From Gracilaria domingensis (lineage: Eukaryota; Rhodophyta; Florideophyceae; Gracilariales; Gracilariaceae): DNA of 64,000 bases. Below the pieces are notes generated by a model. That model worked only from the letters and a program-made list of their open reading frames with translations, did not search any database and was not told where the DNA came from. Made by a program: the position numbers and the translations under genes. Below, one piece after another: positions 1-64,000 of the stretch (position 1 is the stretch's first letter; each line of letters begins with the position of its first letter). The DNA lies in assembly GCA_022539475.1 (NCBI GenBank), contig VCMS01000086.1, positions 111,719-175,718 of the forward strand, in the 5' to 3' direction.

Positions 1-410
1 TAGTCCAGAGCCGAACCCGGTTCCCCTTTATTGAAGGTGGAGGTGGCCGCGAGGTCACCTCCTATACCGTAACCGGTAAATTAGTTAAACAAAAATAAAT
101 AATCTAATTCACACTTGTGCAGAGCCACACACGTAATGTACGTGACTGTCCCGCGTCAGCGACCAGTAAATAATTCGACTATCGAAACAATTCCTCTGTG
201 AATAGAACCAAATCAAACCACGTGTACCCACGACCACTCAATACCACGTGCCACACCATGGCCAGTTCAGTGGACATTCCGACACCCAACCACCTCGAAA
301 TATCCCAGTTTTGGGCCAAGTTTCATACTTTCCTTTCCTAGGATCAAACCTTGGTGCACGAGTTATGAGTATCAACTTCGACGATACCGCGTTTTCGCGT
401 TTTCTCTCCC
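1..410 (-). repeat. Family C LTR fragment, cut by the window edge
   Basis: On the minus strand this matches the first ~415 bp of the family C LTR at 15688-16105 closely, including the hairpin block (here 39-62) and the CACGTG-containing stretch near 120-140. The polypurine tract expected just right of the LTR start is absent and similarity stops near 410, so the inner edge looks truncated or replaced. The rest of the LTR lies left of the window. Confidence 0.85.
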
Positions 411-479
411 CAAAGATCTATTTCTGACCGCCATCTCGCCAGCAACGACACTTCTCACAACGTCGCACCGCTTCCTGAA

Positions 480-775
480 CTGCCGGCCATACGTATTGCA
501 CGTGTTGCGACGCAAGTTGACAAGTACAGAGCCAAACGAGCAAAAAAACAAAAATTTTTACTTTGCGACAAAAGTTTGGCAGGCAGGGTTATTTAGAAGT
601 ACATCTAAGAGGGGTGCCACACAAGCGTGTTGCACGCAGAGCAGAGTATCAGAAGAAGGACGTGTACTGTAAGATCTGCAACCCCACCTTCACTGAGCCA
701 CAAGATCTACAGGTGCATTATAGCAGTAAAGCGCACTTTAATGAAAAGAAGCGTCTCAGTAAGAAGTTTGTTTAG
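480..775 (+). pseudogene. Decayed double C2H2 zinc-finger ORF
   Basis: Two C2H2-type fingers can be read, with one frameshift near 590 between them. The second finger is clean: YCKIC, then HYSSKAH with His-x5-His spacing, as in matrin/U1-like RNA- or DNA-binding fingers. The region before the fingers is basic (RAKRAKKQK). The layout, a basic stretch then two fingers and a short basic tail to the stop, matches the zinc-finger ORF of element D at 32595-33248, so the two are probably homologous. The fragment sits directly upstream of a copia remnant, so its parent element is unclear. The function is unknown; nucleic-acid binding is inferred from the fingers only. Confidence 0.6.
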
Positions 776-778
776 AAA

Positions 779-2829
779 ACCAATTTGAATAATCGACATA
801 GTTTAAGTTTACCGCAACAAAAGGCAATGAATTACAGTATGAACCCTGAAGGACTAGTACCATCATTACTGGTATTTGGAGTATTACCAAGATTTTCTGG
901 CATTCATACAAAGTTATCCGACTGAGAAGATAAAATGCAAGCCCTACGCACCGCAGGTTCTGAAATGGAAATTATTGCAAACGAAATTCGATTGAAGAGA
1001 GCACTTGACGCACGACTACCAGAGACAGTACACTATGACCTCGAACCAAGACAAAAAGTCTTAATTTATAAAGAAAAACAATTTCCAAACTGGACTTGAC
1101 TTTTTGAAGTAACAAAAGTAGACGGAAAACAGATCTTTGCGAGGAACAAAGGAGGCGAAGTACAACATATTATAACACAAGCAAAGCCATACATCTCAGA
1201 AGAGAAACCAAAGAAGACTGGTATTCCAAATAATTTTGACCACTTGTTAAATTTCATGTTGAACAAGTATCCTTCAAAAGAAGAAAAGAAGGAAGACGAA
1301 AGCACTAACGAACATGACATATATGTAACAGAATTTTTGGCACCAAGAGACCAAAGGAAGGATTCACCAGAATTCATGAGGGCGAAGGAGAAAGAAATCG
1401 CTGGACTTATCCGAAGGGGAACATGGAAAATCGTATCATAAAACGAACGTCCTCAAAGTGCGAACATTATTGGATCACGATTTGTCTGCTGCATCAAGAG
1501 CCCAGAAACGTCTGATGAAGTATACAAAGCTCGCCTAGTAGCTCAAGGATTTTCGGACAAGGATCAGAACTATCTCGTTCATAACGCGACAACTGTTCGA
1601 CATACTTCCATAAGACTAATTATGTCACCAGCGGCAATATTAGGATGGAAAGTATGGAGCCACGACGTAACTCAGTCATACATTCAAAGCAGCCAAAACC
1701 GAGCTAGAAACGTTTACATGAAACCTCCCAAAAAAATGAACCTAAACTCAGACAAAGTTCTCAAATTAATCAAACCACTCAATGGATTACCAGACGCAAG
1801 CGATTATTGGAATAAGACGATGATATTGCATCTTAAGGATGACTTAAAGATGAAATCCCTAAAAAGCGATATCTCTTGTTTTTCCAAAATGAAAGGAGAT
1901 AAGCTCTTGGGAGTTCTTGGATCATATGCGGATGACCCGATTAATTCAGGAAATAACGAATTTTTGCGTTTGACAGATACAACAATGCAACAATTTGAGT
2001 CACGAGAACGAGTCTTGAATAACTTGAAACTCTCAGGCATGGATATTAGCGCATCCAAAGCAAACTACGAAATTAGCCAGAATAACTTCCTAAACAAAAA
2101 AGCAGTTATGAAAGATATTCACGAGTATAAGGAGTGTCGCTGAAAAAGAGCTCAACTAGCTTGGTTGGTGTATTCCTATCCCCAAATATCATACTTTGCA
2201 AACCGAACAGCGCAAGTAACTGAAAAGAATTTTGACGCGAATCTAAGCAGGAAGATGAACAAACTTGTTCAGCATTTGAAAACTGAAAAACTTTGCAGGC
2301 TCAAATACAAACTTATTGATATGGATTCGGCACACATTGGAGTATACAGTGACGCTTCGTTTGCAAATATTCAGGATATGAAAGCTCAATTGGGATACAT
2401 GGTACTTTTATGAGACAAACATAATCGATGCAATATTACTCATTACAAAAGTTACAAAAGCCGGCGTGTGGTTTGCTCAGTACTTGGAGAAGTTTACGCA
2501 TTTGCAGATGCCTTTGACTACGCATACACCCTGAAACATGATCTCAAAGAATTACTAGGAAGAAACATACCCATCAAAATGTTCACCGATTCCAAAATCT
2601 CTTCGATGTTATCACAAAATCATCCGCAACTGCAGAAAAGATATTGCTAATTGATATATGTGCTGTTAGAGAAGCTTATGATGATAACCAAAATTCGGAC
2701 GTGGGATATATTCGTTCAGAACATAACCCCGCAGATGTGTTTACAAAGGAAATAAAAACCCAATTATTCAATCAAATTCTTCATAAAATCATCAAACATC
2801 CAGTTGAGCAATGGTTTATTCGAGATTGA
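779..2829 (+). pseudogene. Ty1/copia pol remnant (integrase tail, RT, RNase H)
   Basis: A broken reading frame in standard copia order. The integrase C-terminal region contains GLVPSLLVFG (about 860-890), followed by a linker and then an RVT_2-type reverse transcriptase with KARLVAQGF (near 1530) and the catalytic YADD (near 1925). The RNase H tail ends with EHNPADVFTKE (near 2720-2750). There are at least five lesions: a stop near 930, one near 1098, a stop at 1439, and breaks near 2143, 2413 and 2650. In life this would be the polyprotein that copies and integrates the element. The integrase catalytic core, protease and gag are missing upstream, so the copy is dead. Confidence 0.9.
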
Positions 2830-2935
2830 AATTGTAGATAATATTTTACGATGAATAATAGCTTTAGATAGAAAGCAAGTGTGGTTTGCCCTATACAATG
2901 ACATGCCAAATAATTACTTGCATTTTACCACAATA

Positions 2936-3165
2936 GATAGAAGTGGTAGATGGCTATCATAGAAGGAGAGTTGAGAGTTTTCCTAGCCAATGCGAGGAAA
3001 CCACGAAGCAATGGTTAAAAGAAGCGGACATAGAATAAACAACGTTTACTTAGGAGAGGGCGCTAGTGAAAGCCTATAAAAGCCACAGCTCAGGCTCCTC
3101 GGTACTAACGATTGTTTACGATCAACAGTAAAGAAAAAAGGTACACAACCTTCAACTGCTTCTAC
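2936..3165 (+). repeat. Copia-type LTR remnant, 3' of the pol fragment
   Basis: This follows the copia RNase H. It resembles the reverse complement of 19985-20215: a shared TAGATRGCTAT stretch, CCAATGC(A/G)AG followed by AAACCAC, a TATAAAAG box (here near 3077), and CAACTGCTTCT near the end (3150-3165). The TATA-like box inside a paired repeat next to copia pol suggests an LTR with its U3 promoter. Exact ends and target duplications were not found. Confidence 0.55.
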
Positions 3166-3334
3166 ATCAGCTTCTACAGACACTACATATTGCGAAAAAA
3201 TTCCCAAAGCCCATGCGTCGAAACATGAGCGGTTTCTGCTTTCCCATCTGTTCTGTGCTCTTCAGAATGAGTCTCACTCTTCTCAACTTTTCCAAACTGG
3301 GCTTCCACGGCCCATAATTAACGTAGAGAATCAT

Positions 3335-4389
3335 ATGGAGAGTATTTCATGTGAACAATTTTGCCGCATGTACCGCATGACAAAGACACAGTTTCGTCTT
3401 CTGGCAGACACGATACGACCTTCTCTAAAACGCTCACAGCGAAATCATACCCAGGCTGCGACGGCACTCAACGTCGAGATGATGTTGTTTGTTACACTTC
3501 GTATATGGCTTGAGCTAGCTATTTGGACATAGGGTGGCCCTATGGAATAAGTTCCAGTACAGTATACACCTCATTCCAGGAAACGCTGTGCGCATTAGAT
3601 ATGTTGCCACCCGAGGTTCGGTTCCCTAGGACTCAGGCAGAATTCACGCAAAGAGCTAATATGTTTTGTGAGCTGCGCCGATCTCCGATCTTCGGTACAG
3701 TCGCTGCACTAAATGCAATCGAGATCCAGATAACAAAGCCGAAACGAAGCGATGTGAACGATCCTAAGAAGTACTTTGAACGAAAACGTCCTTTGCTGTG
3801 TGCGTTCTAGCCGCAGCACAGGTGGAATACAAGTTCTGCTTTGTGTCTGCTACGCATTCTGGGAGAACACAGGATTCTACGGCGTTCGCATCCGACAAAA
3901 TTGTATGATCTCCTCAAAGGACCAGAGGTCCCTAATTGGGCTGTTGTTGCTTTTGACGACGGTTACTCAAATGAGTGCAGAGTGTTGGCAACGTATCCGG
4001 GGAAACATTTGAGTGGTTTGGAAGATTTTATTAACGCATATTTTTCTTCCTGTAGAACTGTGGTGGAACAGGCATTCGGTATATTGGTCTGTCGGTTTGG
4101 CATCTTTTGGTCGGCAATGCGCTACCCTCTGCACAAAGTTATGCTTATCACCATGGTAGCATGCACACTGCATAAATGTATATTAGATGTGGACGATGGA
4201 ACCTCATTCGAAACAATTTTAAGCCATGTAGACAATTGGGTACATGGGTCACCGATCATCCATTTGCAGAACAACTTGCACATGGAGTCAGACAACATAT
4301 GCTCCCTAAACCGAAGTCGAGAAACATCAGTGATGCGAGACAACATTGCTGTTCAGCTACAGCAATTCGGATACGTGAGACGCCGATAG
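3335..4389 (+). pseudogene. PIF/Harbinger-type transposase, decayed (H1)
   Basis: Three overlapping frames together give a DDE_Tnp_4-like transposase. The N-terminal part (from 3335) holds a helical region, with TVAALNAIEIQ where the family usually has a G-x-I-D-G-T motif, so the first catalytic Asp appears replaced by Asn. SGRTQDSTAF (about 3860-3890, in a shifted frame) supplies the second Asp region. VVEQAFGILVCRF (near 4060-4100) carries the Glu and the typical helix before the C-terminal TLHKC. Frameshifts near 3525 and 3810-3840 break the gene. The enzyme would cut and paste the element. Its Myb-like partner appears to be the minus-strand fragment at 8604-9190, giving a convergent pair. 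Confidence 0.8.
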
Positions 4390-5370
4390 TGGATAGTTTG
4401 CTCGCGCTTGCCCAATCCCGTGTCGCCGTCCCCGTCGCGGTCGCCGTCGTATAGTGATTCATCGAGTAACATGCTGTGTCCGGCCTACATTGCAATCCCA
4501 CAGCCGATTAATGTATAACATGCTCCACCTTCTTCAAACAGCCCTCATGTAATGAGCCCAGCGCCATATGACCCCTATTCACGACGGACACCAGTTCACG
4601 ACCCGACGTTCAGTCCTCAGCAGTGTGTCACGCCACGTCTGCGAAAGGCTTTGCATCCCTTGCACAGCAGCGCATGGGTCATGCTACATTTTCGCATACA
4701 TTTTGGACGGCTTGAACCGGTTCGAACTCGTATGCCCAACCACTATGAGCGTCGTATTGCGCGTCTGCTAGACAGCGTCGATTCAGCTGCTGATAACAGC
4801 GTCACGACTAGTGAGCGACGAGGGCTTGACTGGCTGGCTGACACTGTTGTCCATCGTGCTGGGAGTTGAGGAAGATGCCATCTTCTTCAGTGCGAAGAAG
4901 CAAATGTACAATATTTCTAGCAGCGCTCGTGCTGTTCATTGCGTCCGATTTTCAATGTTTGTTTGCGTGGTCCGCAGCAAAGATTGCTCTTCTTCACCTC
5001 CATGATATGCTCCCTTCTTCTCTGAATTAGGATCGCTAACTCTCTCGAACAAGCAGCGATATGCCGCGCGACACGAATAGGAGATGGTCTTGCACACTCC
5101 GTCCAGCACGCACGGACTGTATCGACGCGCGAAATGTTCCGATCACGGCGTGGTCAGGAGAGATAATGTGTGCTATGTGGAAGACAAGTCATTACAAATC
5201 GATCAGAGAGCGCCGACGTTTGCAAAGATTAAACTAGCGTTGTCCGCATGCGTTCGGAGAAAGAGGTACTAGTTGCTGTGGTCAGACGTAGATGCGATGA
5301 TTGTGAATCGGACTCTACTTTTGACTCACCTGATCGACAACTGATACGATCTAGCAATCACTGCGGACTG
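4390..5370. other. No recognisable feature
   Basis: Short open frames occur here, but none shows a motif, a conserved partner elsewhere in the window, or a convincing start. The stretch lies between the H1 transposase and an unidentified decayed frame. Confidence 0.5.
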
Positions 5371-5547
5371 GCTCATGATAAATGCGGGCGTCATTCGTTT
5401 CAAACGTCCCACGTCCACTGTTGGATTTCTCAGGGGCGTTTATGCGGCAAAAGAGTTTAATGCTATCGCTGACTTGATCAAAGCGCGTTTGAACACTTTT
5501 TCAACTCTGAACCGGATGTATAACAGCATGTCGGATACATTACGAAG

Positions 5548-7723
5548 TGGACGATGAACGTGTGTACGGAGCAGTACAGACCTAGTGATTTCCTCCTTCA
5601 CATGGCCAGAAAGCTGTACGAGGCGACAGTCCCAGGAGCGATAGCGGTTGCGCATCTGTTAGACATTCTATCCTCCATGGATGACAGGGACGACATTGAA
5701 GCGTTCTTTGGAACTCAGTGATTTCTGGGCACGTACAGCTGTCAATGCATACAAGACACGAATGAAGCAAGGGATTCGGATTACAAACCACAGCATAACC
5801 GACGTCGCAGACTGAAGGAGGCATTGATTCTGATGTCTTCGCCATCGCGATATCGACATGTGAAGTTTAGATAGTACAGGATGCCCCACTGGAAGGATAC
5901 GTACGACAAGGAAGACTTGAATCGAAAGCGTCATTCGAGACGCCCATTAAAACGTTCAGCGACAAAACACCGCCTCCCTATCCCGCCGATCATAGAAACG
6001 GCAGAATAGCACAACGGAGCCCTCCGCCGGTTTGTTCCAGAAACTGATCTGAGTATGGCAAAGATCTGATGAAGAAAGCCGTGATCAGGGTTTGTTTCGC
6101 TCCAACATATTGGGTGGCGCACTCAGTCCGAAGTCTGCAGTACTGCAACCATCTAGATCACAGTCGCAGGAATCAACTCTACCATCCGGTGATACTGAGC
6201 TGTCTCTTGGGCGTAGGTCTGCGTCTGTAGACAGTTCGAGGAGTCGCAGACCTCAAGGGGTCAGGTTTCCTCACAAAACCCTTCAACTTGTTTCAGAGGG
6301 CTTATTGTGACGGGATGGGGAAGTTCATTCAAGGGCTGTTGAGGTTCCTGAAGGGCCATCGGTGTCGTCTTACGGTGATTTGTTCCCAGGTGAAAAGGAC
6401 AGGATACTGGTGAGTGGAACTAGTGTTAGCAAACAGGTTGACGGTCGGGGAGAAGCTTTCAGAGGTGATACATTTGGGGAGCCTTAGGCTGATGAGTCAG
6501 GTGCCATGAATGCTATTTCAACCAGTGGCACTGACTCGGAGAAGTTTAAGCAACAAGCGAAGGCACTAACATCTGAAGACTTAGAAGTGACATCAAGCCA
6601 GCTTTAATATGGGGCAACGGCGATGGATACAGATGGGAAGCATGTTAGACAGAACAAGCGCGGTTTGGACTGGTTGACATCGGAGTTACTTGCAGCTCGC
6701 GATGCCATCTCGAGGAAAGAATTACGAATGATTTTCGCGGAGACTCACCGGCCCGAGCAGCAAGAGATTCCGCTTCTAGAAAGACAAGATTCAGAATCTG
6801 TTGTTCAGGCCGTGAAAAGGATCCTTGCTGAACGCGAGCAGAAGCTCAAAGAAGCTCGAAGCAAGCTTAGCGCTACTATTAAGAATGTGCCAATGCAAGA
6901 TCGTTCATCTCAGGCCTCGAAGCTATCAATGGGACGGTACGGAGAGAATCTAGACCAGCTCATTTAGGAAGGAGATGCAAAGCTGCACTCTCGAATAGAC
7001 GAAGCCGAGCCAAATCGGGACAAGAAAACTACCATGATATCCAGTCATATGCAAGATCTGTGAGCTGAAGTGCATCGAGCAATGATAGAGAAGATGGTCG
7101 AAATGACAGGGAAGGGAGATATGGAGTTTGAGCTTCTCCGAAAGGAACTTGAGAGGAGGAAACAACAAGTTCAGAGCTTGGAGGTAACCAGATCTCAACT
7201 CGTCGAAAGAAATAGAGATTGTGAGGCTGAGGCTTCGGAAATGAGGCTCGAGACGTTGGAGGCCACTCATCGCTATGAGCTTGAGATGTCCCATACTATT
7301 GCAAAAATCGAGCCTGGTAATGACTTCTCTAAGAAGCTTCACGACAACTTTAGAGAGACTGAGAATCTTTGTCAGCAGGTGTTACACTACCAGGATAAGC
7401 TATCCCATATCACTAGTACTACTGGAGTCAGTCAACGGCAAATCAAGGAATTGCGTGAGGCAGTGACCGGGGCCAATGACGAGTGGTCCCGACTACGACG
7501 AGAGACCGACTTGGCGAAGAAGAAGGGATGGTAGTCAGTTCGCCGTTTAGAAGAACTTGAAGATACGAAAATCAAGATGAAGCTGCCCACGGAGCCGGTA
7601 GATAACCTGAAAGACGTGACGGCTTTGAATCTGGCTCGTATAGAAATCTTGAACATGCTCGTTCACCTCGACACCGTTGAGGTGGTCCTGGAGGTCTCTA
7701 TGGAACTACCCGAACAAGGGGCG
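5548..7723 (+). pseudogene. Unidentified long decayed reading frame with coiled coil
   Basis: From about 6065 to 7723 one frame stays readable for some 550 codons, broken only by stop codons (near 6308, 6485, 6605, 6965, 7061, 7532 and 7715) with no evident frameshift. A second frame at 5548-6050 reads similarly, with stops near 5719 and 5870, and joins through one shift near 6050. The 6620-7530 part is rich in Glu, Lys, Arg and Leu and looks like a coiled coil (for example FELLRKELERRKQQVQSLE). There are no enzyme motifs. It could be a captured host gene or a structural transposon ORF inside H1. I do not recognise it. Confidence 0.5.
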
Positions 7724-8600
7724 TAGCAGGTAGTCTTACGCCAGTGCAGAAGGCACGGCAGGTCGTCAAGGATACGATCGGAGGCATAGTTGCGAGCAAG
7801 GAGATGGGACCGTCAAGGCGATGTGCATACCCATACCCTACTCGCAGGGATCTGTCTAGAACTGGGACGGTGAGTTAAACATCTCAGACACGTTCCACGA
7901 ATTCTAACCGGGATGGCGATATTATTTCTAGGTCGTCGAGGTCCAGATCCTCAAATGGTTCTGGTGGTACTTTGAGATCCAACATGAGAAGAATGTCACC
8001 GTCAGCATCAGCTGGTTCAAACCAGAACATGCACTGTTCCCCGCACAATATAGGAGAGGGTCAAAGTATCCGTGCTTCCGACTTTTGATGTGGGAATCGT
8101 TGTATGTTTTTTCGGGCACAGGAGTGTGTTGCCCATTTGATTATTGAGTCTTATATGTGTGCATTTTGCCGATGCTACTAAAGTCTTCCTTCCTTATTAG
8201 AGAACTCATTTTGAAGAAGACTTGAGTTTGACTTGACTTAGAGAGAGCGATATCGTAGCACTGTCCCGGTATTTGGGGAATTCAATGTACTGTGTGGTAT
8301 TACGGATGGTTCTAAACGGAGGCAGGGTGTTTGTCTAAACTTCGGAAGAAAACAACTTTTATTAGGGCGCTTAAGAGTGTGAGTATAACCTTGTTTTTCT
8401 ACTAGGTCTATCGAGAATGAGTTTGCAATCTAGTCGTTCAGCATACTGCCGTCTCCCTTCCGTTTGAGTCGGTCCTCTTCTTTCGCCTCGGGATCCTACA
8501 AACGGCGTCAACTCTGAGGAATGACAGAGGCAGACTATCTACACCATATTGGGCAGATCTTGGGCAATGATACAGAGAACGAGGTCTGTTTATATCCGTC
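7724..8600. other. No recognisable feature
   Basis: Small frames only. A hydrophobic stretch near 7940-8120 on plus could be residual coding sequence, but it has no recognisable motif. Confidence 0.4.
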
Positions 8601-8603
8601 ATG

Positions 8604-9190
8604 TTACTTGTTACCTAGTTTGTCAAGGAAACACCGCAAACTTATCTCTGAAACACTTCGTTCCTCATCGTCTTCTGTCCTTTCCATTTGTGCTTGTAAA
8701 GCCGCAATGGCTTCTTCAGTTGCTTTTGTAAATCGCGAGTCTGCTTCATAGGCCTCAAAGCGCATTTTATCTCGCTCCGCCTCTTCAAACTCTTTAGCCG
8801 CCTCAGGGTTATGAGGCTTCAGTGCAGTTATAAACTGTCCACTCCAGAATGGCTCGGTTCCATTCCGGAAACTTTTTGCCGTTTTGCTCGCGGATGCAAA
8901 GTATCCCTTCCCCCAAAGCCATATCTACGAAGAGAAGCTCCCTAACCTTCTTCACTTCGTGCATCTGAATCTAACGCACGTGTCGCAGGGGGTTCTAGAG
9001 CTGGATATACCTTCAAAAAGCAGAAGGCATACATAATATAGCTCCTTTTTTTGCTAATTCTTAAACGCGTGTGGATCCCCTTGCCCGAAAGCTTCGTAAC
9101 GGGTCAACGCAGTTCCGTATTCACTTTTAAATGCGCTGTACTTACGTTTCAGCGTCCCTGCATCTCGAATATGGGGTATTCATGCGGATT
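8604..9190 (-). pseudogene. Myb/SANT-like accessory gene of H1, decayed
   Basis: Read on the minus strand, three pieces in different frames line up. The first (about 9060-9180) contains LKRKYSAFKSEYG and then a GDP motif, as in Myb/SANT-like Harbinger partner proteins. The second (about 8845-8985) contains VKKVRELLFVD. The third is an acidic, charged tail from about 8845 down to the stop at 8604-8606, with EFEEAERDKMRFEAYEADSR. Partner proteins of this type bind element ends and help import or position the transposase; that is family knowledge, not shown here. The gene faces the H1 transposase, as in H2 and H3. Frameshifts near 8845 and 9000 make it non-functional. Confidence 0.6.
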
Positions 9191-9772
9191 TGGACTGCTT
9201 ATATCACTCTTTATGACACCCCCAGCTAGAACGCTAACTGTAATGGAACGTTTGGTTAGTCTCAATGTTAGCGCTAACGTTATACAATTGATTCAAGAGG
9301 CTATCGTCTTTTTATCTGTACGGACCGTTTGGTGTCAACTTTTGCTTTGTGGTAGTTTTTTTTCAGCTACATAATGAATAGTAGCGGAGGATCTGGCAGA
9401 AACCAGCGAGATCCAAGCCACAACCATGACCACGTTTTCGATCTCACTCTATCGTAATATACTTGGTAGCATCTTTGTCGATTCGGACCGCCTGGAATTG
9501 GCCCTTTCGAAAAGGACAACCAGTCAAACTGGAACCCTTTGGCGATGCGGAAGCATCTGCCTTTTCGTCGTTAGTCGACGCTGTTACGTCTCCGCCTATC
9601 TTGGCAATACCCACTCCTGGGCTTCCTTATGAAGTGGATACTGATGCCAGTAAGTACCAAATTGGTTGTGCATTGTTTGAAGTCTCGTAAGAAGGCGAGC
9701 GCCGTCCAATCGGATACCGGTCTCGTTCTCTGAACGTGCACGAACGCAACTACTCAGTCTCTGAGAAAGAGT

Positions 9773-10205
9773 CCCAGAGAAACACGTGGATATCCGCTTG
9801 ATATTCCTTAGACATGCCTTGGATATCCGAGTGATTCTTCGGATATCCATCTGATTTTCGAAGTTGGATATACGACTTAAGTACATAGGATACACGCTAA
9901 TGCTTACAATATCCATACCAATGATATTTGTCTGATTTCTGGATGTCCGAATGATGTCCGAGCAATCCCAAGAGAAGCAAATTTGGTTTTTGAAATCATT
10001 CGTCATATCTACTGTTATATCTTTCAAAGTAGTTGATGCATGTCTCAAGGGCATCAAAAGAGTATCATTTCGTACATCATCTTTCATATCTACTGGATGT
10101 CAAAGGGATATCATGGATATACGTAAGATATCCAGATGATATCCAAAAGACATCCGGATTTCAAATCTACGGGGTATCATTCGAGCATCTCTATACTTCT
10201 CTGGG
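9773..10205. mobile_element. 433-bp MITE rich in GATATCC units
   Basis: It interrupts the RNase H of element C. Ends are the inverted CCCAGAGAA (9773-9781) and TTCTCTGGG (10197-10205), with a 3-bp AGT duplication (9770-9772 and 10206-10208). Removing it restores the sequence found in element A (GAGAAAGAGT then G, in the YSVSEKE region). The interior is packed with variants of GGATATCC in both orientations. There is no coding capacity, so it would be mobilised in trans; the superfamily is uncertain, though 3-bp duplications occur with Harbinger and CACTA elements. Confidence 0.85.
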
Positions 10206-12032
10206 AGTGTCTCGCCGTTGTCTGGGCGTTAACCACGCTAAGACCCTATCTCATGGGGACCCATTTTCGGGTGCATACCGACCATTCGGCCCTCTGGTGG
10301 CTCATGGAGATCTCCGAGCCCTCGGGTCGTCTTATGAGGTGGCGCCTCCGTCTATCGGAATTTGACTTCGATGTCAGGAACAAGAAGGGAACCCTGAACT
10401 TGCAGGCCGACTCACCCTCGCGTTTGGGAACTTCTGGTGAAACAGAGTCAGTCATCGACGATGAAATAGCATGATTCATGATGGAAGACCTGGAAGAGGA
10501 GACCGAGATTTTGGAAGACGTTTGCGAAGATATTCTCACCGCAGAACCGGCTGAACCACCGCCTGGTTCATTTGAGCCCATTACGGCTGAAGAGCTTATA
10601 CGGGAACAACACGAGGATCCTTTCTGTACGCAGATAAGGGCCCGCCTCAACAGGGGTTTTAAGCTACCCTTTGCCACCAATGATCAGGGATTCCTTGTCA
10701 GGATTGTCGAAAAACGACCCCGAATTGTCGTTCCTCACTCCTTACAACGGAGAGTCCTCCACATCTCGCATTATGTGAAAATAGGAGCTCACTGTGGTGG
10801 CAGTAAGTTGTACCTAACCCTCCGTAGGGATTTTTATTGGCCCGCTATGGCTTTCGAATGGTACGCAGTACGCCGCTCGTGCACGGATTGCGCCAAGAAC
10901 AACGTCAAACTGCGACGAGTTTCAAAGAAACTGAGGCTGTTTCCAGCTTCCGCTCCTCTAGATTTTGTCGCTATCGACTTTCTTGGTGAACTAATTCGGA
11001 CTGCCCGAGGTAACCGATATCTCCTGGTTATTACCGACAGGTTTTCGAAACTCGTACGAACTGTTCCATTGAAACGGATTACTGCGGCCGCGGTCGCTGA
11101 ACCGTTTGTAACGCATTGGGTCTTTGTATACGGACCGCCCGTTCATCTGTTATCAGACAATGGCTCGCAATTTGCTGCGAAGTTCTTTCAGGACGTTTGT
11201 CGCATCTTGGATATCAAGAATTTGTTTACTACAACCTATCATCCCCAGTGTAATATGCAGGTAGAACGATTTAATCGTACTATGCTTAACGCATTAAGAT
11301 CCTACGTAGCGGATCACTCAAAGGATTGGGACCTGTACACTGACGCAATTACATATGCGTATAATACCCAGGTACATCGGGTCACGTCGTTATCGCCGTT
11401 TGAGCTCGTTCTTTCGAGAATACCGCCTCCGGTAGCAATTGAAGCTCAACCGACGTTATCGTCTACTCCTTCACCTCGGACGTACAGGGACACCTGTAAA
11501 AACTGGTTAAAGAACATTGTACCGGTTGCCCGGAAAGCCATGGAGAAGGCTCAACTTGCTTTCAAGAAGAATTTTGATCGCCGACTCCGCGGTAAGCGCC
11601 TGTGGTCACGGCTAACGACTTCGTCTTCGTACGAAAGGAATATTATAATCCTGAGAAGGAACGTCGACATAAGCTGTCTCCCATCGCGGATGGACCGTAT
11701 CGTGTTATCTCTGTCGCGCCCGACAGCGTCGTTCTCGACATAGACGACCAGCACGAACGCATCTCGCGAGACTGCGTGGTTCTAGCTCCGACTTCAGACG
11801 ACGCACAACCGTCGGCTACCCGTACCCAATCAGGGGATCCTACGCTACAGGACGAGCTGCAATCAGCCGACGCTCCGTCGCGCCCTGCAATTCTTCCGCA
11901 CCCGGATCGAGGTTTATCGGATTGACCTCAGAGATTCATCTACTTTAACTTGGAATAACCCAAATAACTCTACACGAGTGTATACACGGGTTACCCCGCC
12001 CCCCCATCTCCTAATGGAGCCCGTACTGTCAC

Positions 12033-12046
12033 CTAAGTAGGGGGAG
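12033..12046 (+). promoter_or_regulatory. Internal polypurine-tract copy (element C)
   Basis: CTAAGTAGGGGGAG differs by one base from the internal tract in element A, and it sits in the equivalent part of the pol tail. It resembles the true tract at 15675-15687. Confidence 0.45.
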
Positions 12047-12399
12047 GGAAATGCAGTAACTTCAAACGCTTCTGTTGACACCCCGGTGCCGTCCGGTTTT
12101 CCACTTCCTGGAACCCCTGCGCCAACTGCTAGCACAGTGACTCCTACTGGAGATTCGCGAAATCTAGTTGCCAACGCTGGCGAGGTCCGCAACGGAAACG
12201 CAACCACTGCTGTGGAGATACGAGAAAGTGTTAACACTCGTTCCCGAGAAATTCAGAGACTCGCAGATACTGTACCCCAATCTGGGAAGTCGCACACGAC
12301 GTCGCGCCATCGCGTTTTGAAGGAGAAACGTACTGTGAAAACAGTATCCGCCGATCCGGATCAACAGTCTTACGCGGATAATTGACGCTGTGAAGCGAA

Positions 12400-13041
12400 C
12401 CAGACTTGGCCTGGGTCAACTCATGTGTGAGTGGGTTTGAGAGAGTACCATTTCAATGGTTTCTCTTACAGGACTTGAAGTTTTTGTGAAGTAACACTCC
12501 GAGGAGTACAACCACATCGCGTGGAGAGTTGGCGCTTGGTTTTGAGGTTGCGCCGCCGCCGCAAATGTGCGGGAACGCATCTCTCCGATTTTTTGGGAAA
12601 TAATCGTGTCAAACGCGCGCAGCGCGGGGACACAGCAATTTGTGGTTACTCTTAATGAGTGGCTGTCAGCCGCATCCACGTGGACGGCCGGACACGGCGT
12701 ACTGTCGTCAGATGTGCCAGATCGTGGCGCCCCACCAATGGGAAACGATGGCAGATGGCCCGTGGCCGGGCGAACCGCCGCCCTGCATAGGAAGTGCGAT
12801 TGGCATGCCTCTTCAGCAGAACGGTCACCAGGGTGAAGTCGAAAGACCCGTCAATCGGGAGCGCTACAACTCGAAGGTCTCCCTAGCGAGGGCCGTCAAC
12901 GTTCAACCGTTGGACTCGACTGTTCGAGAGCTTTCAGGAGACCCTCTCACCTTGGAAAGAGAGCGCGTGATTCGCGAGTTATAGTATCGCCGCAACGGGC
13001 GACCCCCGCGAAGCTCGCAGATAGAGGACAAACTCCATCGC
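12400..13041. other. Element C post-pol spacer
   Basis: This corresponds to the 55494-56075 spacer of element A between the pol tail and the chromodomain ORF. Frames are short and I recognise no domain. Confidence 0.5.
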
Positions 13042-13356
13042 TTGGAAAGCATCTCCGAGGGAGCTCCTAAATCTTTATTAGGCCCCTCGAGGCTGCCAAT
13101 TTCAATGGGAATGGCTCAGCAGCCCACAAAGGCCCGCAACCGGGAATTGTATTCACAGGAATTTGTGATAGACCGCATAGTGCGCCATGCCGTGAACGAT
13201 GGAGAAGTGCTTTATCAGGCCCGTTGGTACGGATACGCTCTTGATGAGGATACTTGGGAACCAATTGAACACCTACCGCGGTCCAAGGTCCTCGCCTATT
13301 ATCGGCGCAAGCACTTAGCTTACCCTCCAGACTTGGATTCTGCCCAGGTAAGCTAG
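13042..13356 (+). CDS. Chromodomain ORF of element C
   Basis: The 104-residue frame ends with a chromodomain at about residues 35-92: FVIDRIVRH, then YQARWYGY, EDTWEPIEHL and YYRRKH. The Trp-Tyr cage region and TWEP signature are intact. In chromoviruses this domain usually forms the integrase C-terminus and steers insertion to modified histones. Here it is a separate frame more than 1 kb beyond the integrase, as in element A, so it may be translated independently or joined by splicing. The start is uncertain; an internal Met near residue 28 (13123) is also possible. Confidence 0.8.
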   Translation: MESISEGAPKSLLGPSRLPISMGMAQQPTKARNRELYSQEFVIDRIVRHAVNDGEVLYQARWYGYALDEDTWEPIEHLPRSKVLAYYRRKHLAYPPDLDSAQVS

Positions 13357-13783
13357 CCCCAAGGCTTCCTTGCCGTTGTCAACCGACTGGCCTGCTCGCA
13401 GGATGAATTGATATCTGGTTAAAGATAGAAGAATCTCTGTGGGGAGGAACTCCAAGGGATGAAGAAAAAGATGTACTGCGGGTCACGGACGCCGATTTAT
13501 CGGACTTGGCGAACTACCGTATTACGGGCCAACGCGAATTAACGCGGATATAATGTGAATGGATGCGAAGACGCACAGTTACTCAGGGAGAAGGAACTCT
13601 GGAAGAAGAGTAATCGGAATCGATGAAAAAGGAAGAACAAGGATACCAGAACCCGGTTAAGAAGCAAGAAGTTACCGACTTTCGGGTTATTCTATGACAG
13701 AAGTTATACCACTAGTTGGGTTGTTGGTCCTCCAACGTTGCGTCGTCCGCACTCACTCAAGCGAGGTCGTCCCATTCTTGGGC

Positions 13784-15483
13784 TCACGGTAAACCCGTCG
13801 AGGGTCCCGCACCTCCCGTGTTCGACGGACCACCTTGAGAAGGACTCGCAAACGTTTGCGCACCCAGAATCATCAACTGGCCTAAGTCATACATGTCCGG
13901 TGGGACCGGTACTCCGAAGTTCAGGAGCTGATTACGCATCGCGATGGCACGCGGATCGATGTTTTCGTGGGAAGGGCCTACGCCCCAACCCGTGGGGGCC
14001 ACTGGCAAGTTGCCTGCCCCAGCTTCTGGATTCGCTACCGTCCCAGGCGGCTGACCGACCAGCGCCTGGTTTTCTACCGTATCATCCACCATTAGATCGT
14101 CCTCGTTGGCTGAGGGATTGTAATCATCGGAGAACATGAACCCAACCAGGTGACCCTCCGGGACAGCCCGGGGAATTTGTCGCAGAGCATGCGCTTGATC
14201 GCGTGACACTACGACACCCTCCCACGGGTCGTAATAGACAAAATCCACGGCTCCCGGATGCCTGCGCCCAGGTGAACGATCATAAGGCGACCTACTCCCG
14301 CGTGGGACGCTTTCCGCCGGAACTTGACCCCAGTTGATCTTCTCGATGAGATCGAGGAGGTACTCGAGTTCGAGAACGTTGTCTTCCAAACCCAGAGCGC
14401 TGTGGAGATCCAGCGTCCTCAGGACGAGCCGCAGCTTTGGCGGGATGTAACAAACACGATGTTGATCATAGGCTTCCCAAAGCATGAACGCGGCAAGGCG
14501 AGCCGCCCATTCAGCGATGAAAAGAATCCAATACCCTGAGTTGGGATTCGCAAGCATGCGCGACCTCAAGTAGGAGATACAAGGGGGAAGTTCCGCGAAA
14601 CAACTGCGAGGGACTTCGTACATGCTCCACCACGCTGGAAGGGATGGGAATCGCCCCGCTAACGCCGTCGGGCGCAACCGCTCAACCTCGATGTTCTGAT
14701 TGGGAATCAGATACCCGAATCGGGACCTCCACTTGCTCTCATTCCGCAGCCTGTCGAAGAACGATCCATCTCCAGAAGGACGTCGCAGATGGTGAAACTC
14801 CGCTCAGATGATAGGCCTGTGAAACAGGAGGATGTCGGATTGCATTTCCTGAGGAAAGGGAGCTGAGGCTGAGAACTCCGCGAGGTTCGCGCCATACTGA
14901 ATTTCTCCGTACGTTCGGAAGCGAGATAAGTCGAAACCGTATGACGGTGAAATCAGCTCTGGAAAAGAGGCCCGCTCCTTACGGAGGTACGCGAGCCGCG
15001 CCATTGCCGCTCGGGCTTGATCCAACGTCTCGTATTGACGACCGCGTCTCTGCCGCTAGATAAGATGAGTCGGCACCGCGAAGCGGTTCCCCCAATCCCA
15101 GGAGTCGACCATGTCGCGAGGAAAGCCGCCAGGCAGCAGACCGTTCTCGGTATAAGCATCGACTAACGCAACGTAACGTTGCGTACCGCCGTCGGATTGA
15201 ACCAGGGAGCTCTGGAGTACGTCCAACTTCCTTCCGTTTTCGAATCCTGTGTCAAGAGTGACTCGCGCGCAATCCAGCCACCTGGAGTACCCAACAATGG
15301 CACGGCATGCGCCGAGTTCCACGCAGCTACGTCGACCGGATTCGGTGTCGGAGTGTGACTTTGACTCTGTAGCAGAGGAGCTGTGGCGAAGCCGCCGAGA
15401 TATCCAGTCGCGGGAACAGAGAGACTCGGGTTGCCCGACGCCCCAGGCTGGGAAGGCTGGTCACTATCCTGGTAAGGATTCAT
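13784..15483 (-). pseudogene. Antisense ORF of element C (conserved, unknown)
   Basis: Opposite to pol, between the chromodomain and the 3' LTR. The protein starts MNPYQDS (15483) and ends at 13784. Blocks shared with element A are SRAPWF, ENGLLPGG, PSYGFD, TYGEIQYG, then CFAELPPC, WAARLAAF, LWEAYD, YDRSPGRRHP, FVYYDPWEG and GFMFSD. Three lesions are visible: a frameshift around 15165-15320, a TAG stop at 15056-15058 not seen in A, and a TGA at 14804-14806 that A also has at the same codon. After the TGA the frame stays open and similar to A (RSRFGYLIP near 14700). I know no domain match. Transcription would have to start in or near the 3' LTR, on the strand opposite to the element. Confidence 0.75.
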
Positions 15484-15674
15484 CGCGGAGACGATCTAAG
15501 GAGAATCTGGGAAAGCCAAGTCGTCGGAGCGCACTGTGACTGCGGGAGAACTTACCGTAGAACCGTGAGGCTCGTTGCGACGAGGGACCGGGATGTCGGT
15601 AAGGCTCATCGCAGATTGCGTATTTATACTCTTCTCCATTGGAAGTCTCCGGCGTTCTCGGCAATGCCTCGAGG

Positions 15675-15687
15675 CTAAGGAGGGGGA
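15675..15687 (+). promoter_or_regulatory. Polypurine tract of element C
   Basis: CTAAGGAGGGGGA lies immediately before the 3' LTR start (TGTGTAGAGC). It would prime plus-strand DNA synthesis. Confidence 0.8.
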
Positions 15688-16640
15688 TGTGTAGAGCAAA
15701 CGTGAAAACGCGGTATCAGCGAAGTTGATACTCATAAGTCGTGCACCGAGGTTTGATCCTAGGAAAGGAAAGTATGAAACTTGGCCCAAAACTGGGATAT
15801 TTCGAGGTGGTTGGGTGTCGGAATGTCCGCTGAACTGGCCATGGTGTGGCACGTTGTATTGAGTGGTCGTGGGTACACGTGGTTTGATTTGGGTCTATTC
15901 ACAGAGGAATTGTTTCGATAGTCGAATTATTTACTGGTCGCTGACGCGGGCCAGTCACGTACACCACGTGTGTGGCTCTGCACAAGTGTGCATTAGATTA
16001 TTTATTTTCGTTTAACTAATTTACCGGTTACGGTATAGGAGGTGACCTCGCGGCCACCTCCACCTTCAGTAAAGGGTAACCGGGTTCGGCTGTGGACTAG
16101 TTTCGCCTGCGCGACGTGCACCACTCCTCTTGGAGAGTCACCGCGTACGGTACGTTCTAGCTCCATCCGCCGGGATCATTCAGGCAATTCTGATCATATG
16201 TGCCCATTGCCCTCGGGCTAATTCCGTCTTCGGACACCTTACATTGTGCAGATAACTGCTTACCCACAAGTGGTAGAACTAGCAACTCTGTATAGAGATC
16301 TTTGCCGCGTGGGCTTAATACACGTCGCTGTCATCCGCCGCTGGGTCTGTTGCCGCTTTCCGCACGCCCCGCCGGGGGTTTCCTTTGGTTTTTCCCTCTT
16401 TTTCCCCCTTTTTGCTTAGGGTTTTCACCGTCCTCTGGTGCTGCCCACCACTGTGGTCTCCGTTTCCGGATCTTTACCTAGCCTGTTCCCCGTCAACCTC
16501 CGAGGTATATCCCGAGGCATGGGCGGTCTTACACCCGCCATTCTCCGTGCACGGAGAGCTCATTCCCTGAGTCTACCTCCCCTAGGAAGCAAGGACTCGA
16601 ACGCCTTGAGTGTCTCTCCCGTCCCCCGGTTTGCACTACA
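15688..16640 (+). repeat. 3' LTR of element C
   Basis: It starts TGTGTAGAGC after the polypurine tract and ends TTTGCACTACA, about 953 bp. It is confirmed by the diverged solo copy at 39794-41202 and the fragment at 1-410. It contains a hairpin (GGAGGTGACC pairing with GGCCACCTCC, 16038-16061), a CTGTATAGAG block (near 16290) and the CCTCCGAGGTATATCC block (16496-16511) shared with families A and B. Confidence 0.88.
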
Positions 16641-16794
16641 CTTTGAAGAGTTGTTACTGAGTCTGGCGGGGCAACAATAGCCCTGTTTAAATAATAAAAA
16701 GCTAGAATCTTTTCGAAACAACATAAGGTTTGCAGACCCCAGTCGTTTAATTATTCAGGCTAAGATTGCCTGAAATGGGGCTTTTTTCGAAACA

Positions 16795-17690
16795 GTGACA
16801 AAAACCAGAGAACGCCACGCACCGATGGTCCAAAAAGCTTACCCTATTCCCATTGCGCACCCTGTCCGGGATCGGGGGTCTTCACTGTTTACGTTCGTCA
16901 TGGTCGTCACCCCAAACGAACCCCGGTCATCCTCGGCCACTCCAGACCCTCAGATACAGCAGACAGAGCCACCAATTTGCCAGGTTGTTCTAGATCCGAC
17001 TCCAAACGTTCCTCTAGCATCTCCTCGCGGCCCACAGCGCGTTTCTCAGAGGTTTGTCATGAACAAAATTGAAAAATAGTGGGTGCTCCAAAACTTGATA
17101 GCCCATAACGCTCGTGTTCAGAAGATGAAAACATTAGACAAGACTTGTGAAACCGTTGCAGAACGCGCAAGAAACCGCCATATACCGCACAGCACTATAA
17201 TACACCAACAAAATAAATACCACATGAGCTGGAGAAGGGCATATATGGCGCGCATAACCGCCGAAAACGTACGAAATATCGCAAATTAATTGCAGGACTT
17301 GGCAAAGAATGTTATTATTTGGCCTACTGGGAGGTGGTCAGGGTGACGTACTTCTAGCTGCAGCTCGTGGTAGAGAGAACGATGCCCAACCTGTCTTGGA
17401 TTAAGCGGTGCTCGATTACAAACATGGGGCCTTGGAAAAGACTCTAACTACAGATGATGGAGCGGAGAAAGCATTAGCGAGAAACAAAGAGTTCCGAGCA
17501 GAAAAGGAGAAACGCAACCGCGAAAGAAAGGAAACTTTCGAGAAGAACAAGCGATTGCGTAAAAGAAACCAGAAGAACGAGACCGCCGCAAAAGTGCCGC
17601 GGAGCGCCAAGCCTTGCCAGCAAAAAAACGCATTGCAAATGCTGCAATCGCAAGTGCGGAACTACAACGTCGAAAAAGTGAGCAGTTCGG
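16795..17690 (+). pseudogene. Myb/SANT-like and coiled-coil accessory gene of H2, decayed
   Basis: A Pro/Ser-rich start is followed by a helical region (WVLQNLIAHNARVQKMKTL, then HQQNKYHMSWRRAY) after a stop at about 17077. A second stop lies at 17287-17289. A strongly charged helix follows in another frame (about 17465-17690: KEKRNRERKETFEKNKRLRKR). This is the layout of the Myb-like partner in H3. It faces the minus-strand transposase at 18047-19334. Partner proteins of this kind assist the transposase (family knowledge). Recognition rests on composition and context, so it is moderate. Confidence 0.55.
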
Positions 17691-18046
17691 TATTTTGGTC
17701 GGTCTATTTGCTAACAGCAACAATCTTGACCTGTGCGATCCCGCTACTCTGCTACTACTCCCTCTTTTATCAGACTCCCTTCTCATTGATCCCGCTCTTA
17801 CCGAACCATCTGAAAACGAAGCACATCCTCCGGCCTACGGCAATGCGGATGCTTCTACTGACCCCGCGCCGCAGTCTTCCGAAGGGCCGGATCGTGAATC
17901 GGTGGAACAGGAATGATATGTTTCTTTCTCTTTTAGCGGAACGCGGAGCGGCGATTGCCAAGTCCGCAGCGTAGGGAGCCAAAGGCGACCGGAGCGAAGG
18001 ACTTCACGCGAGCCGCTCCGCGCGCTGCTCACCGAACAATAAACGT

Positions 18047-19334
18047 TTACATGTCTTTCTCAAGGTCCTCATCCTCATACTCTTGATCAACATGCGCACG
18101 CACTTTTTCTTCGTATCTGAAACGAGGGTGTAGAGAATGACCGCGTCGATCCAACTGCCAGTTAGAAAGCAATGCTGCCGTGTGATAGGCAATGGGGAGC
18201 AGTGATTTCTCGAAATTCCATTATCCCAGAAACAACCGGAAACGGTTGTTGATATATCCGATACCCTACTCGTTTACCACTTGTTGCCTTCTGATCCGCT
18301 TGTTGTTTACCGTTCTATACATACACGTCGTGCTCTCGTTTCTTTATACGGCGCAACAATAGCGCCACTGCCAGCAAACCCCATGTCAGCCATACCATGC
18401 CGCCCGTTCGACAAAAAAGACTGCGCATCACGAAAGACCTTAGAGCTAGTATACAGATTGCAGTCATTGTCCGCGCCTTTCTCATATATTTCGAGGCGTA
18501 TAAAGCGTCCAAACAGGTCACAAAAAAGAAGAATCGACCAGGCATGGGCTTTTTATAGCCATCGTAGGCATGTTCTTGTTCAAAGTTCTCTTTAGGCCTC
18601 CACTGCTTGCCTTTCTTTCCATACAGAGAAAAGACACACTTCGGGAAACCGATAATTAACTCTTCTATATCCTCCCTCTGTTGTTCGTCGGGCCACCGAA
18701 TGAGCTTAGGTTCATGAGCATCTAGAGTTCTAAATATGGAGTACAGTACATGACAAAAGTAGTTCGAAACCGTTCCGGGAGATACACTGTAGCCTTGAGC
18801 AATTCGTTCCACACCTACTACTCCTTTGTTGGATCCATCAAAAACATCAAGGAACATGAAGAGCATTTATTCGGTTGCAAGACGCTTTCGGTGTGGCAGG
18901 CGTTGCTGTCCTTCGAAATTGTTTCTGACATCTATGGGAAGCTCTAGTCGCTGACGGACTAGGTTGTGAAGATTGCCAAAGTCTTCTCTTTTCATGTGGG
19001 GTGTTTTCTCGCACAAAAGAACGCCTGGATTTTCAACGCGTATGTTATTATACACTTGAGATGAAAAGCGTTTAGCATACTTTGCTTTTGATCCAAAAAA
19101 AAAATTTCCTTGTCGCGGTTTGCTTTGCTTTTCGGAAAAGTCGAGATGCGAAGAATATGAGAAAGATTGTGGGGCTAGTAACGCTCCTTGATTGTCGAGC
19201 ATCTGTGTCTGGATGGCTCTCTGTGACATTTGGTCTAACAGAAGCATGTAGACCAAGTAGGCTTTTTCCTTTATCTCTGGTGGATGGAAGACATCAGTTC
19301 TCGCAACACGTGCACAGACAATAAGAAATTGCAC
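18047..19334 (-). pseudogene. PIF/Harbinger-type transposase, decayed (H2)
   Basis: The N-terminal part (19334-18867) leads, through one in-frame stop, into a helix-turn-helix-like segment (VERIAQGYSVSPGTVSNYF), LIRWPDEQQREDIEELI and a core with GFPKCVFSLYGKKG, where the family normally has G-x-x-D-G-T. The first catalytic Asp therefore seems lost. FFFVTCLDALYASKYMRKA follows. After a frameshift near 18315 the C-terminus is readable down to the acidic tail EDEDLEKDM and a stop at 18047-18049. The gene is convergent with the 16795-17690 partner. It is inactive. Confidence 0.75.
18231..18250. repeat. 8-bp hairpin with GAAA loop
   Basis: AACAACCG, then GAAA, then CGGTTGTT: a perfect 8-bp stem with a GNRA-type tetraloop, inside the decayed 3' part of the H2 transposase. 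Confidence 0.6.
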
Positions 19335-19984
19335 TTGACTTGATATTTAAGAACTGCCTAGATTCAAGAATTAAACTTTAAGGTAAGCTTTTCGTATTTG
19401 AAAAAGCTAGTGGCGTCTCCATGATCGTGATAGAGTGGGTCCACGATTTTTCTTGTCCATCGAGCTGTGTCCATGGGAATCGTTATGGGTTTTTCTGAAC
19501 GAAATGGGGTGGGAGTGGTTCTTCTGTGTGTAGTGCTGTCATTTTTTTGTCTGTTTCTTTCCGTGTTCTTCCGTTGCTCGTGCAGTGCCTCAGATTCTAG
19601 TTCCGAACACGAAGATGCAGCTGTGTTGTCCAGAGATTAAGATATTATATGGAAAATCAAATGTTAGTTTGTGTCCCACCTAATATCTAGGAGTAAAATA
19701 ACCTACTGTTTCTACAGTCAATTGGCCAATTACACGTATTTATAGTGTAGCACACTCTATGAAACAGCAGTTGGTAATGTTGCAGGGTTTGATTGTGACT
19801 GATTAACTGCATAATGTGATTCCTATTGGTAGTTCCAGAAAAAAATTTCTCATCTGTTGGATACTAAGTTTGTTCCGTTCCAATTGGTTAAATTCGGTTT
19901 CTGCAAAATTCCAGGTCTGTGTAAAATGATGTGAAATCGAAGGACCTAGATCTTTTCTTTACTTCGCGAATATGGAAGATGCTG
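19335..19984. other. No recognisable feature
   Basis: AT-rich non-coding sequence beyond the H2 transposase start. It probably includes the H2 right end, but I could not pair its terminus with the left side. Confidence 0.4.
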
Positions 19985-20215
19985 ATGCAGAAGCAGTTGA
20001 ATGTTGTGTTGCTTTTGTTGTTTTTATTAGAAAGAATGGTTGGGACCAAGAAGCCCGACCTCTACCTTTTATAGCTTTTTATAGCGCCCTGTTTTAAACA
20101 ATGGTTGTTTACTTTGTGTTGTCGTCTTTAGATCATAGTTTTGTGGTTTACTTGCATTGGCGAGAACAACTTTGAAATATCTTTTTATAATAGCTATCTA
20201 GCACTATTACCTATT
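19985..20215 (-). repeat. Copia-type LTR remnant without adjoining coding sequence
   Basis: Reverse complement similar to 2936-3165, including TATAAAAG (near 20075) and CAACTGCTTCTGCATCAGC (near 19985-20003). It is followed at 20217-20236 by four to five AAATT-type repeats. Possibly a solo LTR; no target duplication was found. Confidence 0.5.
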
Positions 20216-20688
20216 AAATTAAATTAAATTAAATTAGGTTTGGAGGAAAATCAAGTGCCGTCGTAGGTCTCCGTGGAATCAAGAAGTGGAAGTAGTAATT
20301 TGACATGTTATTGCTTAGTGCAAATCACAGGATCTACATAAGGCATGTCGGAGAACGGCGTGGTTGCCGAAATTTGCCATGAGTGAGAAAAAACGTCGCG
20401 CGTTGGAGACTGCTTTTGTAGGCTTGCATTTGTTCGCATGATCTTTTCGAGGGACGAAGAATATAGTTTATTTATAGGCTTTCGATCCTGGACAGTTGTG
20501 TCTGTGTTTGATGCACAGCCGTCGCGCGGCGACGACAGCAGGCACCTTCCTCGTGCATTTCGAAGATGTCTTTGTGAAGACATCACTACTATCTTTCAAT
20601 TTTGAATCGCGTTGCGATCTTCAAGGCTGCTGGTTTCTTCAGGTTGCGGGTCGCGTTGCGATCTTCGAAGCTGCTGCAGCTTTTTCGC

Positions 20689-21846
20689 ATGGCAAATCTA
20701 GCCTCCGTAGCTGCAACTTTGCTGCCAGAGAACCTCCGAAGAACTGCAAAGCACATTCGAAAACGTCAAAAGAACCACAGCATCAAACATTTGCCACCAT
20801 TCACGAATCGTAACGTATCTGCTACCGCGCGTGAAACGACCGTCAAAGCAACCGCCGGAGGAGAACCTTTAGTTATTCCAGATCCTGAACAGTTTCTGCG
20901 CTCGAATCCGTTGCTTGCTGAATCCCTCAAGAAGCAAACTCGTAGGAAATATTGTAGGGCCCTTGCAGCATTTCTGCACTCTCCGTTTTCGAAATCACTA
21001 CAGTTATCGCATCTTGATGAACGGTTCGCCAAATATATTCAAAGTGTCTTCACCGCAGATCCAAGACCTGTCCGTCGGCAAGGAGTCACTGATGCTCTTT
21101 GTATGATTTTACTGATGTACCCATTTCTGAAGGATTCATTTGGCCGCACGCGAAGAAGTATAAGAACCTGGGAAAAGAATCATCCATCATGCTCCTCAGT
21201 ACCAATAACCAGACAGCTGCTGTACGCTATCGCGTGGAGGGCTTTCTCTACTGGAAAAGAACAATTTGCCATTATGCTGTTGCTAAGCTTTGCGGCCTAC
21301 TTGCGCGTATCTGAAGTTCTCAAGCTGACGTGGAATCAAGTTGCATTCCCAGGAGATCCAAGAATTTCTGGTTTCAACGGAAACATAGGAGGCCTCAATA
21401 TCAAAGACGCCAAAACAGGACCGCTACAATTCGTACCAATTAGAGATCCAGTCGTTCTTTTTGCAGCACAAATATATCGAGATAAGAATCAACAGCATTC
21501 ATTCGTTGCATCCGAGACGACACAAACGTCATATGCCAAGACCTTGAGATCCATTCTGTCTGCGTACAATCCCTCTCACCTCCAAATTAACCCCCACTCC
21601 GCAAGAATTGGAGCCGCCACAGAAGATTTCATCAAGGAAGTTCCGGTCGAAAAAATTGCAATCACAGCCCGGTGGGAGTCCATGCAGTCCTTAAGGCGGT
21701 ATGTTACTAATGGAAGGTCATGGCTCATGAATATGAATATCCCCAGCGATGTTGGCGAGCAAATCGAGGCAGACGCGAACTGTCTAATCCAACGATTCCG
21801 GAATCTTCCGTTCTCAACATCTCAGCAGTCCCGACACTGCTTGTAA
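20689..21846 (+). CDS. Tyrosine recombinase (intact, Crypton/DIRS-type)
   Basis: A 385-residue frame from the ATG at 20689; an open stretch upstream to 20602 lacks an ATG. The C-terminal catalytic domain has every residue expected of a tyrosine recombinase: Arg in LRVSEVLKLTW (about 21305), Lys in DAKTG, His-x-x-Arg in NPHSARIG (about 21592), Trp in ARWES, and Tyr in LRRYVTNG (about 21700). The N-terminal part is a helical SAM-like region (SLKKQTRRKYCRALAAF). Such enzymes cut and rejoin DNA through a 3'-phosphotyrosine link and serve Crypton DNA transposons or DIRS/PAT retroelements. No frameshift or stop was found, unusual in this decayed region. Gag and RT downstream belong to a protease-bearing Ty3/gypsy element, so a Crypton-like origin is the simpler reading. 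Confidence 0.85.
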   Translation: MANLASVAATLLPENLRRTAKHIRKRQKNHSIKHLPPFTNRNVSATARETTVKATAGGEPLVIPDPEQFLRSNPLLAESLKKQTRRKYCRALAAFLHSPFSKSLQLSHLDERFAKYIQSVFTADPRPVRRQGVTDALCMILLMYPFLKDSFGRTRRSIRTWEKNHPSCSSVPITRQLLYAIAWRAFSTGKEQFAIMLLLSFAAYLRVSEVLKLTWNQVAFPGDPRISGFNGNIGGLNIKDAKTGPLQFVPIRDPVVLFAAQIYRDKNQQHSFVASETTQTSYAKTLRSILSAYNPSHLQINPHSARIGAATEDFIKEVPVEKIAITARWESMQSLRRYVTNGRSWLMNMNIPSDVGEQIEADANCLIQRFRNLPFSTSQQSRHCL

Positions 21847-21870
21847 CGGTCAGCTTCTCAACTGACCGTT
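21845..21870. repeat. 9-bp hairpin over the recombinase stop codon
   Basis: AACGGTCAG, an 8-nt loop, then CTGACCGTT. It overlaps the TAA of the recombinase. TGTAACGG (21842) could also be the start of a 5' LTR of element E, but no second copy exists in the window to test this. Confidence 0.55.
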
Positions 21871-22302
21871 CATTTTCGAAAGTCGTTCTTCTTCGGACCC
21901 CAACCAATATCTTCTGCTCCCCCCTTTTTAGTCCGACTCGGCACTCTTCTTCTCTTCTGTCAACGTTCTCCTCACGTTTTCCGCCTCCTTGTTCTCCCTT
22001 CTTCTCTGTTTGAGAGTTTCGAAAGTAAGGCTCTGCTTCGTTCGTCCTTTCTCTCACTCAGGTATGAACGGCATCGGCGGCGGAGACTGTTGATGGCTGC
22101 GCAATTTACATTTCGAGCGAGAGCCGGCTACGCAGGACACAACTTTATTGCATACGATACCGCTCGCTTCAAAAGCCCTGCTCGGAACACGCTCTAACCA
22201 GATAAGCCTGCAGATATGTGAGCCCAATCGTGTCAGACATCAAGAGGACATTTTCATCGTTCCGAAGAACTAAAAGCCGCGTCTCTTGTACGACGTTCTA
22301 CT

Positions 22303-23447
22303 GTGACGCCAATTGAAGACAAAACGAATCCTCCATCGCAGAGAAACGTCTCTACGCTTAATGTTACTAGCCCTGTGTCGATTAAAACAAGCACTGACCC
22401 TGACCTCCTAGAAATTCGTCGTGGGCAACAAGAATCGCTTCGATCGCAACAAAGTTCTATCGATGCCTTAACACAACAGCTTTCGTCGCTGCAGACTCTT
22501 TTGTCGTCCCGCCAATCACTCTCCGCACTACCAGAATCAGTTCCAGAAACACGCCATCCCACGAAAAAAATGACCACTCTCCTGATGCACACGTCTCCAA
22601 AAACACCTCGCCAAATCCGCTCCAAGTCTTGCTATCGTCCAACGTCAGCCCGTACTTTGGTCTTGAACATGAAAGAACATCGACCAAGGTTCGTTGGTTT
22701 ATATCCAGTATTCGAAAAGTAACAAGCCTTTGTCATGGTCTGGCCGCACGGGAGGAAGTCGAAATCGCTGCATGCTTGCTTCGGGATAACGCATATCTTT
22801 GGTACCATAGAGTCGCGCTTGCAGGTCAGTACTTCTATACGATGGAAGAACTCCAAGCAGCAATGCTTGCCGAATTCGTGCCCACCTACGAACAAGCAAA
22901 CGCCACGCTTTCGCTGATCAAGTTGCGCATGATCGGCCCATTGGAGACCCATTTCACGAAATTCAGAAAACTGACAGACATTTGCGCAACACCGAATATT
23001 GAAGAGTTCAAATTCTTCCAACTCAGTCTGCCCATACTGTTCAAGAAGAAACTTTCGGAGAGATATCCGGCAAAACAACCCGAATCAATTTCAGACGTTT
23101 TTAACTTCTCACGTACGATCAGCATCTCCAAACGCTTGGAGGACTCTTCGAAACACTCCCAGTCTTCCAGAAAGAGCTCAAGCCGCTCTAAGGATGAGAG
23201 CAACTCAAACCGTTCCTCTCGAAAGCCTCCGAAGGCAATGAATCCACGTGCAATCCAAAAGGACCCAGACGCCGACACTTGGGGACCCGCGGACTTCCAG
23301 AACTGTCTCGAACTAGAAACTTATCGCAGCCACGATAGATGCATGAAGTGTGGTAAGAAGCCCTGGAGTGATCTAAAACATCCGTGTAGAGCCACAGTAG
23401 CATCGGCCTCCGCACAGCAACCGTTGCGGAACCAAGCAAAAAACTAA
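22303..23447 (+). pseudogene. Element E gag, decayed
   Basis: Two frames joined by a shift near 22680-22700. The first is Gln/Ser-rich and leads into a capsid-like segment with ACLLRDNAYLWYHRV, MEELQAAMLAEF and ETHFTKFRKL (about 22770-22970). A Ser/Lys/Arg-rich region follows. A single zinc-finger-like CMKCGKKPWSDLKHPC (near 23341-23388) stands in place of a classical CCHC knuckle. Gag proteins assemble the virus-like particle and bind the element RNA. The order gag, protease, RT, RNase H then follows downstream on the same strand. Confidence 0.75.
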
Positions 23448-23499
23448 CCCCGCCGCACCCTCGTGCGGCTCGTGACCTTCGAGTAAGCGATTGCGTGCT

Positions 23500-25640
23500 T
23501 ATCGGCTCTTGACGCAGATCCCAGAGATGATATGATCTACAAGGCGAACATTAACGGCACAATGGTTGCCTTCCACTTGGACCCTGGTGCCTCGCATGCG
23601 TTCATGTCACCAACCGCAGCAAAACGTTGCGCTCTTTCACTTCGACAATCCAACCACGCTTCTACAGAACTCGGGAGTTACAGTCTGGTCTTGTAATCCA
23701 TGAAACCACTGCAAAAATCTTCCTCCATGACACATCTACAACAGTGTCGGTCTTCATTATCGAAATGAAAGACCACCTCGACGGACCTTCCCTCATTACC
23801 GTAGGCCGAGAATTGCTGGGCGTACTGAATCCGCGTCTCGACTGGAAATCGCATCAGATAACCATCAAGCGCTCTTATGGTTCACGAGCCACAGTCTATC
23901 CGCGACAGCGAACGTCAGCTTCCATACGACAGAAGCCTCCAACGATGAAGAAAATCTCCTTCAAGAGCCTCCTCAAGATCGTGAAACAGCGCGCTTGCGA
24001 ACTCTATGCTGTACGCTTACAGATCCCGTATATCGCTGTGTACTGCCACCTCGAATTGGCACAGATTGTCGACGAATACAAAGACGAATTCGAAGAAGAA
24101 ATTCCGTACGAACTCTCTCCGCATCGGGAACATGATTTCGAAATCCAACTGAAACAGGATCAGCCGCCGGCGGTTCGTACTGTCATTCGCTAGTCAAACG
24201 ACGTGCTTCAACTCTTACGCAACACTCTCGATGAGCTTCCTCGCAAGGAACTCATCCAGCCTTCTTCTTCACCCTATGGAGCTCCAGTGTTTTTTGTGAA
24301 GAAGAAATCAGGTCAGCTTCGCATGGTATGCGATTATCGTGCGTTGAACAGAATTACCATACCTGACTCGACCTCGCTTCCGCTGATCGATGAGGCACTC
24401 GATCACGTGTCAGGAGCGCAAATTTTCTCGCATATCGACCTGGTTGGCGCGTATCATCAAATGCGAATCCGAGACGAGGACTGCCACAATACTGCAATAC
24501 GTACTCGCTTTGGCTCTTTTGAACGGAAAGTATTGTGTTTTGGACTCACCAATGCCCCAGCAGCTTCTCCGGCCTCATTGCATCCGTATTGAAAAACCTA
24601 AACTGCGAGTGCTTAGTGCGGTATATCGATGATTCTTATACAGCAAATCAATTGAAGAGGACAAACAAGATCTCTAAAGGTCTTCGCAGCGCTTCGCAAA
24701 CACCAGCTCTACGCGAAACTGACCAAATGCTGTTTCGGTGTCAAAGAAGTTGACTTCTTACGGTTCCCCGTCTCTGATCAAGGTGTTTTTACCCAAGATC
24801 GTTTGACTTCTTCTATCAATGACTAGCAGACACCTACAAATATCCGCCGCATACAACAGTTTGTGCGACTAACCAAGTTCTACAGACGCTTCATCAATGG
24901 ATATACAGATATTCTCTGCCCTCTTACCGATGTGCTTCGGACACGCGAATTCAAATGGACTGAGTGCGAACACTCCGCGTTCTGCAGAATCAAAGAAGCC
25001 CTAACTTTAGCTCCTATGATGGCCCACGCCGGCGCAGAAAAGACCATCGTTCTCAAATCAGACGCTTCCAAGCATGCAATTGGCGCCACTTTGTCCCAGG
25101 ACGGCCACCCGATCTCATACCTTTCCTATCTTCTCTCAGGGACAGATTCATATTGGGATACAGGCGATCAAGAACTTCTGGCTGTAATGATCGCGATACG
25201 AACTTGGGCTCCGTATTTCCGTGGAAGGCGTTCTATCCTTCGCACGGATCATGACCCCATTCGCTTTTTCAGCACGAAACCAAAGATGAAAGGTCGTCAA
25301 TTTCAATGGTTGGAAGAAATCGAAGAGTACAGTGTCGACGTTGAGCACATTCCGGGACGCAGGAACAAAGTACCGGATGCCCTAAGTCGCAGACCAGATC
25401 ACGCAATCCTTCAGATGCAATCCCTCAGATGCAATCCGTCACAGTAGGGATCCCTAACCTCAAAGATGATGTACGCAGGGCATACCTAACTGATACCTCC
25501 GCAACAGCAATCCTCGATGCCCTTCAATTGGCTGACACCAACCCATCTAGTCAGAACCAGAAGAAAATGCGCAACTACACTGCCTGCAACGACTTTTTGT
25601 ACTGGGAGATGCGGGAAAGAGCACTTTGTGCAAAATAGTG
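23500..25640 (+). pseudogene. Element E pol: protease, RT, RNase H; integrase lost
   Basis: Protease active site FHLDPGASHAF at about 23573 and a frameshift by 23630. RT contains SSSPYGAPVFFVKKKSG, CDYRALNRI and CFGLTNAP; after a shift near 24550 comes the catalytic YIDD (near 24624). RNase H reads KSDASKHAIGATL, DTGDQELLAV and LRTDHDPI (25060-25260), ending PGRRNKVPDALSRR. Other lesions are an in-frame TAG at 24191-24193 and breaks near 24750 and 25447. The sequence ends in the region before the integrase zinc finger (about 25635), where H3 sequence may begin. Typical Ty3/gypsy; non-functional. Confidence 0.85.
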
Positions 25641-25649
25641 AAATTAGAA

Positions 25650-26498
25650 AGCACGAGTTTTCAAAATGTAATACGTCCTAAACAAGGGGCATAAACTGTG
25701 TTCGTTACGTGTCTGAAGTAAGTAATCGCGTTAAGATGTCCACGTTTGCAACGTTAGACAACGGCATACATACCGCATCATAACCTTACAGGTAGCGTCG
25801 AAGTCATAACTGTGATAACCAGTTGAAAATGTTAACTTTTTGACAAAAACGTAAAACGTATTATGGCATAAACTTTGTAATCGTTATGACAATATGCTTA
25901 GTTTAGGTGTAACGTTCGATACCTGGAGCTACTGTAATGAGGCATATAAAGAGTATTAAGAAGGTTTAACCACAAAAAGACTTTACGGTAGTGCAAGTCA
26001 AGAAAAAGGCCTGTTTTAGCAGAAATATCACTTTGTGTTATGCCATAAAAATTTTGATATGAACTCAGTTTAGATATGGCCTCTGCTATATTACAAGTAC
26101 AACTTGTATTCTTTATCGATACACATGAATATTTTTGTCAAGACTTTCGTTCTCTCTTTTTCCGGCAACATAAAGTTTCTTCGAAATCGTCTCTACTAAA
26201 ATGCGAAATCTGAGACACGAATGCTCCGGATGACGCGAGATTCTTAAAAAGCTTACAATGTAAACAAATGAAATAAAAAGGCAGAAGTACTTTAATAGAG
26301 AGTTTACGCACCCAAAATTCTCGTACAATTCTGAAAAACAGCTCACACAGGTAAAAGACCTGGTGTAGGTGTGCGAGAATTGCACGAAATCTCTGTACGA
26401 GAATTCGTACAAACCGAGCTTCATACGAGAACTTTCTCGTATGCATCTTCAAGCCATCTCTGCGTACAACGATCAATACGAACGGCTTTAAGAATCTG
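25650..26498. other. Probable left flank or 5' end of H3
   Basis: AT-rich sequence without a supported gene, between the truncated element E and the start of the H3 Myb-like gene. I looked for a terminus pairing with sequence right of 38160 and found none. Confidence 0.4.
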
Positions 26499-26564
26499 AT
26501 GAGCCCTCCCTGCATGGCGCACATTACGCCAAGAGCCTTGATTGATAACGAAAAGGTGTCTGCG
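26499..26564 (+). pseudogene. 5' piece of the H3 Myb-like gene, split by element D
   Basis: ATG at 26499 and 22 open codons up to the insertion site of element D. The frame continues at 33908 once D and one copy of the CTGCG duplication are discounted. This shows that D landed inside an existing coding frame. Confidence 0.8.
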
Positions 26565-27092
26565 TGTTAGAACACTGGGTCTGAGGTTGAGCAATGGTTG
26601 AGAACGTGAACGATGGTGACTGCCGAGGAGAGTTCGGGCAGTCGACCACGGTTTATATGGAGAATCGGACCTTCGAAAATAAGGTCGCTAACACAGCTTT
26701 CTAGAATATCCCTCAAACTAATGTGTCTATGAGTACTGGCCCTTGCGTCGGAATTAGTGTAGAAACTGTGCGTAGAAATCGACAGTGGAGTCTTCTAGAA
26801 AATTCTAGAAGTTCCTGCAACTTGTCCATTTGTAGAAGTTCAAGCAAGGCACCGAAACTATGAAGTCAGTCATGACGTCAACTGACGAGGCAGACATCAC
26901 ACGTGACATGTCTTGGTAACATTATGACAACTAATGTCAAACAAAGACTCTGAGGATCATTAGGGTATCAAATCGGATCGCTAGATCACGGGGAATTCAA
27001 AGAAAGCATCAAAACATTAAATGACTAACTAAAAGCATAGCAATATAACAAATTCAAATAAAAACATGACCAGAATTAACGAAATCTTAAAA
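26565..27092 (-). repeat. 3' LTR of element D
   Basis: Almost identical to 33375-33902. In element sense it starts TTTTAAG (the other copy has TGTTAAG, so the terminal TG seems mutated) and ends CTAACA. A short polypurine-rich stretch precedes it at 27093-27106 (read on minus: AATGGGGGTAGTGA). Confidence 0.95.
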
Positions 27093-27127
27093 TCACTACC
27101 CCCATTAAGGAGAGTCGTCCCGACTCG

Positions 27128-27639
27128 TCAGTAGTTGGGCGTATTATTCGGAATAGGATGATTTTGAAACAGTCCTGGAGGGTTAGGGAAGAGAACCATA
27201 TCTGAACGCGGTTCAAACGTTATAGAAAGATCAGTATTATCTCCAAATTCCTCGATGTGTAGAATAGCACTTTCAATTGTATTCAAGAATGTATCTCCGG
27301 GGTGCGGCGAGAGGTGACCAAACTGAGATACCAGGTAAGAGAATAGGAATAGATTGAACTCTTCATGAATATCTTCAAGTGTGCCATCTTCATAAGCTTT
27401 GAATAGCTTTCTTAGCATGATCGCATTCTCTGGGGTTAGAAATGGTCCTCGAACTTGCAGAAAGGCAAAGCAAATATGACATGAGGACATGCAAGACGAA
27501 ATCTCTCGAAAAGTTCATCGGTAATACCATCAAACCAGGTAAGCATCCTTCGTCTCCCAAGAACTATACGACTGTAGAACTGATTGGCGTTGTCGAGTTG
27601 CAGATTGTTCGCGATGTTCGGCTGTCCGTTGTTCGTCAT
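27128..27639 (-). pseudogene. Small ORF between pol and 3' LTR of element D
   Basis: About 165 codons in two frames joined by a one-base shift near 27440-27490. It starts MTNNGQPNIANN and contains RRMLTWFDGITDELFERF, then KLFKAYEDGTLEDI and a Pro/Asn-rich end. No signal peptide or membrane segment is visible, so it is not an obvious envelope gene although it occupies that position. Its sense matches pol and the function is unknown. Confidence 0.5.
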
Positions 27640-27674
27640 TGTTGGTGATGGGTGGTTACTGGGCCCGGTGATGT

Positions 27675-30600
27675 TCAGAGGTTGTGGCTTCTTTTATACT
27701 GCTTGAGGAGGTCAAAACAGTTCTTGAGTTCGGATTCAGGGAGCCACATATTTTCGTGATCGAGATAACCAAGCCATTTGACAAGGTATTCTGACTTGCG
27801 TTTCCGTTTTCGATGATTAAGAATTGCTTCCACATCATATTCTTCTGTTCCATCAGATAATTGGATGACTGTTGGCTTGGGCTGGGGTCTTCTGAAGGTA
27901 TTGTCTGCATGGTATCTTCTGAGTAGTTGGCAATGAAACACGTCATGTATTTTTCTCTGCTTCATGACAGTCCCTATATCAAGTCGAAAGGTTACTGGGC
28001 TTACTTGTTCCGTGATTCTGAATGGACCACAGTACTTGATTCCGAGTTTGTCCCGTGGGCCGGTTTCGTCCATCTTGAGATTCTTTGTCGATAGCATGAC
28101 GTAGTCACCAACTTCTAAGTCGCAAGGCGTTCGTTTGCGATTGTAGTAGCTTTCTGAGTACTTGCTTATCTTGCTGATTTGGCTCTTAGCAAGCTTGACA
28201 TCATCTGAAATACTTGTCAGAAACTCAGAGGCGGCTTGATTCTGGGAAGTGATTGCATCCATTGGTAAAATTCGTGGTTCTTCTCCGTATGTGAGAAAGA
28301 ATGGAGTAAATGACGTGGTAGAATTGACTGAAGAATTGTAAGCAACTTCGAATTGAATGAGGTGTTCATCCCAATTATTCTGCCTGTGGTTGACAAAACA
28401 TCTGATCATCTCTTCAATCTTCTTATTCGTTACTTCGGTTTGTCCATCTGTCTGTGGGTGATATGCTGACGATGGCTTTAATTTTGTGCCAAGTGATCGA
28501 AATACTTCCTTCCAGAACTTACTCATAAATATTGAATCTCTATCGGATACTATGGAATCAGAAAGTCCATGATGACGATAGATATTCTCCAGATATAACT
28601 TGGCTGCTTCTACAGCAGTGACATTCTTGGTTGTGGGAATGATGCGTATAAGTTTCGAAAGGCGATCGACTACTACATATATGGCACCGTTTCCAGACTT
28701 AGTTCGTGGAAGTGGAGTAATGAAATCCATTGTGATCTGAGACCACTTTTTCAATGGGGGTTCTAATGGCTGGAGATATCCATGCGGCTTCTTGGTAATT
28801 GGCTTCGTCTCCTGACACTTCTGGCATGTCTTCCTGTAGGTGTACACGTCGTTTCTCAGGTTCTTCCAAAAGTAAGATTTCCAAATTCTTCTTAATGTCT
28901 TCTTAAATGCCATATGTCCTGATGAAGGGAGATCATGATTCTCGAATAAAATCTTAGTTCTGATTTCTCCACTCGGTATACATAACTTATTCTTGTAGTA
29001 GAGAAGATTTCCTTTTCGTTCAAAGGGAAGTTCGGGATTCAGGTAAGCAGCTGAAAATTCGTTGTCCTTCTTATATCCATCAGTGAATGCGCGCATATCC
29101 TTCTTGGATATTTCACCAATAAGAGATAAAGAGTTCAACGGGTTGGTTCTGGAGACTGCTTCATCTAATAGAGAGAGGTTACTAGCCAGCGGATCTTCAA
29201 CATGCTTAGGATATCTTGAGAGAGAATCTGCAACTATGTTGGATTTTCCTTTGATTGGTTCGAAAGTGAAATCAAACTCAACGATCCTTTCGAGCCATCT
29301 TACTTGACGTTGGGAAAGATTTGGCTGTGTTTGCAGATACTTCAGTGGAAAATGATCTGTACGCACTTTGAAGCGTTGTCCATGTAAGTAGACTCTCCAA
29401 ACTCTTAACGTGTCTACCACTGCAAGAAGTTCTCGCTCGTGGGCGGCGTAGCGTTGCTCGGCTGGGTTCAAGGTTCTTGAATGAAATGCAACAGGTCGGG
29501 CAATACCGTTTTCTACTTGTTCCAATACTGCTCCTAGAGCATACTGAGATGCGTCAGTGGTTACGATGATAGGCAGTTTTGGGTGAAAATGACGGAGCAC
29601 TGGTGTACTTGAAACTGCTTCTTTCAGATTTTTGAAGGCGTTTTCTTCATCCTCTCCTCACTTGAATGGGTTATTTCCACACAGAGCGGTTAGTGGTTTT
29701 GATATTTCGGAGCAGTTCTTAATAAATCGTCGGTAGTAATTAACAAGTCCAAGAAAAGCTTGAACATCGGTCTTATTCTTCGGTGTTTCCCAATTTGTGA
29801 TCGCTTTCACTTTTTGTTTCTCTACTGATATTCCTTCGAGTGTAACCACATGCCCGAGGTATTCAACCTCCTTCTTTAGAAATTCACACTTTGAAAGCTT
29901 CCCATACAGCTTGTGTGCACGAAGTTGGTCGAATACTTTTCTAATGTGTTCTACATGCTCCTCTACAGTTTTGCTGTAAATAAGAATGTCGTCGAGATAT
30001 ACCAGGACAAATTTATCCAAATGATCCTTCAGTACATTGTTCATTAAGCTCATGAAACTTGCGGGTGCGTTGGTGAGGCCGAAAGGTAGGACAAGAAACT
30101 CAAAATGACCATATCTAGTTCTGAAAGCGGTCAGTGGAATGGAGGTATCAGAGAGTCGAATTTGGTGGTAACCCCACCTTAAATCGATTTTTGAAAATAC
30201 TTTTGCGCCACAGAGTTGGTCAAAAATATCATCAATCCTTGGAATAGAGTAACTATTTTTGATGGTCAACTTATTGAGGGCTCGGTAATCAATGCAAAGT
30301 CTTAGGCTCCCATCCTTTTTTGCTGCGAAAAGAACAGGGGCACCCCAAGGGCTTGAACTAGGTCGAATAAAACCTTGTTCCAAAAGTTCATGGAGTTGCT
30401 TCTTAGCTCTTTCAACTCTTTATCAGACATTCGATATACGCCTTTCTTCTGAGGTGTTGCTTCAGGGGATAACTCTATATGAAAATCTTGTTCTCGGTGA
30501 GGGAGTAGTCCTTTTGTTAATTTCTCTGGAAATAGGTCCTTGTATTCTTCAAGTAGTTCTTTGAGTTTATGATCATTCGCTGGTTTATAGGTTTCTTCTT

Positions 30601-31300
30601 TTGAAGGCCGAAGTGCTACAACAAATACAGGTAGCTTCCTTCGCATTGACTTCTTGATTGTGTTCACAGAAATTAACTTCTCGTTCTTCTTAATGTTTGC
30701 TTTGATGAAAATGGTCCTGGAATTGTGAACAAAAGAAATTTCATTGGTTCGGTGGTTGATATAGGGGTTATATTCATATAGCCAGTCTTTTCCTAAAATG
30801 ACGTCATATCCGTTTAATGCACATATTGCAAAGCGTCTCTTTTCTCGTAGTTCTTCAATCTGGATATCTACTCCATCCTCTCGGGTTTCCTGGAGCACAG
30901 TAATGGAACCGTTGGCCATTTCGGCTTCATAACTAGTGTCAATGGTTGGGATCTTCATGCTTTTGCAGATGGCTTTGGAAAAATAACTGATTTCGGAACC
31001 GTTATCGAACAGAGCCGTACATTTTCTGCCATTGATGAATACATATGCAAGGAGTAGTGCAACAGAGGGGGTTTCAAATGGTGACGCTAAGCGTGAGGTA
31101 AGAAGTTTATGTCTTCCATTGCTTACTATTTTTTCGTGGGTACGATGTTTATCTGCAGATTCAATGGGTACGGGGTTTGCTGGCTTAATCAATGGTTGCG
31201 TTTCGATGGAATTCAGTGGGGTGCAATGGGGGTCCGGTGGAACTGACGTGGGTTCTTCAGATGACCCTGGAGTCAGTTCCTCTGGGAGTTTTTTGGGCAC
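27675..31300 (-). pseudogene. Element D pol (PR, RT, RNase H, IN, chromodomain)
   Basis: Protease FDNGSEISYF (near 30995); RT with [31 protein letters not shown] and catalytic YLDD; RNase H with TDASQYALGAV and TDHFPLKYL; integrase zinc finger (His in HDLPSSGH, Cys in CQKCQETK) and core with TMDFITPLP, VSDRDSIF and GQTEVTNKK; C-terminal chromodomain YLVKWLGY with NMWLPESEL. Two lesions: a one-base loss in an A run near 30390 and an in-frame TGA at 29658-29660, where related proteins have Trp after FK. Pol overlaps gag by 28 bases in another frame. Apart from these lesions it is full-length for a chromovirus. Confidence 0.95.
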
Positions 31301-32145
31301 TGTTTATCGCCTGCCATGTGTCCAGGTTGTCGACAGCGGAAACAGAGTCCCAACTTTCGATAGTTCTCGCGCTCTTCCTTTGTTAACTTCTTCAGCTTCA
31401 TGTTTCCAATATCCATGGGTACCGGTCCTTGCGATGATCCAGAGCCGCCAGGTTGCCTGCCAAATCGCGCCTGTCCACCCCTTCGGAAAGCAGATTCCAC
31501 CCGCTCAGCGTCTTTCATGGCATCCGTCAAAGATTTGTACTCATTGGTGCAAAGCTCTTTCCAGATGTAAATTTTCAAGCCTCTGGTATATCTGTCAATT
31601 TGCTCTTCCATACTGATGTTGGGGATTTCGAGCACAATCTTGAGGAAGTCTTCATTGAACTGTTGAACATCTTTGTACTGCTTCCACTTGCTTAGTTTGT
31701 CCCGAGCAAGTTTCTCTTTGTTGAAAATAGTAAATCGTTTCTGAAGATGTTCAAAGAGTTCCTCAAGGGTTTGCAGCTCCAGTCCATTTCTTTGCTGAAC
31801 GAGATACCACTCATGAGCAGCTCCACTGATGTAACTAAGCGCAATCGTTAATGCTTTGTCGTCGGGGGTTCCATCAAGATAATTGCGAATATGAGTGATC
31901 CAACTGTCAATGTTTTGCTTTCCAGTGAACGTTGGGGGCTTGTTGATCTTTGGATTCGTGGCTGGGCTGTCCTTATTGGCTAGGACACTGAGTGAGGTCT
32001 CGAGAGCGGATATCTTCGTTTGCGCTTCTTGCTTCAACAATTCCATCTCAGCCCGTGTTTCATCAAGCGCGCGAGCCATGCTTTGGATCATTTGGCCTGC
32101 ACGCACCTGTGGGGGTGTGCCTGGGTTGCCTTGAGGGGTCGTCAT
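31273..32145 (-). CDS. Element D gag
   Basis: 290 codons from MTTPQGNPG. A coiled segment (ALDETRAEMELLKQE) is followed by a capsid domain with PPTFTGKQNIDSWITHI, AAHEWYLVQQ and FEHLQKRFTIFNKE, then a CCHC zinc knuckle, CFRCRQPGHMAGDKQC (Cys-x2-Cys-x4-His with five residues before the last Cys), at the C-terminus. It forms the particle and packages RNA. The frame is intact. The stop lies inside the overlap with pol, so pol needs a frameshift or reinitiation. Confidence 0.93.
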   Translation of the reverse strand: MTTPQGNPGTPPQVRAGQMIQSMARALDETRAEMELLKQEAQTKISALETSLSVLANKDSPATNPKINKPPTFTGKQNIDSWITHIRNYLDGTPDDKALTIALSYISGAAHEWYLVQQRNGLELQTLEELFEHLQKRFTIFNKEKLARDKLSKWKQYKDVQQFNEDFLKIVLEIPNISMEEQIDRYTRGLKIYIWKELCTNEYKSLTDAMKDAERVESAFRRGGQARFGRQPGGSGSSQGPVPMDIGNMKLKKLTKEERENYRKLGLCFRCRQPGHMAGDKQCPKNSQRN

Positions 32146-32295
32146 GGTATGAGGTGCGCGAACGGAGAACCTTTGAAATTGGCTGAAATCGGTGGGTTGC
32201 CAAAATAAATTGTCTAATTTTTCGAAAAGTGCAAATCAAGCCTTGCGCTGCCACTTTAAAAAATTGCAATTTGCAGGTTGCAGGCAAGCAGTGCC

Positions 32296-32368
32296 GCGCG
32301 CCTGGCCTAGTGGGTAGGCGGCGCTGGTGCAATTTCAGAGGTTCTAGGTTCGATTCCCTTCGCTGTAA
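32296..32368 (+). repeat. tRNA-derived SINE-like head inside element D leader
   Basis: A-box TGGCCTAGTGG (32303-32313) and B-box GGTTCGATTCC (32347-32357) lie 44 bases apart, the normal tRNA spacing. A perfect 4-bp D-stem (GCCT with AGGC) is kept. Acceptor, anticodon and T stems do not pair, so this is not a working tRNA; a SINE or tRNA pseudogene is likelier. It lies opposite to D, between the zinc-finger ORF and gag. Confidence 0.6.
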
Positions 32369-32594
32369 GTTGCAATTGCAGCCGGAGTGGTTCAATTAAG
32401 GTTTCTTCAGTTCAATTACAAAGCGTCAAGCGACTGGGAATATAGTAAGCCCTGTACGGCGACTTCTCCCTTGACAATGCTAAGTAATACGAACGTAGCG
32501 GAAACTGGAGCACAACCACAAACGGTAGTTTATAGGGTAGAACAACCGATTCTTGGAAACTTTTGTCAACAACACAAGGTGTTTAGGTTATAAT

Positions 32595-33248
32595 TTACTT
32601 GAAATAACGCTGTTGACGTCGGTTTTCCTTGTTGACAGCTGCTTGGTGCTTGCGTCCACCTCGGTGATCCTCGTAATGCTTCCAATTATTGAACGAGAGT
32701 ATACCACATTCGTAACAGCCCGGTGGGGAGCGCTTGTTCTGGAGCTTGTTGCGGTGTCGGCTACCAGACAAATGTTCGCGAAGTTGCACTCGGCTATTGA
32801 AACGGAGTTCACAGTCGTCACACCTGGGGGTCTTCAAGCGACGTCGAAGGTTACGTACACGCCGTCGCTTGATTCGATCGGTGTCCACGCGAAGGATATG
32901 GATATTAGCCGCGTCGTCTATGCGGAGCAGATGACGTGGAGTACCCTCGGTAGCCTCGGTAACCGATCGGTTCCTTGAAATCGGATTGCTGTCAACAGGA
33001 TCGGGTTGTTGACGAGCTGGTGACGACGGTGGTGACGGTGTGTATGAAGGTGGTGTACTCGGTTCCAAGGTGGACACGGCAGCGGAAACAGGGGTTTCGG
33101 TGGTGTTGACAGGGGGTGGCGGCGGTGGCGGCGATGACGGCGGTTCGGTGGATATTTCCGTGTTCGTATAGAACGACGGCGATGACGGCGGTACTTGGGA
33201 TCGGCGTATTAAGCTCACTGGAAACACCCAAATTGGGTCAGAAATCAA
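32595..33248 (-). CDS. Double C2H2 zinc-finger ORF upstream of gag in element D
   Basis: 217 codons. The N-terminal half is Pro/Ser/Thr-rich and disordered (a run of Pro at residues 40-46). Then comes a basic region, IKRRRVRNLRRR, and two C2H2 fingers: CDDC with HLSGSRH, and CYEC with HYEDHRGGRKH. It lies between the primer site and gag, in the same sense, and is intact. LTR retrotransposons normally start with gag, so an extra finger protein here is unusual. It may bind element RNA or DNA (inference). A decayed relative is at 480-775. The start is uncertain because no clear alternative Met is favoured. Confidence 0.75.
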   Translation of the reverse strand: MISDPIWVFPVSLIRRSQVPPSSPSFYTNTEISTEPPSSPPPPPPPVNTTETPVSAAVSTLEPSTPPSYTPSPPSSPARQQPDPVDSNPISRNRSVTEATEGTPRHLLRIDDAANIHILRVDTDRIKRRRVRNLRRRLKTPRCDDCELRFNSRVQLREHLSGSRHRNKLQNKRSPPGCYECGILSFNNWKHYEDHRGGRKHQAAVNKENRRQQRYFK

Positions 33249-33357
33249 CAGTCAGTAAAGAGCTGGACGTCTGTGGCTCGTCCAAACCTAGGGAATTTTG
33301 TATAGCAAGATCCACTAGGGCTGGATGGTCACTCAGTTTCAAATGAGCGCAATACTT

Positions 33358-33374
33358 ACTTGCGATGCTACCAA
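33358..33374 (-). promoter_or_regulatory. Primer binding site of element D
   Basis: TGGTAGCATCGCAAGTA, read on minus, lies at or one base after the 5' LTR end. Its complement would be a tRNA end with acceptor strand starting A-U, as in eukaryotic initiator Met tRNA; the tRNA identity is inferred. Confidence 0.65.
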
Positions 33375-33902
33375 TGATAGAACACTGGGTCTGAGGTTGA
33401 ACAATGGTTGAGAACGTGAACGATGGTGACTGTCGAGGAGAGTTCGGGCAGTCGACCACGGTTTATATGGAGAATCGGACCTTCGAAAATAAGGTCGCTA
33501 ACACAGCTTTCTAGAATATCCCTCAAACTAATGTGTCTATGAGTACTGGCCCTTGCGTCGGAATTAGTGTAGAAACTGTGCGTAGAAATCGACAGTGGAG
33601 TCTTCTAGAAAATTCTAGAAGTTCCTGCAACTTGTCCATTTGTAGAAGTTCAAGCAAGGCACCGAAACTATGAAGTCAGTCATGACGTCAACTGACGAGG
33701 CAGACATCACACGTGACATGTCTTGGTAACATTATGACAACTAATGTCAAACAAAGACTCTGAGGATCATTAGGGTATCAAATCGGATCGCTAGATCACG
33801 GGGAATTCAAAGAAAGCATCAAAACATTAAATGACTAACTAAAAGCATAGCAATATAACAAATTCAAATAAAAACATGACCAGAATTAACGAAATCTTAA
33901 CA
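33375..33902 (-). repeat. 5' LTR of element D
   Basis: 528 bp. In element sense it starts TGTTAAGATTTCG and ends TCTATCA. It is the partner of 26565-27092. Confidence 0.95.
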
Positions 33903-33907
33903 CTGCG

Positions 33908-34874
33908 CCACCTTCGCCGGGCGACAACCGCCTCCAATCACATGAACCTCCTACCACAACGTTTTCTAAGGCAAAACCACGGCGATTTCGCTTTAGTGAT
34001 GTGTACAAACTCTTTTTGTTTCACGCTATTCGCAAAGAGGACGCACACGTAGCCAAATGGGGTCAAACGGAGACCGCCTTTAAGAAAGTGCTACAAACGG
34101 TTCTTTCCCGAGTACCGTCTCCGGTGTTTCTGTACACTAAACAGCCCTCTACAAAAACGCTTGTAGACCGGTTTACATCACTCCGTCGAAGTTCTGTAAA
34201 GCAACACGAGGCTGCAAGCGAAATTGCTGAAGAGTATGGGGAAAAAGAGGAGCTGTTGGACGACCTGATCCTAGAAATGGATGAGAAAGCAGAGCAGCTG
34301 CAAGTAGAAAAGGAGCAGCAGTCGCCAAGGAACAAAGATTAAGTTAAGCGGGTGAGCAAATTCGAAAAAGTGCTTTGAAAGAGCTTCTAAAGATGACGGT
34401 TGTAGTAGCGAAACGAACCGCAAAGTTATTGAACGAAAGAAACGGGTGAGACACGATACATCTTCTGGAGATGCCATTAGTCAGTACTTAGAAAACCAAG
34501 CAGAAATGAAGAGCAAAATTGATTCAGAAAGGCTACAAATCGAGCGCGATCGTATGGAAGGTGAACAAGAGAAGCTAAGCACAGAGCGACAAAAGCTTTT
34601 AACCCTACGAACAGAGTCCGTTAAGCGTCTTGAGCTTGCAGAAAGGAGGCTGGTGATAGAGAGATCCGAGTCAGAAAAACGTTTTAACTTAGAAGTCGAA
34701 GAGCGAAATCGACGGTTTGAATTAGAAAAGGCTGATCGTGAGCGCAGGTTTGACCTGGAAAAGTTAGAACGGGGTCGTCGTTATGCGCTGGAAAAGGAAG
34801 AACGTATGATGGCGATGGAGGAGCGAAGGCAGTTCATGCGTTTAGTGGAAATGCTAAGAAAGAGGAAGGAGTAA
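33908..34874 (+). pseudogene. H3 Myb/SANT-like partner gene, main part
   Basis: This continues the frame begun at 26499. A Pro-rich lead is followed by a SANT/Myb-like helical region (FLFHAIRKEDAHVAKWG, then TKTLVDRFTSLRRSS and EEYGEKEELLDDLILEMD). After a frameshift near 34345 it continues through KKRVRHDTSSGDA into a long coiled coil (34500-34860, repeating Glu/Arg/Leu heptads). Such proteins accompany Harbinger-type transposases; the transposase is convergent at 37021-38160. Lesions are the D insertion and the frameshift. Confidence 0.7.
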
Positions 34875-35149
34875 CAACTGTAATTCGCAAGATAGGATAA
34901 TCTTAATCTGTTTCTTGATGAGCACGCTTTATATTTATCAGATTGGATTGAGGATTAATGGGGGAGAGCTGAGAGGCCACAAAAATGCTGCCCATAACTC
35001 AATTCTCGGAGCAAAATCTCATGTGTCTCATGCCTCTGACTCAACTCCTAACGATCAGCAGAGCGACTCAATTGGAGCGTGCCGACGCCAGGTTGGCATT
35101 CATGAGAGAGAGAGAGCCATGTCCATGCTTGCGCCCGAACTGGGGCAGC

Positions 35150-36950
35150 CAGCTCATATTCGCCTCAGATAGAAGCTCTGCTTGACTTCATCGGAGACAA
35201 CGCCTGCAAGCCCGCGCTCATCAAGAAGATTAACCGCAATGTGTGCGTCATTCAATCATCCGACCTCCGCGTCAAGCCAATGGAGCAATCCAGCATTTCT
35301 CGCCTCGCAAAGGCAACCAGGTGAGCCCAGGCAATGTTTGTGACGCTTCACGCTGTCAGGCAGGCCAACGCAGACTTGCCTCGCAGTGAGATTGAACGCA
35401 CTCACGGGCAAGCCACGAAGCTTCCGCCAGTTTCCATCCAACAGTTTGGGCCAATTTCGCATTTTCAATCGCTCGGAGGTCATGTCAATAAGAAGATCGA
35501 CGGCGCAGTGAATGGTACTCATAAGTTGGCCATAGCGAGCGAGGATACCCAGAAAACAGTTCAAACCGTCAGTATGGCGTTAGAAATTGCAAACGGCGAT
35601 GGAAACGTTGCCGACCACAGTATCATAGCCGACTCGACAAGCATATTCACCGATATTGTGCACCTACGCTATAGAGATCCCACTGGAGCCCATGGAGGAA
35701 GTTGGAAGCGATCCAGGCTCCCCTTTCATTCCTCGCATGTCCGAGATTTGGAAAATAGTACCCATGTTGTCCCGGATGAGCCGGATCAAACAACTGCGCC
35801 GACGCCGCACGCCAGTCCAACGGGAGCAGCGTCTCCTCAACCGGTGTCTGCGCCACTTGCGCAGCAGCTCGCCTTGAAAGCTCATCCTCGCCGAGCGCTG
35901 GAAGCGGCGACGGTTGCACATCATCGCCTACAGCGGCACACACAAGGGCGCGCATTGCAGGAAAGGGGCGGGGTGCGTTTAGGCGTCTCACACGACACAC
36001 CGCGCGCAAGGCGCGAGGTCGAGAGGCGCGATAGGCGCTGCGAACACAATGCATGGTGCGAGCAAGAGTGGCGTGGAGAAGATCGGTGCGGTCATCAGGG
36101 CGAGCGGCGGGCGGAAATGATGCCACTTGTTCATACTGTGCGCTCACGTGGGGAGCTCATCCGATGACCCGTCGTTCGAAAAATTGCGGAGCGCACGGCG
36201 ATGACGCCAATGCCGATCCGCTTCATGAGCCTCACGTCGAGTTGCGGCCTCCCCTCCGATCGGACTCGAATCTCCCCACCACATCCCCCGATCCGCTGAC
36301 GAGAGCGCGCCCGTCTCTCATGCCTGCCTCCCAGGCCACGCTCGCGCGATGGATACCTCTGCCTCGCCCATGTTTCCCCACCGCGCTGCGTCCCACCTCT
36401 ATCGCCCCCCCCGCGCGTGTTTCACCGCGAGGGCTGCACTGTCTTCATGATGCAGTGCACTTCCTCTGCGACATCAACTGTACCCGCGTCATCCAACGCA
36501 AGCCGACCACGCTCTCCAATCGGCACCACACGCTTACGCACAAGTCCCAGTTGTACAAAAGCCACCCGCATTCGCGTCTGTCGGTCGGACTCGCGAGGGG
36601 AGCGGCGCGATCCAGGACAACGGGGCGCACCACTATTCGCCACTAGGGCGGCGGGAAAAAGCGCATGTACAGGATCATCGACTTCCAGCGTCCAGCGAGG
36701 GAGAGTATTCCCGGCGTCGTGCAGCGAATTGAGTACGATCTCAATCGAAGAGCGCTCATTGCGCTGGAGCACCCTCAGAATAAGTGCGCTATAATCAAGA
36801 AGAAGCAACGACCGGGTCGCTTGGCGTGCATCATCTGCCCGATCGGGCTCAACATTGGGCAGACCGCCATCGCAAGTCGATAGCGCAGGGTCGATGCAAA
36901 CGTTGGAAGGTACATGACGCTCAGACCAGTTCCAATTGGCACCGCCGTCG
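35150..36950. other. GC-rich island between the two H3 genes
   Basis: By eye the GC content here is much higher than in either neighbour, strongest at 35850-36450 with many CGCG and GCGC steps. Long open frames appear on both strands (35334-36167 plus; 35647-36147 and 36422-37021 minus), as expected from GC-rich DNA, and I cannot choose a coding strand. On plus, 35185-35320 reads as plausible protein (DNACKPALIKKINRN) and meets a GTGAG...CTGTCAG segment of 39 bases that could be a tiny intron into the 35334 frame. It may be captured host DNA or a nested insertion. Confidence 0.35.
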
Positions 36951-37020
36951 AGCCGGACCGGGAAAAGTTCGATCCGAAATCCGGGCCACTTTCTTTTGGT
37001 GATACGGATTTGGCTGCACA

Positions 37021-38160
37021 TTATTGCATTGCATATACGTCAAAGTCTGGCGCAAGGCAAGAGAAAAAATGATTTGCCTGTCCTCCTTTCTCGATACATA
37101 TCTTAAAGTTGAGGAGCAAACCAGACGCAATGTAGAGTAGCGCAATCGGATAACGTCGAACGCAGAGAAGACGTGAAAACCCATTTCTTACCCAGAGCTG
37201 CTTCAAATCGCGATAGTTCCACTCTACTGAGGTTCTCAGCCGATTCATGCACCAGTTAAAAGCTAGCTCATCAGCCGTGGCGAACAATCTTTCGAACACA
37301 GTCTGCATCCAAGGTCTCAAGCAGAACGCAGGATCTGCATACACGTAATACTGCAGCCCGTTATACAATAAACATGTTTCCAAACTTTGTTCCACCCCAC
37401 TTACTCGCAGCACCGTCAAATCATGATAGCGGCCTTCTTTGGGTCCAAACAAGTAAAATATTAGCCCATCTGGTGTAGATATTGTCAAGTACTTCAACAC
37501 ATGCTTACGAGTATGACCAGAGTAGCATGATTTCTGGTTGCTACTTTCTCCTCCTGGACGACACATTTCAATCTTCGTGCAATCCATAAATCCAACACAC
37601 CTAGTTAACGGTGCACCAACACCAGAAAGAGCCGAAGCGTACAGCTGTAGTCGCGTTTGCAGTAGAGATTGTTGCAAGTTTGTAATCAAATGTCCCTTTG
37701 CTTGCACAAACCTTCAATAGCCTCCCAAAAGATCTCGCTTATATGACTGCACCGCATACCAAACAACTCTTCAATATCGTACCATGTGCACGCAGATGCT
37801 AATCGTTTAAGTACAATGGCACATGCTGTTACTGCATCACATTTGTACCGATCTCTACTCGTGGTTTCCGTCCGTCAACGTAAACAACTTTGACACTCGT
37901 CCCACGTCTTGACGCCTGAAGCGAAAATAATGTAGACACTGTTCATCTGAAAGTAGGTTGAGATTGAAGGTGTGAGACGTGATGTACCCATAGCGGAGGC
38001 GCAAATTGTTTATGTCTTTTTGCGCCTGTTGCACACGAAACCACAAATATGGAATAATTGGGTCGTCTTCGTCTGCTTCTTGTAAGCCCGTAGCCAGGGC
38101 AGTGTGGCGATAGAGGGGACTACGAGCGGCTGAAATGGTATAGTGGCGTTGACGAACCAT
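37021..38160 (-). pseudogene. PIF/Harbinger-type transposase, decayed (H3)
   Basis: The N-terminal piece (38160-37855, DPIIPYLWFRVQQAQKD) runs through frameshifts near 37860 and 37690 into a core. The core has GFMDCTKIEMCRPGG (first Asp kept), GHTRKHVLKYLTI, LFGPKEGRYHDLTVLR (second Asp), YVYADPAFCLRPWMQ and SVEWNYRDLKQLW (Glu). All three catalytic acids are therefore visible, unlike H1 and H2. This belongs to the DDE_Tnp_4 group found in Harbinger/ISL2EU-like elements. It is convergent with the Myb-like gene. The frameshifts inactivate it. Confidence 0.8.
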
Positions 38161-38604
38161 CAGGAGTGCTTGTCGTCACGTGAATGTTGCAGCGTGCATC
38201 AGGTGGAAGTCTTTGCGTAAGGCCAATTTCCAATCTCGTACGAACGATTCTTCACTACAACGTGGCAGTGTTGGCTCCCGTATTTGTGCGAGATTTTTAC
38301 TTTGCGTAAACTCTCTAATGTAGTACATTTTTGTACTGTTACATCAAAAAGCAAAAAAGTACCCAAAGCCATTAAATCTAATGCAACGAAGCCATTATAC
38401 ATTTAGCTCTCACTGTAAAGTGCACAATAATTGTATTTTCTCGCATCCCCCCGGAAGGGCGCGGGATCCCTACGCTTGTATATCCCTTCGCAAAGTGTAA
38501 GGCAGTCCATAATGGATTAATTTCATGGCTCAGTTCGTCTTGGGGCTGACAAATCCTACTACAAGGCACACAGATTTATGTATTAGCTGTGTCCCAGGGG
38601 AACA

Positions 38605-38967
38605 TTTGGGTGGTGTATGTACGCTTCTTGTCTGATATCGGGGTTCAGGTGCCTACTCTGTGCCATGTTTGGCACAATGTCGTATAGAAGTCGTATCTGC
38701 GTCGCATATGTGCCGTATGAGTGCCTGGTGCATGACGGATGATGGCAGATGTAACGGAATAAAAAAACGTAATTTTTTGAGATTGGCACTGTGCCTGTTG
38801 TGTGCGAACACCATCCCTAAACCAACCATGCGCACGCCATAGATACGACTCACATACGGCATACATCAGTTTTTCGCCCAGAACAGCCACATAGTGGACA
38901 CTTGAACCCTTTTGTGAGGCACAGATAGTACATGTACCACCCAAATGATTACCAGGGTGTATGTACG
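38605..38967. repeat. Inverted repeat arms at 38605-38623 and 38928-38945
   Basis: TTTGGGTGGTGTATGTACG is matched in inverted form by GTACATGTACCACCCAAA, with two differences. A further direct copy of GGGTGTATGTACG lies at 38955-38967. This could be the end structure of H3 or a small MITE; duplications were not found. No coding sequence is supported here. Confidence 0.45.
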
Positions 38968-39004
38968 CCGAAGTTTTGCAGCACGTGCGATCCTGTCGCA
39001 ACTG

Positions 39005-39350
39005 TCAGTCTAACAAGTCATCCAACCTTGCTCCGCAAGGTTTACTTCCAGAAAATCGTCAGAATTCTTTCTAGAATCGTTTGGTTTCAGTACCTCAGTG
39101 ATGAAAGTATAATACGTGGAATTAGTGTCTTCGTGTTCCGTGAACTGGGATGAGGAATAGTTCAGAAGATGTTCAAAGTTGTGAGGAATTGGATGATTTT
39201 CGGGAATATAAGGCTTCGATTGAGTAATACTGTGTTGGACAATCTCGCCTTCTTTTTTTTCACGAAAATCTGTTTGCCTTGAACATTGATTACTTCAAAG
39301 GGGCCGGTAAATATTGTATATTCAAAAAGACCTTCTATTGCTCTTTTAAA
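39005..39350 (-). pseudogene. Second Ty1/copia pol fragment (integrase tail)
   Basis: Read on minus it contains TGPFEVINVQGKQIFV, and after one shift in an A run (near 39250) VQHSITQSKPYIPENH and NFEHLLNY, then EVLKPNDSRKNSDDF. The same order occurs in the remnant at 1100-1380 (FEVTKVDGKQIFARN, VQHIITQAKPYISEE, NFDHLLNF). It is a piece of the region between integrase and RT; the rest is absent. Confidence 0.75.
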
Positions 39351-39359
39351 ATTTGTTTT

Positions 39360-39560
39360 TTTCCAAATTTAGGGTTTCAGTGAAAAGCTCTAATTTCTCT
39401 CTTATTGTTTTTGTTTTTTCTCTCTTTTGTGTAATTTTTTCTTGCTTGTTTTTTCTTTTTGTCTTTTTGTTTTCTTTTGTTTCTTACAGATATAAGTCTT
39501 CAAAGCTAACAATTTGTTTGGAAAGTTTTGCTAAACTCCGCCTGTGGGGTCGATTATAAT
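39360..39560. other. Pyrimidine-rich, T-run-rich stretch
   Basis: Many runs of T mixed with CT steps. It could be a decayed low-complexity tract; no gene is supported. Confidence 0.4.
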
Positions 39561-39793
39561 GAAAGTCTATATCGTGCTTCTTGTTAAATGATACAACGCA
39601 CAACTAGCAGGAAAGCTCGGCACCTGTCGGCCGTGAGCGAGATAGGCGGCTCCGGTGTCCGTCTCCCTCCACGCGTATGTCCGACGATCGCTAAGTGGAT
39701 AGACCGACGTCGCAAAGCTCACTCGGCCTAAATAAAAGCTGTTTTGTCTTCTTTTTTTGACTTTTGTATTGCCACGGGTTGAATGTGTATCAC

Positions 39794-41202
39794 TGTAGAG
39801 CAAGACGTGCTCGCCCGATGCACGGGGATGGTTTTCATAAATCCCTGGTAGGGATGATTCCGGGTACGCGGAAGGTATGAGTATTGGCCCACGGATGGGA
39901 TGCTTCTTAGCAGTATTGAGGTATGGCACCCTGAGGGGTCGGCCATGACGTAGCATGGATGGGTACTAGTCGCGTGTACGCGTGTGTAGGAATGGGTGTG
40001 TTCACACATGTTTTGGTAGGATTGTCGGATATTTTACTGGCCGCTGCCGCGGATTGTCACGTGCACCACGTGTATGGACCTGCTCAGGTGTGCATTAGAT
40101 TATTTAATTTAGTTTAACTAATTTATCGGTTACGATATAAGGGGTGACCTCCCGGTCACCTCCTGCTTCAGTAAAGGGTAACTGAGTTCGACTCTGAACT
40201 CCGTCCGCCTGCGCGAAGTGGACAACTCCCTCACGAGGGTCACCGCGTACGGTACGAACTAGATTCATCCCTCGGGATCATTCAGGCACTACTCACCTAC
40301 ACAGCTATTGCCCTCGGGCTTATTTCCGTCTTCGGACCATTGCTTTTCTTATCTTTACCTGCAGATTGCTGCTTACCTGTGTCAGGTGGTTTTTCCGTCT
40401 CTGTATAGAGTTATTGCCGTGTGGGCTTAATACACAACCTCCGTCTCCCGTCGCCGGGCCTGTTGCCGCTTTTCGCACGCCCCGCCGAGGGTTCCTCCTT
40501 GATTTTCCCCTTCTTTTTCCCTTTTACCTAGGGCTTACACCGCTCTACGGTACCTTTCCTCTGGACTATTCCGTCACTTTTCGCCGGACTCCTGGATCAG
40601 GCCCGTTCACCCCTCAACCTCCGTAGGTATATCCCGTAGCACGGGCGGTCTTACACCCGCGTTATCCGTGTTCGGAGGGTTCACCGCTGAGTTCTCCTCG
40701 TCTACACCAAGTGACTGCAAATAATGTGGGTTCAAAAAAGTGTGGTAACAGATTTAATGTGGCCCACATTAAAACAGGTTTTTGGCCTGGTCAAGCTACT
40801 TAACTAATTTTAGAATACTGTCGAATATGATATTCCAATGAGTCCGAAAGATATTTTTCAGACTTCGTTTTATGCTTAGATGCTAAAGAAACTCTTTCTG
40901 TAGAACGTTTGTGCCGTATGAGCAAAAACTTTGTTTGTCTTCAAGCTCAATCCCTCCCTAGGTAGTCTTTCAATTACATTTAAGCAGCCAGAAGCTCACA
41001 TATTTTTTTGCCGGTTTTAATTAATGTGGTCTACATTATTTACGTTTGAGCCTTAAAAAGTGTGGTACTAACATTTTTGTGGGCCACATTAAAAAACGTT
41101 TGCGAAATTAATGTAGTCCACATTAATTGCAGTTATTGGGTGTAGAGGGCAAGAACTCGAACGCCTTGAGAGACGATCCTATCTCTGGAGTTTTGCTCCA
41201 CA
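39794..41202 (+). repeat. Solo family C LTR with ATCAC target duplication
   Basis: It starts TGTAGAGCAAGACG and ends TTTTGCTCCACA. ATCAC occurs immediately before (39789-39793) and immediately after (41203-41207). Without the MITE at 40701-41146 it is about 963 bp, the length of the family C LTR. It shares the hairpin block (40140-40162), CTGTATAGAG (near 40400) and CTCCGTAGGTATATCC (40618-40633) with other LTRs. A solo LTR with a perfect duplication is the expected product of LTR-LTR recombination. Confidence 0.92.
40701..41146. mobile_element. 446-bp MITE with palindromic AATGTGG units
   Basis: Inserted in the solo LTR. Terminal inverted repeats begin TCTACACC and extend about 28 bases with mismatches (left TGACTGCAAATAATGTGG, right arm TAACTGCAATTAATGTGG). 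Four near-perfect palindromes of the type TTAATGTGGCCCACATTAA lie at 40754-40772, 41021-41039, 41077-41093 and 41108-41126. No coding capacity. The target duplication is not clear. Confidence 0.75.
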
Positions 41203-41326
41203 ATCACGGCGCCTTTGTCAAGTCTAAACACGTGTCGACGAGGCGTTGTGACATGCCGCTCGGTCACAGAAGCACGCTGCGTTACGCTTTGGTCACGAAG
41301 TGTGACATGGGTCACGACGGTTACAA

Positions 41327-42296
41327 TGTGAAGAGCAACACCCAAAAGGGGGATGATCCACAGGATGTCCGAGTCCTGCTCCCTGTAAGGGCAGACTCAG
41401 CAGAAGAGCCCTCTGTCCGCACTCAAGCCGAGTGGCTAACCGGGTGTAAGACCGGAGACGGTGCCTGGATATACCTACAGAGGTGAGAAACCAAGAAAGG
41501 ATGGTGATCAATACACAGTACGGAAACCCAGAGAAAGGGGGAAAGAAGGGGAAAGGAACCGTAAATACGGGGAATGCCTCAAAGGAAACCAACCCAGAAG
41601 CGGAGCCAAGGCCCGTGCCAACCGGGGGAAACAGGGCCAAGAGCAGAGCGACAACGGCGACCAATGCCGAAATAAACCCAATACAGGGGCGGAAATCAAA
41701 CCTAAACCAGGCGACTATGTCCAAAGCGACGCCACTCCAGGGCGAAGACGCTTGACACTAGCCGGAATCGGATCAACAACAAATGACCATTCAGTGGTGC
41801 GACAGAGCTTCCTAAGGGACCCTGAGGGGATAGTTGTACAAGAACCAAACGTGGTTACCTGCCTAAAAAGGGTTGTAAACCTACGAAGGAAGTACGAACT
41901 AGCACCAAGCCTTTGGTTAAGCGAGGCGACCTCAGTTGACTTTGCTTAGTGGCCGCGACCGGGAGGTCACGCTCACCTAAGTAGGTTCAACTAGACATTA
42001 AACTAACAACTATTAACTAATGTAGTGCACACCTCACGAGGTCCATACACGTGGCTAACCCACTGTCAGGGTGTCTAGAGAGGCAGTGCACTAGCTACAA
42101 ACTACACACTATCCACGTGTCCAATACCAGGCAATGGTTCTAAGACCGACTTCACCTGACAAGGTTCACCAGAAACATCCCCAACATTACCCAAGTAGTG
42201 GGGCCAGTCTCGACCAGAACAGCACCTCATCCCGGAGGGAGCGCACATCCTAAGCAAGCTCATCAGTACCCGTGAGGGGTGATTTTGCACTACACA
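41327..42296 (-). repeat. 3' LTR of element B
   Basis: 970 bp. In element sense it starts TGTGTAGTGC after a polypurine tract and ends GCTCTTCACA. Roughly 96% similar by eye to 59720-60687. It carries the CTCTGTAGGTATATCC block (41469-41484) and the hairpin GTGACC-TCCC-GGTCGC (near 41957-41972). Confidence 0.9.
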
Positions 42297-42309
42297 TCCC
42301 TCTCCTTTT
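42297..42309 (-). promoter_or_regulatory. Polypurine tract of element B
   Basis: Read on minus, AAAAGGAGAGGGA directly precedes the LTR start. Confidence 0.8.
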
Positions 42310-45300
42310 CCGAGGGTGCATGCGCCCGAAAGCGGGAACAAACCACTTCCACCTCGTATTGACGAGCATTCAACACTAACTTAACCGACCATCCGGTGGT
42401 AATGCACCATCGCATCCGCACTGCGGCGAACGACGTTCACTTCCTCAACCGCACGGCGGTATCATCCATACATAACTCACACAGAGTGTTCTCCTTTCCA
42501 GGATCATTGGCCAACCACGTACGATCACCTTTGTAGGTTTCATACCATCTTCCCATTAAATCGGATACTTGACAGGGCTGACAACAGCGTTCCGGGGTTT
42601 AACCTGTGAAGGTTTGACTCCCTCACTGTTCACCTTTCGAGGTCCAGATCGTGTAGCGAGAGACCGAAAACGGTAGCTTTAGAACACCGGTGTTCACGGT
42701 TCCAATGGCTCTCCCAGGTATAGGGCGTGACGCGAAAGTTAGTACCGAGCGGGTTCAGCTGTGTCTCCTTCGGATTCCGACTTCGGAGACATCCGACATA
42801 ACTTGTCTCAAGGACGAAATTTGTCCTGACAGAGCTGTTCAGATTCACCAGAAACTGGTTCTAACTCTTCACGAGTGAGCCTAGCTGAAAGCCGTTCACA
42901 TACGGATCCATATTCAATCCCCAAAGGGCAGCAAACCAGTGTGTGGTACACTCCGAAACTCAGATAAAAGGTTCTCTCCACGTGATAGAAACGTACGACA
43001 GAGACTCATCTTCTCATCCTCCCAGCGCCGGGCGAAAGAAATGAGTGACCACGGCGTGGTGTACATCAGGTGCTCCTTTCGAGAACGCGCTCGAGCGAGA
43101 TACACCGATCCCGGTATCCTTCAAACACTTACACCGTTAGGCGGTAGACGCGCCAATGTGCCATGCGACCAGGCACAACCCGAAGCGGGGTCACGTGCAT
43201 GCACCACCTTGGTTTTCACACCGCAAGGCGGGCAACCATCTCTTTCACTGCGTGAGATCACATTTGCTTCTACCCATGTGGGTTCTCAAAATCTCTTCCT
43301 GTCAAAGGAGTCATCCATGTATCCATGAGGATTCTTCTTTTCCAAACCCAAGAACAGGGTAAGTTCACCGATATCGATCGCTTCATCTCCCGAAAAGGGC
43401 TTTCCGAGACCGATTACGCGGTCGCTGCAATGCGCGAGAATCGCATGTGCAAGCACAAACAACATCCAACAATGATGGCTGAACTCCCGCTAGGGCCACT
43501 TCACATCAGTGAGCACTCCTCCCTGAGTGAGGTCCACTTTCCATTGCGAGTCTCTCACTAGAGATGAATCCGTGTCCTCGGAGCCCACAATATTCCTGAA
43601 ATAGGATCATGTATCATCAGCCATTTTCACCTTTGCCAACATTGGCCATGCACCGACGCATCCGGTTCATTGATATTCATCACCGTTGAACGGTTCCATG
43701 AACGCCTATTCACTTCACCGGAAGCGGTTTGAATCTAATTGCCGAGACCGGAGCAACAGTGTAGAACAAACATGCAAAGATCACGCGCTACTTTGCTGAA
43801 CCTCCAACCTCACCTCAGGTATATGTCACTTTCGTACCGCAGCATGTTCTGGTTGGCTTTCCTTACGAACCACAGAAACGTTTTTCCATTACGTCCATGG
43901 GGCAAAAACCGATGCGCGGTAGTTTTACAGACTGGAACAAAGCGTAACATTTTTGCGCCATACCGTACTGACGGTGAACTTGCAGTCACTGCACTCCCTG
44001 TACCATTGGGACAGTTTGCGACACGTCGCGTTACCTCCTTCAACCCACACTGGGTACCAGAAACGTCAAAATATCCACTTTGGATTCATTTAGGCTGATG
44101 CGGCAATCCAGCAATGCAACACCATGCCATTGGTTCTGCACTCTGACACGTGGAGTTGTGCCATGCATCCCGATTGGGCGGATTGAGTGCCAAGTGGCCA
44201 TGTGCACTATCGTCCGATTCCGGAGTCTCCACGGCCGTGGCAAGCTAAAGAATCAAATAAATTAATTTGGCGCGCCCGTCTGGGCTGGCACCACAGTGGT
44301 GTACATTGCTGTACGGCCTGTGGCGCGCACCGACAACGGCTGGCACTCAAAAAATTGAGTAAATAAACCGACAAGCGGTACCTGCGTGCACGCGCAGCCA
44401 TGCGACACTTTTGGGCGTCGACTCCCGATCACGGTGCACATTTTCTTTCATCAGGGCAGTACTTCAGCACACCTTCCAAGGTACAGTACAACTTCATTAA
44501 TCTTCACCCACAACTGGGTCTCGGACCAGGAATGGTTCATCAACACATCGGAAACGGTTCTCCTTCTACGTAACCTTCATTCAGGCGTTCTTCACCGAAT
44601 TTCCACCATGTGGCACTACAGAGGCGCCAGCATTCACCGAACGTTCGGGACGGAACTGCGCGATGCCGAGCATATCGGATTGATTCTGCAACACACCAGA
44701 AATGGATACAGACCACCAAGGTATCTTTCTGCTTGGGGCGATTGCATCAACCGAGCGCGGTTCTTACATGATCAAACCTTCTAAATGGTGACTCAAACTG
44801 ACTTTCCACTGCGTGGCGCGAACAATCCGACATTGTACACCCGACGACAGGGCTTCTGCGATACATCCCGGTAAAAGGGCAGCAATGAATGCCACCCCCC
44901 GAAGGGGTTCAAGATCAATCAGAAACAATCCCGAGCGAGGGCTTACATCGAACCAAACGTCCACCGCGTGCGGGTACTCAGTGAACCCATAATCCGGGGT
45001 GTTCAAAACCGAATTCGGTGCAGTCCACTAGCGCGATAAGCGACGGAAACCATCCGCAATGCGGCACCAATTTCCCGACTGGGAACGCGTAAAACCTAGC
45101 GATTGCGTTCCTGGCGAGGGTTCAGACATCCGAAACGGAACTTTCTCCAACCGATGCGGCGTCCATAGCGTAACCCAGGGGGCCATTACCAGAACATCAA
45201 ACACCGTGTTCGGTCAGCAGAAAACCATCTCGTGAGTACGAGGACTTTCAGAAACTGGATTTAACGGCGACGCCGAACTAACCGAAGCGGTTTCGCAAGC

Positions 45301-45953
45301 TCCCTCCCCCTCCTTAGGCGGAGCCACCACAAGTGGTAATACCAAACCAGATGTGTAGGTTAGCTTCACGAAAGTGACCAGATAAACTCCGTTCGCGGAT
45401 TCAAGACCTTCAGGGTATAGCACACAATACCAAAACCATTCCAAATTGGTGATAAGCCTCACGTAGGTAAATCCAGATAACCGATCATTCTCGGGGATAT
45501 CCAAGAATGGACATTCACATCATGTGACATGTGTAGTAACAAACGAAACCAGAAAAACTGGGAACCACTCAAGTAGAGTACGAAAACCATTCCCAGACAG
45601 GGTTCGACAACGAACGCAACAGATGTAGCATAAAACAATATTCCATGGTTTGGAGACTTCTCAAATGAGACGAAACAGTCTCCCACTATGGGAAAAAACC
45701 GCACTTACGGGGAAACGTACCCCGGTAGTCGGGTGAAAAAACCACCATGGTAACCACGACAAAAGCTATTCACAGAACTCAAGTAGAGTGTAACACGAAA
45801 AAGCACAAACATGTGAGCCGAACCACTTCTCCCTCAACTGGGCACAGTACTTCCATGAAGAAATAACCGTTCCACGATGAGCAAAGAGTGACTCACTCAG
45901 AAATCACGAAACAAACAAACAACCAAAACAATCCTTACCATAGGAGTCAGACA
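42310..45953 (-). other. Element B 3' region, largely non-coding
   Basis: 3.6 kb between the truncated pol and the 3' LTR. At 45214-45504 (minus) a pol-tail-like segment with VAPPKEGEGACET can be read, including an internal polypurine copy (45304-45317). Elsewhere frames on both strands are short and unsupported; I found neither the chromodomain nor the antisense gene of families A and C. Short inverted repeats such as ACCACGGCGTGGT (43048-43060) and ACCGAATTCGGT (near 45009) are frequent. Confidence 0.6.
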
Positions 45954-47480
45954 TCAACCCTTATGGGTGTCCAAAGAAATCGTGTCCTTCCAGGAATCAA
46001 ATGAAGCAGAACCCTGCGCAGGGTGACAATCCTCATTAACGCCGGAAACTGAATTGAGCGTAACGCTTTCCCCTCCCATGCGGGCTTCACTACTCACCTC
46101 GGCTGGCAAGCGTTTAAACTTGACCATCCCTGGTGGCGCATCTCTTCCTGCATTAGGCTCCACAGTAGTGGCAGCCACATTTCCATTGGATGCAACCGCT
46201 TCTACCGTACCATCACATCCTTCTGGATTACAAACCAAATCAATCGGGTTCAAATACGATAGGACCGAAAATGTCTCCCGAGTCTCCGGTACCAAAAAAT
46301 CTTCCACCAAAACCTGGTTATCAACGACAACATCAACGAACCCAGCTTCAGGGTACACGCCGTTTTTCACCGGCTTCATGCCATAGATTCCCACGGCATT
46401 CAGACCAACATGGCGGTAGTCCAGACAGAACTGGAGAGACCTATCCTTCCTAGGAACCACCAAAACTGGTGCCAGCGAACGTCCGGTACGAGTCGAATCA
46501 AAAAGAGACCGTACGAACGGGACAAAAGAGAAGCGCTTCCTTCCATTCAGGGCATCAACCACAGTAGACCACGGAGTGGTGAGCACCTCAAGTAGGGAAC
46601 CAGATTTCACAACATCAGATCTTTCAAACCCACGGCGGGTATTCAACTGCAAATCCTGTTTAGGGACCGACTTCTCCATACGTGGAACAACCGAGTCATG
46701 CCGCGACGGTTTCAAATCCCAAAGGGCGTTCAACTTCTCAGCTTCGAGCTTATCAGACAAGCCGACAACATCGGAAACATCCAGACCAGTAGCAAACATA
46801 CCCGAAGGGTGCGCAGTAGTTTGACTAACCACTTGCTGGTGCTGTAGCGTCTGCGTGGAACGCGAGAAGTTAGCAACAAGAACCTGAAAAGGTTTCCTAC
46901 CTTCACAAAGGGTAATGCCTCGAGCAACAGCGAGACCATACTTCTCCAAAAGAGACGGTAAGTGGTGCACAATAGCAAGTCCATTTCTCTCAGTTGAGAC
47001 AGTAACCCAAGCTTGGGACATCGGAGGAATCCGGACAAACTCGGAAACGCGTACCTTCGAAGACTCAACACCTTGAGATTCATACTGCTGAGCTGGTCGC
47101 AGCGGAGCCGCGTTACGTGCGGAGCGCTTCTTTGCCCGTTCCCACGGTTTTCCAGCAAATGGAACAGACGAGCCATCTACCAGCTCCACCCTCGAAAGTC
47201 TGGGTTTGATTGACTCCACATGGAGGTGGCAAAAATCACAACCGAGCACAATCGGGGCTGCAAGCGTCTTGCACACAACAAAGTTAACCGATACAGCGGT
47301 CAGTCCTAAACGAACCATAATTGGTATCATACCCATCGTAACAATTGGGCGATCATTCGCATCAGCGATTTCCTTCAGGGGACCGTAACGGATAAATTTA
47401 TGACACTCCTGCGGAAGGAACGATTCCAGCATACAATTGGGGCCGGCTCCGGTATCCAATAGAGCGACATGATGAACCAT
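45954..47480 (-). CDS. Element B truncated pol: protease without RT core
   Basis: A 508-codon open frame. It starts with a retropepsin-like protease, ALLDTGAGPNCM and VLGCDFCHLHVESI, closely parallel to element A (LDTGAAPNLI, VILGCDFCDRFVEAI). A shared linker follows, then only the first RT motifs: LAPVLVVPRKDRS and FCLDYRHVGLN. After MKPV the palm, RNase H and integrase are gone, and a non-homologous tail continues to the stop. The frame is uninterrupted, so the shortened product might still be made, but it cannot copy or integrate the element. B would need enzymes from a relative such as A. Confidence 0.8.
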   Translation of the reverse strand: MVHHVALLDTGAGPNCMLESFLPQECHKFIRYGPLKEIADANDRPIVTMGMIPIMVRLGLTAVSVNFVVCKTLAAPIVLGCDFCHLHVESIKPRLSRVELVDGSSVPFAGKPWERAKKRSARNAAPLRPAQQYESQGVESSKVRVSEFVRIPPMSQAWVTVSTERNGLAIVHHLPSLLEKYGLAVARGITLCEGRKPFQVLVANFSRSTQTLQHQQVVSQTTAHPSGMFATGLDVSDVVGLSDKLEAEKLNALWDLKPSRHDSVVPRMEKSVPKQDLQLNTRRGFERSDVVKSGSLLEVLTTPWSTVVDALNGRKRFSFVPFVRSLFDSTRTGRSLAPVLVVPRKDRSLQFCLDYRHVGLNAVGIYGMKPVKNGVYPEAGFVDVVVDNQVLVEDFLVPETRETFSVLSYLNPIDLVCNPEGCDGTVEAVASNGNVAATTVEPNAGRDAPPGMVKFKRLPAEVSSEARMGGESVTLNSVSGVNEDCHPAQGSASFDSWKDTISLDTHKG

Positions 47481-47753
47481 GAGATGGTCAGAGAAGCCGA
47501 AGTCGGCGTGAACGTTGTAACTTCTCTACGGGAGCATCATCACACGTTCCAGACGCTTCGGATTGACCTTTCGCTTCCACAGCCGAACGAATTGACCCAT
47601 CTCAGGGTGCGAATCCGCAAAGAATAAAGATATCTTCCTCGAGAGGATCTTCATCGGGGGGCGAGGCTGTGAAGCCTCAGGTGGCGATGACCCCTGTTCA
47701 CAGGTCACCTCTCCCAAATGGGAGGGTTCCGAAATCAGTTTTTCGGAACTGTC
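47481..47753 (-). other. Element B gag-pol junction, cut by element A
   Basis: On minus it begins at the duplication GACAG and reads into a GAAAAACTGATTTCGG segment, as at the gag stop of element A (51029-51046 there has GAAAAACTGACTTCGG). A 5-bp hairpin, CTCCC-ATTT-GGGAG, follows (47711-47724). The matching upstream part of gag is at 62209-62290. Confidence 0.8.
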
Positions 47754-48727
47754 TGTAGAGCAACGCATTTCGCGTGGTTATCAGGATGATGCGCCTCATA
47801 TACTCAGGGGAGTGATACGAGGATGCACTCGAAGAGTTATGAGTTGGACCCAATTTTGGCGGTTACTTTTGGAATGGCTTTCCCACAGTTACCTGTAATC
47901 AGGGTTGCCATTGCTGGCCAATATCGCTAGGTGGACGCGTGTACTACACCACCGTGTGTGTGCATATTACGGGACAATAGGTAGTGCACCTGAGGTGCCT
48001 GACACTGGGCTAGCCACGTGTACGGACCCCTGCGGGTGTGCACCACGTGTACATAGTTAGTTTAGACCTACTTAGGTGAGCTCGACCTCGTCGTCGCGAG
48101 CACCTTTGTAAAGTCAACCCGAGCAATTCTAAGTGAACTCTTTGTCGAGTAGCGCTCTCTTGAGTGGACTCTACACGAGTGAGGCTCTGGCGCCAACCGC
48201 CTACGTGGGTTATCACTCTCGCGAGTATAGCCACGTCTGGTTACGGTGGTCCTACCCTCTCGGTACCTTTGAGGAACATCTGTCGTTGATGTCGGGACCT
48301 GAGGGTCGTACCGAGGAGGTATAGGACTAGATTACGAAGTGATCCGACTCTGTATAGAGTTTTGCCGTGTTTACGGAAACCCGTGCATTACCGTTGGAGG
48401 ATCTCGCCCCGCTCCGGGCACAGTGCCGAGGAGGCCCTACCCGTCGCGTGTGGGTGTTGTTTGGTTGTTGTTTTCTGTTGCTTTCCCTCTCGGGACTACA
48501 CCTGTCGTTGGTCGTGTTTCATCGTTGCCGATACCACCCCATCTCTGGAGTTTCTCATCGTTTCCTCACCACGTGGCCTAGCACCTCTGTAGGTATAGCC
48601 AGTTGCCACTTCGGTCTTACAACCGAGTTACGGTGGTACAGAGGGCTCTGTCACTGGTCTGCCATCTCTCACGAGAGCGGACCTTCGGACAGTCTGGTGG
48701 GTTTCACTCTTCCGAGTTTGCCTTACA
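47754..48727 (+). repeat. 5' LTR of element A
   Basis: Starts TGTAGAGCAACG, ends TTGCCTTACA. The CTGTC duplication precedes it (47749-47753). It contains CTGTATAGAG (near 48349) and CACCTCTGTAGGTATAG (48582-48598). A stem with GGTG-CTCG pairing to CGAGCACC lies at 48075-48104. Confidence 0.95.
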
Positions 48728-48730
48728 AAG

Positions 48731-48748
48731 TGGTCTCCCGACCTAGAA
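48731..48748 (+). promoter_or_regulatory. Primer binding site of element A
   Basis: TGGTCTCCCGACCTAGAA, three bases after the LTR. Element B has the same site with one change (60690-60707), so both use the same tRNA; I cannot say which. Confidence 0.75.
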
Positions 48749-48971
48749 CCGTTTTAGGTCACTGTCGTGGAATTGACTTGATTGTTGACGGATCACCGTT
48801 TTCTGACAACGATCAGGGGACTCTTTAGAGTTTTGGAGGTTGACAACTTTTGAACGTGAACCGCTGACGTGGTGGTTTACCGAGAAGGTTTATTGAGTTT
48901 TCTTGTTCTTTGGAGACTCGTGTACGAGTTTAACTGGATCATCTGGATCAGATTGCCTACTGGTTTCCAGT

Positions 48972-51041
48972 ATGCCGCAACCGCCTCGAGGTTCTCGAGC
49001 TGGTTCAGCGCGGTCGTCAGCTGCGGTTCCACCCGTTGCACCGACGTCCCGGTCTATCCCAGATGAGGCGCAACCTCTTGAGGTCGTACCCCGCCCCCGG
49101 AGAACGCGTTCAGTTACGGAAGCACCTAAGGAAAATGTGGGTTCTGCTCAACCCGTCGTTGAGACACCATCCATGGTTAACCCTAACGCTGCTACCGTAG
49201 CCGAGTTGGCTAGGTAGGAATCCCGCTTGGATATTAATCACGCTGCTCACGTGGAACTCCTACAGGATGTTACCTCGTTGAGGACGCAGGTTGATAATGC
49301 CCAGGTGAGGGATGTCTCAGGAGACTTACGTCTTCTGAGAAGGGACGTGAATTCCATTATGGAAAATCTGGGTACCCCAGACTTCTTCGTCACGGAGTAC
49401 CGGGCATTTGTCGAGGAAATGCGCACCGATATCGGTCGAATTCGTTCGCGCTTGGAAACGCTGGAGGATACAATCCGCATGGATGAAGCTGTGGACGCAC
49501 AGGTTCCTCAAGGAAATCCATCTGCGGATGAAGACCATCGTTCGGTGAAGCAGAAACGTCGACACCCAAAACGAGTTCACTACGATTCGGATTCATCGCG
49601 CTCTGACTCGAGCGGCATGACTGAAGACAGTTCGTCAGATTCATCTGATAGTGATGACAACCGTCATAGGTCACGTTCGACACGGTCGAAAGCGACGCAG
49701 TCTACTCAGGCAGTGATGAAATCACGCGTGAAAGGACGGCGCCACTTGGGACTCAAAGAGTTAAAGCCGACGGACCCGCTCTACACAAAGCTGTTGTCGT
49801 ACCGCTATTATCGGTTGGAGGATGTTACTTCGAATCGCTCTTCGCGAGGAACCGGTAAGGTGAAGGACTACATTCGAAGGTTGAATGTTACCCTTGAAAC
49901 AAGGAAGTTCTCGGGGACAGATCCTATCCTTATCTTGGATTTCCTTGCCAGGTTCGTCCAGGAGGCCGATATACTCGGTATGAGTGAAGCACAGGCATAT
50001 GTGGCACTGCCGTACTTCCTAACAGGGACTGTGGAAGATCAGTACAACTCAGTTCGAGGAACGTCGAGAGCCTCGGAAGGAGGAGTCACGTGTTGGCCGG
50101 AAGCCGTGAACTACCTTCTCAGGTCGTACGCGACTTCCAACGCGATTTACAGCGCTACTCTTGCTGTTCGCGACACTAGACAGAAGAGTGGAGAATCTGA
50201 AACGGTTTATTCAACGCGGTTGAACAAAGCGTTTCACCGATGTGGTAATGTGTATTCCGCACAGGAGCGGTGTACCATGTTTGTTGATGGTTTGGACCCC
50301 ACCATTCGGTCGTTGGTCGCTCGCCGACGCGAGGAAAAACGCCGAATGACGTACCTAGAGTTGGTTAATTACGCCCAGGCGGAAGGAGAGACGTATCGAG
50401 CCCGCAACCCGGGGCAGCGCCGCTCGAAAGCGCTACTCGCGGAGAGTTCGTCACCATCGATGTCGGTTTTGCGACGTGAAACCGCTGTCGGTGATGCTGA
50501 TAACGTCCACTTCATCGGAAGTAACCCCGATTCTTACGGATCTACGGACCTGCCGTCAACCTCGATTCCGAGCACGGAAGAAGACCCCGCATTGTATGCC
50601 CAAAGTGTCCGGGTGCCTGCAGCCCCGCTGCCTTACGCTAACAATTCGTCGCGCCTGAACCGTCCAGGGTGGAAGGACACAGCACCACAACGTCGAGTGG
50701 ACAATCGCCCTCGCGACAAACCGGCCTCGGTCATATGTTACCAGTGCTACCTTCCAGGTCACGTATCGACGCAGTGCGTATTTCCGCCGTCGCACCGGCC
50801 GAAAATTATTGCGTATTACGACGCCCTCACGCCCGAGGAAAAGGAATCTGTTCCACGAAAGGAATATGATAAGGCCAGAGTTGAACTGGGATTACCGGTT
50901 CCGGTCTATGCTCAGCCCTCCGTTCCGGCACAGGCACCTTCGAACCAGGTTCAAGGCGAAGTACCCACGCATGGGGTTCAGTTAGGCCCCCCGAACGGAG
51001 TTCAGGCACCGAATTCGGTGAGCCCCGTTCAGAAAAACTGA
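48972..51041 (+). pseudogene. Element A gag
   Basis: About 690 codons from the ATG at 48972, with one in-frame TAG at 49215-49217; the frame after it is intact. The N-terminal part is Pro/Arg-rich. A coiled segment then includes RTDIGRIRSRLETLED, an acidic Ser/Asp tract, and a capsid domain from RKFSGTDPILILDFLARF through the helix YLLRSYATSNAIYSATLAV to MFVDGLDPTIRSLV. The CCHC knuckle CYQCYLPGHVSTQC lies near 50735-50776. Gag builds the particle and binds RNA. The TAG could be a simple mutation; no second full copy in the window tests readthrough. Pol follows in another frame after a 40-base spacer rich in short inverted repeats. Confidence 0.9.
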
Positions 51042-52013
51042 CTTCGGGAGTTTCCCCTACGGGAGGGGCGCCTTCCGAGCCGAAGTTGAAGGCGCCCGAG
51101 GCGTCACAGCTTCGCTCCCCAGCTGTTAGAATCCTTTCAAGGATAGCGGCTACAACTGACGTGAGCTCAGAACACCTTTCGGTTCTACGTCGTCCGTGGA
51201 TACGGTCCCGTAATCTCCGTATTCCGGAAAGAGTTCTTGTGATGGCCAAGAGAAACTACAAAGTTTATGCCGATCTTGGCTTGTCTAACCAGTTCATGGT
51301 TCGACAGTTGTCTGTGTTGGATACAGGAGCTGCACCGAACCTGATTCACCTTGAGTTGGTGCCACCCGCGCTACGGGATGAAATTCGTCATGGTCCAGGT
51401 TTGGACATCGCGGATGCCAACAATAACCCGTTGCGTACTCTTGGGTACATACCTCTCATGGTACGATTAGGAACCTGTATGGTTAAAGTGGATTTCATGG
51501 TTTGCAAAAGCATTGCCGCACCGGTGATACTCGGTTGTGACTTTTGTGATCGTTTTGTTGAAGCGATTCGACCTCGAGCTCGAGTTGTTACCATGGATGA
51601 TGGTTCCGAAATACCGATTGTAAGGAAACCGCTAAAGAGAGCTACACGCAAGCGCGTCCCGCTCCCTGCTGCACAGGAAGTTCCAACCGTCGACCCGGTA
51701 TCATCTAAGCTCCATGTGGCTCATGCCATCGCAATCCCTGCGCAATCCCAAGTTTGGGTCACCATAACTACTAAGCAGTCTGGTCTACGTGTGGTACAAC
51801 CATTGCCATCATTGTATGATCAGAAGCAACTCGCTTTGGCGAACGGAGTAATCTCGGTGGAACCCGACAAACCATTCAGAGTTTCGGTCGCCAACTTTGG
51901 CACAACCCGACAGTGGTTAGCTAAAAACCAAATCCTTGGTACCACTCTCCCACACCCTGCTGCTATCGTACCGACGAAGATACCCGTTGCGGATGTTCTC
52001 GGTATAACCGATG

Positions 52014-52027
52014 CTAAGGAGGGGGAG
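52014..52027 (+). promoter_or_regulatory. Internal polypurine-tract copy 1 (element A)
   Basis: CTAAGGAGGGGGAG in the protease-RT linker, one base different from the 3' tract at 58717-58730. It also encodes Lys-Glu-Gly-Glu, so protein constraint is an alternative. Confidence 0.45.
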
Positions 52028-55000
52028 GGATCAGCGGAAACCGCTTTTACCGCATCGGTTACCCCGGCGAGCGAAGTTACCGAATCGCTGGCACCCACCG
52101 AGGGTAAAGCGTTGCCACCAGGAACGGAAGATACAGACCCTGTCAAGGAACTGGAACAGTTGAATTTTAATCATGTACCTGAATCTCATAGAGGTAAGCT
52201 AAGAGAAATGTTGAGGGAGTTCACACCCATGTGGGATGGATCCCTCGGGACAATTGGAATCACGGAACACCGTATTGACCTACTTCCAGGTACTAGCCCC
52301 ATTTCCCAACACCCATACTGGGCTGGTCCCAAAGCTAGGGAAGAAGAGCAATCTCAGGTTGAGAAGATGTTACGCGCTGGCGTCATAGAGGCGGCTCAAT
52401 CCGCTTGGGCCTCACCCGTGGTGCTAGTTCCAAAAGCGGACGGATCGTGGCGATTCTGTATTGATTACCGTCGTCTAAATTCGGTCACCGTCAAAGACGT
52501 TTATCCCATACCCAGGATGGACGAATACATTGACTCGCTTGGGAGTGCTACAGTGTTCACCGCCTTGGATGCCAATTGGGGATACTGGCAAGTTCCGATC
52601 CGTGAAAAGGATAAGGACAAAACTGCTTTTGTGTGCCACCAAGGTTTGTACCGGTTTAAGCGAATGCCGTTCGGATTAACCAACGCACCGGCTACGTTTC
52701 AACGTGCTATCGATATCCTCTTGGCTCGATTCAAGTGGAAGACCTGCTTGGTGTATCTTGACGATATCATCGTGTTCTCCGATAACCTTGATGACCACTT
52801 AACACACGTCCGGGACGTCATGAGAGTCCTCAGGGACGCGGGCATTACGCTGAAACTCAAGAAGTGCGAGTTCTTCACAGATTCTGTCAAATACCTAGGG
52901 CATATCATTCGACCTGGACAGCTCTCAGTTGACGCAGTTCGCGTGAAGTCGCTGAAGGAAGCGAAACACCCTACGACACAAACGGAACTCCGCCGTTTTC
53001 TGGGTCTTTGTAATGTATATCGGCGTTTTGTCCCGAACTTCGCAGATATTGCGACCCCTTAACCACCTTTTGAGAAAAGGTCAACCAGTTCAACTGGAAC
53101 CCCTAGGCGACGCGGAAGCGTCTGCCTTTTCGGCATTAATTGACGCAGTAACGTCACCGCCAATCTTGGCTTTGCCTAAGCTAGGACTTCCATTCGAAGT
53201 AGACACTGACGCCAGTGCACACCAGGTTGGTTGCGCCCTGTTTCAGGTCACGGAAGACGGCGTGAGACATCCAATTGGATACTGGTCGCGATCCTTGAAC
53301 GTACACGAACGTAACTACTCAGTTTCGGAGAAAGAGTGCTTAGCCGTTGTATGGGCTCTAACTACACTGAGGCCATATCTTATGGGCAACCATTTTACGG
53401 TACATACGGACCACTCATCTCTCCGATGGCTCATGGAAATCTCGGAACCATCAGGACGCTTGATGCGTTGGCGCTTGAGGTTATCGGAGTTCGATTTCAC
53501 AGTTACGTACAAAAAAGGAACGTTGAATCTGCAGGCAGATGCACTCTCCCGCTTGGGAACAGATGCAGAAGCATCACCAGTTGACGATCTGGACATACCA
53601 TGCTTTATGGTGGAAGAACAAGCAGGTTGGGTCGAATCCTTGTCGGATGACATCTGTGACGACATCCTGCTCACTTCTGAGAAGTTGGATCCCTTGACTG
53701 GATCTTTTGTACCCATCACTCCCGAGGAGATGATCCGAGAACAGCAAACGGATGAGTTTTGTACCCGAATTCGCGCTCGTCTCAATGGAGGAGATCGTAT
53801 ACCTTTTCAGGTTAACGATCAGGGGTACCTGGTTAGGTTGGTCGAAGCGTATACCCAAATTGTGGTCCCATACTCGCTGCAAAACCGTGTGTTGGTCATG
53901 ACACACTATGTGAAGGTAGGAGCCCACCCAGGAGGTCGAAAACTATACTTGACCCTGCGTAGGGATTTTTACTGGCCGTCAATGGCATTGGACTGCTACG
54001 CAGTACGACGCTCTTGCACCGAGTGCGCTAAGAATAACGTGAAACTTCGTAAGTACTCGAAGAAGTTAACGCTGTTCCCAGCACGGTCTTCTTTGGAGTT
54101 TATCGCTATCGATATCTTAGGTGAATTGATCAGGACCGCAAGAGGTAATCGATACCTTCTGGTTATCACCGATCGGTTCTCTAAGTTGGTACGGACAGTC
54201 CCGCTGAAACGGATTACGGCCACCGTGGTTGCACAAGCTTTTGTCACCCACTGGGTCTTTGTGTACGGTCCACCGGTTCATCTATTATCAGATAACGGTT
54301 CACAGTTCACGTCGAAGTTTTTCCAGGACGTCTGTCGGATCTTGAGTGTCAAGAATTTATTTACGACCACCTACCACCCCCAAACAAATGGTCAGGTAGA
54401 ACGATTTAACCGTACCATGCTGAATGCATTAAGATCTTATGTGGCAGATCATCCTAAGGATTGGGATTTGTATACGGACGCTATTACGTATGCGTACAAC
54501 ACCCAAGTCCACCGGGTAACGAAGCTAGCACCTTTTGAGTTGGTATTGTCAAGAGTACCGCCACCGGTTGCAATCGAGGCTCAAGAAACGCTTTCTACGT
54601 ACCCGTCTGTTGGGTTATACAGGAACGCTTGGAAGGATTGGTTAACAAAAATGGTACCGGTCGCTCGCACAGCGATGGATAAGGCGCAGGCCGCTTATAA
54701 GCGCAACTTCGATGCGAAGGTTAAGACCCCACTACCAAAGGTCAAACCAGACGATATGGTATTTCTCCGCAAAGAATACTATAATCCGGAGAAGGAACGC
54801 CGCCACAAGCTCTCGCCTATCTCGGAAGGACCCTACAAGGTCATTTCCGTCACGGACGATACCGTAGTATTGGATATCAATAATCTCCACGAACGGATAT
54901 CGTTAGACCGTGTCGCGCTGGCCCCACCACCCTACGTTCACGTTAACACCCAACTGGGTGAAGCTACAGGGGACGAACAGGTCGTATCTTCGCGCCCTGC

Positions 55001-55143
55001 GACTCTCCGCCCTGATCGCGGCTTATCGGATCTACCGAAGTCAAAATCACCCACGCGGGTAGCACAACCCGTTGCGGGAGACGAAGAGGAAAACTCAACT
55101 AGAGTTGACCCCCCAACGGACGTCGTGGCTCCCGTGCCACCGC

Positions 55144-55157
55144 CTAAGGAGGGGGAG
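55144..55157 (+). promoter_or_regulatory. Internal polypurine-tract copy 2 (element A)
   Basis: Identical CTAAGGAGGGGGAG in the pol tail, at a place where C (12033-12046) and B (45304-45317, minus) have the same tract. Confidence 0.45.
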
Positions 55158-55493
55158 GAAAGTACGGAACCCGTTACACCGGCGTCGCACGGTCACACTG
55201 TGTCGCAAGGTACCGCCACCAATCTCGCGGTCTCTACCGATAGCGTTGTGGTGCGCCGAGGCGCTGTACCTCGTGGTGATACTCCGTCGAGTTCGTTGAG
55301 CAATGCGCTGGAAACGAGACGACCCACCCAGGGGGTACACACCGCTGTGGATAACGTAACCCCGTCGGGAACACCACAACTGAGTGAGGTCACCACCCGC
55401 AGAGCGGAGAAGACAGTATCTGTAGACCCGGGCTTCCCGGAGAACGCAGAGCCGCAAGCGGTAGATCAGCTCAATGTTACCGACCGGTGTTAA

Positions 55494-56186
55494 CCACGCC
55501 GTGGTATGAGGAAACGAGAAGTCGTATTTACCCGCGTATTATTTGGGAAAACAACCTTGGAAAGGTGAAGTACGAAGTACGAGTTTGGAAACCGTCGATG
55601 GTGCACCCACGCCGCGTGGCAGAGGACTCATGACACACCCAAGTGGAGAGTAACACGTTGTGTGACGTGGTGACGTACGGAAAGCACCGCCGACGCGGGG
55701 AACTGCTGACAGTAAGTCGCGTGCGCGAGTACCACACGTGCAGGGTGCACGATGTACGGTCGCCAACCGTAGGCGAATGGACACCTGTTAGGGTAACTTG
55801 TGGCTCACACGTGCCACCGCCTGGCCAACCAGAAGGCCGCGATATGCACCGTGATTGGTCAATCCACCTCCATGGCGCACGAGCGAGACCCTGCCCGTTC
55901 TCCGTCGCACGGACGATCCTTCTGGATAGCAAGAGGGAGCTCAGAATTCCGAAGCTACCGTTGGACGGTTGGAAGCTCAACCAAGACGAGCCGAAGCTCG
56001 TCAGACTCAAGAAGGAGAGTACTTCAAGAAGAACCTTTCAGGTTGAAGATTGGACGCTCCTGGCGTAAGTTGTAGTTGTCGCGCAGCGAGGAACTCCTAG
56101 TGAGTCGTGACTGGTTAAGTCCAAGAGGAACCCCTCTAGAGGTTAGCCGGCCACCACCTCGCCACCCTCGAAGGTACGAAACCACA
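55494..56186 (+). other. Element A spacer between pol and chromodomain
   Basis: A plus-strand frame at 55643-56068 is open, but its composition is not convincing. Short inverted repeats (ACCAC-GCC-GTGGT at 55493-55505, CCACG-CCG-CGTGG at 55607-55619) are present. If the chromodomain is joined to pol by splicing, the intron lies here. Confidence 0.45.
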
Positions 56187-56429
56187 ATGGGTGAAGGAGA
56201 GCAGTCAAACACCGAGGTGTACCCGCAGGAATACGTGATCGAACGTATCGTACGTCATGTTGTAGACCCCGACGGGACGGTACTGTACCAAGTGCGATGG
56301 TATGGCTACTCCGCCGAGGAGGACACCATGGAGCCGGTCGAGCACCTACCTAGGTCGAAGATCGTTTCATACCACCGTCGCACTCGGTCAGCCTTGCCGT
56401 CCAACCTGGACCAAGCCCAGGTGGGATAA
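56187..56429 (+). CDS. Chromodomain ORF of element A
   Basis: 80 codons from the ATG at 56187; the frame is open upstream to 56076 without an ATG. Chromodomain: YVIERIVRHV, then YQVRWYGYS, EDTMEPVEHL and SYHRR. The usual TWEP motif is TMEP here, while element C keeps Trp. In this domain class, aromatic residues bind methylated histone tails and guide integration; whether Met at this position matters is unknown. Location and order are the same as in element C. Confidence 0.82.
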   Translation: MGEGEQSNTEVYPQEYVIERIVRHVVDPDGTVLYQVRWYGYSAEEDTMEPVEHLPRSKIVSYHRRTRSALPSNLDQAQVG

Positions 56430-56798
56430 GAACCGTCTCCGGTGAGGAGCTTTCAACTATACCGCGATGCGGAAGACTCAGAATGGAGAGTTGACCCCTC
56501 CTGTGTGGGGATGAATGAAGGAAGAAGACCAATGAAGCGGTGAAGACTGAACTAGAGGAAGTGAGAAGAAAGAAAGAAGAGCATACCGAAATGCCGGTTG
56601 TACCGATTTAAAACGGTTAGAGTAGAAGAAGCACCAAAGAAGTGAAGTACACTTGAACACAGTGTGAGGGAAGAAGTAATCGAAGATCGATCAAGTTCGT
56701 GGAGAACAGGCAAAAGGGTGAAGGGAAAGTTACCACTAGATGGTTTTACTGTTTCTATCCTATACTAAGGACCAAGTCCTCCAGCCCTGCTGGTCATC

Positions 56799-58652
56799 TT
56801 ACACCCCCGATGAGGGACCGGCACCGCCGCTACCGGAGGGACCCTGCGAAGGGTGCGGAACGGCGTAAGCCAGTATCCCTGCCATAGTGGTGAGATGATC
56901 GGGCACGATAATTCCAGCGTTCTGGAGACTGGCGCGCAACATCGCGATGTTCGCCGGAGAATCTCCCGGAGCGACCGGAGCTGTCGGGGCCGGCAGGACC
57001 GAAGGAACGGTAGCCGCTACAGGGGCCGGACCCACCACCGGAACACTCGCTTGAGTCGGAACATTCCAACCCACAGGAGCCTGGGGTACCCCGCCGCTGG
57101 CGTGCAACACCTGATTCGCCGCCGGTAGGTCGTTCACCAACTCTTGGTCCATCTCGACGAGTGCTCCCGCCGCCTCTCCACCGGTATCCATGTTCGGATC
57201 ATCCAGATCTACTGGGGCGACCCAGTTGTCACTGAACATGAACCCAACGGGGTGACTGTCTGGAATCGACCGTGGCTGGTTCGCTGCCCACTCGGCATAT
57301 GCGCTAGTCGTCATCGTACCCTCCCATGGGTCGTAATACACGAAATCTCCTGCGGTGGGATGTCTCCTACCGGGTGAGCGGTCGTAGTGACGACGAGGAC
57401 CTTTCCCACGCTGCGAACGGGGCACCGTTTCCCAATCGACTCCATCGATAACATCCAAGATGTAATGGATCTCATCCACGTTCTCTTCGGACCCCAAGGG
57501 AGTGTGCAAATCCAGCGAGCGGATAATGCTGCGAAGCATCGGCGGAATATACCAAACACGGTAGTTGTCGTAAGCCTCCCAGAGGAGAAACGCTGCTACG
57601 CGTGCCGCCCACTCGCCGGCTACCAGACCCCACCATCCTGAACGCGGATCGTTGATCAATCGGGAGCCGATGTAACTCAAGCACGGAGGCAGTTCTGCAA
57701 AACACCCTTTGGGTACCTCCACATCACGCCACCAATCTGGTAGAGGGGGGAACCGTCCAACAAAGGCCTGCGGTCTGTACCTCTCGGTCTCGATATTCGG
57801 GTACGGAATCAGATACCCATGACGGGAACGAGCTTTCCGCTCAAACCGAATGCGGTTGACGAACCCACCCTGGGAAGCGTTCTTGCGAAGATAACGGAAC
57901 TCCGCTCAGAGTATGGGCCGATTCCAGCACAACATCAACCTCGATGTGGTCGGGCCATCGCCAGCGTACCGCGCATGGTCGAACGTCGCCAAGTTGTCTC
58001 CATATCGGACTTCACCGAAAGTACGGTAGAACGGAGTATCGAACCCATATGACGGTGGAACCAGGTGCTCGAGGTGCACTCGACTGAGTCTCTTGTACGC
58101 CAACTTCGCGTGTTCCGCGCGCGCGGTGTTCAGGTTCTCACCCTCGCGGGTATCGTACCGGAGGAGCATCGGGTCGATCGCTATACGAACTTTCCATTCT
58201 GGGGATTGCACTACCGCTAACGGCAGACCGCCCGGTAGGAAGCCGTTTTCGGCATACGACTCCAGGAGAGTGTCATCGTTAACAGCTACCGGATGAAACC
58301 ACGGTGCACGGCTGAACACAAACCCATCACGGAGTGGATCGCGTACGGCGAGAGATTCCTTCGATATCCAACCAGCTTGGTTCGCCATCAGCGGCATCGC
58401 TTGCGCTGAATTCCATAACGGAACGTTCACCGGGACCATCGGTTGAGACTGAGGCAGTGGAGCCGTCGCCTAACCCGGCTGAGGGTAGTTCGACGCGCTC
58501 GCCTGACCCGTCGGGTGATGAGGAAACTGATTCGGGTTCATCGGAATGACAGATGATGTACTGTGATCGAGTTCGGATACTTGAATACTCTGTTCGCTTG
58601 AGTGTGTATCGCGCTTGCGAGGTATAGAAACCGAGGAGTTGGTACCGCTCAT
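56799..58652 (-). pseudogene. Antisense ORF of element A (conserved, unknown)
   Basis: A single frame of about 618 codons, opposite to pol, starting at MSGTNSSV (58652) about 80 bp inside the 3' LTR boundary and ending at 56799. It contains two stops: TAG at 58470-58472, absent from element C, and TGA at 57906-57908, present at the same codon in C. Conserved blocks shared with C lie on both sides of the TGA: SRAPWFHP, ENGFLPGG, PSYGFD and TFGEVRYGDNLA before it; RSRHGYLIP, GRFPPLP, CFAELPPC, EWAARVAAF, LWEAYD, YDRSPGRRHP, FVYYDPWEG and GFMFSD after it. A low-complexity Pro/Ala/Gly tail follows. No known domain was recognised; no signal peptide or membrane helix is obvious. Expression would need an antisense promoter at the 3' LTR. 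Confidence 0.8.
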
Positions 58653-58716
58653 GACTGTGACGTACTTACGTACATGCGTTTCGCACAAAACTTCAGCCTC
58701 GAAGTCGTTCTCGGCT

Positions 58717-58731
58717 CTAAGAAGGGGGAGA
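58717..58731 (+). promoter_or_regulatory. Polypurine tract of element A
   Basis: CTAAGAAGGGGGAGA immediately before the 3' LTR. Confidence 0.85.
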
Positions 58732-59705
58732 TGTAGAGCAACGCATTTCGCGTGGTTATCAGGATGATGCGCCTCATATACTCAGGGGAGTGATACGAGG
58801 ATGCACTCGAAGAGTTATGAGTTGGACCCAATTTTGGCGGTTACTTTTGGAATGGCTTTCCCACAGTTACCTGTAATCAGGGTTGCCATTGCTGGCCAAT
58901 ACCGCTAGGTGGACGCGTGTACTACACCACCGTGTGTGTGCATATTACGGGACAATAGGTAGTGCACCTGAGGTGCCTGACACTGGGCTAGCCACGTGTA
59001 CGGACCCCTGCGGGTGTGCACCACGTGTACATAGTTAGTTTAGACCTACTTAGGTGAGCTCGACCTCGTCGTCGCGAGCACCTTTGTAAAGTCAACCCGA
59101 GCACTTCTAAGTGAACTCTTTGTCGAGTAGCGCTCTCCTGAGTGGACTCTACACGAGTGAGGCTCTGGCGCCAACCGCCTACGTGGGTTATCACTCTCGC
59201 GAGTATAGCCACGTCTGGTTACGGTGGTCCTACCCTCTCGGTACCTTTGAGGAACATCTGTCGTTGATGTCGGGACCTGAGGGTCGTACCGAGGAGGTAT
59301 AGGACTAGATTACGAAGTGATCCGACTCTGTATAGAGTTTTGCCGTGTTTACGGAAACCCGTGCATTACCGTTGGAGGATCTCGCCCCGCTCCGGGCACA
59401 GTGCCGAGGAGGCCCTACCCGTCGCGTGTGGGTGTTGTTTGGTTGTTGTTTCCTGTTGCTTTCCCTCTCGGGACTACACCTGTCGTTGGTCGTGTTTCAT
59501 CGTTGCCGATACCACCCCATCTCTGGAGTTTCTCATCGTTTCCTCACTACGTGGCCTAGCACCTCTGTAGGTATAGCCAGTTGCCACTTCGGTCTTACAA
59601 CCGAGTTACGGTGGTACAGAGGGCTCTGTCACTGGTCTGCCATCTCTCACGAGAGCGGACCTTCGGACAGTCTGGTGGGTTTCACTCTTCCGAGTTTGCC
59701 CCACA
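58732..59705 (+). repeat. 3' LTR of element A
   Basis: 974 bp, TGTAGAGC to CCCCACA. The right flank is GTAAC, not the CTGTC of the left LTR. Only 14 bp separate it from the 5' LTR of element B. Confidence 0.95.
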
Positions 59706-59719
59706 GTAACACGTTGCAT

Positions 59720-60687
59720 TGTGTAGTGGAAAACCACCACTCACGGGTACTGATGAGCCCGCTTAGGATGTGCGCTCCCTCCGGGATGAGGTGCTGTTAT
59801 CGTCGAGACTGGCCCCACTACTTGGGTAATGTTGGGGATGTTTCTGGTGAACCTTGTCAGGTGAAGTCGGTCTTGGAACCATTGCATGGTCATGGACACG
59901 TGGATAGTGTGTAGATTTTAGCTAGTGCACCACCTCTCTAGACACCCTGACAGTGGGTTAGCCACGTGTATGGACCTCGTAAGGTGTGCACTACATTAGT
60001 TAATATTGTTAGTTTAATGTCTAGTTGAATCTACTTAGGTGAGCGTGACCTCCCGGTCGCGGGCACTAAGTAAAGTCAACTGAGGTCGCCTCGCTTAACC
60101 AAAGGCTTGGTGCTAGTTTGTACTTCCTTCGTAGGTTTACAACCCCTTTTTAGGCAGGTAACCACGTTTGGTTCCTGTACAACTATCCCCTCAGGGTCTC
60201 TTAGGAAGCTCTGTCTCACTACTGAATGGTCATTTGTTGTTGATCCGATTCCGGCTAGTGTCAAGCGTCTTGGCCCTGGAGTTGCGTCGCTTTGGACATA
60301 GTCACCTGGTTTAGGTTTGGTTTCCGCCCCTGTATTGGGTTTACTTCGGCATTGGTCGCCGTTGTCGCTCCGCTCTTGGCCCTGTTTCCGCCGGTTGGCA
60401 CGGGCCTTGGCTCCGCTTCTGGGTTGGTTTCCTTTGAGGCATTCCCCGTATTTACGGTTCCTTTCCCCTTCTTTCCCCCTTTCTCTGGGTTTCCGTACTG
60501 TGTATTGATCACCATCCTTTCTTGGTTTCTCACCTCTGTAGGTATATCCAGGTACCCTCTCCGGTCTTACAGCCGGCTAGCCCCTCGGCTTGAGTGCGGA
60601 CAGAGGGCTCTTCTGCTGAGTCTGCCCTTACAGGGAGCAGGACTCGGACATCCTGTGGATCATCACCCTTTTGGGTGTTGCTCTACA
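59720..60687 (+). repeat. 5' LTR of element B (inverted half)
   Basis: 968 bp, TGTGTAGTGG to GCTCTACA, oriented opposite to the other B LTR at 41327-42296. It carries CACCTCTGTAGGTATATCC (60531-60549) and the GTGACC-TCCC-GGTCGC hairpin (near 60045-60060). The primer site follows at 60690-60707 (TGGTCTCCCGACTTAGAA). Confidence 0.92.
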
Positions 60688-60885
60688 TCTGGTCTCCCGA
60701 CTTAGAAGGGATTGTGATCAATTTGTACTCTTACGAGTGTGGAATTTGTGAGATTGGGTTCCTTTTTTGGGAGATTGGTTTCGATTGATACCGTGTTTCG
60801 GTTCGGTTGAATCATTCTCTCGTTGTTCTCCGCTTTTCGGAAGTTGTGGTGAGCGTTTTCGTTCGCACCGAATTTTCGGTTCATC

Positions 60886-62290
60886 ATGATGATGTTCATG
60901 TTGTCATCAGACAAAACCGATGACGGTTCGACCCATTCGGGAGATGCTGACGATTCTCCACGTTTGGATTTGCACACTGTTCCCCAAGGGATGGGTGTTG
61001 GCGAAGGTTCATCCGACCCTCCGACAGTATTGTCTGTTTTGTCAGTTTCCGAAGCTGGGTGGTCTGTTGATCCCACACCTGTGGTTCATGGATTATCTGA
61101 CTGCCGGAATACGGACGCTCTTTTGTTCTCCAGGATGGAGTCTGCTACCAAAGATTTGGTCCTTGGTCAGCAAGTCCAGTTGGAAATGCTGTCGAATCCC
61201 AGACGAGATATTTCTGATATCAAACTCCGAGACGTGTCGGCAGATAATCGCGAGTTGCGACTCGACGTTTCCTCGATTATCGAGATGATTGGTTTTTCTG
61301 AAGCCTCACATGAGGAGTTTACTGTTAAGTTGAACCAAATTGGTGAACGTATGGATGTATTGGAGAAGCCTTTGAATGCCAAGAAGGATCTCCCCGATGC
61401 TACGGTTGTTGATGGTTTCCGTTCTCGGAAAGGAAGCCGTAAGTCCGGTTCACGCCATTCCTCTCGAAAGAGATTGTCCTCTTCAGAGAGTTCATCAACT
61501 GACACTGACTCATCCACATCGTATTCGAGTTCATTTTCCGACTCATCGGATACTGAACTTCCTCCTCGGAAGAGTTGCAAGCGTTCCCGTTCACACGGTA
61601 GGAGTTCTCGAAAGAGATTGAAAGGAAAACGCACCAAGTCATCTGGTTTTCGTTCTGGACACCGCAAGACGGTTCACTCTCATATGAGCACGTCTGAAAC
61701 TGAGACGTCTATATCAGATATGTCGTCATCCTCTTTGGATTTGAATTGGTTTGAAAACTCGCAGCGCGAGATAGAAGAGTTGTATTCTCACCAAGATTCT
61801 GGGGTTTCTCCGAAGCCGGAACTTCCGCAGAGGTCAGCGATGACGATGCAGAATGATCTCGCTTTGTACGGTGAAGGTACCCATGCTGGGTTTCGACAGG
61901 TTGCTCCTGGAACGAACACAGTTGAGTACAGAAAACCTGAGGTCAGGTACTCGTCGCCGCAACTTGCTTTGCACGTTCGTCATGTGGGCCAACCGGCCAC
62001 GGTGCTTTGTTATCGATATTACCAGTTTGGCCATCCAGCACCGCAGTGCACGTTCCCACTTCGGGAATGGTCGACCATTATTGGGAATTATGAATCGCTC
62101 CCACCTGAGGGCATTGCTCGTGTGTCGAGAGCATCCTATGAGGTCGCGGTGATGAACCGAAACGATTTTGAAAATAGTTGAAACACCGTTACGGTTCAGA
62201 ACCAAGACATGGTGGAGGAGTTCACTCCCAAGACCGGAGATTTTTCAGTTCCCCAGGACGGGTCCAAACCGAGTCATTCGGTGACGACAG
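60886..62290 (+). pseudogene. Element B gag, 5' part up to the insertion site
   Basis: ATG at 60886, with an in-frame TGA at 62179-62181; the frame continues to 62290, where an A LTR cuts it. It has a coiled segment (LRLDVSSIIEMIG, FTVKLNQIGERMDVLEK) and a long Ser/Asp/Arg tract like that of A. The capsid domain present in A is missing. The knuckle reads CYRYYQFGHPAPQC, so the second zinc-binding Cys is Tyr. The last codons (HSVTT) continue, after the GACAG duplication, into the segment at 47748 on minus, matching the end of A gag. It is a shortened Gag that probably cannot assemble by itself. Confidence 0.82.
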
Positions 62291-63265
62291 TGTGGGGGCA
62301 AACTCGGAAGAGTGAAACCCACCAGACTGTCCGAAGGTCCGCTCTCGTGAGAGATGGCAGACCAGTGACAGAGCCCTCTGTACCACTGTAACTCGGTTGT
62401 AAGACCGAAGTGGCAACTGGCTATACCTACAGAGGTGCTAGGCCACGTGGTGAGGAAACGATGAGAAACTCCAGAGATGGGGTGGTATCGGCAACGATGA
62501 AACACGACCAACGACAGGTGTAGTCCCGAGAGGGAAAGCAACAGAAAACAACAACCAAACAACACCCACACGCGACGGGTAGGGCCTCCTCGGCACTGTG
62601 CCCGGAGCGGGGCGAGATCCTCCAACGGTAATGCACGGGTTTCCGTAAACACGGCAAAACTCTATACAGAGTCGGATCACTTCGTAATCTAGTCCTATAT
62701 CTCCTCGGTACGACCCTCAGGTCCCGACATCAACGACAGATGTTCCTCAAAGGTACCGAGAGGGTAGGACCACCGTAACCAGACGTGGCTATACTCGCGA
62801 GAGTGATAACCCACGTAGGCGGTTGGCGCCAGAGCCTCACTCGTGTAGAGTCCACTCAGGAGAGCGCTACTCGACAAAGAGTTCACTTAGAAGTGCTCGG
62901 GTTGACTTTACAAAGGTGCTCGCGACGACGAGGTCGAGCTCACCTAAGTAGGTCTAAACTAACTATGTACACGTGGTGCACACCCGCAGGGGTCCGTACA
63001 CGTGGCTAGCCCAGTGTCAGGCACCTCAGGTGCACTACCTATTGTCCCGTAATATGCACACACACGGTGGTGTAGTACACGCGTCCACCTAGCGGTATTG
63101 GCCAGCAATGGCAACCCTGATTACAGGTAACTGTGGGAAAGCCATTCCAAAAGTAACCGCCAAAATTGGGTCCAACTCATAACTCTTCGAGTGCATCCTC
63201 GTATCACTCCCCTGAGTATATGAGGCGCATCATCCTGATAACCACGCGAAATGCGTTGCTCTACA
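62291..63265 (-). repeat. 3' LTR of a second family A copy
   Basis: 975 bp, inverse of 58732-59705 and nearly identical. GACAG (62286-62290) abuts it, the complement of CTGTC beside the LTR at 47754. The polypurine tract is at 63266-63279 on minus. Confidence 0.95.
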
Positions 63266-64000
63266 TCTCCCCCTTCTTAGAGCCGAGAACGACTTCGAGG
63301 CTGAAGTTTTGTGCGAAACGCATGTACGTAAGTACGTCACAGTCATGAGCGGTACCAACTCCTCGGTTTCTATACCTCGCAAGCGCGATACACACTCAAG
63401 CGAACAGAGTATTCAAGTATCCGACTCGATCACAGTACATCATCTGTCATTCCGATGAACCCGAATCATTTTCCTCATCACCCGACGGGTCAGGCGCACC
63501 CTGTGAGCGCGTCGAACTACCCTCAGCCGGTAGCGACGGCTCACTGCCTAACAGTCTCAACCGATGGGTCCCGCGTGAACGCTTCCGTTATGTAATTCAG
63601 CTCAAGCGATGCCGCTGATGCGGCGAACCAAGCTGGTTGGGATATCGGAAGGAATCTCTCGCCCGTACCGCCGATCCACTTCCGTGAATGGATTTGTGTT
63701 CAGCCGCTGCCACCGTGGTTTCACCGGTAAGCTGTTAACGATTGACCTCTCCTGGGAGTCGTATGCCCGAAAAACGGCTTCCTACCGGGCGCCGTCTGCC
63801 GTTAGCGGGTTAGTTGCAATCCCCAGAATGGAAATTCGCATAGCGATCGACCCGATGCTCCTCCGGTACGATACCCGCGAGGGTGAAACGACTGGAACAC
63901 CGCGCGCCGCGAACACGCGAAGTTGGCGCCTAACAAGAGAACTCAGTCGACGTGCACCTCGAGCCACCTGGTCCACCGTCATCATGGTTCGATACTCCGT
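63266..64000 (+). pseudogene. Second antisense ORF copy (family A), cut by the window
   Basis: The start MSGTNSSVSIPRKRD (near 63346) is readable on plus and matches the antisense frame at 58652 with small indels (for example near 63425 and 63510-63550). The rest continues past the window edge. It is expected to be part of an A copy of about 12 kb. Confidence 0.75.

Follow-up and report, generated by a model that had tools for sequence, protein, structure and literature searches.

In two Ty3/gypsy-type families of the red alga Gracilaria domingensis, does the DNA that lies opposite pol, from the chromodomain ORF to the 3' LTR, encode a protein and, if so, how might that protein be produced from a frame that the same stop codon interrupts in both families? 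The window, meaning here the whole 64,000-nucleotide stretch that was analysed, is eukaryotic in its content and dense in transposable elements. The first of the two, family A, is bounded by LTRs and contains gag-like and chromodomain ORFs, the latter free-standing, together with one frame for protease-RT and another for RNase H-integrase. Its 5' LTR (47754–48722, plus strand; edges uncertain by some bases) and 3' LTR (58732–59700, plus strand; preceded by a polypurine tract), both delimited by BLAST alignment, differ at 5 of 969 positions (99.5% identity), and A looks like a young element by LTR divergence. By eye, no obvious target-site duplication is seen in the flanks (47734–47753 against 59701–59720), so that the LTR pair may not record the age of a single insertion. 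The gag-like ORF (49227–51041, plus strand) was recognized by its position and, by eye, by a CCHC-like motif near its end, with no significant Pfam gag match. The protease-RT frame (50885–53062, plus strand) matches Pfam RVT_1 (6.8e-39), the protease being assigned by eye from a DTGA motif; the RNase H-integrase frame (53013–55493, plus strand) matches Pfam RT_RNaseH, rve and Integrase_H2C2, and the chromodomain ORF (56076–56429, plus strand; Pfam Chromo 3.3e-10) stands apart from the integrase ORF. Between RT and RNase H the frame of A shifts beside a TAA (53040–53062), through either damage or recoding. At the gag/protease junction, the motif GAAAAACTGA is found at 51032–51041 of A and at the matching place of another element, family D (47744–47735), with the protease in the -1 frame, and constitutes a candidate -1 frameshift site. 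A further match to this 10-base gag/pro motif, at 38875 on the minus strand, was judged to be due to chance.

The second element, family C, spans about 9.5–16.6 kb and is a more damaged relative of A, with 76% protein identity in the integrase (353 aa) and 58% in the chromodomain (84 aa). Its chromodomain ORF (13042–13356, plus strand) is homologous to that of A and, according to frames worked out from coordinates, the chromodomain ORF shares in both elements the frame of the last integrase-side ORF, from which it is separated by stops and a spacer of 0.6–1.1 kb; the two may be joined by splicing. A Ty3/gypsy pol accompanied by a chromodomain is also seen in chromoviruses, the oomycete Chronos elements and brown-algal chromodomain Gypsy elements (PMC5348765, PMC12477816). 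In A and C, however, a stop precedes the chromodomain, which forms an ORF of its own and is not fused to the integrase as in chromoviruses, whereas A differs from Chronos in matching only RT_RNaseH models at a Pfam E-value of at most 1, with no second plant-type RNase H (PMC5348765). Judging by this domain layout, A and C are neither typical chromoviruses nor Chronos.

Other elements populate the window. Family B (26565–33900, minus strand) is a Ty3/gypsy element with its chromodomain fused to the integrase and 526-bp direct repeats (26565–27090 and 33375–33900, 99.4% identical) that are perhaps LTRs; its pol, from 30419 to 27678, contains a single interruption, a TGA (29658–29660) at a strongly conserved site. 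Family D presents LTR-like repeats (41329–42296, minus strand, and 59720–60687, plus strand; 95.9% identical), a gag-like ORF (60853–62178) and a protease-RT remnant (45957–47525, minus strand). A transposon-dense region holds a tyrosine-recombinase ORF (20578–21843; Pfam Phage_integrase 3.2e-07), which we take to be possibly a Crypton-type element, and two ORFs match the DDE_Tnp_4 transposase, one at 37024–37713 (minus strand; E 3e-17) and one at 3811–4386 (plus strand), the latter with an E of 2e-05 that falls slightly short of the Pfam cut-off.

In both A and C, a coding region runs opposite to pol and convergent with the chromodomain ORF, in the interval from that ORF to the polypurine tract and 3' LTR, just where the initial annotation had located an antisense gene (domains assigned by Pfam for A, by homology for C, and by eye). 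The antisense ATG of A (58652) lies about 80 bp internal to the 3' LTR. An in-frame TGA divides the region into an upstream ORF1 and a downstream ORF2, the latter occupying 56799–57905 of A (minus strand; 368 aa after the shared TGA at 56802–57905, ending in a TAA at 56799–56801) and 13784–14803 of C (minus strand; 339 aa at 13787–14803). The two ORF2 products are homologous (blastp E 6e-98, 51.6% identity over 283 aa), and the blocks CFAELPPC, LWEAYD, SPGRRHP, YYDPWEG and GFMFSD are, as had been noticed, identical in both, while blastn yields no DNA match between A and C in the antisense region at an E-value of at most 1e-5. Across the best-aligned part, 332 codons long, amino acid identity is 52%, differences fall on codon positions 1, 2 and 3 at 42, 29 and 65%, synonymous sites are saturated (pS 0.76) and dN is 0.475. 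Read in any of the remaining five frames, two antisense and three sense, the same alignment carries 5–16 stops per copy. Since dS is saturated, a true dN/dS is not obtainable for most stretches and pN/pS is given instead. Its values are 0.46 in ORF2 and 0.48–0.54 in ORF1 stretches, compared with 0.34 for the chromodomain ORF and 0.21–0.27 for three stretches of pol; the underlying codon alignments were built on protein alignments of just two copies, of which one is partly decayed. The antisense gene evolves faster than pol, yet is clearly constrained.

Conservation at the protein level under saturated silent sites, in a frame that is open on the antisense strand only, argues that A and C almost certainly carry a real antisense protein gene under selection, and the earlier suggestion that the conserved blocks reflect selection on the protein is upheld by the blastp match, the codon-position pattern and the saturation of synonymous sites. 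Non-coding antisense transcripts do occur in other retroelements, according to a review (PMC7264820), but a reading in which the conservation serves an antisense RNA or the sense strand, and not a protein, would have to accommodate that same codon-position pattern and protein match together with the stops in five other frames, and is extremely improbable. Selection on the other strand as the cause of the conserved blocks is not supported, given the stops in the three sense frames, and RNA structure finds no backing in six single-strand folds computed at the shared stop, which sample little of the gene and show no unusual stability.

The same region had been described as an open frame for a protein of about 600 residues, but neither copy is open. 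In A, the interval 56799–58652 equals 618 codons, in which a TAG (58470–58472, minus strand) and the TGA (57906–57908) precede the final TAA. ORF1 of A (57909–58652, minus strand) extends from the ATG at 58652 to the TGA and is similar to 15594–14807 of C, where a sense codon occupies the place aligned with the TAG, which is thus found in A only. The interval first delimited in C (13784–15483) measures 1700 bp, a length not divisible by 3, and coding similarity begins further 5', at about 15594. The ORF1 region of C (14807–15609, minus strand, from an ATG at 15609) is decayed, with a TAG at 15496–15498, just upstream of that interval, a frame change near 15165 and a second TAG at 15056–15058; the frame ahead of the change ends in a TAG at 15163–15165. 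A candidate 60-nt intron of the form GTAAGT...TTAG, identified by eye (15496–15555, minus strand), would remove the TAG at 15496–15498.

One interruption is common to both copies. The in-frame TGA of A (57906–57908, minus strand) and that of C (14804–14806, minus strand) occupy the same aligned codon, in the contexts RPIL*AEFRYLR and RPII*AEFHHLR, respectively. Upstream of it, 14 of 30 and 9 of 25 aligned codons are identical in two blocks, and identity over the first 60 codons downstream is 9, 13 and 13 in successive groups of 20. The 60 residues after the TGA agree in register at 35 positions, compared with at most 7 at the 12 other offsets tried, and the first in-frame ATG past the stop is met only at residue 123 in A and residue 61 in C. 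Conservation beginning right after the TGA, together with so distant an ATG, indicates that ORF2 is not simply an independent gene started by its own ATG, and the alignment implies that the stretch just after the stop is translated now, or has been for most of the history of the two families. A stop common to diverged relatives, with coding conservation on both sides, is the pattern by which readthrough is recognized, here in two sequences.

The sharing of this codon could nonetheless be the product of ordinary decay, in which a frame once open over about 600 codons in both families would have been broken by independent nonsense mutations or base-call errors that, by coincidence or at a mutational hot spot, struck the same codon. 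Damage is plentiful: C is broken elsewhere in both pol and the antisense gene, the pol of A changes frame and its antisense gene holds a TAG absent from C, and part of the window resembles uncorrected long reads. When stops were placed at random over the 574 aligned codons, weighted by mutability, the chance of coincidence was 2.5–5% for one TGA per copy and 6–10% for any of two stops in A and three in C, figures that vary with the stop type and the CpG factor; a value within this 2.5–10% span leaves decay some room, even as it requires coincidence at one codon of 574. Furthermore, the 5 differences in 969 positions between the LTRs of A leave little time for a private stop to arise at the TGA codon, or for two stops to accumulate, unless the parent copy was already damaged. 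Decay is a rather unlikely account of the shared stop. Against an ancestral TGA stands the fact that only two copies cover the site, both of them otherwise damaged. Considering the low chance of coincidence and the small LTR divergence of A, tempered by possible damage in the parent and by the missing target-site duplication, the TGA is probably ancestral and bypassed.

Profile and tblastn searches for further antisense copies in the window returned, above chance, only A, C and a cut-off second copy of A. The latter lies on the minus strand, and its partial antisense ORF1 (63266–64000, plus strand) adjoins its 3' LTR (63265–62297), which differs from the 3' LTR of A at 4 of 969 positions. Over the whole 735 bp there are only 8 mismatches to A, and the 577 bp from 63424 to 64000 contain 40 indels relative to A, 30 of them of a single base, a pattern that looks like that of uncorrected long reads and by which frames near the window end are not to be trusted. 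In A coordinates, the window ends about 125 bp short of the TGA site, and this copy, ending there and carrying 40 indels, hence cannot decide on the TGA.

Taken as a whole, the best explanation, at close to an even chance, would be a selected antisense gene whose ancestral TGA is bypassed, most likely by readthrough. An antisense transcript would begin in or near the 3' LTR; termination at the TGA would yield a short ORF1 protein of about 200–250 residues, and bypass of the TGA, most simply by ribosomal readthrough, would yield an ORF1-ORF2 protein of roughly 580–620 residues at a lower level. A precedent among retroelements is Tca2 of Candida albicans, in which an in-frame UGA likewise separates two coding parts and must be bypassed; its UGA lies, unlike that of A and C, on the sense strand at the gag/pol junction, and its flanking sequence alone gave no readthrough in Saccharomyces cerevisiae (PMC2194720). 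No favorable readthrough context was found at the shared TGA, which is followed by a G (TGA then GCGGAG), and no stimulatory RNA structure emerged from six folds spanning or lying 3' of it, which were not clearly more stable than their shuffles (z -0.19 to 1.22). Readthrough as the route of bypass is accordingly put forward with some reserve, as slightly short of even. More tentative still is the possibility that the UGA, ancestral and retained through divergence to saturation, controls the proportion of short to extended antisense protein, in the manner of gag/gag-pol recoding on the sense strand.

Splicing could also carry translation past the stop, if an antisense exon further upstream were joined to an acceptor close to the TGA or at it; ORF1 and ORF2 would then come from alternatively spliced RNAs, in the manner of retroviral env. 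Each leader does contain a GTAAGT donor, at 58669 in A and 15555 in C. The exon preceding this donor, counted from an ATG, closes in phase 0 in each copy (it is ATG TAC in A and, in C, the 54 nt that begin with the ATG at 15609), and the second AG after the TGA (GCGGAG) would open an exon 9 bases past the T of that codon, again in phase 0 for ORF2 in A and C alike. A plausible small intron lies nearby in C. The leader donors, however, are not homologous, that of A lying upstream of the shared ATG AGC start and that of C downstream of it, and in neither copy is the first AG after the TGA, the one that would ordinarily be encountered before the others, in phase. The GT dinucleotides up to 60 nt before the TGA lack a donor consensus (GTTGAT, GTTGTG and GTGCTG in A, GTTTCA in C), whereas the nearest donor-like sites (58141 in A, 14982 in C) are more than 170 nt upstream, do not align, and would delete conserved codons if used. 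These features make splicing an unlikely route past the stop.

The third way past the TGA would be to decode it as an amino acid, either as selenocysteine or through a genome-wide sense reading of UGA. The pol of family B, an otherwise open frame of 914 codons, is broken by an in-frame TGA, and the pol of C is also interrupted by one, but nine coding stretches (4,921 codons) contain 73 TGG against 3 TGA codons, a TGA count that is lowered by construction in that most of these stretches were chosen as frames between stops; the three are the shared site in A, the shared site in C and the lone TGA of family B pol. If UGA ordinarily stood for tryptophan, long frames with many TGG but no TGA codons would seldom be seen, so that this reading is unlikely, and no SECIS element appears among the Rfam matches up to an E-value of 5 in 55494–58760 and 11926–15720. 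Decoding of the TGA as an amino acid is overall very unlikely, and readthrough continues to be the preferred route.

What the antisense protein does can be approached through its relatives and its composition. Pfam returned nothing better than E 0.11 for the antisense pieces of A and C (best E 0.27 for ORF2 of A), and PHROGs gave no match for three proteins. Three sequence matches in the PDB, with E-values of 1 to 1.7, were taken as chance. Scans of viral and genome contigs for relatives through the A and C protein alignment, the A and C integrase alignment and ORF2 of A left none confirmed by tblastn, in searches that start from a few short peptide patterns and that distant relatives can escape; tblastn of ORF2 of A found none in plasmids. 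To judge from these searches, the antisense protein looks like a new protein family. An AlphaFold prediction from a three-row alignment of A and C, with the TGA read as W, gave no usable model (mean pLDDT 33.1). Averaged over 19 residues, hydropathy peaks at 1.43 in ORF2 and at 0.99 in four ORF1 pieces, with no clear transmembrane segment in any of them, which makes an envelope role unlikely. Our best guess, drawn solely from the analogy with known antisense ORFs such as gene23 of Grande, is that the product would be an accessory regulator of the element, and not an enzyme or an envelope protein. In C, TATAAATA begins 19 nt before the ATG and hints at a putative internal antisense promoter; the scan used on C detected no element of the TATAAATA type in A.

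An antisense ORF in the interval from pol to the 3' LTR is known from Grande, RIRE2, Retand, PvRetro13 and Boty, and a review describes gene23 of Grande as being transcribed from its own promoter and encoding a nuclear protein, and suggests a regulatory role for such ORFs while treating their action as an open question (PMC7264820). The comparison with Grande drawn in the initial annotation is apt, but the novelty is less than claimed there, since Boty of Botrytis, outside plants, also has such a gene (PMC7264820). The genes of Grande (gene23), RIRE2 and Retand, termed aORF-3R, resemble that of A and C in being antisense, in lying between pol and the 3' LTR and in being kept across families (PMC7264820). 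A and C share with them the location, the orientation opposite to gag-pol and, in two families only, the conservation of the protein; they differ in the chromodomain ORF upstream and in the stop shared within the gene. Most Retand elements encode a Transposase 28 domain (PMC11963269), and no Pfam match to it (TRP28, PF04195) was obtained at an E-value of at most 1 in ORF2 of A, ORF2 of C or the ORF1 pieces. The brtn gene of Boty in Botrytis cinerea is likewise an extra antisense gene in a fungal Ty3/gypsy element (PMC7264820, PMC8365987); the available passages mention no internal stop in it, and it is set beside A and C by description, not by sequence. Among the matches listed, a scope mostly outside subscription journals, no antisense gene has been described in a chromodomain element of the A and C type.

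That a seemingly new family of antisense genes lies beside a free-standing chromodomain ORF, and has been preserved by selection between two elements so strongly diverged, argues for the importance of such genes to the element. If the shared UGA is a recoding site, it would be, to our knowledge, the first in an antisense retrotransposon gene; none is named among the matches listed.
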